Source: Gardnerella vaginalis
GTDB taxonomy: Bacteria; Actinomycetota; Actinomycetes; Actinomycetales; Bifidobacteriaceae
Length of the DNA stretch: 45,741 nucleotides
Assembly (NCBI RefSeq): GCF_001563665.1
Contig: NZ_KQ961857.1
Span: 1 to 45,741, forward strand
Direction of reading: 5' to 3'
Of this stretch, positions 1 through 45,741 are shown piece after piece. Positions within the stretch are counted from its first letter, which is position 1; the number at the start of each line of letters is the position of its first letter. The position numbers and the translations under genes are program-made. The notes beneath the pieces were generated by a model, which saw nothing but the letters and a program-made list of their open reading frames with translations, did not search any database and had not been told where the DNA came from.

Positions 1-55
1 AAAATCTTGCGATGAGAGAAACTCCGAGAGCTCAACCCCATTTAATAGGAAAATC

Positions 56-85
56 CTGTAAATAAACCTATAGTTTTATTTACAG
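56..85 (+). other. 11-bp perfect inverted repeat upstream of purB
   Basis: The arms CTGTAAATAAA (56-66) and TTTATTTACAG (75-85) are perfectly complementary around an 8-base loop. The stem is AT-rich and no uninterrupted T-run follows, so it is not a convincing terminator. It could mark the 3' end of a gene lying left of the window or form a leader hairpin ahead of purB. No coding region is recognised in bases 1-176. Confidence 0.4.
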
Positions 86-176
86 TGTATACTTCCCAAT
101 TAGTTTAGGCAGAGATTTAACTTATAGCAAACTAAAACTTGTTAGTCTAATTCCTAGTTTGATGTAAGGTAAAACT

Positions 177-1619
177 ATGAAGCTTACTGATATTTCTCCT
201 GCTATTGCTCTTACTCCACTCGATGGACGCTATCATACACAAACTTCTCCTCTAGTTGAATACTTAAGCGAACCTGCATTAAATCGCGAACGCATGCGAG
301 TAGAAGTAGAATGGATGATTCTTTTAGCAAATGGTTATAAAGCAAATAACTTTATGCCAATCGTTAAAGGCGTTGAACGTTTAAGCGATGAAGAATGTGA
401 ATATTTGCGTTCTATTCCAGAAAATTTTGATAAAGAAGGAATTGCACGTCATGCAGCTCATGAAGCTATTACTCATCACGATGTAAAAGCTGTTGAATAC
501 TACATTGATGACGCTTTAGACGAAGCAGAAGAAAAGTTAAAGCATAAAACTCAACTTTCTTCGCTTAAAACTCTTGTTCATTTTGCTTGCACAAGTGAAG
601 ATATAAATAATCTTTCTATTGCTCGATGCGTAAAAAACGCTGTGAAAAATGTTTATAGAAAGCAATTAGACCAAATAGTGGATTATCTAGTTAAAAAAGC
701 ACGAGAATATCGCGATATGCCTCTCCTTTCGCTTACTCATGGTCAGCCTGCAACTCCAACTACTTTAGGAAAAGAACTTGCTGTATATGCCTATCGCTTG
801 CAAAGACAGCAAAAGCATTTAGATAATCAAGATTATCTTGGGAAAATAAATGGTGCTACTGGAACTTTTGGAGCGCATGTAGTAGCATTCCCGGAAGTCG
901 ATTGGATTAGCGTTTCAAAAGAATTTGTAACAAATCGCATGAATCTTGATTTCAATCCTTTAACTACTCAAATAGAAAGTCACGATTGGCAAGCTGAATT
1001 ATATAGCACTGTTAGCCACATCAACCATATTTTACATAATCTTGCTGTTGATATATGGATGTACATTTCTAGAGGAGTATTTGTACAAGTTCCAGTTAAA
1101 GGCGCAACAGGATCTTCTACCATGCCTCATAAAGTAAATCCTATTCGTTTTGAGAATGCTGAAGCAAATCTCGAAATTTCTTGCTCCTTACTCGACACTC
1201 TTTGTGCAACTCTTACTGAGAGCAGATGGCAAAGAGATTTAACAGATTCAACAACGCAAAGAAATATTGGTTCAGCGTTTGGATATGCAATACTTGCTCT
1301 TAACAATCTATTTGGAGGATTACAATCAATTCATCCTAATAGTGATTTTATGAAACAAGAATTGAATAACAATTGGGAAGTTTTAGGCGAACCAATACAA
1401 ACTGCTATGCGAGCTGAAGAGATTGCTGGAGTTGAGGGTATGGAACGCCCTTATGAACAAGTTAAAGAACTAATGCGAGGAAACAAGATTAACCAAGAAG
1501 ACGTTGAATCCTTCATTTCTTCTAGAAACTTTGATTCTGAAACATCTAAACGTTTAACTTCTTTAAAGCCAGAAACTTATACAGGATTGGCTTCAAAATT
1601 AGTTGATTTTCTTGAATAA
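177..1619 (+). CDS. purB: Adenylosuccinate lyase (PurB)
   Basis: This 480-residue protein belongs to the fumarase/aspartase superfamily. It acts twice in purine synthesis, splitting SAICAR to AICAR and adenylosuccinate to AMP, releasing fumarate each time. The superfamily signature GSSTMPHKVNPIRFENAEAN is intact, and the N-terminal LTPLDGRY stretch and the HGQPATPTTLGKE motif are typical of the E. coli-like PurB branch. Length is slightly above the usual 430-475. ATG at 177 is preceded by a short AAGG ribosome site. The gene stands alone on the plus strand, with a hairpin after its stop and the membrane protein gene 121 bases further on. The identification is secure. Confidence 0.96.
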   Translation: MKLTDISPAIALTPLDGRYHTQTSPLVEYLSEPALNRERMRVEVEWMILLANGYKANNFMPIVKGVERLSDEECEYLRSIPENFDKEGIARHAAHEAITHHDVKAVEYYIDDALDEAEEKLKHKTQLSSLKTLVHFACTSEDINNLSIARCVKNAVKNVYRKQLDQIVDYLVKKAREYRDMPLLSLTHGQPATPTTLGKELAVYAYRLQRQQKHLDNQDYLGKINGATGTFGAHVVAFPEVDWISVSKEFVTNRMNLDFNPLTTQIESHDWQAELYSTVSHINHILHNLAVDIWMYISRGVFVQVPVKGATGSSTMPHKVNPIRFENAEANLEISCSLLDTLCATLTESRWQRDLTDSTTQRNIGSAFGYAILALNNLFGGLQSIHPNSDFMKQELNNNWEVLGEPIQTAMRAEEIAGVEGMERPYEQVKELMRGNKINQEDVESFISSRNFDSETSKRLTSLKPETYTGLASKLVDFLE

Positions 1620-1646
1620 GGAATATTATTAAGAATCATGTAAACT

Positions 1647-1681
1647 ATGCATAGTGTGTTATACAATAGCACGCTATGCAT
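1647..1681 (+). terminator. Hairpin after purB, possible terminator
   Basis: Arms of 12 bases (1647-1658 and 1670-1681) pair with one G-U wobble around an 11-base loop. The hairpin lies 28 bases after the purB stop. The bases after it are only moderately T-rich, so termination may be weak or factor-assisted. The loop contains TACAAT, which could alternatively be a -10 element for the next gene. Confidence 0.45.
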
Positions 1682-1740
1682 TCCTGTTCTAATTTGAGCA
1701 GAATAACATTAAATACGCATACAATTGATGGTACGTTCAA

Positions 1741-4191
1741 ATGCAAACGCAAGTAGTTTCACATACAGATGTTGTTATCAATGACACTCAGCCTAGTAGA
1801 GTGAGAAATCTAGCAGATTTACTTTATGCGATTTTGTCATTGGTTTTAAGCTTTGTTGTAATTCTTTCAGCAATGTATCTTTCTGGTACTACTGCAGGTG
1901 TCGAGCACGATGCTAGAAATGCTGGCAAAATTATTGTGTGGATTATAACAGATGTTCCTTCATCTCTTATGCAACAAGGTTTAACTATTATAATCGTCAC
2001 AGTTGTTCTTGCGAGTATGATTAGAGCAAAAAGATGGGTTGATATATCAATATCAACTATCACTTTGCTTTTAACATATTTAATTTCATGGGCAATTTCT
2101 TATATGCTTGCAAAATTAAATAGTCCTTCTCTTTTCGCATCCCTTACTTCAATTTCTAATTCTCAAGGTATAGAAGTATTTGAATTATTGCCAGATATGT
2201 ATGCAGTACTAGTAGCTTTCCTTACTGTAAGTGGTCCTAGAAGAGATAATAGAATACTGAAAATATCTTGGAATACTTTGATTGTCACTGCTCCTATTTT
2301 GATTATGACATCATGGAATTCTTTAACTGGAGTACTAGCATCATGGTGTATTGGCAGAACTATTGGAACTTTAGTTAGATTTATTAAAGGAACTAAAAGC
2401 AAAGGTGCTTGGGGTGACGATATTGTTGACGCTTTAAGCAATATAGGAATCAATAATTTAGTGCAATTAACTAGACGAAACCAACAAGCAGATCATTCTG
2501 GAATGCTTCGCTCTAGTTTAGATGACGATTTAATAGAAAATTCTCGTATGTATGATGCGACCGATATTCATGGCAATCGTTACGTAATTTCTGTTTTAGA
2601 CAATCAAGTTCACTTACCAGGATACATAAATCAGCTTTGGCAATGGATTAGACTTATTGACGTTCCTGTTAGAAGAGATCCTTCAGCTCGTCATACAGTT
2701 CATCATCATCTTTCAATGTTACTTGCATTAAGAAATCTAAGATTAGCAACAGCTAATTTTTATGGAGTTACAGATTTTGAAAAGTCATCAATGATGGTTT
2801 TTAACTCTAATAACACTCCTAGCCCATGCAATCTTAATACTATGACTATTGATGATGCTGCTAGATTTATGAGATATCTTGATATTGCTAATAGTAGAGG
2901 TATTACTCATAGGAGAATTACTCCAGAAACTTTAGCTAGATTAGAAGATGGAACGCCAATTATAGCTGGATGGCATAATGGCGATGTTGCTAGTGATAAA
3001 AACAATATTGCTTTAGATAAAGTACAATTATTAACACTTATTGCAGCTTTAATTGGCATAGATAATGCGATTCAAGCAGCAATTGAATCATGGGGACGTA
3101 ACACTTTAGCTGATTTGCTACCTTTTATGCAAAAAGCTGCTATACCTGCATCTACAAGAGCATTGCCTTCAGTTAATAAGAAAATGCTTGAGGAATTAAA
3201 TAATAAAATAAGCGCGAATGTTATAGAGCAAGTGAACGAAGAAGATGTAACAGCAATACGTCTTTCTCGTTTCAATATTCGATTCTTTGTAAGTATAGTT
3301 TTAGCAATTATTGCTGGTGTAGTTATAATCACGCAATTACATTTACAAGAATTAGTTAAAGCTCTAAGAATGGCGAACCCTCTACTAGTTTTAATATGCT
3401 TATTATGCAGCATTGCAGCATGGATTGGTTCAGCAATAACATTAAGCTCATTCATGGATGACGCTAAGCCTTCTGCTTGGGTTTTATTCTGCTCACAAGT
3501 AGCATCAGGTTTTACAGCTGTTTCTATGCCAGCTGGAGTAGGACCAGCGTTTGTAAATCTTCAACTTCTAAAAAAGCAAGGCTACTCTCCTACTGCAGCT
3601 ACAGCTATTACAAGTGCAACTTGGATGATCCAAGCTATTATGACAACGCTTGTTATGTTCGCAATCGGTATTTTTACTGGAAGAAATGTACTTTCAGGAA
3701 TGATCCCAACGCATATGTTTATTACAGTAATTGGATTAGTTACATTGATTGTAAGCATATGCATGGCAATTGCTCCTATTCGTAAAAAAATAACAAAGCG
3801 CTATTTACCAATTCTTTTTGCTTATGGACAGCAAATTAAAGAAATGATTTCTAAGCCAATACAACTTTTTATCAGTATTTTTGGAGCAATCATATTAGTT
3901 ATAGCAGTTGGATTAGGATATTGGATTTCACTTCTTGCTTTCGACTATTATGCAAATCCTTTAGAAACAATATTGCTATTCTTAGTTGCAAATGCTGCAG
4001 GCTCTGCTATACCAACTCCTGGAGGATTAGGAGCTGTAGAAGCATCATTGACATTCGCATTTACATCAGTTGGAGTTCCGCCGACAATTGCATTATCTGC
4101 AACACTTCTTTATAGATTGATGTTTTATTGGTTAAGAATACCTTTAGGAGCTATGTCTATGAGATGGCTTAGTAAAACTGGCAATATATAG
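1741..4191 (+). CDS. Large membrane protein: N-terminal membrane domain, pseudokinase-like middle, C-terminal flippase-like (LPG-synthase TM) domain
   Basis: This 816-residue integral membrane protein has three parts. Residues about 27-212 hold roughly five hydrophobic segments. Residues about 255-470 are soluble and recall a protein-kinase/aminoglycoside-phosphotransferase fold: HRRITPETL (390-398) sits where HRDLKPEN would be, and GWH (410-412) where DFG would be, so phosphotransfer is unlikely. Residues about 510-810 hold 7-8 membrane segments ending in PTPGGLGAVEASL (758-770), the mark of the UPF0104/YbhN/lysylphosphatidylglycerol-synthase transmembrane family. The family is linked to lipid handling or flipping, but the substrate here cannot be read from sequence. 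The lysyl-transferase domain of MprF is absent. ATG at 1741 has no clear ribosome site, so the start is less certain than the rest. Confidence 0.8.
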   Translation: MQTQVVSHTDVVINDTQPSRVRNLADLLYAILSLVLSFVVILSAMYLSGTTAGVEHDARNAGKIIVWIITDVPSSLMQQGLTIIIVTVVLASMIRAKRWVDISISTITLLLTYLISWAISYMLAKLNSPSLFASLTSISNSQGIEVFELLPDMYAVLVAFLTVSGPRRDNRILKISWNTLIVTAPILIMTSWNSLTGVLASWCIGRTIGTLVRFIKGTKSKGAWGDDIVDALSNIGINNLVQLTRRNQQADHSGMLRSSLDDDLIENSRMYDATDIHGNRYVISVLDNQVHLPGYINQLWQWIRLIDVPVRRDPSARHTVHHHLSMLLALRNLRLATANFYGVTDFEKSSMMVFNSNNTPSPCNLNTMTIDDAARFMRYLDIANSRGITHRRITPETLARLEDGTPIIAGWHNGDVASDKNNIALDKVQLLTLIAALIGIDNAIQAAIESWGRNTLADLLPFMQKAAIPASTRALPSVNKKMLEELNNKISANVIEQVNEEDVTAIRLSRFNIRFFVSIVLAIIAGVVIITQLHLQELVKALRMANPLLVLICLLCSIAAWIGSAITLSSFMDDAKPSAWVLFCSQVASGFTAVSMPAGVGPAFVNLQLLKKQGYSPTAATAITSATWMIQAIMTTLVMFAIGIFTGRNVLSGMIPTHMFITVIGLVTLIVSICMAIAPIRKKITKRYLPILFAYGQQIKEMISKPIQLFISIFGAIILVIAVGLGYWISLLAFDYYANPLETILLFLVANAAGSAIPTPGGLGAVEASLTFAFTSVGVPPTIALSATLLYRLMFYWLRIPLGAMSMRWLSKTGNI

Positions 4192-4270
4192 AGAAAAACG
4201 CAATTTAGAACACTAAATAATAGTTTTGCTATTTACTAAAGACTCATTTTTGAAAAAAATATTAAAAAAG

Positions 4271-4355
4271 TTTAAGAAATCATCAAAAATGGCTACATTT
4301 GTAGGGAAAATGTACTAATATCAAGTATGAGTGTGGCCTTTGAAAGAGAAAGGCC
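4271..4355 (+). promoter_or_regulatory. hup leader with two small hairpins
   Basis: Between the membrane protein gene and hup lies an A-tract-rich stretch (about 4250-4290), then two inverted repeats. The first is TACATTT...AAATGTA, within about 4294-4318. The second is GGCCTTT (4335-4341) with AAAGGCC (4349-4355), a perfect 7-bp stem with a 7-base loop. The second ends shortly before the ribosome site AAAGGA ahead of the hup ATG. An RNA hairpin here could protect the message or tune initiation. No -35/-10 pair could be assigned with confidence. Confidence 0.4.
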
Positions 4356-4375
4356 CCTGACACAAAGGATGCTGC

Positions 4376-4657
4376 ATGGCATACAACAAGTCTGATCTCG
4401 TTTCGAAGATCGCACAGAAGTCCAATTTGACCAAGGCACAGGCCGAAGCCGCCGTCAACGCATTCCAGGATGTGTTCGTTGAGGCTTTGCAGTCCGGCGA
4501 AGGTTTGAAGCTTACTGGTCTTTTCTCTGCAGAGCGTGTAAAGCGCGCTGAGCGCACTGGTCGTAACCCACGCACCGGTGAAACCATCAAGATTCCTGCA
4601 TCCTACGGTGTGCGTATCTCTGCTGGTTCTTTGTTGAAAAAGGCTGTAACTGCCTGA
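4376..4657 (+). CDS. hup: DNA-binding protein HU
   Basis: This 93-residue protein has the full HU/IHF fold. The N-terminal helices start MAYNKSDLVSKIAQKSNLTK, and the beta-arm carries GRNPRTGETIKIPA, the family signature that grips the minor groove. It is a dimeric, non-specific architectural protein that compacts the nucleoid and bends DNA for replication and transcription. ATG at 4376 follows AAAGGA at good spacing. The gene is visibly richer in G+C and uses preferred codons compared with its neighbours, as expected for an abundant protein. It is followed by a strong terminator. No lysine/alanine-rich C-terminal tail like that of mycobacterial HupB is present. Confidence 0.96.
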   Translation: MAYNKSDLVSKIAQKSNLTKAQAEAAVNAFQDVFVEALQSGEGLKLTGLFSAERVKRAERTGRNPRTGETIKIPASYGVRISAGSLLKKAVTA

Positions 4658-4693
4658 ATCACACTTTTACACTAAAAGCGTAAAATAAAAAAT

Positions 4694-4738
4694 ATTGAAG
4701 GGACATTTCGCTGTGTTGCTATGTCCCTTCAATTTTTT
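4694..4738. terminator. Strong bidirectional terminator between hup and the IMPase-like gene
   Basis: Perfect 13-bp arms, ATTGAAGGGACAT (4694-4706) and ATGTCCCTTCAAT (4721-4733), enclose a 14-base loop. A T-run follows on the plus strand and an A-run precedes it. It ends just before the stop codon of the convergent gene, so it can serve both transcripts. Confidence 0.9.
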
Positions 4739-5575
4739 CTAATGTAAGTATTGTTGTAATTCTTTAATAACTAAACCATTAGAGGCAACTACATCATTTT
4801 CTCTACGCCAATGTATAGAACTTCCATCCCATTGGCATACAGTTCCTTGTGCTTCTTTTACAACAACTGCACCTGCAGAAACACCAGGAATATCCCAATA
4901 ATGAAGATGCGGCTCGAAATATGCATCGTATGTACCGTCTGCAACTTTACACAAATCAAGAGATGCAGGGCCTATACGTTTAATATCTGCAGGTCCACCT
5001 TCTAATGAAGACACAACATCTAAAGCTCTCTTAGATTCTTCTGGAATATACGACATTCCGTAACACACAACAGATCCTTGTAAGGTTGATGTTGTAGAAG
5101 GAGTAATTTTTTCGCGTTTTTCACCATTAGGAGTACGACGTATTCGAATAGCACCTTGACCTTTAGCTGCTAAATATGTAAGACCTAGAGCAGGAGCGTG
5201 AACAACACCTAAAACAGGTTGAGCTGAGCTTTCTTCATTAAATTCAAACAAAGAAACAGTAAGAGTCCACTCTGCCATATCTCTATTAAAATTGATTGCT
5301 CCATCAATACTACCAACGCACCAAAAGCGCTCCCCAGGCTTACAATGCTCATGACGATTGCGCCAAAAACCTTGGAATGCGTTAATGTATGTTAAACGAT
5401 TCTCAATAAAACGAATAAGTTTATCGCCAAACTCTGATGATGACTGCGTTGGATCCCCAAGAGCTAAAGAGCTCATATCTCTAGGACTTAATTGATCTTG
5501 ATAAGCGTGTTTCCCAACATCCTCTAAAATTCTAGCTACTTCTAATGCTGCTTCTCTTAAATTTATTTCTGACAT
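4739..5575 (-). CDS. Inositol-monophosphatase-family protein with altered metal site
   Basis: This 278-residue protein has the overall fold of the Mg-dependent inositol monophosphatase/CysQ/histidinol-phosphatase family, including a C-terminal WDIPGVSAGAVVVKEAQG (from residue 227) matching the family's WDxAAG motif. The usual DPxDGT metal motif reads GSIDGA (88-93): the first Asp is Gly and the Thr is Ala, while the second Asp remains. The upstream acidic pair that also binds metal is not obvious. The substrate is therefore unknown, and it may be a degenerate or re-purposed phosphatase. ATG at 5575 follows GAGAGGTGAG. It lies convergent with hup and divergent from serB, with a heat-shock-like inverted repeat about 60 bases upstream. 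Confidence 0.75.
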   Translation of the reverse strand: MSEINLREAALEVARILEDVGKHAYQDQLSPRDMSSLALGDPTQSSSEFGDKLIRFIENRLTYINAFQGFWRNRHEHCKPGERFWCVGSIDGAINFNRDMAEWTLTVSLFEFNEESSAQPVLGVVHAPALGLTYLAAKGQGAIRIRRTPNGEKREKITPSTTSTLQGSVVCYGMSYIPEESKRALDVVSSLEGGPADIKRIGPASLDLCKVADGTYDAYFEPHLHYWDIPGVSAGAVVVKEAQGTVCQWDGSSIHWRRENDVVASNGLVIKELQQYLH

Positions 5576-5630
5576 ATTCTCACCTCTCTATCGTCTGTAT
5601 CTCATCTGTATCCACATATTCTCTTAAAAT

Positions 5631-5651
5631 CTTGCATCTATTTTACTCAAG
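5631..5651 (-). promoter_or_regulatory. HAIR-like inverted repeat (possible HspR site)
   Basis: On the minus strand the sequence is CTTGAGT, 7 bases, ATGCAAG. The HspR operator (HAIR) of actinobacteria is CTTGAGT-N7-ACTCAAG, so one arm is perfect, the other matches 5 of 7, and the spacing is exact. The TTGAGT part could also serve as a -35 box for the IMPase-like gene. A chance match cannot be excluded. Confidence 0.4.
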
Positions 5652-5726
5652 TTTTAGCATGTTACAAAGCGTATACACATTATATTTCAAACACTCCAAT
5701 AAAATTTCACAATTATCACAATAAAA

Positions 5727-5762
5727 ACATATAAAACATATAAAACATATAAAACATATAAA
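5727..5762. repeat. Tandem repeat, four copies of a 9-bp unit
   Basis: ACATATAAA is repeated four times without error in the 302-base spacer between the divergent IMPase-like gene and serB. The rest of that spacer holds the HAIR-like repeat and AT-rich DNA with no recognisable gene. Copy number may vary between strains. Confidence 0.85.
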
Positions 5763-5877
5763 ACTAAGTTTTACTACAAGTAAGACTTACATCCATTCAT
5801 AAAACTCATAAGAACAAACATATAACAATCAAAGATTCTTATTTGATTTGTTGTACATCATATATACAGTATCAGAT

Positions 5878-6549
5878 ATGGATGAATATAAAAAGTGCCA
5901 AACTCAAGCTTTTAGACACGGGCTTTTAGTTATGGACGTTGATGCAACTCTTATTGACGAAGAAGTAATTGATTTGCTTGCACAAGAGTCTGGAGTAGCA
6001 AAAGAAGTAGAAGATATAACACATAAAGCTATGCAAGGAGAAATTGATTTTAATACTTCACTAGTTAAAAGAGTTTCAATGCTTAAAAATACAGATTCAT
6101 CAATATTAACTAAAATACGCGAAAAAATACATGTAACTTATGGAACTAAAGAATTGATTGAGATTCTTCATTCATATGGATGGAAAATTGGAGCTGTTTC
6201 CGGTGGATTTCATGAAGTTATAGATGATATATTATCTTCTATTTCTATAGACTTTTGGGCAGCAAATCATTTAGAAATTGTAAATGGGAAATTAAGTGGA
6301 CGCGTGGCGGGGCAAATCGTAAACAAAGATTATAAATCTTATATGCTGAAAAAATGGGCTTATGAAAATAACATAAGCATAGAAAACACTGTTGCAATTG
6401 GAGATGGCGCTAACGATATTAAAATGCTAACTTGTGCAGGAACAGGAATCGCATTTTGTGCTAAAGAAATAGTTAAAAACAAAATTCCAAACATCATAGA
6501 TAAGCGAGATCTACGTGAAGTTTTGAAGTTTATTAGCAAAAAAATATAG
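5878..6549 (+). CDS. serB: Phosphoserine phosphatase (SerB), HAD superfamily
   Basis: This 223-residue HAD hydrolase is expected to remove phosphate from O-phosphoserine in the last step of serine synthesis. Motif I is DVDATL (Asp20 nucleophile, Asp22 acid/base), motif II is the SGGF stretch, and motif III is GDGANDIKM. No N-terminal ACT domain is present, so this is the short form. ATG at 5878 was chosen; an in-frame TTG at 5848 would add ten residues that do not resemble the family. Neither start has a good ribosome site. The stop lies 4 bases from the stop of the convergent fmt gene, leaving no room for a separate terminator. Confidence 0.85.
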   Translation: MDEYKKCQTQAFRHGLLVMDVDATLIDEEVIDLLAQESGVAKEVEDITHKAMQGEIDFNTSLVKRVSMLKNTDSSILTKIREKIHVTYGTKELIEILHSYGWKIGAVSGGFHEVIDDILSSISIDFWAANHLEIVNGKLSGRVAGQIVNKDYKSYMLKKWAYENNISIENTVAIGDGANDIKMLTCAGTGIAFCAKEIVKNKIPNIIDKRDLREVLKFISKKI

Positions 6550-6553
6550 CTTA

Positions 6554-7534
6554 TTATTCACAATGTGCTTGATCGCTTAAATGCGCTCCTCTAGCCCAAT
6601 CTGCAGCGTTCATAGACTTTTTCCCTTGTGCTTTTACTTCTAGCAACTCTAAAACTCCATTAGAAGTACCAACCCAAACATGATGCTTATCTATAAATAA
6701 TCTTCCAGGTAAAAGATTTACAACTCCCTTTTTTTGTAAATCATTGTTATCAGCTAAAGCACACTTAATAATATGCAACTTTAATTCTGATTCATTATGT
6801 GTTGTATCAACTAAATTACACCAAGCACCAGGATTTGGAGTGCAAGCACGAATTTGACGATCGAGAGCAAAAGCTGGAATATCAAAACGAATATGGGCAT
6901 CTTCAACTGTGATTTTTTGAGCTACTTCATACGATCCTAAAGGTTGCTCTATTGGAATAATAGTTCCAGATTCAACTCCTTTAAGAGAAGTGCAAAGCAA
7001 AGGAGCGCAATCTAAACTTAGTCGTTTTAACAAATCTCCAGAAGTTTCATGAGATCCGATTTCAGTAGTGTATTGAGAAAGAATAGGACCAGAATCCATA
7101 CCTTTAGTAATACGAAATACTGTAGCTCCAGTAACATCATCTCCAGCCCAAATGGATCTTTGAACAGGTGCAGCTCCACGCCATTGAGGCAAAAGTGAAA
7201 AATGAAGATTATACCATCCTAAAGGCAAAGCATTTAATACAGGTTCGCGTAAAATCTTTCCATATGCTACTACTGCAGCAGCTTTAATACCGGAATCCTT
7301 TAATTGCTTAATAAATAACTCTTCTTCACTAGGATCTGATTGCCATACAGGTAAACCTAATTCTAAAGCTGCCTGTTTTACAGGACTTTGTACTAATTTT
7401 CTTCCTCGTCCAGTTGGCGCATCAGGGCGCGTAAGAACAGCGCGCACATCAAAATGTTCATGATCTTCAGCTAATAAGCGAAGAGATGGCACTGCAACTT
7501 CAGGAGTACCAGCGAATAACAATGGTAATACCAT
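6554..7534 (-). CDS. fmt: Methionyl-tRNA formyltransferase
   Basis: This 326-residue enzyme formylates initiator Met-tRNA using 10-formyl-tetrahydrofolate. It opens with LLFAGTPEVAVPSL and contains NLHFSLLPQWRGAAPVQRSI, the active-site block with the catalytic Asn-His pair and the SLLP loop, and GATVFRITKGMDSGPIL further on. A C-terminal OB-like domain follows. ATG at 7534 was preferred over an in-frame GTG two codons upstream because GGAG lies five bases before the ATG. In many actinobacteria fmt sits next to priA; here it is about 15 kb away from priA, downstream of dnaJ. Confidence 0.95.
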   Translation of the reverse strand: MVLPLLFAGTPEVAVPSLRLLAEDHEHFDVRAVLTRPDAPTGRGRKLVQSPVKQAALELGLPVWQSDPSEEELFIKQLKDSGIKAAAVVAYGKILREPVLNALPLGWYNLHFSLLPQWRGAAPVQRSIWAGDDVTGATVFRITKGMDSGPILSQYTTEIGSHETSGDLLKRLSLDCAPLLCTSLKGVESGTIIPIEQPLGSYEVAQKITVEDAHIRFDIPAFALDRQIRACTPNPGAWCNLVDTTHNESELKLHIIKCALADNNDLQKKGVVNLLPGRLFIDKHHVWVGTSNGVLELLEVKAQGKKSMNAADWARGAHLSDQAHCE

Positions 7535-7555
7535 AAACACTCCACTAAAAAAACC

Positions 7556-7600
7556 AACTAAAACTAACTAAAACTAATATAAAACCAATATAAACTAGCT
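7556..7600. repeat. AT-rich short tandem repeats between fmt and dnaJ
   Basis: Two perfect tandem copies of AACTAAAACT (7556-7565, 7566-7575) are followed by diverged copies of the AATATAAA(A)C type. They fill most of the 70-base spacer. Confidence 0.6.
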
Positions 7601-7604
7601 AAAG

Positions 7605-8741
7605 CTAATCTATAAAAGCATCTTTAAGCTTACTAAAGAAACCTTTACGATTTAAATTCTCTTTTACTGAAGTTTGCTTTATATCTTTAACTTCTAAATC
7701 GTGAATCTTTGCAAATTGCTCCATTAACTCACGTTCTTTAGAACTCAATTTAGTAGGAATATTAACGTTTACATGAACAAGTAAATTGCCACGTTCTTTA
7801 TTTTCAGAACGCATTATTCTAGATCCTAAGCCTTGTAAAGTAATAACATCCTCATTTTGGCAACCTTGAGGGATAGCAACTTCTTTATCTCCGTCAAAAG
7901 TGTGAATTGTTGTATTGTGTCCTAATACAGCCCAGCTCATAGGAACTTCAATCCAGCAATGTAAATCATCACCTTCTCTAGTAAATTGTTTATCATTTCG
8001 GATTAAAACATCAATGTACAAATCTCCGGCAGGTCCGCCACACTCGCCTACTTCGCCTTGAGATGCTAAACGAAGTCTAGATTGATTGTTAATTCCAGCT
8101 GGAATATTTACTCCAACTTCACGAACAGTGCGAACGCGACCAGTTCCGCGGCATTGAGAACAAACGTTTTTAATAATAGTTCCATGACCTTCACACATTC
8201 CACAAGGCATAGAAGTCATCATTTGACCTAACAAAGTATGAATAACTTTTTGAGTTGAACCAGTTCCATGGCATTGCGGGCATGTAACAGGAGAATTTCC
8301 ATCGCTAGAGCCATTTCCATTGCAATCTTTACATAATCCAAAAGTGGATACTTTAATCTTTACAGTTCCACCGAAAACTGCAGTCTTTAAGTCGATATTA
8401 GCTTCTGCTAACGAATCAGAACCTCTTTGAACTCTCGAAATTGGTGAGCTAGTAGTTCCACCAAAGAATTGCGAGAAAACGCTACCCATATCCATATCAA
8501 ATGGATTACCAGCAGAAGAACCTGAAGATGGATTATTAGGATCAACACCCATATCGTACATTCGACGTTTTTCAGGATTTGACAAAACTTCGTAAGCGTT
8601 ATTTACTTCCTTAAACTTATCTTCAAATTCTGCACCTGCAAGATCAGGATGATACTTACGACTCATCTTCCTATAAGCTTTACGAATATCATCATCACTT
8701 GCATTACGATCAACGCCTAAAATCTCGTAATAATCAGTCAC
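7605..8741 (-). CDS. dnaJ: Chaperone protein DnaJ (hrcA-linked type)
   Basis: This 378-residue type I Hsp40 stimulates the ATPase of DnaK and delivers unfolded clients. The J domain (1-68) has the essential HPD at residues 31-33. A linker rich in Gly, Ser and Phe follows, then four zinc-binding repeats from about residue 138 ([32 protein letters not shown]), and two C-terminal beta domains. The start is GTG at 8741 with GAGGG upstream. The gene lies downstream of hrcA in the same direction. No dnaK or grpE is in the window, so this is probably the second actinobacterial DnaJ (DnaJ2) rather than the one in the dnaK operon. Confidence 0.93.
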
Positions 8742-9101
8742 TATAATCCCTCATTTATTTCATCGAAAACACGCAATGAAACTTATTCTAACTTCCAACG
8801 TCATCTTATTGTGGCATTAGGCAAAGTCAACATTAGCATAGAAATCTTTAACTGATGTAAATTCTTTCAGCAATATTTTAGTTTTTCTTGTAGTTTTATT
8901 GAAGTTTTCCGTGAGCTTTGCTTGAAGTTTCACCAGTTTTTACATCAATTTTATTAGTTTTAACATTATATTTTTATTAGTTTTAAGATTATATTTAATT
9001 ATATTTGATTAGCGAATCCTACTACTTTATTTTATTATTTTTCAGTCACCTTACTTTTATTTTATTAACTCAAATAAAGTTCAAATATAGCATATTATTT
9101 T
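8742..9101. other. 360-base non-coding spacer between hrcA and dnaJ
   Basis: No gene or RNA is recognised. The DNA is very T-rich on the plus strand. It contains a two-copy 23-bp tandem duplication (8949-8971 and 8972-8994, differing at one base). The hrcA-controlled operator CIRCE (TTAGCACTC-N9-GAGTGCTAA) was looked for here and not found. Confidence 0.7.
8949..8994. repeat. Two-copy 23-bp tandem duplication
   Basis: The unit starts TTTTATTAGTTTTAA and ends ATTATAT. The two copies are directly adjacent and differ only at position 16 of the unit (C in the first, G in the second). Confidence 0.85.
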
Positions 9102-10442
9102 TCAGCTATTATGAGATATGAAAGTATTAAGATAACGCGCAACTGCTCTAACAGCAGACATTGTAACAGCATAATCCATGTGTTGCGGACCGATTGATCC
9201 TATAAAAGCAACTGGAACATTCGTATGAGAAGTGTTATTAAGCGAATTATCACTAATATCTTTATTATTAGAAGATTTCTTATAATCATCTGAACTTTTT
9301 AATGTGCTAATACAAATATTATCAATGCAATTTTTTGTATTCTCTTTCTTAACTAAGTAATCACAGCTTAACACTTTAGATTCATTAGATTCATTAAATC
9401 TATTAGAAGTTTTAGACCTATAAGTTGATGATGAAAAAGTCGCATCTTCATTACTACTATCTTCATTACTACTATCTTTAATATTATCTTCGTTATATAA
9501 AGAAGATTCACTTTCATCGCACTCAATAGACGAATCATATCCATATCCGCTAGTTACAACAGAAGCGTTCAATAACTCAGGAGTATGAGTTTCAGATCCA
9601 ATAGCAACACTTACTCCGTTTACGCAATCACTAGCTTCTTCGCTCAAAGAAGTCATCAAACGCATGATTACAGCTTGTTCTTCTAGAGCATCAAATAATT
9701 GTGCAAAATCATTAGCATGATGTTTATGTGCTAGTTGAGAAGCTCCAGCAACATACAAATCATGAGCATGCTCTCCAGCGTACATATCATCTATTGCTGC
9801 AGCCAAACTTGAAATAACAATTCGCATATTAGAATCGTCAATATGTAAAGACAAATCTCTTACATAGCGTGCAGCTAAATCAAAAGGAGCATTAACACAC
9901 TTATTATTGATGACAGTTGTTAAAGATGAAAAATCGTCAACATGAATATTTCCAATAGGCAACATATGTTGTGCAACACTGCCGGTATCTGTGATAATAA
10001 CAGCTAATAAAGTTGATTCCGAAACTTGCACTAATTCAATATGCCGAACTCGAGATTTAGATAAGGATGGAGATGCTACTAAAGCAATCTGACCAGTAAT
10101 ACTTGCTAGTAAACGAGCTGAACGCTGTAAAGTATCTTGCAAGCTTACAGATCCACTTAAAAAGTTGCGAATACCTCTACGCTGAGCTTCAGAAAGAGGG
10201 ATAATCGAAGCCAAACCGTCAACAAAATATCTATATCCTTTTTCAGTAGGAATTCTACCTGCAGATGTATGAGGCTGAACTAAATATCCTTCTTCCTCTA
10301 AAGCAGACATATCGTTGCGAATAGTTGCAGAACTAACACCTAAATGATGATTCTTAGTCAAAGATGCAGAGCCAACAGGCTCTTGAGAACGAATATAATC
10401 TTCAACGACCGCTCGAAGTACCATCATGCGTCGTGATTGCAT
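9102..10442 (-). CDS. hrcA: Heat-inducible repressor HrcA with a long Asn/Ser-rich insertion
   Basis: HrcA represses chaperone genes by binding CIRCE operators, assisted by GroEL. The winged-helix domain is intact (RRMMVLRAVVEDYIRSQEPV, SSATIRNDMSALEEEGYL, HTSAGRIPTEKGYRYFVD), as are the core and the C-terminal FIGSIGPQHMDYAVTMSAVRAVARYL. Between SVVTSGYGY and VPVAFIGSIGP, residues about 303-408, lies an insertion of roughly 105 residues rich in Asn, Ser, Asp and Lys, lifting the length to 446 against about 340-370 for the family. Part of it is encoded by a perfect 15-bp tandem repeat. ATG at 10442 was chosen because AGAGGAAAG lies just upstream. It is divergent from tkt. Confidence 0.92.
   Translation of the reverse strand: MQSRRMMVLRAVVEDYIRSQEPVGSASLTKNHHLGVSSATIRNDMSALEEEGYLVQPHTSAGRIPTEKGYRYFVDGLASIIPLSEAQRRGIRNFLSGSVSLQDTLQRSARLLASITGQIALVASPSLSKSRVRHIELVQVSESTLLAVIITDTGSVAQHMLPIGNIHVDDFSSLTTVINNKCVNAPFDLAARYVRDLSLHIDDSNMRIVISSLAAAIDDMYAGEHAHDLYVAGASQLAHKHHANDFAQLFDALEEQAVIMRLMTSLSEEASDCVNGVSVAIGSETHTPELLNASVVTSGYGYDSSIECDESESSLYNEDNIKDSSNEDSSNEDATFSSSTYRSKTSNRFNESNESKVLSCDYLVKKENTKNCIDNICISTLKSSDDYKKSSNNKDISDNSLNNTSHTNVPVAFIGSIGPQHMDYAVTMSAVRAVARYLNTFISHNS
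9445..9474. repeat. Perfect 15-bp tandem repeat inside hrcA
   Basis: Two identical 15-base copies (9445-9459 and 9460-9474) encode SSNED twice in the hrcA insertion. The unit length keeps the reading frame. Confidence 0.9.
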
Positions 10443-10557
10443 TGACTTTCCTCTCATATTCAATTAGGTAATATAACTTCGTTTTTATTATGTTAGCAAA
10501 AAATACTACTATTTACAGTCACTAACTGTAAGTTAATAGAGTAAATAAATTCCAATA

Positions 10558-10590
10558 GATTATAACCAAATTATAATCAGATTATAATCA
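10558..10590. promoter_or_regulatory. Three helically phased 11-bp palindromic repeats between hrcA and tkt
   Basis: GATTATAACCA, AATTATAATCA and GATTATAATCA follow each other with no gap at 10558, 10569 and 10580. The core GATTATAATC is its own reverse complement. An 11-base period places the copies on the same face of the helix, as expected of cooperative binding sites. They end 26 bases upstream of the tkt -35 box and lie in the hrcA leader. No known operator was recognised. Confidence 0.55.
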
Positions 10591-10616
10591 TTAAAAGCAA
10601 TCGTAAGAAATATTTC

Positions 10617-10645
10617 TTGACACACTTTATAACCTTTAGTCTGAT
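10617..10645 (+). promoter_or_regulatory. Promoter of tkt
   Basis: A perfect -35 box TTGACA (10617-10622) is followed after 17 bases by TCTGAT (10640-10645), matching TATAAT at 4 of 6. A leader of about 85 bases would precede the tkt ATG. Confidence 0.65.
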
Positions 10646-10736
10646 GCAAAAGATAGGATGAAATCGCAATGTGAGGGTAAAAAGCCAGCGTGAGCTGTGC
10701 TTAAAAACCCGAATTATTGGAAGGAAAGTAGATCAC

Positions 10737-12836
10737 ATGACCGATTTCAACTGGTCTGCATTAGACGAGCGCGCCGTAAAAATGGCGAAGGTTCTCTCGG
10801 CTGATGCTGTTGAGCGAGCAGGACATGGACATCCTGGCTCCCCTGTTTCATTAGCACCAATTGCGTACACCTTGTACCAGCATTTCATTAAGCATGATCC
10901 AGCTGACCCAAAGTGGGCCGGACGCGATCGTTTTATTCTTTCTGGTGGTCACGCTTCACTTACGCAATACGTGCAATTGTTCTTCTCTGGATACGGCTTA
11001 ACTCTTGATGATCTCAAGTATTTCCGTGGCGGTGCAGACACACGTACTCCAGGTCACCCAGAATATGGTTTAACTCCAGGAATTGAAATGACTACTGGTC
11101 CTCTTGGACAAGGTCTTGCTTCTGCTGTTGGCTTTGCTTATGGTCAACGCTTTGAGCGCGGACTTCTTGATCCACAAGCTCCAGAAGGCACTTCCCCATT
11201 TGATCACAAAGTTTGGGTTATTTGTGGCGAAGGCGATGTTGAGGAAGGCGTTTCTTCTGAAGCTGCTTCCTTAGCTGGAAACCAAAAGCTCGGTAACTTA
11301 ACTGTTATTTTCGATGCAAACCACATTCAGATTGAAGGAGATACAAAGCTCACCTTCTCTGAAGATATTCTTGCTCGTTACCGTGCATACGGTTGGTACA
11401 CTGATGAAGTTAGCTTCATCCAGCCAGACGGCTCCTACAAGGAAGACGTTCAGGCTTTGGCTGCAGCTATAGAAAAGGCTCAGGAAGTTACCGATAAGCC
11501 TCACTTCATTAAGGTTAATACTTTGATTGCTTGGCCAACACCAGGCAAGACTAACAACGAAGCTTCACACGGATCCAAGCTTGGCGAAGAAGCTGTGAAA
11601 GGCTTGAAGGAACTTTGCGGTTTCGACCCAGAAGTTTCGTTCCCAATCGATGAAGAAGCTTTGGCTCACGCTCGCAAGGTTGCAGAACGTGGCTTAGCTG
11701 CTCATAAGGCTTGGGATGAAGCTCTCGCAAAGTGGGCTGCTGCCAACCCAGATAAGGCTGCTCTTTACGAGCGCATTAAGGCTGGCAAGCTTCCTGAAGG
11801 CTTCGACAAGGCTATTGACGACTTGGTTGCTGGCTTCGAAGTTGGCTCTAAGGTTGCTACCCGTAAAGCTTCCGGCGCAGTTCTTAACGCAATTGCTGCT
11901 GTTATGCCAGAACTTTGGGGTGGCTCTGCTGATTTGGGCGGCTCTAACAACACAAACATTAAGGGAGCTGACTCCTTCGGTCCATCTGAAGACGCAACAC
12001 GCACTTGGCCAAACGTTTCCGAGTACGGCCGTCAGCTTCACTTTGGTGTGCGCGAGTTCGCAATGGGTGCTATTACCAACGGTATTTTGCTTGGTTCTGA
12101 CACTCGCCCATTCAACGGCACATTCTTCCAGTTCTCTGACTACGAGCGCCCAGCAGTTCGCTTGGCTGCTTTGATGGAGATTCCAAACCTCTACGTTTGG
12201 ACCCACGATTCCGTAGCTTTGGGCGAAGACGGTCCAACTCACCAGCCAATCGAACACTTGGCTGCTTTCCGCGCTATTCCTCAGCTTGAGGTCGTGCGCC
12301 CAGCAGACGAGTACGAAACTGCTGAAGCTTACCGCTACTTCTTCGAAAAGAAGAACAACTACCCAACTGCCATGATTTTGACCCGCCAGGGCGTTCCAAC
12401 CCTCGCTCAGACTGCTGAAAAGGCTCGCGAAGGCGTGAAGCACGGCGCTTACGTTTTGGTTGATTGCGAAGGCACTCCAGACGTAATCATCATGGCTACT
12501 GGCTCTGAGGTTCAGTGGGCTGTTGCAGGCGCCAAGACTTTGGCTGCTGAAGGCATTAAGGCTCGCGTTCTTTCCATGCCATCCCTCGAATGGTTCGAAG
12601 AGCAGGACGAAGAGTACAAGGAAGCAATCCTTCCAAAGTCCGTCAAGGCTCGCGTTTCCATCGAAGCTGGCTTGGCATTGCCTTGGTACAAGTATCTTGG
12701 CGATTGTGGCAAGGCTGTTTCTATCGAACAGTACGGCTTGCAGGGTGACGGCGGTCAGAACATGATTGACTTGGGCATTACTGCTGAGCACGTAGTAGAA
12801 GCTGCTAAGGCTTCTATCGAAGAAGCTCGCGCTTAA
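10737..12836 (+). CDS. tkt: Transketolase
   Basis: This 699-residue thiamine-diphosphate enzyme moves two-carbon ketol units between sugar phosphates. With the transaldolase just downstream it interconverts hexose and pentose phosphates in the bifid shunt, feeding xylulose-5-phosphate to phosphoketolase. Visible marks are AGHGHPGSP near the N-terminus, the cofactor/Mg motif GEGDVEEGVSSEAASLAGNQ from about residue 164, and the later DSVALGEDGPTHQP block. ATG at 10737 is supported by GGAAGGAAAG; an in-frame upstream start at 10671 would add 22 unrelated residues. Codon use shifts to preferred codons through the gene, consistent with high expression. Confidence 0.97.
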   Translation: MTDFNWSALDERAVKMAKVLSADAVERAGHGHPGSPVSLAPIAYTLYQHFIKHDPADPKWAGRDRFILSGGHASLTQYVQLFFSGYGLTLDDLKYFRGGADTRTPGHPEYGLTPGIEMTTGPLGQGLASAVGFAYGQRFERGLLDPQAPEGTSPFDHKVWVICGEGDVEEGVSSEAASLAGNQKLGNLTVIFDANHIQIEGDTKLTFSEDILARYRAYGWYTDEVSFIQPDGSYKEDVQALAAAIEKAQEVTDKPHFIKVNTLIAWPTPGKTNNEASHGSKLGEEAVKGLKELCGFDPEVSFPIDEEALAHARKVAERGLAAHKAWDEALAKWAAANPDKAALYERIKAGKLPEGFDKAIDDLVAGFEVGSKVATRKASGAVLNAIAAVMPELWGGSADLGGSNNTNIKGADSFGPSEDATRTWPNVSEYGRQLHFGVREFAMGAITNGILLGSDTRPFNGTFFQFSDYERPAVRLAALMEIPNLYVWTHDSVALGEDGPTHQPIEHLAAFRAIPQLEVVRPADEYETAEAYRYFFEKKNNYPTAMILTRQGVPTLAQTAEKAREGVKHGAYVLVDCEGTPDVIIMATGSEVQWAVAGAKTLAAEGIKARVLSMPSLEWFEEQDEEYKEAILPKSVKARVSIEAGLALPWYKYLGDCGKAVSIEQYGLQGDGGQNMIDLGITAEHVVEAAKASIEEARA

Positions 12837-12976
12837 GCACAAGAAATATAAAATAAAACTTGATTTATCTACTATTTTGCTAATGCATTGTATTGATAAA
12901 TCACAAAACTCGAAGTGCTAATTTAGCAACTTCACAAGAAGCAGCAAAGGCGTGTTGATGCCGAGCTACCGTTGGT
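12837..12976 (+). other. tkt-tal spacer with two inverted repeats
   Basis: TGATTTATC (12861-12869) pairs with GATAAATCA (12895-12903) over a 25-base loop. A second hairpin at 12912-12933 (GAAGTGCTAA with TTAGCAACTTC) has 9 pairs and one bulged base. Neither is followed by a T-run, so they are not classical terminators. They may stabilise the tkt message end or bind a regulator. Confidence 0.4.
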
Positions 12977-13005
12977 TTGACATCAACCGCTGTTTCTTGT
13001 AAAAA
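12977..13005 (+). promoter_or_regulatory. Promoter of tal
   Basis: TTGACA at 12977-12982 is followed after exactly 17 bases by TAAAAA (13000-13005). The resulting leader of about 50 bases ends in a good ribosome site AAGGAG before the tal ATG. It indicates that tal can be transcribed independently of tkt. Confidence 0.65.
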
Positions 13006-13058
13006 CGCCAAAATACCGACGTGCCCCAATTGGTGGAGCACAGTGTTAAGGAGATAAC

Positions 13059-14162
13059 ATGACTGAAGCAACGCAGCGCACTAGCGATTCCGGCGTTTCT
13101 ATTTGGTTGGACGATTTGTCCCGCACCCGCATTGAATCCGGTTCTTTGCAGGATCTTATTGCTCACAAGAATGTTGTTGGCGTTACCACCAACCCATCCA
13201 TTTTCCAGAAGGCTTTAAGCCAGGTTGGCCCATACGATGCACAGCTTAAGGAACTCGGCAAGGTAGACGTAGAAACCGCTATCCGCGAGTTGACCACCAC
13301 CGATGTTCGTAACGCAACCGATATCTTCCGCGAGATTGCTGAAAAGACTGATTTCGTTGACGGTCGCGTTTCTATCGAAGTTGATCCACGCTTGGCTCAC
13401 GATACTGCTAACACTGAGAAGCAGGCTGAAGAGCTTTGGGCAAAGGTTGATCGTCCAAACGTTATGATCAAGATTCCAGCAACTTTGGAAGGTCTTCCAG
13501 CTATCACTGCTACCCTTGCTAAGGGCATTTCCGTGAACGTAACCTTGATCTTCTCCCTCGAGCGCTACGAGCAGGTTATCGATGCCTTCATCGAAGGTAT
13601 TGCTCAGGCAGATGCTAACGGCCATGACTTGAAGCACATTGGTAGTGTCGCTTCCTTCTTCGTTTCCCGCGTTGATACTGCTGTTGATAAGCTCCTCGAA
13701 GCTAACGGAAGCGAAGAAGCTAAGGCTCTTGAAGGCAAGGCTGCTGTTGCTAACGCTCGCTTGGCTTACGAACTCTTCGAGAAGAAGTTCGCAGCTGACC
13801 CACGTTGGGCTGCTCTTGAAGCTAAGGGCGCAAAGAAGCAGCGTCCACTTTGGGCTTCTACTGGCACAAAGAACGCAGCTTACTCAGATTGCAAGTACGT
13901 TGACGAGTTGGTTGCTGAGCATGTTGTCAACACTATGCCAGAAAAGACTTTGAACGCTCTTGCTGATCACGGCAACGGCGCTCCTTCCGTTAAGGGCACT
14001 TACGAAGAGAGCCACGCTGTTATGAACAAGCTTGCTGAGCTTGGCATTAACATCAAGGACGTTACCGACAAGCTCGAAGCTGACGGCGTTGCAGCATTCA
14101 TCAAGTCTTGGGATTCCGTTATTGCTGACGTGCAATCTGGAATTGATCGCGTGAATGCATGA
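13059..14162 (+). CDS. tal: Transaldolase
   Basis: This 367-residue protein is a transaldolase of the actinobacterial long type. It moves a dihydroxyacetone unit from sedoheptulose-7-phosphate or fructose-6-phosphate and partners transketolase in the bifid shunt. It starts with the SIWLDDLSRTRIESGSLQDLI stretch and has GVTTNPSIFQKAL, the Schiff-base lysine in VMIKIPATLEG, and VNVTLIFSLERY. ATG at 13059 follows AAGGAGATAAC. Lysine is encoded almost only by AAG and many codons end in C, unlike the AT-rich neighbours, which fits a highly expressed gene. A strong hairpin terminator follows the stop. Confidence 0.97.
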   Translation: MTEATQRTSDSGVSIWLDDLSRTRIESGSLQDLIAHKNVVGVTTNPSIFQKALSQVGPYDAQLKELGKVDVETAIRELTTTDVRNATDIFREIAEKTDFVDGRVSIEVDPRLAHDTANTEKQAEELWAKVDRPNVMIKIPATLEGLPAITATLAKGISVNVTLIFSLERYEQVIDAFIEGIAQADANGHDLKHIGSVASFFVSRVDTAVDKLLEANGSEEAKALEGKAAVANARLAYELFEKKFAADPRWAALEAKGAKKQRPLWASTGTKNAAYSDCKYVDELVAEHVVNTMPEKTLNALADHGNGAPSVKGTYEESHAVMNKLAELGINIKDVTDKLEADGVAAFIKSWDSVIADVQSGIDRVNA

Positions 14163-14191
14163 TTTATAGCTTTTTAAGTTAAAACATAATA

Positions 14192-14248
14192 AATAAGCCG
14201 CATTTTGAATTAGGAATATTCCTAAACATTATGCGGTTTATTTATTTT
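14192..14248 (+). terminator. Terminator of tal, nested palindromes
   Basis: The outer arms AATAAGCCGCAT (14192-14203) and ATGCGGTTTATT (14231-14242) pair with one mismatch or wobble. Within the loop lies a second palindrome, TTAGGAATATTCCTAA. A T-rich tract follows. The two-level structure could extrude as a cruciform in DNA. Confidence 0.8.
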
Positions 14249-14400
14249 TATCTATAACTCAATAAATTGCACTCAATAAGTAGATAGAACGCAGAATCAA
14301 TACGCTAAAAAGATATTTGAAACAATAAAATTTAATACTGTTTACTTTTACTAATTTATCTATTACACATTTAGCATAACAAGACTTATATTTGTAAAAA

Positions 14401-14466
14401 CAATAAACAATAAACAGTAAATAGTAAACAGTAAACAATTTAATAATTTAACAGTTTAATAATTTA
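14401..14466. repeat. 7-bp tandem array and a 12-bp direct repeat next to the zinc-ribbon/PASTA gene
   Basis: Five 7-base units of the type CAATAAA/CAGTAAA/TAGTAAA fill 14401-14435. Next come two perfect copies of TTTAATAATTTA (14439-14450, 14455-14466) separated by four bases, the second overlapping the stop of the minus-strand gene. The rest of the 301-base spacer 14163-14463 holds the tal terminator and AT-rich DNA with no gene. Confidence 0.8.
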
Positions 14467-16215
14467 CTTAAGTGAACTCCAATCAAATGGTTGCTCTACA
14501 AAATAGTATGCATTATTGTCATCAGGAGCAGGCGCAAATGGAACAGGTTTATGCGCGACTGTAGGCACAAACGGGTTATTAACAGTATTATATGTTCCTG
14601 TAAATGGAATAACTTTCTTATCATATAACTTTGGATCTCTTCTAAGAATGAATGGACGATTTAAGTCCGGTTGATTAGAACTACTTCCCTTAAAGTAACC
14701 GCTATCTTCAACTTTTTTCAACTTAGAATTAACAGGGAAAGCTACATAAAAATCGTTAATCCTATAATTCATACCTGACCATTTAGAGGTATCTTTCATC
14801 GCATGGAAAATATCCATTATTTCATTTGCATTAAGATCTTTTAGAACGCCATGATCACAAATCTTCTTGTAATTAAAAGGATTGATCAATGGACTAGTTC
14901 CACAATACGGGAAACTACCGTTATAAAATTCTACTGCTCCAGAATCTCCCGCAATAAGATGATTTCTCATATTAGTTTTCTTATCTTTTGAAACAGTAAT
15001 ATTCAAATTTAATGAATCAAAAATATTTTTAATTACTTCATCAGAACTATTAGCATCAACTTTATCTACATCAATATTATCTGAATTAGGAACATATGAT
15101 TTCGCAGAAGTACTAAGATTGTCATCGCTCAAATCAGGCTTACCATTTACTGTGTATAAAGATAGTCTTAAATTCTTCAAAGAAGAATATTGTTTAACAA
15201 CCTTTTCAATATTTATGCAATTACCAGATTTAGTACACCATTTTCCTAAAAGTGGATCAAGGAACTGTATTATATAAGATTTACCATGATCAACATATGA
15301 ACTCAGAGCTTCCTTAGTTTTAGAAGCGTCAATTCCATATAACAAATCAATATGTCCATTTGTTACGCTTGATCCGAGAGATGGATAAGAACCAACAATT
15401 TTTCCTAACATTTTCTTTGACGAAAAATGAGGTGTTAGCATAACGTCTTTGAACCCAAGGGATTCAAGTTTCTTTAAAGCAGCTTCTTTATCCATTCCAA
15501 ATAAATCAATAGGTATGCCTTTTCCTTTACTAGCAACTGCTAAATGAATAGCGTCATGGTCTGGATTTATAACAGAATTTCCAGGCATTGGATCAGCTCC
15601 AATAACTTCTCCATCTTTCTTATTATTAGATACAACTTGATGAATCTTTATTTCAACACCCATATCTTTAATTACTTCTTTAGCAGAAGAAAGAGATGCT
15701 CCGATTACACCTTTTTCTGGAACTCCTGGACCAATAGATTCAACAATCGTAATTTTATTAGATTTTAATACATAACTTCCCGGATTTGCGCCGTTTAATC
15801 TTATATAGCTTCCACTCTTCAACTTATTAAATTCTTTTTTAACTTCAACAGTTAAACCTTGTTTTTTAAGATTACTTTCAATTGTATTTACAGGCATATT
15901 CTTCAATTGTGAAGATTTAGGAATATATACTTTATTATTTGCAAAATAGGCAAATACTCCAATAGCAGCAGCTAAAACAACTACAAGTGAAACAATAATA
16001 GAGATTATAATAACTTTACGCTTAGTTTTTTTATTATTTTTATTATTTATTGGCGAGCTCGACTCAGAATTTGTATTTGCTGCATTTGTTGTATCTGATG
16101 GAGCTGTTGAATTGGTTGTAGATGTTGTAGCTGCTGTATCTTCTACAGGAAAACCACAATTATCGCAAAAAGACCAATCATCTTCGACTTTCTTACCGCA
16201 ATTTATACAAAACAT
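14464..16215 (-). CDS. Membrane-anchored protein with N-terminal zinc ribbon and PASTA-like repeats
   Basis: This 583-residue protein opens with a zinc ribbon (Cys3-x2-Cys6, Cys17-x2-Cys20). A Ser/Thr/Asn-rich linker, a basic stop (KKTKRK) and one membrane helix (about 68-91) follow. Outside the membrane there are three PASTA-like repeats (about 97-160, 165-228, 233-295) with phrases such as GADPMPGNSV and GSYPSLGSSV. A large C-terminal domain (about 300-583) with a few cysteines was not recognised. PASTA domains in actinobacterial Ser/Thr kinases and penicillin-binding proteins bind cell-wall fragments, so a wall-sensing role is an inference. No kinase domain is present. ATG at 16215 follows GAGGG. 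It is the last gene of the minus-strand series. Confidence 0.75.
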   Translation of the reverse strand: MFCINCGKKVEDDWSFCDNCGFPVEDTAATTSTTNSTAPSDTTNAANTNSESSSPINNKNNKKTKRKVIIISIIVSLVVVLAAAIGVFAYFANNKVYIPKSSQLKNMPVNTIESNLKKQGLTVEVKKEFNKLKSGSYIRLNGANPGSYVLKSNKITIVESIGPGVPEKGVIGASLSSAKEVIKDMGVEIKIHQVVSNNKKDGEVIGADPMPGNSVINPDHDAIHLAVASKGKGIPIDLFGMDKEAALKKLESLGFKDVMLTPHFSSKKMLGKIVGSYPSLGSSVTNGHIDLLYGIDASKTKEALSSYVDHGKSYIIQFLDPLLGKWCTKSGNCINIEKVVKQYSSLKNLRLSLYTVNGKPDLSDDNLSTSAKSYVPNSDNIDVDKVDANSSDEVIKNIFDSLNLNITVSKDKKTNMRNHLIAGDSGAVEFYNGSFPYCGTSPLINPFNYKKICDHGVLKDLNANEIMDIFHAMKDTSKWSGMNYRINDFYVAFPVNSKLKKVEDSGYFKGSSSNQPDLNRPFILRRDPKLYDKKVIPFTGTYNTVNNPFVPTVAHKPVPFAPAPDDNNAYYFVEQPFDWSSLK

Positions 16216-16335
16216 ATCAATCCCTCGTTTAGCTCTCGTACATAATCCAATATACTACAAGAAAACGCTATTTACACACTAAACAGGTTCTATATTCTAG
16301 AAAAGAAACATATAAAAATTTATAGATTTATAAAT

Positions 16336-16366
16336 AAAAAAAAACGCGCGACTAAAAAGCCGCGCG
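16336..16366 (-). terminator. GC-rich terminator of secG
   Basis: On the minus strand GCGCGGCT, loop TTTT, AGTCGCGC forms an 8-bp stem with one G-U pair, followed by nine T residues. It closes the pgk-tpiA-secG run. Confidence 0.92.
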
Positions 16367-16378
16367 CAATAAAATTCA

Positions 16379-16627
16379 CTAAATCAACATGAATTTACTC
16401 ATCAAATCCAAAGCCACAATAATTGCAACCCAGAACAAAGCGATAAACACAGTCCAACGGTTCAAATTCTTCTCAGCGACACCAGAACTACCAGCGTTCT
16501 TTGTTAAGCCGCCACCAAACATATCGGAAAGACCGCCGCCTTTACCCTTATGCATCAAAATTAATAGAGTGAGCAAAATGCTTGCGAGCACTAATAATAC
16601 TTGCAAAACAATCTTGACAGCGTTCAC
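16379..16627 (-). CDS. secG: Protein translocase subunit SecG
   Basis: This small 82-residue membrane protein is an auxiliary part of the SecYEG channel. It has two hydrophobic segments (about 5-22 and 57-78) joined by a loop containing MHKGKGGGLSDMFGGG, which is the family's conserved core, followed by the Asn/Ala/Gly stretch common in actinobacterial SecG. The start is GTG at 16627 with GGGAGG upstream. Its place directly after tpiA is the usual arrangement in many bacteria. A GC-rich terminator lies just after the stop. Confidence 0.93.
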   Translation of the reverse strand: MNAVKIVLQVLLVLASILLTLLILMHKGKGGGLSDMFGGGLTKNAGSSGVAEKNLNRWTVFIALFWVAIIVALDLMSKFMLI

Positions 16628-16680
16628 AACTAACCTCCCGTTATAGAGTACTTTGATTGAGCATAATACTAACCATTGAC

Positions 16681-17466
16681 CTATTTATTTACAATATTCA
16701 CAATATCAGCAAGTTCATCTGCATCTAAAGCAGCTCCTCCAATAAGAAAACCATCTACATCATCTTCTTGTATCAGAGTAGATGCATTTTGAGAAGTAAC
16801 GGATCCACCGTACAGAATTCGCACATTATTTGCGACTGTTTGCGAAAAAGTATTTCTTAAATCTTCGCGAATAGCATATGCAGCTTCTTGTGCAGATTGC
16901 GCGTTCGCAACCATGCCAGTTCCAATTGCCCATACAGGCTCATAAGCAATAATCAAACGTTCAGCCTGCTGAGAATCTAAATCACGAGTAACATCATGTA
17001 CTTGTCCAACTGCAAAATCTAATTCAATGCCTTGCTTACGCTCTTCAAAACTTTCGCCAACACAAAGAATCGGCTGCATTCCAGCAGCTAGAACAGCTCT
17101 AACTTGATCAACAATATTTGCATCATCTTCAGGATGATATTTTCTACGCTCAGAATGCCCAACAATCACAAACGAACATCCAAGACTTGCAAGCATATCT
17201 GCTGAAACATCACCTGTGAAAGCACCTTGTGCTGTTACAGATACTGCTTGAGCACCATAAAGTATAGGAAGTTTATTTGATTCAACTAATACTTGCACGC
17301 TTCTAATAGATGTAAAAGATGGCATTATAGCTACATCACATTTGCGATAATCAAAATGAAAATCATGTAAAAGTAAAGCAAACTTGTGAACAAAATAAGT
17401 AGCTTCACGATGATTAAAATTCATCTTCCAATTACCTACAACAAGCGGCTTTCTTCGTTGAATCAT
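16681..17466 (-). CDS. tpiA: Triosephosphate isomerase
   Basis: This 261-residue TIM-barrel enzyme interconverts dihydroxyacetone phosphate and glyceraldehyde-3-phosphate. GNWKMN near the N-terminus holds the catalytic Lys, VIVGHSERR the electrophilic His, and YEPVWAIGTG the catalytic Glu and the start of the flexible lid; the phosphate-binding YGGSV and GFLIGGAALD follow. ATG at 17466 was chosen over in-frame starts six and two codons upstream because AAGGA lies five bases before it. It follows pgk with a hairpin terminator in the spacer, so it may receive partial read-through or have its own promoter. Confidence 0.97.
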   Translation of the reverse strand: MIQRRKPLVVGNWKMNFNHREATYFVHKFALLLHDFHFDYRKCDVAIMPSFTSIRSVQVLVESNKLPILYGAQAVSVTAQGAFTGDVSADMLASLGCSFVIVGHSERRKYHPEDDANIVDQVRAVLAAGMQPILCVGESFEERKQGIELDFAVGQVHDVTRDLDSQQAERLIIAYEPVWAIGTGMVANAQSAQEAAYAIREDLRNTFSQTVANNVRILYGGSVTSQNASTLIQEDDVDGFLIGGAALDADELADIVNIVNK

Positions 17467-17506
17467 ATTCATCCTTAATAGCAATTCTCAAAAATGCTTA
17501 AATGAT

Positions 17507-17552
17507 TAAAAATTAACAGTGTGCCGACCCTATATTTAAGAGTCGACACACT
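17507..17552 (-). terminator. Hairpin terminator between pgk and tpiA
   Basis: On the minus strand AGTGTGTCGAC pairs with GTCGGCACACT (one G-T pair) over a loop of about a dozen bases. The T-rich GTTAATTTTTAA follows. It probably attenuates transcription between pgk and tpiA. Confidence 0.75.
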
Positions 17553-17580
17553 ATCTACAAATAACTTTATTACAAGAATA

Positions 17581-18786
17581 CTAGTCAAGCACGCTCAAGC
17601 CTGGAAGAGTCTTACCTTCCAAGAACTCGAGTGAAGCACCGCCACCAGTTGAGATGTGAGAGAAACCATCTTCTGCAAATCCAAGATTACGAACTGCAGA
17701 AGCAGAATCGCCGCCACCAACAATAGTGAAAGTACCATTCTTAGTAGCATCAACCAATCCTTGAGCTACAGCGCGAGTGCCATCTGCGAACTCTGGAACT
17801 TCAAACACTCCCATAGGACCGTTCCAAACAACTGTCTTAGAATCAACAATCTTGTCGTGGAAAAGCTTCTGTGAATCTGGACCAATATCTAAGCCCATCT
17901 TGTCTGAAGGAATAGAATCAGCTGGAACTACTTCTGGAGCAACTGGAGTATCGCCTGCTGGGAAACCTGCGTTCACAACAATATCAGTTGGAAGAACAAG
18001 CTCAACGCCATTTGCTTTAGCTGTTTCAATATATCCTTTAACTTTCTCAAGCTGATCCTCTTCAAGCAAAGAAGTACCAACTTCATGACCTAAAGCCTTC
18101 AAGAATGTGAATACCATACCTCCGCCAATAACTAAACGATTAGCTTTAGAGAGCAAGTTCTCAATAACACCAAGCTTGTCGGAAACTTTAGAACCACCAA
18201 GAACAACAGTCAAAGGACGCTCTGGATTTTCAGTTGCACGAGAAAGTGCCTTAACTTCCTTTTCAACAAGCAATCCGGCAGCTGAAGGAAGATCTGCAGC
18301 AACATCGTAATTAGAGCCCTGAGCACGGTGAACAACACCAAAACCATCAGAAACAAATACTTCACCAAGAGACGCAATCTTCTTAGCATAAGCTGCACGC
18401 TCGGAAGCATCCTTGCTGGTTTCTTCTGCGTTAAAGCGCACGTTTTCAAGCAAAACAACGTCACCGTTGTTCATTGCGGCAACTTTAGCTTGAGCATCTT
18501 CACCATAAGTGTCTGCAGCCAAAGCAACTTTCACACCAAGAAGCTCACCTAGACGAGCTGCAACTGGAGCTAAAGAAAGCTCAGGAACAACTTGTCCCTT
18601 TGGACGTCCAAGATGAGCCATCAAAATAACTTTTGCATTCTGCTTGCGCAAAGCATTGATTGTTGGCAGAGCTGCACGAATACGGCCGTCATCGGTGATA
18701 GTCGTACCCTTGAGAGGAACATTAAAATCAGCACGAACTAAGACGCGCTTACCGCTCAAATCTCCCAAATCCTTAAGTGTCTTCAT
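17581..18786 (-). CDS. pgk: Phosphoglycerate kinase
   Basis: This 401-residue glycolytic kinase transfers phosphate from 1,3-bisphosphoglycerate to ADP. The N-terminal KRVLVRADFNVPL signature and the substrate-binding LMAHLGRPKG are present, as are FNAEET, the GGSKVSDKLGVIENLL hinge block and the nucleotide-binding GGGDSASAV. The usual C-terminal GGGASLEFLEGKTLPG ends the protein. ATG at 18786 follows GAAAGGAT; an in-frame upstream ATG at 18813 would add nine residues and lacks a ribosome site. In the usual actinobacterial order it lies between whiA and tpiA, but with its own promoter-like region upstream. Confidence 0.97.
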   Translation of the reverse strand: MKTLKDLGDLSGKRVLVRADFNVPLKGTTITDDGRIRAALPTINALRKQNAKVILMAHLGRPKGQVVPELSLAPVAARLGELLGVKVALAADTYGEDAQAKVAAMNNGDVVLLENVRFNAEETSKDASERAAYAKKIASLGEVFVSDGFGVVHRAQGSNYDVAADLPSAAGLLVEKEVKALSRATENPERPLTVVLGGSKVSDKLGVIENLLSKANRLVIGGGMVFTFLKALGHEVGTSLLEEDQLEKVKGYIETAKANGVELVLPTDIVVNAGFPAGDTPVAPEVVPADSIPSDKMGLDIGPDSQKLFHDKIVDSKTVVWNGPMGVFEVPEFADGTRAVAQGLVDATKNGTFTIVGGGDSASAVRNLGFAEDGFSHISTGGGASLEFLEGKTLPGLSVLD

Positions 18787-18866
18787 TGGTATCCTTTCAA
18801 AACCATGATGCAAGTAATATAAATCGAAGCATGTTTAATTTGCCTCGAAAATCTACAAATGCCAAG

Positions 18867-18881
18867 TGCGATTATATCGCA
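18867..18881 (-). promoter_or_regulatory. pgk -10 box inside a palindrome
   Basis: On the minus strand TATAAT (18871-18876 on the plus strand) lies within TGCGATATAATCGCA, whose 6-base arms TGCGAT and ATCGCA are perfectly complementary. The -35 region is T-rich and poorly matched. A regulator bound to the palindrome would cover the -10 box. The leader to the pgk ATG would be about 80 bases. Confidence 0.55.
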
Positions 18882-18960
18882 TAAACCCAACAAAAAAGCA
18901 TTTTTATTTGTAATAAAAAACGAATACACATTGCAATTGCATCACAATAAAATATATAAA

Positions 18961-18999
18961 ATTGGGGTTACAAGCATTTCGCTTATAACCCAATAATTT
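18961..18999 (-). terminator. Terminator after whiA
   Basis: The arms ATTGGGGTTACAAGC and GCTTATAACCCAAT pair with one bulge and one mismatch over a short ATTTC loop. On the minus strand TTTTATATATTTT follows. It separates whiA from pgk. Confidence 0.75.
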
Positions 19000-19073
19000 T
19001 TGTGTCTTTACGCTCGAACACAGAAATAATTTGTAAGATCATTTACAAATCACGTGCAAATTTAAGAACTATC

Positions 19074-20012
19074 TTAAGAACGAGATTTTTCAACTTTATC
19101 TGAAAGCTGCAAAAGTCTTCTAATACGTCCTGCAATAGCATCCTTAGTAATAGGAGGATTAGCTAAATGTCCAAGCTGTTCCAAAGTTGCATGAGCATGC
19201 TCTAAGCGCAAACGTCCAGCCATCAACAAATTATCTGGAATATCATCGCCTAAAATATCAAATGCATGACGCACTTTCTTACAAGCTTCAGTCGCAGCAC
19301 GAGCACTTCTACGCATATTAGCATCATCAAAATTAGCTAAACGATTAGCTTTTCCGCGTGCTTCACCATCAGATCGCTTACCAGTCCATTCTCTAGCAGA
19401 ATGTGGAGCTCCAATAAGATTCAACATACGCTCAATAGCATCTGAATCTCTTAAAGTAACTCTTTCAGAACTACGAACTTTACGAGCTTTGGCACTAATT
19501 CCTAAACGAGCTGCCATTGTTTGCAAAGCTGTAGCAGCTTCAGCTGTAGGGCAAACAATTTCTAAATAACTCGCTTTACCAGGATCTGAAATAGCACCGT
19601 GAGCCAAAAAAGCTCCTCGCCAAGCTGCTTTAACTTGAGCAATACTTCCACCAACAATCTCAGGAGCTAACCCAGCAACAATACGCATACGACGATCTAA
19701 TAAACCAGATTGCAATGCTAATGCTGTAGCGCCATGTTCAACAAGAACGTCATAACGAATTACAGATCCGTTAGGTGTTTGACGAGTGACCTGAGAAACA
19801 CTAGCATCACGCTTGCACTGTATTCGTAAAACATCGACAAGCCACTGAGCAGCGCTCAATGAGTCGAATTGGGCACGAATTACAGCCTTATTATTAACTG
19901 GTCGCAAACCGCCAGCAAAGCGCATCATCGCAGCCGCTTGAGCCATAATGACAGTCGGGAGCTCGTTGTCGTTCGATACGAGTTCATTTTTGACGTCGTC
20001 AAGAAGAGCCAA
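19074..20012 (-). CDS. whiA: DNA-binding protein WhiA
   Basis: This 312-residue protein has the WhiA layout: an N-terminal domain related to LAGLIDADG homing endonucleases without nuclease residues, and a C-terminal helix-turn-helix. The stretch [13 protein letters not shown] starts the first domain and [22 protein letters not shown] forms the second. In streptomycetes WhiA controls sporulation; in non-sporulating Gram-positives it affects division and chromosome segregation. The start is TTG at 20012, supported by GGAGG seven bases upstream. Its place after rapZ is the conserved arrangement seen across Gram-positive bacteria. Confidence 0.93.
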
Positions 20013-20189
20013 GAGACAACCTCCTACTTTTGTTCTTCTTCAAGTATGCGTTTTTTGATTCGTGCATGATGCGCAAAACATCGACATGCTCGGCTTTCTG
20101 TGATACCGAATGACTTGGACATTTTCGAACAAATCTCAATAATTTGCACATCAATAATTGCTATGCATCAAGATATTACAACACTATTG

Positions 20190-21209
20190 TTATATTCTAC
20201 GTGCTAACTCGCGAGCAGAAACAGTAACTTGTAAACCATGAATACGCAATCTTCTTGCTAACTCAATGCTTACAGCTACAGAACGATGTTGACCACCAGT
20301 ACATCCAACAGCAATCGTAACATAATGTTTATCTTCTTTTGCAAAACCATCAATTGCAGTACGCAATGCTTTTTCATAAGAATCCAAAAAAGAAACAGCT
20401 TGAGGATTAGATAACACGTAATCTTGCACAGCTTTATCTTTACCTGTTAAATCTCTTAATTCTGGAACCCAGAAAGGATTTGGCAAAAATCTCATATCAG
20501 CTACAAAATCAGCATCCATAGGCATTCCATATTTAAATCCAAAACTAAAAATATGAACCGATACAGTAGATAAGCCTTTTCCAAGAAGACTTTCATAAAG
20601 TTTTGTGGAAAGCTGATGAATGCTTAAGGTTGAAGTATCAATAATAATATTCGCACAATCTTTCAAATGACTTAAAAGCTCTCGTTCTTCACGAATACCA
20701 TCAATAAGACGTCTACCACGTTGTAAAGGATGCGGTCTACGAACTGATTCATAGCGCTTAATAAGAACATCATCATGAGCATCTAAAAACAGTATTTGAG
20801 TCTTAACACCCAACTCATCAACATGAGCTAAGACAGCGAAAAGATCGTCAAAATATCCTCGAGATCTAACATCTATAACAGCAGCAAGTTTATGAACTTT
20901 AGAGCCAGAAGAAGTCATCATATCTACTAAAGGAATAAGCAGCTTAGGCGGTAAATTATCAATAACATACCATCCCATATCTTCTAAAGCATTTGCAGCA
21001 TGAGATCTTCCAGCACCACTCATTCCAGTTATTAGCATTACTTCAAAATCAGCTAAAGAACTATTACGTGCATGATTATGCGGAGTAAAAGAATGATTTA
21101 CAAAATCATCTTCATTATTTTTAATATTAGCTGGAAAATTTTCACTCTTAACACTATCGCTATGCATATCAACATCATGGCGATCATTAAGCAATGAATC
21201 ATCATTCAT
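20190..21209 (-). CDS. rapZ: RapZ/YvcJ-family nucleotide-binding protein
   Basis: This 339-residue P-loop protein has GMSGAGRS as its Walker A; Arg in the Lys position is common in actinobacterial members. YVIDNLPPKL follows, then RRPHPL and the C-terminal domain with GCTGGQHRSV. In E. coli RapZ binds a small RNA and steers RNase E; in Gram-positives it is linked to nucleotide or UDP-sugar sensing, and its role here is not readable. The first 57 or so residues, rich in Asp, Asn and His, are an extension compared with the usual 285-300 residues. Its ATG overlaps the aroE stop in ATGA, implying translational coupling. Confidence 0.92.
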   Translation of the reverse strand: MNDDSLLNDRHDVDMHSDSVKSENFPANIKNNEDDFVNHSFTPHNHARNSSLADFEVMLITGMSGAGRSHAANALEDMGWYVIDNLPPKLLIPLVDMMTSSGSKVHKLAAVIDVRSRGYFDDLFAVLAHVDELGVKTQILFLDAHDDVLIKRYESVRRPHPLQRGRRLIDGIREERELLSHLKDCANIIIDTSTLSIHQLSTKLYESLLGKGLSTVSVHIFSFGFKYGMPMDADFVADMRFLPNPFWVPELRDLTGKDKAVQDYVLSNPQAVSFLDSYEKALRTAIDGFAKEDKHYVTIAVGCTGGQHRSVAVSIELARRLRIHGLQVTVSARELARRI

Positions 21210-22459
21210 AATGCTTCCTCCAACTCTTTACGCATATAACTGCTTAGCTTATCGTAATCTGTAGCCTTGTCAGAATCTTTTTTTAAAGCATTTGCAAAAC
21301 AATTCTCGCCACAATTTGCAAAACAATTTGCAAAATTTTCTTTAGAATTCCGGTAAGCAAATGTCATAAGCTTTACTTGCTCTAACGCTTGGTATAAAAG
21401 CATTTCTTCGCCGCCAATTGCCAATCCGTATTGACTAAAAGCACTAAGAAGCATACTTGGGCGAGGATCATACACAACGTCAAGCAATACTCCCAGACTT
21501 TTTACACACCTATTTTGGCAGTAAGCTTTTAGAGCTAGAGCTATTAAATCTGCAACGTGCGCTGGAACAGTGCTTATTACTATGTCTGCTTCTGATATTG
21601 CTCGAATTGCGTCTAGTGAACTTAAAGATTGCAAAATAAGAGATTCATCATATTCAGATAATTTTTCCGCACACAATTTTTTCGCACTATAGTCAGCAAA
21701 TTTCGCTGTAACGTCTTCACTAAATATTGGGAATTCAATGCCTTGAACCGATTCGTAGTTTGCATTATTTGCGTTACTTTGAATTTTGTTAATTTGAAAA
21801 TCGTGAATTCCGTTACTTTTAATTCCATGATTCTCGTTACTTTGAATTTTGTTACTTTCTAAGCACGGTTCTATACTTCTGCTATTTGGAAAATCAGCAC
21901 AATAGGTACGCAAAATATTATTAAAACGTTCAACGCCTTTTACACTACCATTATTGTCAGTTCTAGCAACAACTTGCACTTTTTCAAGTTTTGAAGCTTG
22001 CGCGATTTCTATAAGTGCAGCCATTGCAGATGATGCAGTATTACCACTACCAATAATAACAGCCTTTTTTACTTGGCTTATGCGCTCTCGCAAAGCTCGA
22101 ATAAAAACTGCAATTATGCCATTTACATCAGTGTTGCACAGTTCAATTTGACAAGGAGATGCTATTGCAGGATTTGTTGTAAAAATCACTGTGTTTGCGA
22201 CTCTAAGTGCGCTAGACCAATAATCGCAAGGAGTACCAAGTTTCATTACGGCTTTTTTAAGCGGCATTGTAAGGCTTAAGCCTTTCCAAGAATCGTCAAG
22301 TTTTAAAATAAAATCAGCTAACTCTGTTTCACTCACTTTTTCTTTGCTATATTGCCAATTTGTTAGACCTAAAGCTTTATAAGCAGCGTTGTGCAATACA
22401 GGAGAAAGTGAGTGAGAAATAGGATCTCCTAATACTGCACAATGAAAAATCTCACACAT
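21206..22459 (-). CDS. aroE: Shikimate dehydrogenase-like protein (AroE) with inserted low-complexity segments
   Basis: Shikimate dehydrogenase reduces 3-dehydroshikimate with NADPH in aromatic amino acid synthesis. The substrate domain has VLGDPISHSLSPVLHNAAY and LSLTMPLKK with the catalytic Lys. The nucleotide domain has IGSGNTASSA, and the C-terminal part has GEEMLLYQA. The protein is 417 residues against about 270-290 for the family. One insertion of about 75 residues, rich in Asn, Ser, Ile and Lys, starts at about residue 185, and a C-terminal tail of about 45 residues holds FANCFANCGENCFAN. ATG at 22459 follows AGGAGA, preferred over TTG at 22474. It lies 11 bases after priA and overlaps rapZ by 4. 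Confidence 0.85.
   Translation of the reverse strand: MCEIFHCAVLGDPISHSLSPVLHNAAYKALGLTNWQYSKEKVSETELADFILKLDDSWKGLSLTMPLKKAVMKLGTPCDYWSSALRVANTVIFTTNPAIASPCQIELCNTDVNGIIAVFIRALRERISQVKKAVIIGSGNTASSAMAALIEIAQASKLEKVQVVARTDNNGSVKGVERFNNILRTYCADFPNSRSIEPCLESNKIQSNENHGIKSNGIHDFQINKIQSNANNANYESVQGIEFPIFSEDVTAKFADYSAKKLCAEKLSEYDESLILQSLSSLDAIRAISEADIVISTVPAHVADLIALALKAYCQNRCVKSLGVLLDVVYDPRPSMLLSAFSQYGLAIGGEEMLLYQALEQVKLMTFAYRNSKENFANCFANCGENCFANALKKDSDKATDYDKLSSYMRKELEEAL
21293..21342. repeat. Short repeats in the aroE C-terminal tail
   Basis: Variants of TTGCAAAACAATT recur three times within about 50 bases. They encode the FANCFANCGENCFAN tail of AroE. Confidence 0.7.
21772..21854. repeat. 20-bp direct repeat within the aroE insertion
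   Basis: CGTTACTTTGAATTTTGTTA occurs at 21772-21791 and again, identical, at 21835-21854. Partly related copies lie between them. The two copies encode the NKIQSN phrases of the AroE insertion, and their 63-base offset keeps frame. Confidence 0.9.
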
Positions 22460-22470
22460 ATTCTCTCCTA

Positions 22471-25263
22471 TCAATAAGCCAATAAATCCTTAGCGTCAAA
22501 ACTAAAACGCAATTCTCCTTTATAATTAAATGCGCTATGTTCAGATAACTCTTTACGCAATCTTCTAACTAATTCCCCTCTAAATTCTAAAGGAACTCTT
22601 ACTACTGCTTTAACACGATCATGCAATTCTTCGAAATGCAAATTGTGATCGCTAACAGGCGTATGCATAGGTACTATTCCAAGCAAAGGCGAAATGGCAA
22701 CATTATCAACAAAAATATTAGGAAGATCATTATTTTTAATATCTTTATTAAATCCGCTAGAAATATAATGATCAGCATTGTTATCATTATTTTTTATTTT
22801 ACTAGACTCAATTTCATCACAATAATTATGAATAGCACCAATATTTTTTAATGCTCTCATAACAGCTTGTCTACTACCCCAAACACATGCAGCACAAACT
22901 GTTGGAGGAAGAGCAGCTCGCTTTCGCTCAGAAAGCTCATAAGATGCCAAAATAGATGAATCCCACGATTCAAGTGACTTAGCAATTGCACTATGAGTTT
23001 CACCTAATATCATCACACATCCACCACGAGATTTTGCAGCGCAAGCGCAAGAAGCACGCATCCACGATTCCAATACATCGTATGAACCATCTAAATTAGT
23101 CAAATATAAACTCGTCCACGCGTCAAGTAAAGCAACTACTTGATATTCTCCAGTAAATGTTTCATATGCAATAGAAGAAATATTAGAAATATTATTGTGA
23201 TTTTTATCACTTTTTTGACTTCTATTTAGATATACAACATCTGACGCATTACTTTGAAGATTACTTTGAAGATTTTCGCCTATATTTTCTACATCACTTA
23301 CGCCATTGATACTATTATCACGATCACTGCTATCAACAAAATCATCGCCTGCAGCACGCTTAAAATCAGGTTCTAAATCAATATCTTTTCTACTATTTTC
23401 AAAAGAATAATTGTTATTTAAACGTTTAACTCTAGGCTCTGCACCCGGAGTTGCAACTACAATTACAGCTTCCTCGTTAATCCAATGCACAATACCGTTT
23501 GAACAATGAGGTGATGAAACAATCAACTTAACACCAGGAAATAGCATTGAAAGCTGCTTAATCGTGCCAGATGCACCGACACGAATTGCGCGCAAAGACT
23601 TACCTGAGCAATACGTACACGACCAATTCGCTAAACTATTACCACACCATGCGCACCTTGAATGAGCGCCATCTATACCAAAATCAATTGGACCTGTACA
23701 ACGACGACATCTAGCTTGATGACGGCATTTAGTACAAATAACTGACTGAGTAACTCCATCTTGAGGAATCGACATTAGCACAGGCTTACCAATGCTTAAT
23801 GCATCTTTTATAATCCTAACTGCTGTATCTGGAACTCTTAATCCTGCACTTTCATCGCCAATTTTTTCTAAAGTCTCACGATTAAGCCATCTTACCCAAG
23901 CTGAAGCTTCATATCTAACAGAATTAAAAGGAGTAATAATCTCACTTTTTCCAGAAACTAACGATGAATTTTGGTAATTATTTGAATTATTGGATTCATT
24001 TAATTTATTTGATTCGTTTGATTCATTTGATTTAAGAGAAGATCTTAAATAATCTTCGCTATCAATTTCATATTGGCTAACTAAACTCCTCGCAAAAGAC
24101 ATAGATATGAATACACCGCCATGACTTTTAGCGCGCAATCGCATAACACCTCTAGCTTGAGCATACGGTTGCATACCGTCAGCCTGCTGATAAGCACAAT
24201 CTTCAACAATAACGAAAAGAGCAGCTCCTTCAACTGGCGCATACATTGCAGCCCTAGTTCCTAATACACACGGAACAATCCCCTTGGAAATTGCAATCCA
24301 AGACCTATATCTATCTGCTGGAGTGTCTGCAGCACAAAGTCGCACAACATCACCAGAAAATTCTCCATTTTTTAACTTCTTATATGGTTTGATTCCGCAA
24401 ACCATAAGCGCTCGCATAACATCATTCACTTCTCGCAATGTAGGCAATACTACTGCGACTTGTCGTCCAGAGCCGATAGCTGTTGTAATAATCCATGCCA
24501 AATCTTGCGCCCAACGTCCAGAGCCCGGCAAAGCATCCAAAATAAAAGAAGAAGATTGACTAGCGTTATTAACTTCATTAGAAAAATCACGAAGCTCATT
24601 GAGCTCATCACAAGAAATATAAGAATATGGATTATTAACATGACATAATGCTTTCTTCAAAGATAAAGCATTATTATAAGACGCTATCATCCTCTCATCG
24701 CTTGTACGAAATACACGCTCTGAGCCGTTATATTCAACTAAATTACTTGATAAGTCTTCGTGAAATTTAAGCGATGGAAGAATTTTTTCTCGAAGCGTTT
24801 TAATCCTAAGTTTTTGAGAGCGATTACAAAAATAAGCATCGTCTTCAACACTTGCTATTCTTTGAGGAACAGCCAACCTAATAATATTTGCAGGAGTTCC
24901 ACCATAAGCATCAGCTATAGATAGAATATCTGCTCGCATTGAAGAAGATAATAAAACTCCATTTGACAAAACACGATCAATAAATCTCAAGGAATCTTTT
25001 GTAGTATGAGATTCATCTGACCTAGACCAAATAATTCCATTAACACGTCTTGCGCCAAAACGAACTCGAACTAATACTCCAGGGCGCGCAATATCATCAT
25101 ATTTTTCTGGAATAAGATAATCAAAAGTATGACCTAAATGCGCAGCTTGAACATCAAGCATAACATGAGCAACAGCATTAGAATGTGCAGGCACACTATA
25201 AGATGCGCTTTTTTTACGCTTCTTCTTGTGCGCTAAACCTTCTAATTCAGGTTGTTGCAGCAT
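22471..25263 (-). CDS. priA: Primosomal protein N' (PriA), helicase-inactive type, with low-complexity insertions
   Basis: PriA reloads the replisome at stalled forks. The DNA-binding N-terminus (about 30-130) and the eight zinc-binding cysteines (510, 513, 519, 522, 537, 540, 549, 552) are present. The helicase motifs are degraded: the Walker A position reads ALPGSGRW (about 244-251) without the Lys-Thr/Ser, and VEDC (353-356) replaces the DEEH box. Actinobacterial PriA proteins are known to lack these motifs, so a structural, ATP-independent role is likely. Three Asn/Ser/Asp-rich segments (about 411-438, 614-698, 818-850) enlarge it to 930 residues. ATG at 25263 follows AAGG. It is downstream of metK, as in many actinobacteria. 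Confidence 0.9.
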   Translation of the reverse strand: MLQQPELEGLAHKKKRKKSASYSVPAHSNAVAHVMLDVQAAHLGHTFDYLIPEKYDDIARPGVLVRVRFGARRVNGIIWSRSDESHTTKDSLRFIDRVLSNGVLLSSSMRADILSIADAYGGTPANIIRLAVPQRIASVEDDAYFCNRSQKLRIKTLREKILPSLKFHEDLSSNLVEYNGSERVFRTSDERMIASYNNALSLKKALCHVNNPYSYISCDELNELRDFSNEVNNASQSSSFILDALPGSGRWAQDLAWIITTAIGSGRQVAVVLPTLREVNDVMRALMVCGIKPYKKLKNGEFSGDVVRLCAADTPADRYRSWIAISKGIVPCVLGTRAAMYAPVEGAALFVIVEDCAYQQADGMQPYAQARGVMRLRAKSHGGVFISMSFARSLVSQYEIDSEDYLRSSLKSNESNESNKLNESNNSNNYQNSSLVSGKSEIITPFNSVRYEASAWVRWLNRETLEKIGDESAGLRVPDTAVRIIKDALSIGKPVLMSIPQDGVTQSVICTKCRHQARCRRCTGPIDFGIDGAHSRCAWCGNSLANWSCTYCSGKSLRAIRVGASGTIKQLSMLFPGVKLIVSSPHCSNGIVHWINEEAVIVVATPGAEPRVKRLNNNYSFENSRKDIDLEPDFKRAAGDDFVDSSDRDNSINGVSDVENIGENLQSNLQSNASDVVYLNRSQKSDKNHNNISNISSIAYETFTGEYQVVALLDAWTSLYLTNLDGSYDVLESWMRASCACAAKSRGGCVMILGETHSAIAKSLESWDSSILASYELSERKRAALPPTVCAACVWGSRQAVMRALKNIGAIHNYCDEIESSKIKNNDNNADHYISSGFNKDIKNNDLPNIFVDNVAISPLLGIVPMHTPVSDHNLHFEELHDRVKAVVRVPLEFRGELVRRLRKELSEHSAFNYKGELRFSFDAKDLLAY
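23248..23271. repeat. Perfect 12-bp tandem repeat inside priA
   Basis: ATTACTTTGAAG occurs twice in a row. It encodes the LQSNLQSN phrase in the second PriA insertion and keeps frame. Confidence 0.9.
23985..24034. repeat. Degenerate 9-bp repeat inside priA
   Basis: Variants of TTTGATTCA/TTTGATTCG recur and encode the NES/NKL-type tripeptides of the first PriA insertion (residues about 411-430). The unit length keeps frame. Confidence 0.75.
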
Positions 25264-25294
25264 AAATCACACCTTCACTCTTATGCTAAACAGT

Positions 25295-26527
25295 CTAACA
25301 ATTCTGCTGATGAATAGACGAAATAGCATGTTTCAAATCTTCAACACGATTCAAATTCTCCCAAGGGAATTGCACATCAGTTCTGCCAAAATGACCATAG
25401 GATGCAGTTTTAGCGTAAATTGGACGCAATAAATTAAGCTCGTCAATAATTGCTGCAGGGCGCAAATCAAATACCATACGAACAGCTTTAGATATATCGT
25501 CACAACTTATTCCAGAAGTTTCAGTACCGAAAGTTTCTATATTTACACTAACTGGCTCAGCAATACCAATGGCATAAGCTACTTGCACTTCTACTTTATG
25601 AGCTAAAGATGCCGCAACTATATTCTTTGCCACCCATCTAGCAGCATAAGCAGCAGAACGATCTACTTTACTTGGATCCTTTCCAGAAAAAGCACCGCCA
25701 CCATGATGAGCAGCTCCACCATATGTATCGACAATAATTTTTCTGCCTGTCAAACCAGAATCTGCAGCAGGCCCTCCTAATACAAATGAGCCAGTAGGAT
25801 TAACTAACATCCTATAATTTTCGTAACTAACTTTATTTTCAAGAGTTTCTTTAAAAACAGGATTAACAACATTTTCTACTAATTGCTTTTGAAGCCAATC
25901 ATGCGAAACATTTGGATCGTGTTGAGTAGAAATAAGAACAGTATCAACACGCTTAGGACTACCATCTTCACCGTATTCAATAGTGACTTGAGTTTTACCA
26001 TCAGGACGCAAATGCGGGATAATACCATCTTTACGAACTTTTGCTAATCTATACGCAAGCTTATGAGCTAAATAAATAGGCAAAGGCATATAAGAATCTG
26101 TTTCATCGCTAGCATAACCAAACATAACACCTTGATCACCAGCACCTTGAGAAGAATAACGATCTTGTAAAGAAACTGAATCATTCTTAGAATCTATACG
26201 CTGTACACCTTGATTTATTTCAGAACTTTGCTCAGTAAGCGATACCATAACACCGCATGAATCTGCATCAAGACCAATAGTAGAACTCGTATATCCAACG
26301 TTTCTAACAACTTTACGAACTATTCCAGGAATATCTGTATAAACTTCTCCACGAACTTCGCCAAAAACTACGAATTGACCTACGCAAGCACACACTTCTA
26401 CAGCAACATGAGCACTAGGATCTTGGCTGAGCATATCGTCTAAAATCGAATCAGCAATTTGATCACATAACTTATCTGGATGCCCCTCTGTCACAGATTC
26501 TGCAGAAATTAACTTGCGTTCTTTCAT
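25295..26527 (-). CDS. metK: S-adenosylmethionine synthase
   Basis: This 410-residue enzyme makes S-adenosylmethionine from methionine and ATP. The N-terminus [20 protein letters not shown] carries the first signature. [12 protein letters not shown] forms the ATP-binding GAGDQG motif, and [22 protein letters not shown] is the phosphate-binding loop with the usual Gly-rich start. ATG at 26527 follows GGAGGG at ideal spacing. It lies between rpoZ and priA; the coaBC gene found between rpoZ and metK in mycobacteria is missing. A long hairpin separates it from rpoZ. No SAM riboswitch was recognised in its short leader. Confidence 0.97.
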
Positions 26528-26572
26528 GTACCCTCCATATTTTTAAGCAAAATCACGCATAAACTAACAAAT

Positions 26573-26619
26573 CGCAGCCATATAATCACTCAAGGAGCTA
26601 CCTTATATGACTGCGATCG
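26573..26619 (-). terminator. 15-bp hairpin between rpoZ and metK
   Basis: On the minus strand ATCGCAGTCATATAA pairs with TTATATGGCTGCGAT (one wobble) over a 17-base loop. The bases that follow (TTGTTAGTTT) are T-rich but not a clean run. It can end rpoZ transcription or attenuate read-through into metK. Confidence 0.6.
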
Positions 26620-26639
26620 TTCTAACAAAGAAATAAAAC

Positions 26640-26924
26640 TTAATTGCCTTCACTCATATCATCGTCACCAAGAGTTTCCTCTAACAAGCCTTCGTTGATT
26701 TCACGGAAAGCAATAGAAAGAGGCTTTTCTTGATTTTGATACTCAACAAGCGGACCAACATTTTGCAATAAGCCCTCATTGAGTTGAGTGAAATAAGAAT
26801 TAATCTGCCGTGCTCGTTTTGCGGCAAACAAGGCAAGCGCATACTTGGAGTCCGCATGTTCCATCAAATCGTCAATCGGCGGATTCGCAAGTCCCGTAGG
26901 TGTTGGCTGAGTGCCCAATGCCAT
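26640..26924 (-). CDS. rpoZ: RNA polymerase omega subunit
   Basis: This 94-residue protein is the small omega subunit, which helps assemble and stabilise beta' in RNA polymerase. [20 protein letters not shown] followed by [11 protein letters not shown] is the family core, near MxxSKYxLV and KRARQI of other actinobacterial proteins. The C-terminus [16 protein letters not shown] is also typical. ATG at 26924 was chosen over ATG at 26936 because GGAG lies at the right distance before the former. It is downstream of gmk in the usual actinobacterial order but has a good promoter of its own. Confidence 0.94.
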
Positions 26925-26969
26925 AATGTTCTCCATATTCTATGGTGCCACAATAGTTCCAAGTTGCTT

Positions 26970-26997
26970 ATTATATGCTACAGCTTGGATATTGCAA
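26970..26997 (-). promoter_or_regulatory. Promoter of rpoZ
   Basis: On the minus strand TTGCAA is followed after 16 bases by a perfect TATAAT. The -10 box is about 45 bases upstream of the rpoZ ATG. Confidence 0.7.
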
Positions 26998-27079
26998 GCA
27001 TCGATTTCCTTTTAAATAAAAAATTTTAAATGTTCTATACTATTATGCTCTAAGACTAAAGGAGAAAAACAGCTTTCGC

Positions 27080-27688
27080 TCACTTCAAATCATATTCTTG
27101 AGCAATTATATTCCATAACTCGTTAGCAGCACGATTTACATCATCATTAACAATAACTACGTCAAATTCGCTAGCAGCAGCTATCTCTACTTTCGCAGTT
27201 TCTAAACGCCGCTTTTGCTGCTCAGGAGTTTCAGTACCACGACCAATCAATCTTCTTTTAAGTTCTTCAAAACTTGGCGGAGCTATAAAAACATAAACAA
27301 CTTCTAATCCTAAACGGGAAGCTTCTTGCTTAACTCGCCTAGCACCTTGCAAATCGATCTCTAAAAGAGTAGGAATATTCTGCTCTAAATGATCTAAAAC
27401 AGGCTGAAGAAGAGTTCCGTAATAAGCCATTCCATGAACTAGTGCAGTTTCTAAAAATTCTCCGTTACGCTGACGGCGCTTAAACTCATCTTCATCTAAA
27501 AACCAATAATGAATGCCATTAAACTCTCCTGGGCGAGGAGATCTAGTAGTTGCAGAAACAGAGAGCCAAATATTAGGGTGTTTTTCACGCAATACGCCTT
27601 CAACAGTACCTTTTCCAGCGGCAGTAGGACCAGTAAGAACAATAAGCCTACGCTTACGAACACCGTATGTATAAGTTGTATTGGCCAT
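27080..27688 (-). CDS. gmk: Guanylate kinase
   Basis: This 202-residue kinase makes GDP from GMP and ATP. The P-loop reads GPTAAGKGTVEGVL, TTRSPRPGEFNGIHYWFL is the GMP-binding signature, and LLEIDLQGARRVK holds the Walker B region. ATG at 27688 (MANTTYTYG) was chosen. The frame is open for another 29 codons upstream, but those encode an aromatic-rich stretch unlike the family. In actinobacteria it normally follows pyrF and mihF; no integration host factor gene is seen in the 200 bases between the pyrF-like gene and gmk. Confidence 0.95.
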   Translation of the reverse strand: MANTTYTYGVRKRRLIVLTGPTAAGKGTVEGVLREKHPNIWLSVSATTRSPRPGEFNGIHYWFLDEDEFKRRQRNGEFLETALVHGMAYYGTLLQPVLDHLEQNIPTLLEIDLQGARRVKQEASRLGLEVVYVFIAPPSFEELKRRLIGRGTETPEQQKRRLETAKVEIAAASEFDVVIVNDDVNRAANELWNIIAQEYDLK

Positions 27689-27888
27689 CGTAACATCGTG
27701 CTCCACTAAAATCATGTTTTGTTTACTATAGCTTACGTAAAAATACATTACATAAACATATAAACACGTTACCACTCTTACATGAATTATAACTTCGTTT
27801 TCTGTTAATGCCTTATTGCTGATTTTTATTTGCTCTTAAATCCAACAATTTAATTTAATATTTTCGTCAAGCTTAATGTTGAGAATCG

Positions 27889-28785
27889 TCAATCCATTAA
27901 AGCTTGACGAATATCCCAAGCAATACGCTCAGTAGCAGCTGAAAGAGAGCCGATATCTGGACCATGAGAAGCAATAGATCTAGAAACAGTAACTAAAACA
28001 TTTCCGTGAGTTCCAGCAAATACAGTTTTCAAATCGTTTGCTTCAGCTCCTTGCCAACCATATCCAGGAGAAAGAATTGGACCTGTAAAACTAGTAAGAT
28101 CAACATCTCCACCATTCATCCAATCTCCAATAGTAGCTCCAACAATTAAGCCAACCGAACCCATGCCTTTAGTGTGCTCATTAAAGCTTTGAGCAGTTTG
28201 AGCAATACCATGAGCAACAGTATGCCCGCGATAACTTCCACTTTGACGAATAGCTGTTTGAAGATTAGCTCCTTCACGATTAGATGTCAGAGAAGCCATG
28301 AAAACTCCACATCCATTATTCAAAGCTTCGTTTATAAGACTACTCATAGAGCGAGCGCCATAATATGGAAGAAGAGTTATAGCATCTGCTCTTAATGGTG
28401 CTCCAGGCTTAAAATATGCATCTGCTAAAGCTGAAATAGTTGTAGATAAACCACCATGACCGCAATCAACAATAGTAATAACATCCATTTGACGAGCCGC
28501 ATAAAGAACACGTTCAAGCGCTGCGAAACCTTTAGATCCGTAGCGCTCAAACATACTCGATTGGAATTTAACTGCAGCAGCACGACCGTTCATAGATTGA
28601 AGCATTCGCATAGAGAACAATTCAGCACCTTGAGCATCCATATTGTATCCCCAATTAAGCAACATTTTCCTATGAGGATCAATACCGACACATAGAGGTC
28701 CATATTTTGCCATTGCATTTTGTAAACGCAAACCAAAATCAGATCTTTGTGCTTGTAATTCTTGATCGCATATGCTTTCAGTCAT
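27889..28785 (-). CDS. PyrF-like protein (orotidine-5'-phosphate decarboxylase fold) lacking catalytic residues
   Basis: This 298-residue protein aligns by eye with the actinobacterial type of OMP decarboxylase along its whole length: GPLCVGIDPH, AAVKFQSSMFERYGSKG, ADAITLLPYYG, VGLIVGATIGDW and LSPGYGWQGAEAND. It sits at that gene's ancestral place after carB. The catalytic DxKxxD motif, normally DAKRGD, reads DCGHGG (107-112): the Lys and the second Asp are both Gly, while Lys73 of AVKFQ and the first Asp remain. Decarboxylation is therefore unlikely. An intact pyrF is present at 38908. The frame is uninterrupted, so selection may keep another role, such as ligand binding. ATG at 28785 has a weak ribosome site, 27 bases after carB. 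Confidence 0.85.
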   Translation of the reverse strand: MTESICDQELQAQRSDFGLRLQNAMAKYGPLCVGIDPHRKMLLNWGYNMDAQGAELFSMRMLQSMNGRAAAVKFQSSMFERYGSKGFAALERVLYAARQMDVITIVDCGHGGLSTTISALADAYFKPGAPLRADAITLLPYYGARSMSSLINEALNNGCGVFMASLTSNREGANLQTAIRQSGSYRGHTVAHGIAQTAQSFNEHTKGMGSVGLIVGATIGDWMNGGDVDLTSFTGPILSPGYGWQGAEANDLKTVFAGTHGNVLVTVSRSIASHGPDIGSLSAATERIAWDIRQALMD

Positions 28786-28812
28786 ATGATTTTACGCTCG
28801 ACTTTCTTAAAG

Positions 28813-31800
28813 CTACTTTTGGTTTTCAGCACATTCTATTGCAAACAGTTGCTTAGCATGCTCCTGTATACTCATAACCTGATAATCATTGTTTTTAACA
28901 GCTTCAATAGCCATTAAAACAGGTGCGAACTCAGTAATTGTAGTGAATTGAGGAAGATCTGCAGCAACAGCAGCAGCACGAATTGCATATCCATCAGTGC
29001 GAGATCCTCTAGAATTCGGTGTGTTCAGCACCATATCAATCTTACCATTCTCAATAAGTTCTACTACGTTTTTGCCAATTCTTTCTTTAGAATATTCGCT
29101 ATCACGCACATCTTTAGCGGTATCACCAATACTAGAAATTTTATCTACAATAACAGAATCAATACCGTATCTACGCAATACAGAAGCAGTACCTTCAGTA
29201 GCCCAAATAGTAAAACCAAGTTCCACTAAACGAACAGCTAATAATGGCAATTGTCTTTTATCTGCATCACTTACAGAAACAAATACATTTCCGCTTGTTG
29301 GCAATCCTCCCTTATATGCAGCAAGCTGGCTTTTAGCAAAAGCGTGTGGAAAATCTCTATCGAATCCCATAACTTCACCAGTTGAACGCATTTCAGGTCC
29401 AAGAAGAATATCAACAGTACGTCCAACAGGAGTGCGGAAACGCTTAAAAGGCAGCACGGAAGCTTTAATAGCAACTTGTTGACCTTGATGAATATCACCG
29501 CCGTCACCCTTAGGAAGAAGAAGACCACGTTTACGTTGCTGTTCGATTGTTTCACCAGCCATAATTCGTGCAGCAGCTTTAGCAAGCGCTACACCAGTTG
29601 CCTTAGATGCAAACGGAACTGTGCGCGATGCTCGAGGATTTGCCTCAATCACGTACAAAGTATTCGCCATAAAAGCGTACTGAACGTTAATAAGACCGCG
29701 AACTGAGCAGCCGCGAGCAATCGAAAGCGTGCCCTCACGAAGGCGGCGAATCTGATCGTCCGAAAGTGTGCTTGGAGGAAGAGTGCAAGCTGCGTCACCA
29801 GAGTGCACGCCAGCTTCCTCAACATGTTCCATAATTCCGCCAATATAAAGCTCATTGCCGTCATAAAGCGCGTCAACATCAATTTCAATAGCGTCTTGCA
29901 GGAACTTATCAATCAAAAGAGGAGAAGGAAGCCTGCCAGAAACAACAGTGTCTGCACGAGCCTCATTCAATGCGCGCTCAACATATTTTGCAAGCTGAGA
30001 GTCATCGTACACGATTTCCATGCCACGCCCGCCAAGCACGTAGCTTGGTCGCACAAGAACCGGGTAACCGATTGCGTGAGCAGCATCCCTTGCTTCATCT
30101 AAACTTAACGCTGTACCGTATCGAGGAGCATTCATTCCTTCTTGACGAAGAACTTCACCGAAAAGTTCACGATTTTCAGCCAAATCAATAGCTTCAGGAG
30201 TTGTTCCCAAAATTGGAACTCCTGCAGCTTTCAGACGAGCAGCAAGCGAAAGTGGAGTTTGACCACCAAGCTGCACAATCACGCCTTTAACTGGTCCAAG
30301 TTTCTTTTCAGCTTCATAAATTTCAAGAACATCTTCGAAAGTAAGAGGCTCAAAGTAAAGACGATCAGACATATCATAATCTGTAGAAACAGTTTCAGGA
30401 TTACAATTAACCATAATAGTGTCGTAATCCTTACCCAGTTCTTGAACAGCATGAACACAAGTGTAATCAAACTCAATTCCTTGTCCAATTCGATTCGGAC
30501 CAGAGCCAAGAATAATTACTGCTTCACGATTGCGCTTCTTCAATTCACTTTCATCAGCATAGCAAGAATAGTAATAAGGAGTAATAGCATCAAACTCTGC
30601 AGCACATGTATCTACAGTTTTATAAACAGGATGCAATCCATAAGCCCAGCGAAGCTCGCGGACCATATTTTCACCCTCATCACCAAGAGAACGCAAATGT
30701 GCAATTTGAACGTCCGAAAGACCTGCAAGCTTAGCATTCTTCAAAACTTTAGGAGTTAAAGTTTCAGCATTTTTAACATATAAAGCTGTTTTATTGATTT
30801 GTGCAAGTTGATGAATAAACCACGGATCAATTTTAGTTGCATCGAAAATCTGTTCAGGAGTAGCTCCTCCCCACAAAGCACGCTGAATTTGCAAATATCT
30901 ATGCTCTGTTGGAGTATGAATCTCATTTAGAAGATCCTCAACTTCTTCTTTACTTGGACACTCACCATCCCAGCTAAAGCATGCATGACGCTTGTCAATT
31001 GAGCGCATTGCTTTACCAAGAGATTCCTGGAAGTTTCCAGCTAACGCCATTGCTTCACCAACTGACTTCATAGAAGTAGTAAGAGTGGTATCTGCTCCTG
31101 GGAATTTTTCGAAAGCAAAACGCGGAATCTTAGTAACAACATAGTCAATCGTTGGCTCAAAACTTGCAGGAGTAGAACGAGTAATATCATTTTGAATCTC
31201 ATCCAAAGTGTATCCAAGAGCAAGTTTCGTTGCAATTTTCGCAATCGGGAAGCCAGTAGCTTTAGATGCAAGAGCAGAAGAACGAGATACGCGAGGATTC
31301 ATCTCGATTACAATTATGCGACCCGTTTGAGGATTGATTGCGAACTGAATATTGCATCCACCAGTATCTACACCAACACCGCGAATAATAGCAATACCAA
31401 TATCACGCATCTTTTGATATTCGCGATCTGTAAGAGTAAAACATGGAGCTACAGTAATAGAATCACCTGTATGCACTCCTACTGGATCAACATTTTCAAT
31501 AGGGCAAACAACTACAACATTATCCTTTGAATCTCGCATAAGCTCAAGTTCAAATTCTTTCCAACCTTCTATTCCTTCTTCAATAAGAACTTCATTAGTT
31601 GGAGAATAATGTATGCCTGCTCCTGCAATACGATGCAACTCTTCTTCATTATGAGCAATACCAGAGCCCAATCCACCCATTGTAAAGCTTGGACGTACTA
31701 CTACTGGGTATCCTAAAGTTTCAACAATTTTGTCTACTTCTTCTATTGAATGAGCAATAAATGATTTTGCGCTTTCCGCTCCAGCTTTTTCAACGACTTT

Positions 31801-32199
31801 CTTGAAAAGCTCACGATCTTCTCCTCTATCGATTGCTTCCAAAGAAGCGCCAATCAGCTCAACGTTGTACTTCTCTAGAATTCCTGCACGACCTAAATCC
31901 ATCGCTGCATTAAGCGCCGTTTGACCGCCTAGTGTTGGCAACAGCGCGTCTGGCTTCTCTTTTGCAATTATTCTCTCTAAAATTGACGTGTCAATCGGCT
32001 CAATATAAGTAGCATCAGCAAGCTCAGGATCAGTCATAATCGTAGCTGGATTAGAGTTGACTAAGATTACGCGAATACCCTCTTCATGCAAAACTCTACA
32101 AGCTTGAGTTCCTGAATAATCAAATTCTGCAGCCTGGCCAATAACAATAGGACCAGAACCAATTACCATAACAGACTTTATATCAGTACGTTTTGGCAT
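28813..32199 (-). CDS. carB: Carbamoyl-phosphate synthase large subunit
   Basis: This 1128-residue subunit makes carbamoyl phosphate from bicarbonate, two ATP and ammonia passed from CarA, feeding both pyrimidines and arginine. Two homologous ATP-grasp halves are visible. The first starts [21 protein letters not shown] and has [16 protein letters not shown]. The second starts [19 protein letters not shown] and has [17 protein letters not shown]. The C-terminal MGS-like domain (about 960-1115) is where allosteric effectors bind in the family. The start is ATG at 32199, 19 bases after carA, in the same operon. The middle of the gene is slightly richer in G+C than its ends. Confidence 0.97.
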
Positions 32200-32218
32200 A
32201 GTAAATTTCCCCTTATTA

Positions 32219-33442
32219 TTACTTTTCTGATTTAACGCAATTGTTATTATGCAAGCGCATAAGCTCTATAAAACGATCAAACAAATAAGATGCATCATGA
32301 GGACCAGCAGCAGCTTCAGGATGATATTGCACAGAGAAAGCTGGAATATCTAAACATTGCAATCCTTCAACAACGTTATCGTTCAAATCAATATGAGAAA
32401 CCAAAACTTTACCAAATTTACCATTCTCATAAGGAGATTGAACCGGCTGACCAATAGGAGCATCCACAGCAAAACCGTGATTATGCGCTGTAACTTCAAC
32501 TTTTCCAGTGGTTAAATCTTTTACAGGCTGATTTACTCCGCGATGACCAAATTTTAACTTGTAAGTATCGAATCCTAACGCTCTACCTAAAAGCTGATTC
32601 CCGAAGCAAATTCCAAAGAATGGATATTTTGCATCCAAAACTTTACGCAACAACTCAACTTCACGATTAGCTTGAGATGGATCTCCAGGACCATTAGAGA
32701 AAAATACTCCATCAACATTAAGATTTTGAAGATCTTCAAAAGAAATTCCTGAATTTACAACATATACTTTGCATCCGCGCTCAGCTAAACGATGCGGAGT
32801 CATTGCTTTAATTCCAAAATCAACAGCTGCAACACTGAATAACGGTTTCTTGCCCTCATACTCTCCAGATGGCTCAATAGTATAAGTAATTTTAGTACTT
32901 ACTTCATCAGTTAAACGCAAGCCTTGCATTTGAGGAGTTTTCTTAATTTCATTAACAAACGATGCAACTGTACGTATTGCTCCAGTTGTACTGTCAATAA
33001 GCGCATCACTAGAAAAAATGCCGGCACGCATAACGCCTACCGAGCGTAAATGACGTACCAGCTTTCTAGTATCAATACCACTGATTGAAACGATACCTTG
33101 TTTTTCTAAATCATCTTGCAAGCAACCAGTAGATCTCCAATTACTAACAACCGGGCTTGGAACTTTAACAACATATCCAGCAACCCAGATTTTTGAAGAT
33201 TCTGGATCTTCAAGGTTAACACCTGTATTTCCTATGTGTGGGAACGTTTGAACAACGATTTGTTGATCATAACTTGGATCAGTTAGTGTTTCCTGATAGC
33301 CTGTCATACCTGTTGAGAACACAATCTCAGCGCATGTAGAACCTTTAGCACCAAAAGGTTTACCAACGTAAACCTGACCATCCTCTAATACCAATACTGC
33401 ATCGTCACTGTCGAATCCAGCAAAGGTGTCATTGTAGTCCAC
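32219..33442 (-). CDS. carA: Carbamoyl-phosphate synthase small subunit
   Basis: This 407-residue glutamine amidotransferase subunit hydrolyses glutamine and channels ammonia to CarB. The N-terminal domain has [18 protein letters not shown]. The class I amidotransferase domain has GPGDPSQ, the nucleophile Cys279 in [16 protein letters not shown], and the His/Glu of [10 protein letters not shown]. The start is GTG at 33442 with a strong GGGGG-type ribosome site. It begins the carA-carB-pyrF-like unit. It is separated from nusB by a terminator, so it needs its own promoter. Confidence 0.97.
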
Positions 33443-33488
33443 CTTAACCCCCTTATGGCTTTAGGTTATTCGTGGCAAGTCTACTCAG

Positions 33489-33517
33489 ATTGTAGGACCG
33501 CGACTCGCCGAAATTGT
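33489..33517 (-). promoter_or_regulatory. Possible carA promoter
   Basis: On the minus strand TACAAT (plus-strand 33489-33494) is a good -10 box about 46 bases before the carA start. The -35 region is weak. The words TACAATCT recur at the pyrB promoter region (42749-42756), suggesting similar start-site architecture for the two pyrimidine units. Confidence 0.4.
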
Positions 33518-33523
33518 GGATAT

Positions 33524-33558
33524 AAAAAATCCGCTTAAGCAAATACTTTAAGCGGATT
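33524..33558 (-). terminator. Terminator after nusB
   Basis: AATCCGCTTAA (33528-33538) and TTAAGCGGATT (33548-33558) are perfectly complementary. On the minus strand a run of six T follows. It separates nusB from carA. Confidence 0.88.
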
Positions 33559-33613
33559 AACAAAATTTCAATTATTCAACTACATTAAATCTAGAAAATA
33601 ATTTACTATTCTT

Positions 33614-34108
33614 CTATTCTTGCAAAGATTCACTAGTTTCAGATTCACTAGCATCCGTTTCATCAGCGTCTTGTGAAACTACATCACCATTTAATCTAGC
33701 TAAACAATCATCTTTAGAAGAAACAATTGCACTCAACAATCCATGAATGAAAGCAATAGCATCATCATCACTATAAATCTTTGCAAGTGCAATAGCTTCA
33801 TCAATAGCTACTTTATCTGGAACATCATCGTTCGCAAGAATTTCCCATGCTGCGATTCGTAAAATATTACGATCAATAACAGCCATTCTTCCAACTTTCC
33901 AGCCGGTTGAACAATAATTAAGCACTTTATCAATTCTATGGCGGCGTTCACCTACACCGCGCACAATCTCAACTGCATATTCTGGAAGAGGAGTTTGAGC
34001 GCCAGGCTCTTTTACGCGCTCATCAAGTAAAGAAAGAATATTCTGACTTTTTTCATCTGCTTCGTAAAGCGTATTCAAAGCCCTCTTACGAGCTGTAGAG
34101 CGTGCCAT
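33614..34108 (-). CDS. nusB: Transcription antitermination factor NusB
   Basis: This 164-residue all-helical RNA-binding protein joins NusE (S10) on boxA of rRNA leaders to prevent early termination. It begins ARSTARKRALNTLYEADEK, with the Arg-rich start typical of actinobacterial NusB. RNILRIAAWEIL and KVAIDEAIALAKIYSDDDAIAF carry the conserved core. An acidic Ser/Glu/Asp tail of about 25 residues ends the protein. ATG at 34108 follows AAGGA. It is downstream of efp, as in many bacteria. Confidence 0.95.
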   Translation of the reverse strand: MARSTARKRALNTLYEADEKSQNILSLLDERVKEPGAQTPLPEYAVEIVRGVGERRHRIDKVLNYCSTGWKVGRMAVIDRNILRIAAWEILANDDVPDKVAIDEAIALAKIYSDDDAIAFIHGLLSAIVSSKDDCLARLNGDVVSQDADETDASESETSESLQE

Positions 34109-34274
34109 AGTAGAGTCCTTCGTTTTATATTGTATTTAACTAAATCTTTATTAAGTTTTACTTTAACATTAAACTTAATCGTTTATCCAATAAAGAATTT
34201 TACTAATTCGATTTTTTATTCTTAATAAAATTTTCAAACGCTAAATATTTAGAAAATAAAGAAAATCTATATTA

Positions 34275-34326
34275 AAAATCGAAAAGAACGACCCAGCAAC
34301 GCGTAAAATATATCGTTACCAGGCCG
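34275..34326 (-). terminator. Wobble-rich hairpin after efp
   Basis: On the minus strand the RNA arms (from 34326-34314 and 34301-34289) pair over 13 positions, counting several G-U pairs, around a 12-base loop. TTCTTTTC follows. It is only convincing as RNA. It likely ends or slows efp transcription ahead of nusB. The rest of the 237-base spacer is AT-rich without a gene. Confidence 0.5.
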
Positions 34327-34345
34327 CCCAATATTGAAAATTTAA

Positions 34346-34909
34346 TTAGTTCTCACGACCAAGATAAGATCCATCACGAGTGTCGACCTTAACTTTTTCA
34401 CCTTCACCTACGAAAAGCGGAACCTGAATCTCAGCTCCGGTTTCTACAGTTGCTGGTTTAGTTCCAGCATTAGAACGATTACCTTGCAAACCAGGCTCTG
34501 TATGAGTAATAGTCAAAATCACAGATGCTGGAAGCTCAACACTTAAAGGAGTGCCGTCATGGAAACTTACTATGCAATCAGTACCTTCAAGCAAATACTT
34601 GCTTTGATCTCCAACCAAGTCCTTAGGAATATAAACTTGATCGTAAGTTGTCATATCCATGAAGACAAAATTATCTCCATCTTCATAAGAATATTGCAAA
34701 GTACGATTGTCAACAGTTTCAAACTCCATCTTCATTCCGGCGTTAAAAGTCTTATCAACGATCTTGCCTGAGAGCACATTCTTAATAGTAGTGCGCACAA
34801 AAGCAGGACCTTTACCTGGCTTTACATGCTGGAACTTAACAACAGTCCAAAGCTGACCTTCAAGGTTTAAAACCGATCCATTCTTAATATCATTGGTAGT
34901 CTGTGCCAC
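34346..34909 (-). CDS. efp: Elongation factor P
   Basis: This 187-residue protein relieves ribosome stalling at proline runs. It has the three beta-barrel domains of EF-P. Lys33 lies in [13 protein letters not shown], at the tip where other bacteria carry a lysine modification. The C-terminal signature is [11 protein letters not shown]. No EpmA-type modifying enzyme is in the window. The start is GTG at 34909 with a modest AGG site. A 7-bp hairpin (AAGCTGC/GCAGCTT, 34935-34952) lies in its leader. Confidence 0.96.
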
Positions 34910-34934
34910 GAGTTACCTGTTTCTTTCGCTAATA

Positions 34935-34952
34935 AAGCTGCAAGCGCAGCTT
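34935..34952 (-). promoter_or_regulatory. Small hairpin in the efp leader
   Basis: AAGCTGC and GCAGCTT pair perfectly over a 4-base loop about 25 bases before the efp start. It may affect initiation. No T-run supports termination. Confidence 0.35.
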
Positions 34953-35038
34953 AAGAAATAAACCTTGCTTATTATGCCACAAAGCGTCAACTAATTAAAA
35001 TCCAAAAACAATACTAAAGACGAAATAGCATATTTTTC

Positions 35039-36043
35039 TTAATTTTGACCATCTTGACCACTTTGACTATCTTGACTATCTTGAGTGTCAATATAATCAG
35101 GATCAACAGAGTCTGAATTATCATCACGACCAGACGGGACGTATCCTCCATCATCATCTTTTTGATGTTGAGAAGAAAGCGGATATCCATTACCATCACG
35201 ATTTAGAAAATTAGAACTCAAATTTTTAATTTTCTCAAGATATTGATCAAAAGCTTTCTTTAAATCGTCAATGCATTGCTTCATCTCTTTAATATTATTG
35301 TTATTGCTATTATTAAGAGCTTGATTAGCTAAATCAACGATTTTCTGTAATTCATCTTTAGCTTGAGATAAAACAGGAATATTTTTAGTTTTATTTATAA
35401 GATCTTTGCCTTTAGAAACCAATTTCACTAGCTTTGCTGAAATAACACTCTTGGCAGCTTTAACAGCGTTATAAGCAGATTTTTTCAGGGAATCATTATC
35501 TTGACGGAAATTTTCAATTTTCCCAGAAAACTTATCTTCCACAGAAGGAGAATTGCTAGAATCAGCACCAACTGGACAATTTTGAATCTTCTCATTTAAA
35601 TCCGCTTTAACATAATTTAAAGAAGATTCGAAATCATCAAAAGCGCTCTTAGCTTCATCAGAATTCACTACGAAATCATATGTTTTAATTTCTGTAGCAT
35701 TACTAACATCGTCACTAGAAAGAGTTGCCTCTAGATTTTTTTGCTCAAAAAGCAAATCTTTACGCAAGCGAACGCAATTCTTAGTAGGCTCACTAACATT
35801 ATTATGTTTTATGCTATTAGAATTAGTAGTAAACAAGAAAAATACAATTGACGCAACAATAGCAATTGCAATAACGCAAACAGCAACTACAGCTGCAATT
35901 TCTCTTTTACCACCAAATAATGAATTATCAAAATCATCATTATAACTAGAACCGTTTTCGCTCGTGTCTTTATCATAATCAGCAGGTATAAATTCAGGAG
36001 GCATATCTTCCGGGTTATCGAAGTTGCTATTTTGATCATTCAT
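35039..36043 (-). CDS. Unrecognised single-pass membrane protein
   Basis: I do not recognise this 334-residue protein. Residues 1-47 are acidic and Asn/Asp-rich, with no cleavable signal. One membrane helix spans about 48-71, and the helical domain that follows (about 85-275) is predicted to lie outside the cell. It is rich in Lys, Asp and Ser, with two cysteines (about 90 and 156) that could pair. The C-terminal 50 residues are disordered, ending in DSQ/DGQ-type tripeptides. The layout recalls FIVAR-like or other surface helical domains, but no motif proves it. ATG at 36043 is the first start. It sits between pyrE and efp, in the same direction as both. Confidence 0.65.
   Translation of the reverse strand: MNDQNSNFDNPEDMPPEFIPADYDKDTSENGSSYNDDFDNSLFGGKREIAAVVAVCVIAIAIVASIVFFLFTTNSNSIKHNNVSEPTKNCVRLRKDLLFEQKNLEATLSSDDVSNATEIKTYDFVVNSDEAKSAFDDFESSLNYVKADLNEKIQNCPVGADSSNSPSVEDKFSGKIENFRQDNDSLKKSAYNAVKAAKSVISAKLVKLVSKGKDLINKTKNIPVLSQAKDELQKIVDLANQALNNSNNNNIKEMKQCIDDLKKAFDQYLEKIKNLSSNFLNRDGNGYPLSSQHQKDDDGGYVPSGRDDNSDSVDPDYIDTQDSQDSQSGQDGQN
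35045..35089. repeat. Five 9-bp repeats encoding the C-terminal tail of the membrane protein
   Basis: TTGACCATC, TTGACCACT, TTGACTATC, TTGACTATC and TTGAGTGTC lie in tandem. They encode the DTQ-DSQ-DSQ-SGQ-DGQ tail. Unit loss or gain would keep the reading frame. Confidence 0.85.
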
Positions 36044-36121
36044 AATCGGTCATTTCATAGTAAAATTCACACAACAATAACGTAAATAATATAACTATAT
36101 AAAGAAATTTAATTTTTAATG

Positions 36122-36820
36122 CTATTCACGCGCTCCATACTCTTGCAAATACTTTTTTGCGCTTCTTACAAGATTTTCATCCATAACAGCACTTCCATCA
36201 CTATTTGTAAGCTTTTGAGCTGCATTAAAAATTTCACTTACGTTAGCAATTGGCAAAACAGGGAAGCCAAATTCTTTCTCGACTGCTTTTACTGCAGAAA
36301 GATCGCTATCTTTTGTGCGCTCCATTCTATCAACTGCTAAAATCAAACCGACTACTTCAACTTTTGCTTCAGAATTTAATTTTGGTAAAGTTTCACGAAC
36401 AGCTGTTCCTGCAGTCATAACATCGTCAACTAATAAAACTTTCATGCCATCTTTCAAAGGCTTTCCAACCATAACACCGCCATCGCCATGATCCTTTCTT
36501 TCTTTACGATCGAAAGTAAAACCAACCGGCATATTGTAATTATTAGTCAACGCAATAGAAGTAGAAACAGCCAAAGGAATTCCTTTATACGCTGGACCAA
36601 ATACAGTATCAATATCTTTCGGGAGTTGACTGTTATTTATTGCTTGTACAACTCTTTTAGCGTAATAATCTCCAAGAGTTGCAATTTTCATTCCATCGTC
36701 AAATGCTCCAGCGTTTATGAAATAAGGCGATTTTCTACCAGACTTCAATGTGAAATCACCAAATTTAAGAGCTCCTGAATCAAGTAAAAACTTAGTAAAA
36801 CGTTCGTCTAACTGTTCCAT
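36122..36820 (-). CDS. pyrE: Orotate phosphoribosyltransferase
   Basis: This 232-residue enzyme joins orotate to PRPP, giving OMP. The PRPP-binding signature [16 protein letters not shown] and the flexible loop with [12 protein letters not shown] are complete. The N-terminus [24 protein letters not shown] is that of the single-function bacterial enzyme. ATG at 36820 has a modest GAG site. It is the last enzyme gene of the pyrB-C-F-K-D-E cluster, 44 bases after pyrD. Confidence 0.96.
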
Positions 36821-36864
36821 TATTAACTCACTTTCTTAATATTTTTATAAGTTTTGCAAAATCG

Positions 36865-37821
36865 CTAACGCCAAGTCTTACCTTCAGCAAGCAAAGATGC
36901 TAATTTTGGTCTAGAATCAAGCAAATCATCTAATTCTCTAGCAATACGGATTGGAGCTGTAGGATCAACTAAAGCAGCAGCACCAACTTCTATTGCATTA
37001 GCGCCAGCATACAAGTATTCAAGTGCTTTTTCTCCAGAATCAATTCCGCCAATACCAATAATAGGAATATCTGGCATAGCTTGACGAACTCGCCAAACAA
37101 ATCCTAAACCAATTGGAAAAACAGCAGGCCCAGAAACACCACCAGTGCGATTAGCAATAATTGGCTCACCAGTTCGAATATCAATACGCAATCCAACTAA
37201 AGTGTTAATCATACTAAGAGCGTCAGCACCAGCATCAACTGCAGCTTTACAAATTGTCACAATATCTGTAACATTCGGAGTCATTTTCACAATCATCGGC
37301 TTATCTGTCATTGCGCGAAGACGAGTAATTAAGCGGTGTAATGCCACTGGATCCGTGCCGACACTCATACCACCGTGAGTGACATTTGGACAACTAACGT
37401 TAATCTCCAACATATCTGCAGAAGAATCTGCAAGTTTAGCTACAACCTGAGCATAGTCATCGTCACTATGGCCTGCAACATTAGTAATTACAAGCGCTCC
37501 CATCTTTTTAAGCTTAGGTAGCTCATCTACTAAATAATGGTCAACTCCAGGATTTTGTAAACCAACTGCATTTACCATTCCAGAAGGAGACTCTGCTGTT
37601 CTAGGAGCAGGATTTCCTTGCCAAGGCACAGGTGAAACACCTTTAGTACATATTGCACCAAGCTGACTAACATCATAAAAACGACGACATGCTGCAAGCT
37701 GAAAAGTTCCAGAAGCAGTTCCAACCATGTTTTTCCACTTAACACCTGCAACTTGAGTTGGATGCTTCCACACGTGACTTGTGTCAAAACCTAAAGTTGC
37801 AGCGGAATTTGTAGCGTTCAT
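36865..37821 (-). CDS. pyrD: Dihydroorotate dehydrogenase, class 1B catalytic subunit
   Basis: This 318-residue FMN enzyme oxidises dihydroorotate to orotate. NMVGTASGTF begins the barrel and NVSCPNVTHGG holds the catalytic Cys144, which defines class 1. GGIDSGEKALEYLYAGANAIEVGAA is the FMN phosphate site near the C-terminus. Adjacency to pyrK shows that it is the NAD-dependent class 1B, working as a PyrD-PyrK heterotetramer in the cytoplasm. ATG at 37821 lies 9 bases after the pyrK stop, so translation is probably coupled. Confidence 0.96.
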   Translation of the reverse strand: MNATNSAATLGFDTSHVWKHPTQVAGVKWKNMVGTASGTFQLAACRRFYDVSQLGAICTKGVSPVPWQGNPAPRTAESPSGMVNAVGLQNPGVDHYLVDELPKLKKMGALVITNVAGHSDDDYAQVVAKLADSSADMLEINVSCPNVTHGGMSVGTDPVALHRLITRLRAMTDKPMIVKMTPNVTDIVTICKAAVDAGADALSMINTLVGLRIDIRTGEPIIANRTGGVSGPAVFPIGLGFVWRVRQAMPDIPIIGIGGIDSGEKALEYLYAGANAIEVGAAALVDPTAPIRIARELDDLLDSRPKLASLLAEGKTWR

Positions 37822-37830
37822 ATTTACTTC

Positions 37831-38727
37831 TTACTCCCAACCCAATCGCTTAGAATCAAAAACTGGACCTTCATTACAAACTTTCAATCGACCTTCTAGA
37901 GTATCTACTACACAAGCAACACAAGTGCCATAGCCACAACCCATACGAGCCTCTAAACTAAGTTGACATTCAATACTACGCTCATGCGCCCAATGAGAAA
38001 CAGCTTTCATCATTGCAAGAGGACCACACGAAAGAATTACAATCGGCAAATTATCATTAAAATTAAAATGATTTTCTTCCTCTAATTTATTAAGAAGCGT
38101 AATAACAGTTCCTTCAGAATTAGTAATACTATGAACATCACTAATATATTCTTTCATTAAATCATCCGCAAAACGCTTATCTCTATATCCAAGAATCGCG
38201 CTTACAGTAGAATTCTCACACTTACTTAATGCTTGAGAAGCACATATCAAAGGAGGAACTCCTAATCCTCCACTTACAAGAATATAATGAGCAGATTTAG
38301 AAATATCATACCCTATTCCTAAAGGACCAATCGCATCAACACTATCACCTGCACGAAGGCGAGAAAAAGCTTTCGTACCGACTCCTACAACAGCGAATAT
38401 TAAAGTAAAAGTATCACCTTCAACACTTGCAACTCCAAAAGGTCTAGGAAGCATAGTTGTTGAATCAGGAGAATACAAATTTACAAATTGAGCAGGAAGC
38501 GCACATTCAGCTATAGCAGAATCTCGCAAAGTCAAACGATATACACCATCATCAAGTTTCTGATTGTCTATTACTTCTATAGCACGTCTTGCTAAAAGAG
38601 GTGAATATTTTGCGTCATCATTAGATTTTGAGGGACTACCACCTATATCATCAGCATTATTATTACGAAAAGTAAATATGGAGCTTTCCAAAGCTTTTCG
38701 CGTATGCATAAACATGCCATCACTCAT
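37831..38727 (-). CDS. pyrK: Dihydroorotate dehydrogenase electron-transfer subunit (PyrK)
   Basis: This 298-residue flavoprotein passes electrons from PyrD to NAD. A ferredoxin-reductase-like FAD domain (LPRPFGVASV at about 93-102) and an NAD domain (LVSGGLGVPPL) precede the 2Fe-2S cluster site Cys264, Cys269, Cys272 and Cys284. The N-terminal extension of about 45 residues rich in Asn and Ser exceeds the usual start of the family. ATG at 38727 follows GGGG. The spacer of 180 bases to pyrF upstream is AT-rich with no clear terminator. Confidence 0.94.
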   Translation of the reverse strand: MSDGMFMHTRKALESSIFTFRNNNADDIGGSPSKSNDDAKYSPLLARRAIEVIDNQKLDDGVYRLTLRDSAIAECALPAQFVNLYSPDSTTMLPRPFGVASVEGDTFTLIFAVVGVGTKAFSRLRAGDSVDAIGPLGIGYDISKSAHYILVSGGLGVPPLICASQALSKCENSTVSAILGYRDKRFADDLMKEYISDVHSITNSEGTVITLLNKLEEENHFNFNDNLPIVILSCGPLAMMKAVSHWAHERSIECQLSLEARMGCGYGTCVACVVDTLEGRLKVCNEGPVFDSKRLGWE

Positions 38728-38907
38728 GTGATACCCCTACTCTTGTAGTAATTGCTATCAATTTTTATTTTTAAATCTAAAAAGCTTAAATTTTAGTTAT
38801 TATAAACAATTTATTAAGCTATCTTTTAAATTATTCTTAAGTTATATCAAATTACTATTATTTGCACTTAACAGTTTCACGAATATTCACCTTTTAATCA
38901 ACATATT
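38728..38907. other. 180-base AT-rich spacer between pyrF and pyrK
   Basis: No gene, clear promoter or strong hairpin was found. A small CTAC/GTAG pair lies close to the pyrK start. It is the only long gap within the pyrB-to-pyrE cluster. Confidence 0.5.
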
Positions 38908-39942
38908 TTAGCGATACACAGCTTGACGCAAGTTATCGCGCATATCACATGCAGATTCATAAGCACAATCTCTAACAATTTCAAGAACACTATCTATAGA
39001 TAACGAACCCTTATTTTTTATATATGATTCTGATTTTTTCCACGATCCTATAATTCCACGAGAAGAATTAACTATAGCTCCAGAGGCAAATTCGTCAAAC
39101 ATGCCAGCAACATCTTGAGCTGTACCGCCTTGAGCACCATATCCTGGAACCAAAAAGAAAGTATGAGGCATAAGATTGCGTAAATGTTTACCTTCTTCAG
39201 GATGAGTAGCTCCAACTACAGCACCGACTCTAGAATAACCATGCTTTCCAATATTTGACTCACCCCATTGTTCAATAAGATCAGCCATATGCTCGTATAC
39301 AGCTTTACCATCTTGTACAACAAGCTCTTGCAACTCTTTACTAGAAGGATTTGACGTTCTAAGAAGAACAAAAATGCTCTTATTATACTTAACAGCATTA
39401 TTTATAAAAGGCTTCACGCCATCTGAACCCATATAAGGATTAACAGTTAATGAATCTTCATGCCAAACATCATTATTTTGTGATTTTTCTAAAATTTTTG
39501 TTAAAGAATCATTCAATAATTCATTTTTTGAAGTCAAATAAGATGTAATATCTGTAAAACCGCTTATATGAGCAGCATACTGAGCTGCAGTAGATCCAAT
39601 ATCTCCTCTTTTAGCATCCCCTATTACAACTAATCCTTTAGATTTTGCATATTCGCAAGTCATAGTGTATGTATCTATTCCAGCAGGACCAAGCGCTTCA
39701 TACATAGCTATTTGAGGTTTTACTGCTGGAACAACATCTGCTATTGCATCAATAATCGAACGATTAAATTCGAAATACGCTGTAGCCATAAGAGTTGAAA
39801 GAGCCTCAGAATCATCAACTTCTTGTAAAACTTCATCAACAAGTCCGTTAATAATCTCAATAGGAACAATATCGGCTTTAGGATCTAACCCTACAACGCT
39901 AGGATTTTGTTTAGATTCGATTGCTTCTATAAGTTCGTCCAT
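38908..39942 (-). CDS. pyrF: Orotidine-5'-phosphate decarboxylase, catalytic copy
   Basis: This 344-residue enzyme makes UMP from OMP. The catalytic motif DAKRGDIGST (109-118) is intact, with AVKPQIAMYEALG before it and VPGYGAQGGTAQDV and NSSRGIIGSW after it. It begins NPSVVGLDPKADIVP and resembles the pyrKD-linked type found in Firmicutes rather than the actinobacterial one, which suggests a separate origin from the copy at 27889. ATG at 39942 follows AGGGGA. It lies 30 bases after pyrC in the pyr cluster. Confidence 0.96.
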   Translation of the reverse strand: MDELIEAIESKQNPSVVGLDPKADIVPIEIINGLVDEVLQEVDDSEALSTLMATAYFEFNRSIIDAIADVVPAVKPQIAMYEALGPAGIDTYTMTCEYAKSKGLVVIGDAKRGDIGSTAAQYAAHISGFTDITSYLTSKNELLNDSLTKILEKSQNNDVWHEDSLTVNPYMGSDGVKPFINNAVKYNKSIFVLLRTSNPSSKELQELVVQDGKAVYEHMADLIEQWGESNIGKHGYSRVGAVVGATHPEEGKHLRNLMPHTFFLVPGYGAQGGTAQDVAGMFDEFASGAIVNSSRGIIGSWKKSESYIKNKGSLSIDSVLEIVRDCAYESACDMRDNLRQAVYR

Positions 39943-39972
39943 ACAATTTCCCCTAAATTAGATAAATTAAAT

Positions 39973-41385
39973 TCACATTCTTGAAAACGCAATTTCAGAT
40001 CCAATAATTGTAGCTACTGGACGTCCTTTAACATCCCATCCATCGAATGGAGTGTTACGAGCTTTTGAATGGAAAGATTCAGCGTTCACAGTCCATCTTT
40101 CCTTTGTGTTAATCAAAACTAAATCAACATTTTCAGGATGCTCAGTTATGCTCAATCTCAAAGTACGCTTCGTGTCACATCTAGAAGATACGTTAAGCAA
40201 TGCAGCAATATCAGTTGGCCTTCTACTCATCAATTGCATAGGATTGACTGACATCAACTCAATCAAATGTTTATCATCTGTGTATCCTGCATCTACTAAC
40301 ACTTTTCTGCAAACAGCATATGCACATTCAAGACCAATAATTCCGTTAGGAGATACAGCAAAATCACCAGACTTTTCTTTTTTAGTATGAGGAGCGTGAT
40401 CTGTTGCAATCATATCAATTGTTCCATCTGCAATAGCAGCTAGTGTTGCTTGACGATCTGCTTTTGAACGAAGAGGAGGATTCATTTTTGCCATTGAACC
40501 GTAACGCAATACATCTTCATCACATAATGCAAGATAGTGAGGAGCTGTTTCACAAGTAATAGGCAAACCTTCTTTTTTAGCTTTACGTATAGCTTCAAAA
40601 GATGCAGCAGTACTTACATGCTGAAAATGAACATGCACACCAGTTTTACGAGCAGCGTCAATATCTCTTTGAACAATTGATAATTCTGTAGAAGATGCAA
40701 TACCTTCAACACCAAGCATTTTCGCAACAGGACCATCATTCATACATCCACTTTCGTGATGTTCGCAATGTTCTACGAAAGGCAAACCAGTTTTCTTAGC
40801 CATATCAAGAACATCTAACAAGATAGATTCAGGTACAGCAGCACCATCATCACTTATTGCAGTAACAGGATGCTTACGCATTGGAGAAGTTTTTTCATCA
40901 TCGCTTATTCCAAGAACATATTTTTCCCAATGCTCTATATTGCTAGGCTTTAATCCTTTACGACCAAGAGAAGCGCAAACAGTTACATCGTAGCGAACAG
41001 GTAATTTCACTCCATAGATACATCCGTATCGTTGCAAATAATCTATAACATTTTCAACATCAAATGGAGCATCAACCCATTTCTCACCATCAACTGCAGG
41101 AATCGTATTTGGCATGATTAAAACTTGCGTATAACCACCAGCAGATGCAGCTTCGCTTCCTGTTTGCATAGTTTCTTTGTCAGTTTGACCAGGATCTCTA
41201 AAATGCACATGCGGATCAGCAAAACCAGGAGCGACAATCATGTCACTTGCATCAATATCTCCACTTAATCGCGCATTAGGCTCTATCAAAGCATCTTGGC
41301 GAACACCATCAACTATAAGATCTATACGTTCACCAGTATCCCACACAGAGATATTGCGCAAATTTAAGGTACGTGCCTCGTCCAT
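39973..41385 (-). CDS. pyrC: Dihydroorotase
   Basis: This 470-residue class I dihydroorotase closes carbamoyl-aspartate to dihydroorotate with a zinc centre. The metal-binding DPHVHFRDPG (His59, His61) and the later ATDHAPHTKKEK signature are present, with MPNTIPA between them. The C-terminus is slightly longer than the usual 420-450. ATG at 41385 follows GGAG at good spacing. It is 61 bases after pyrB, in the same operon. Confidence 0.96.
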   Translation of the reverse strand: MDEARTLNLRNISVWDTGERIDLIVDGVRQDALIEPNARLSGDIDASDMIVAPGFADPHVHFRDPGQTDKETMQTGSEAASAGGYTQVLIMPNTIPAVDGEKWVDAPFDVENVIDYLQRYGCIYGVKLPVRYDVTVCASLGRKGLKPSNIEHWEKYVLGISDDEKTSPMRKHPVTAISDDGAAVPESILLDVLDMAKKTGLPFVEHCEHHESGCMNDGPVAKMLGVEGIASSTELSIVQRDIDAARKTGVHVHFQHVSTAASFEAIRKAKKEGLPITCETAPHYLALCDEDVLRYGSMAKMNPPLRSKADRQATLAAIADGTIDMIATDHAPHTKKEKSGDFAVSPNGIIGLECAYAVCRKVLVDAGYTDDKHLIELMSVNPMQLMSRRPTDIAALLNVSSRCDTKRTLRLSITEHPENVDLVLINTKERWTVNAESFHSKARNTPFDGWDVKGRPVATIIGSEIAFSRM

Positions 41386-41445
41386 ATAACTCCTAGTTTG
41401 CGTAAATTTTTATACTTAATATATTGTAATAGATTTTATTTTTCT

Positions 41446-42699
41446 TTATGCCTTATTATCACAATATAAGCAATGATATTCATGCATTCCAGATTCTGAT
41501 TTGTAGAATTTTTTAACTAATGTCAATTCACTATTTGTAATACAGCGAGGATTTGAACAAGTCATATTTTTTGGAGCATTCATATCATTATTGTGGATTC
41601 TTGGAAGGCTCAGAGAAATTCCATTAGCATCTTTAGATTCATTCTCTTCTAAAGGTACTCTTACAAAATCTGTAGGCTCATAGCCATCAAGTTCATCTCC
41701 AAGAACAGAACTTTCCAACGCCATACGCATTAGCATTCCATTCTTTACTTGATCAAAGTATGCAGCTCTAGAATCGCAATCAACATCAACTGAAATCTCG
41801 TTAATTCGAGGAAGAGGATGCAAAACAGCAGTATTTGGCTTTGCTTTATTTAATTTTTCTTCAGTCAAAATATAAGTATCACGAAGTCGCAAGTATTGAT
41901 CTCGATCAGTAAAACGCTCTTCTTGCACACGAGTCATATAAAGAACATCAAGTTCGCCGATTACTTTCATCAAGTCACGAGTTTCTTCATACGTGCAAGA
42001 AGGAGTATCTTTAATTCTGTCGATTACATATTGAGGAGTTTTAAGCTCATCTGGGCTAATAAGCACAAAATGAACGTTTCCAAAACGACAAAGAGTTTCA
42101 ATAAGTGAGTGAACTGTGCGTCCATATGTTAAATCTCCACACAATCCAACTGTTAAATTATTTAATCTACCAAAACGCTCAAGAATCGTTGCTAAATCTG
42201 CAAGAGTTTGCGTAGGATGCATATGTCCGCCATCTCCTGCGTTAATAATAGGTGTATTAACAGCTTGCGTTGCAACGAAAGCTGCACCTTCTTTCGGGTG
42301 GCGCATTGCTACAACATCAACATAATTAGACACGACTTTCAAAGTGTCACTTACTGTTTCACCTTTACTAGCACTAGAAAGACCAGCACCAGCGAAGCCG
42401 ATAACCTTACCCCCTAAACGCAACATTGCAGTTTCAAAACTCAAACGAGTTCGAGTACTAGGCTCATAAAAAAGAGTGGCTAACAATCTGCCATCGCAGG
42501 TGTGAGCCACTTCTTTACGGTGCGAATCAATGTATCGCGCTTTATCTAAAAGCATTCTAATTTGCGCAGTCGAAATATCATCCAACGTAACAACACTTTT
42601 ACCACTTAAAGACTGAGAAATATTTGACTCAATTGGAAGAAAACAACCAGAATTTTCGGATTGGGCATCTGATGCAAGCAATTTAGCGGAAATTTTCAC
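41446..42699 (-). CDS. pyrB: Aspartate carbamoyltransferase catalytic chain fused to the PyrI zinc domain
   Basis: This 417-residue protein catalyses the first committed step of pyrimidine synthesis. The catalytic chain has the carbamoyl-phosphate site STRTR (81-85), the HPTQTLADL block and HPLPR (294-298). After it come a linker and NMTCSNPRC...YHCLYCDNKA with Cys381-x4-Cys386 and Cys410-x2-Cys413, the zinc site of the regulatory chain PyrI. The allosteric nucleotide-binding domain of PyrI is absent and no separate pyrI follows. Loss of CTP/ATP control is an inference. GTG at 42699 follows AAAGGA; TTG at 42759 would add 20 residues. About 35 residues precede the conserved start. Confidence 0.93.
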   Translation of the reverse strand: MKISAKLLASDAQSENSGCFLPIESNISQSLSGKSVVTLDDISTAQIRMLLDKARYIDSHRKEVAHTCDGRLLATLFYEPSTRTRLSFETAMLRLGGKVIGFAGAGLSSASKGETVSDTLKVVSNYVDVVAMRHPKEGAAFVATQAVNTPIINAGDGGHMHPTQTLADLATILERFGRLNNLTVGLCGDLTYGRTVHSLIETLCRFGNVHFVLISPDELKTPQYVIDRIKDTPSCTYEETRDLMKVIGELDVLYMTRVQEERFTDRDQYLRLRDTYILTEEKLNKAKPNTAVLHPLPRINEISVDVDCDSRAAYFDQVKNGMLMRMALESSVLGDELDGYEPTDFVRVPLEENESKDANGISLSLPRIHNNDMNAPKNMTCSNPRCITNSELTLVKKFYKSESGMHEYHCLYCDNKA

Positions 42700-42743
42700 G
42701 GGCTTTCCTTTCTCTGTAGAAAGACGGCCACATATTGCGCGAC

Positions 42744-42769
42744 CTTGTAGATTGTACAAGATTTACAAG
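42744..42769 (-). promoter_or_regulatory. Palindrome over the pyrB promoter region
   Basis: CTTGTA (42744-42749) and TACAAG (42764-42769) are inverted around TTGTACAA (42752-42759), itself palindromic. A minus-strand -10 box TACAAT (42751-42756) lies inside. A regulator bound here would block pyrB transcription. No PyrR attenuator or pyrR gene was recognised in the window. Confidence 0.5.
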
Positions 42770-42805
42770 ACTACGACACAAAATACTTTCAATAAAGCGT
42801 TTAAA

Positions 42806-45741
42806 CTAGCAACCATAAAATATTCTAGACATAGCTTCACGGCATTGACGCATTATTGCTAACAAATCATTTTCGAATACTCTACCTTGATTTGACTCAT
42901 AACCAAGATAAGTTGCTATTCCACCAAGAGAATAAGAATCAGTTGGAATCACATCAGCTCTAGACATAGACCCAGACCATAAAAAGTTTGCATTGCGCAC
43001 AGAAGAACACATATGCCAACAGCGACGAAAAATTTCAGCATCTTCTTTGCTTATTAAATTCTCATCTTCTAAAGCTTTCAAAGCTTTAATTGTTCCAACA
43101 ACTCTTAAAGATTCAAATTTATGAGCATATTGCAATTGAAGTAGTTGAACAGTCCACTCAACATCACTTAATCCTCCACGACCAAGTTTAAGATGACGAT
43201 CTCTACTAACACCTCTAGGTAAACGCTCAGCTTCCATACGTGCTTTAAGCCTACGAATTTCAGCTATTTGCGATTCATTAAGTGGATTCGTACAGTATCG
43301 CAAATCGTTTATTACTCCGTTAAGAAGTAAATCTGCTAAGTTTTTAGAACCTGCAGCAAAACGCGCTCGAAGTAACGCTTGATTCTCCCAAATGCTAGCC
43401 CAATTACGATAATAATTTTCACAAGACTCTAAAGAGCGAACAATCGGCCCATCTTTTCCTTCAGGACGCAAGTCTAAATCAAGCATAATTTTGGGCTCAA
43501 GAGTAATAGATCCTTGCAAAATATTTCTTAGAATATCGACTGTAGTTTGAGCAAAGCTAAAAGCAAGATAGTCTGAATCAGAATCACCGTGAGCATAAGT
43601 TGGCTCGTATACAACGATAATGTCTGCATCAGAACAGAAATTAACTTCTCTACCACCGTAACGACCCATTGCAATAATAGCAATAGAAGATACAGGAGAG
43701 TCTAATTTCATTTTTAAAGCTGCCTGATGCATAGACCATTTCAACGCTGCATCTAAAACAGCATCAAAAACATCACTCATAGCACTCATAGAAGTGTCAT
43801 CATCAATTAAGCCACACATCCAAGAAATAGCCAAACGCTCGATTTCTTGCCTACGCAAAGAGCGCAAAGATTGAGCAAAATCTTCAATATTTCCAGCGTA
43901 TCTTGCCAGCATAGCGCGAGTTTGCATATCTAAACTATCTCTATTTCTAGCAGATAATAAATCATCATCTCCAAGCCACGTAATCGATTGCATTGATTGC
44001 ATCATAGCGTCGCCCAAATAACGAGAATCAGATAGAATATGACACAATCTTTTTGCAGCTGAAGGAGAATCACGCAAAAAGCCAAGATACATGTTTTTAC
44101 CACCGAAACGCTCAGAAAGCTTTCTAAAAGCAAGTAATCCCATATCTGGATTCTGACCATCTCCAAGCCACTTCAAAACAGCAGGCAATAAAATCCTATG
44201 TATTTTAGCAGCTCTTGAAAGTCCTTCTGTAAGCGCTTTAACATGCAAACTAGCAGCTTTAGGATCCGCAAAACCAATTGAAGCAAATCTAGCTCTAGCA
44301 GCTTCAGCAGAAAGCACAATTGGATCAGAATCTGTTTGAGCGTTTATAGGCAACATTGGTCGATAATAAATATCTTTATGTAAATGACGAATTTCACGGC
44401 GTGCTTTATCGAAACGCTCAACTAATTCTTCAGGACGCAATCTCACAGCTCTGGAAAGCCTGCGAATTTGCTCATTGCTGTTTAACTTTTCAGTTGAAAT
44501 ATTTCGCGTGCGATCTAATCCACCATTGCCTTGAGGACCTAAATCTGGGAATAAATGAGTGCGATGCATACTCCACATTTGCTGCCGATGCTCAAGAACA
44601 CGTTCAAAACGGTAATGTTCAGCTAAAGTTGAGGCTTGAGATCTTGAAACGTATCCTCCAATTGCTAACGCTTGCAAAGCAGAAAGAGTATCTCGAACAC
44701 GCAATGACTTATCGTCACTTCCATGAACAAGCTGTAACATTTGCACAGTAAATTCAACATCTCTTAATCCACCTTTACCAAGCTTCATATCAAGATCACG
44801 CTCCGATGCAGGAATAAGAGATTCTACGCGCTGACGCATATGTTGACAATCTGAAACAAAATGATCTCTACTAGAAGCCTTCCAAATTAAAGGCTCAACC
44901 ATATCACAATAAGATTTACCAAGCTCTAAATCGCCAGCAGACGGACGTGACTTCAGTAATGCTTGAAATTCCCAACTACTAGCCCACTTTTCATAATATT
45001 CTCTGTGAGATTCAAGAAGTCGCACAAGCGGACCATCTTTACCTTCAGGTCTAAGTGCTGTATCAATTTTCCACAAAGGTGGCTCGCTAGATCCAAGAAC
45101 TACAGACTGGCAGACTTTTTGCAGAACCATTGCAATTGAAGTACCAACACGAATAGCATAGTCTTTTTGATGATTTTCAACAGGAGCAACAACGTAAATT
45201 AAATCAATATCTGAAACATAGTTGATTTCTTGAGATCCAAGTTTTCCCATTGCAATAATCGCAAACTTGCAAGATGAAGATCCTTCTACTTGTCCTCTAG
45301 CAATAGCTAGCGCTGCTTCTAATACAGCATCAGCAGCATCAGAAAGTTTATGACTAATATCTGGCTGAACTTCTACACAATCAGCACTAGCTAAATCAGC
45401 AGACATGATTGCAGCTACATGTTCACGATATCTAGATCTTAAAGAAGAAACAGCTTGAGCAAATCCTAAAGAAGTCAATGGAATAGTTATCGAAGAATCA
45501 TTATTTTCTGCTACTACTACAGTTGCACTATACGCTTGTATTGCGTTCAATAAATCTTTACAACGCTCTTGACGAGTCATATGAAGCAAGTGTTCAGGAT
45601 CACTAGCAGCAGCTTTTATAAGATTAGGATGCGTTCTCATTAGCATTGCAAAAGCATTAGAAGCTCCAAGTACTTGTAATAGAGAAGTAAAATCATTAGA
45701 TTGCAAATTGCGAGAAAATATGTCTTTTATAACATCTGGAT
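42806..45741 (-). CDS. glnE: Bifunctional glutamine synthetase adenylyltransferase/deadenylylase, 5' end beyond the window
   Basis: GlnE adds AMP to or removes AMP from glutamine synthetase in response to nitrogen status. Two nucleotidyltransferase domains are visible: GKLGSQEINYVSDIDLIYV in the N-terminal half (removal) and GRYGGREVNFCSDADIIVVY in the C-terminal half (adenylylation). Each is followed by its helical GlnD-type domain (GKGGLRDVEFTVQMLQL and GRGGLSDVEWTVQLLQL). The frame stays open to the right edge past a TTG at 45706, and the upstream residues (DVIKDIFSRNLQ) look native, so the true start is outside. About 978 codons are visible, close to full length. It precedes pyrB with 106 bases between. 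Confidence 0.95.
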   Translation of the reverse strand, partial: PDVIKDIFSRNLQSNDFTSLLQVLGASNAFAMLMRTHPNLIKAAASDPEHLLHMTRQERCKDLLNAIQAYSATVVVAENNDSSITIPLTSLGFAQAVSSLRSRYREHVAAIMSADLASADCVEVQPDISHKLSDAADAVLEAALAIARGQVEGSSSCKFAIIAMGKLGSQEINYVSDIDLIYVVAPVENHQKDYAIRVGTSIAMVLQKVCQSVVLGSSEPPLWKIDTALRPEGKDGPLVRLLESHREYYEKWASSWEFQALLKSRPSAGDLELGKSYCDMVEPLIWKASSRDHFVSDCQHMRQRVESLIPASERDLDMKLGKGGLRDVEFTVQMLQLVHGSDDKSLRVRDTLSALQALAIGGYVSRSQASTLAEHYRFERVLEHRQQMWSMHRTHLFPDLGPQGNGGLDRTRNISTEKLNSNEQIRRLSRAVRLRPEELVERFDKARREIRHLHKDIYYRPMLPINAQTDSDPIVLSAEAARARFASIGFADPKAASLHVKALTEGLSRAAKIHRILLPAVLKWLGDGQNPDMGLLAFRKLSERFGGKNMYLGFLRDSPSAAKRLCHILSDSRYLGDAMMQSMQSITWLGDDDLLSARNRDSLDMQTRAMLARYAGNIEDFAQSLRSLRRQEIERLAISWMCGLIDDDTSMSAMSDVFDAVLDAALKWSMHQAALKMKLDSPVSSIAIIAMGRYGGREVNFCSDADIIVVYEPTYAHGDSDSDYLAFSFAQTTVDILRNILQGSITLEPKIMLDLDLRPEGKDGPIVRSLESCENYYRNWASIWENQALLRARFAAGSKNLADLLLNGVINDLRYCTNPLNESQIAEIRRLKARMEAERLPRGVSRDRHLKLGRGGLSDVEWTVQLLQLQYAHKFESLRVVGTIKALKALEDENLISKEDAEIFRRCWHMCSSVRNANFLWSGSMSRADVIPTDSYSLGGIATYLGYESNQGRVFENDLLAIMRQCREAMSRIFYGC

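Follow-up and report, generated by a model that had tools for sequence, protein, structure and literature searches.

OMP decarboxylase (PyrF) is a textbook enzyme, and the question raised by the present locus of Gardnerella vaginalis is why a PyrF homologue that lacks the catalytic Lys and the second Asp of the active site should be kept beside carB in a genome that also holds an intact PyrF. Within the window (by which we mean the whole stretch of 45,741 nucleotides that was analysed) this homologue, here called psF, is a native-type PyrF of 298 residues at 27889..28785 on the minus strand, with an ATG start and an open reading frame. It scores 201.6 bits against the curated PyrF model TIGR02127 (cut-off 110.6) and 52.2 against PF00215 of Pfam (cut-off 27), and the Streptomyces avermitilis PyrF (3v75) aligns to its residues 15-296 (E 1.8e-60), which sets the DAKRGD motif of 3v75 against the sequence DCGHGG at psF residues 107-112 (28450..28467, minus strand), where DAKRGD is expected. 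The sequence-only reading had described just such a PyrF-like frame with DAKRGD replaced by DCGHGG, and these matches bear it out. The NCBIfam model scores psF as PyrF despite the motif loss, and an AlphaFold2 model (pLDDT 90.4) predicts the TIM-barrel fold of OMP decarboxylase, with 3v75 as the closest fold. Nonetheless, the D-x-K-x-x-D catalytic motif of OMP decarboxylase is absent from the window protein and from all 89 relatives in which the motif was read (out of 119 genomes with psF). The KGPDC and HPS branch of the superfamily has a D-x-K-x-x-D motif, and a place for psF in that branch was rejected since its motif reads D-C-G-H-G-G. PF00215 is moreover the sole Pfam domain of psF, which carries no fused phosphoribosyltransferase and thus is not a UMP synthase (PyrE-PyrF).

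The neighbourhood follows the conserved order carA-carB-psF-gmk, as had been proposed. All of these genes lie on the minus strand: carA (carbamoyl-phosphate synthase small subunit, 32219..33442; Pfam CPSase_sm_chain and GATase), then carB (large subunit, an ORF at 28813..32199 that neighbours psF in most relatives too), whose stop lies 27 bp upstream of the psF start, and beyond psF the guanylate kinase gene gmk (27080..27775; Pfam Guanylate_kin, 137.5 bits), with an ORF listed from a GTG for which the ATG at residue 30 is the likelier start. The second pyrF that had been reported at 38908, with DAKRGDIGST intact, is likewise present (pyrF2, 38908..39942, minus strand; 257 bits on TIGR02127). 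It sits within a cluster of ORFs on the same strand (36122..42759) that reads pyrB-pyrC-pyrF2-pyrK-pyrD-pyrE in transcription order, the names other than pyrF2 being ones we assigned by the look of the proteins, and the cluster order is identical in a relative (G075). The best solved match of pyrF2 is 3r89 from Anaerococcus prevotii, and pyrF2 is closer to this Anaerococcus enzyme (156 bits) than to the Streptomyces one (102 bits). Among the best 120 of 7999 scored pyrF2 relatives, those that are named belong to Bifidobacterium and Gardnerella. Promoter, terminator and Rfam scans gave nothing useful. Elsewhere in the window a 334-residue protein (35039-36043) with a single hydrophobic stretch and no Pfam match sits between efp-like and pyrE-like genes, and AroE-like (21206-22474) and PriA-like (22471-25263) proteins contain Asn/Ser-rich low-complexity inserts, Pfam recognising one N-terminal domain in each.

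The altered motif is a property of psF as a group. In its 89 relatives the catalytic Lys position is occupied by Leu (69), Gly (12), Met (7) or Ser (1) and never by Lys, and the second Asp of the motif is Gly in every one. Both residues are kept in 26/26 rows of native-type actinobacterial PyrF and in none of 70 psF rows (69 relatives plus the window protein), and on these counts, together with those of the 89 relatives, a chance change of the motif was rejected. Judged by its sequence, psF is very probably non-catalytic. The rest of the ligand site is largely kept: D36, K73, D107, T116, S168, Q245 and R269 all persist in 64 of the 70 psF rows, the window protein included. We take these seven to be the equivalents of D20, K42, D70, T79', S127, Q185 and R203 of the Methanothermobacter thermautotrophicus enzyme, and presumably to contact the phosphate, ribose and pyrimidine of the ligand. 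Ligand binding may not be universal, given that S168P occurs in four psF rows and that two divergent orthologues (L085 of genome G164 and L086 of G096) have most of their ligand-contact residues changed in frames that are still open.

Four positions are near-fixed in psF and differ in the active rows (F74 in 69/70, Y142 in 68/70, A164 in 69/70 and W244 in 67/70), and a short insert with G183 is found in all 70 rows; the bulky F74, Y142 and W244 may have altered the ligand of psF. Nearly uniform change at these inner positions would suit a new enzyme whose remodelled pocket acts on a phosphorylated nucleotide or sugar, as would the retention of D107 (70/70) and K73 (69/70), and the selection on psF in Gardnerella, which equals that on carB (median dN/dS 0.030 for both). 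We nevertheless consider a new enzyme unlikely, for K109 and D112 have no uniform acid or base in their stead (L, G, M or S at position 109, H, R or Q at 110 and G at 112), and the fusion to Gmk and the absence from whole lineages described below do not suggest a pathway step.

To place psF in its family we counted it as present where a search of 189 Bifidobacteriaceae genomes with psF as query gave a match with E below 1e-60, and orthologues were found in 119 of them. Orthologues broken by stops had been named beforehand as the outcome that would speak against a retained role, and an internal stop was found in 0/119. The PyrF model matches 166 of the 189 genomes and leaves 23 without any match, and 43 genomes (a figure obtained by difference, their motifs being unread) have a PyrF-family match without psF, so that psF is dispensable in whole lineages. 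The gmk neighbourhood of 18 psF-less genomes contains no remnant of psF, the best matches having E 0.03 or worse and lying outside the interval. Four genomes (G015-G018) hold a single copy with DxKRGD, which we take for the ancestral state. Among 183 other Actinomycetales genomes sampled, matches to psF number one in 172, two in 2 and none in 9 (table count); the 22 such outgroup loci that were fetched all read D[AV]KRGD, with carB in the stretch in 18 and gmk in 17. In a quick tree, in which the program flagged several long branches, 81 psF rows and 26 active rows are split by one branch (SH-aLRT 99). A mobile copy was considered and rejected: 27 plasmid records match psF, every one at under 60% identity. 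The window protein is thus no local case. In the Bifidobacteriaceae the native PyrF of actinobacterial type has, in our reading, become a pseudoenzyme, and psF occurs widely in the family.

Within Gardnerella the pseudoenzyme is the better conserved of the two copies. Median NG86 dN/dS is 0.030 for psF, 0.114 for the active pyrF2, 0.030 for carB and 0.042 for gmk, with synonymous sites near saturation and 55, 56, 77 and 34 usable pairs, respectively, out of 78; median pN over all 78 pairs agrees (0.042 for psF versus 0.127 for pyrF2). Identity to the window is higher for psF than for pyrF2 in all 24 genomes compared, and the values for 12 Gardnerella genomes are 91-96% (psF) and 73-77% (pyrF2). 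By these measures, selection on psF in Gardnerella is stronger than on the working PyrF. A psF kept by purifying selection, which the sequence-only reading had named as a sign of a retained role, is hence supported by both the median of 0.030 and the lack of stops, and for the same two reasons a decaying pseudogene was rejected. The idea that psF is a slow OMP decarboxylase or a decaying relic draws on the residual activity of an engineered enzyme without the catalytic Lys (K72A; PMC12395307) and on the two divergent orthologues that have lost the ligand site. Given open frames throughout, the low dN/dS in Gardnerella and the lack of both Lys and Asp in 89/89 relatives, we regard this idea as highly improbable, and the measured conservation speaks against its relic half in particular. 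As for the window itself, psF is 91-96% identical to its eight closest loci (Gardnerella, one of them titled Bifidobacteriaceae bacterium) and 96% identical to the nearest named genome, in contrast with pyrF2, which is 98-99% identical over its length to three proteins among the matches listed and about 77% identical to the next Gardnerella proteins. The window perhaps represents a branch of Gardnerella that has seldom been isolated.

What, then, of the second copy? All 53 second-copy loci that were fetched keep D[AVI]KRGD. The suggestion that this second pyrF was the incoming one fits the data, because a single match is the rule elsewhere in the order (172/183 genomes) and because pyrF2 is nearer to the Anaerococcus enzyme. 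Active sites of OMP decarboxylase are shared between two subunits, which would let a dead copy affect a working one, and psF might accordingly be a prozyme that modulates or stabilises the active PyrF2. At least two PyrF-family matches are indeed carried by 117 of the 119 psF genomes. The two exceptions (G072 and G094), which have psF without a second pyrF, also lack a close pyrD and any glnE match (the latter in a search run without a positive control); as glnE adjoins pyrB in G075, we read both as one assembly gap, and rejected them as cases of psF without pyrimidine synthesis. On the other hand, psF and pyrF2 share only about 24-28% identity in Bifidobacteriaceae, too little for mixed dimers to be likely. 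Moreover, 43 genomes manage with a PyrF-family match without psF, and in Gardnerella pyrF2 evolves faster than psF. A prozyme is in our judgement a decidedly unlikely role.

A further association is that with gmk, which is the next gene after psF in 89/89 loci (median distance 123 bp, maximum 926 bp, hit to hit). This adjacency alone is inherited, because 17 of the 22 outgroup loci likewise have gmk downstream of an active pyrF. However, psF and gmk form one reading frame without a stop in 23 of the 89 loci, including that of Bifidobacterium callitrichos DSM 23973. Twenty of the 89 had been chosen since open-frame lengths hinted at fusion, and one of those 20 is unfused; in the remaining 30 genomes with psF the open-frame lengths (judged by eye) give no hint of fusion, which makes 23/119, and one locus whose gmk row is absent from the comparison (G085) has a psF frame too short for fusion. 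The linkers span 21-155 residues, among which Ala, Thr, Asp and Glu seem to be abundant. Control pairs gave no fusion at all: 0/83 for carB-psF, 0/29 for carA-carB and 0/17 for active PyrF-Gmk in the outgroup loci. On the tree the fused state changes at least twice on well supported branches and five times by parsimony, as gains or losses. Fusion may also arise passively, through stop loss between close neighbours. An AlphaFold2 model of a fused psF-Gmk was poor (pLDDT 72.8, pTM 0.71) and shows no interface, and a search for Gmk columns separating 47 psF-bearing from 18 psF-less genomes (80% in each) found none. The Gmk signature insert described for Bifidobacteriales (PMC4921777) was rejected as a sign of partnership, being present both with and without psF.

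Another candidate partner is CarAB, which in the sequence-only reading psF would perhaps regulate. In 83 of 89 loci carB is the upstream neighbour of psF, and in the window only 27 bp separate the two. Three of the six exceptions (G186-G188) have lost both carA and carB from the locus and retain psF between nusB and gmk, and in a fourth (G174) the native carB (84%) lies on a different contig from psF, with gmk still adjoining psF; the last two (G050 and G173) have no carB beside psF and are uninformative, with a contig end nearby in G050 and carB at a contig end in G173. The best carB match elsewhere in G186-G188 (L088, L089 and L090) is of a distant type (47-48% identity), as though a foreign gene had taken the place of the native one. 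Other carB matches are interrupted (L007 and L057) or, in G050 (L235), contain one in-frame TGA, be it through masked bases, assembly errors or real change. Since gmk is fused to psF, and since it stays where the native carB has gone, we favour Gmk over CarAB as the partner; with no carB-psF fusion in 83 loci either, a regulator of CarAB strikes us as quite improbable.

Our preferred reading, to which we assign a probability of roughly 0.42, is that psF would be a non-catalytic nucleotide-binding regulatory protein (for UMP, OMP or a related nucleotide) whose partner is most likely guanylate kinase; that it is inactive, what it binds, which partner it has and which way control runs are each deduced. 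While the pyr cluster supplies an intact second PyrF, the copy next to carB has lost its catalytic Lys and the Asp that reaches into the active site of the neighbouring subunit. It retains the predicted fold and, in most species, the residues for phosphate, ribose and pyrimidine contact. It could then bind UMP, OMP or a similar nucleotide without turnover and pass the state of its ligand to a partner, most likely Gmk, the enzyme that forms GDP, whose gene is just downstream and fused in 23 species, so that GTP supply would be tied to the pyrimidine pool. A biochemical precedent comes from the M. thermautotrophicus enzyme, whose tetrad is K42, D70, K72 and D75': K72A is reported (PMC12395307) to lower activity by about 5 orders of magnitude, with some activity left, and to lower the Kd for UMP by the same extent (i.e. 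binding ~5 orders tighter). In the apo form, L123A gives indications that the dimer dissociates, which ligand reverses, although this change by itself had little effect on the activity of the archaeal enzyme. psF has no equivalents of K72 and D75'. By spacing to the serine of its TSN motif, we presume that psF probably carries an L123A-type change too. Because its changes match K72A, and probably L123A, a natural UMP-binding switch can fairly be inferred; control of Gmk takes a second, further inference. A fuller account is built on this analogy and must be called doubtful: in it, the ancestral OMP decarboxylase, on losing its catalytic Lys, became a sensor that binds UMP tightly, and it was coupled to guanylate kinase, through gene fusion more than once, so as to keep purine and pyrimidine nucleotides in balance. 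With regard to what had been proposed before, a psF that is very probably non-catalytic, held by purifying selection and coexisting with an intact PyrF stands; the role in control of CarAB is weakened, and that of an OMP/UMP sensor is plausible.

In the open-licence PMC literature we found no account of a natural pseudo-PyrF in Bifidobacteriaceae, and sources that name psF proteins mostly use the name of the enzyme. Because of this naming, metabolic models of bifidobacteria and Gardnerella may include two decarboxylases although one of them is probably inactive, and selection based on pyrF would have to use the correct copy. Among papers on Bifidobacterium breve transposon and transcript data, PMC5514069 states that most genes for purine and pyrimidine synthesis are essential and leaves pyrF unnamed in its main text, and passages of PMC12459721 and PMC7917626 do not tell the two pyrF copies apart. 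The natural psF sequences also offer a test bed for the change from enzyme to sensor.

Relative to native-type actinobacterial PyrF (TIGR02127; 3v75), psF is without the catalytic Lys and the second Asp, and has gained further inner changes, a short insert and sometimes a fused Gmk. The engineered K72A enzyme of M. thermautotrophicus and human K314A (3ewx, by its title a complex with BMP) resemble psF in that the catalytic Lys is gone and the ligand site kept, but are single designed changes, whereas psF is also without the Asp and bears further changes. PyrF2 of the same genome shares the superfamily and the curated model TIGR02127 with psF, yet has an intact DAKRGD, is closer to a Bacillota enzyme, occupies a different locus and evolves faster. 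Finally, catalytically dead paralogues are known to serve as regulatory subunits, as in HisZ and the trypanosomatid prozymes, where, as with psF, a dead copy is retained beside an active enzyme; in those systems the partner is known, whereas for psF it is the gene order and the fusions that point to guanylate kinase.
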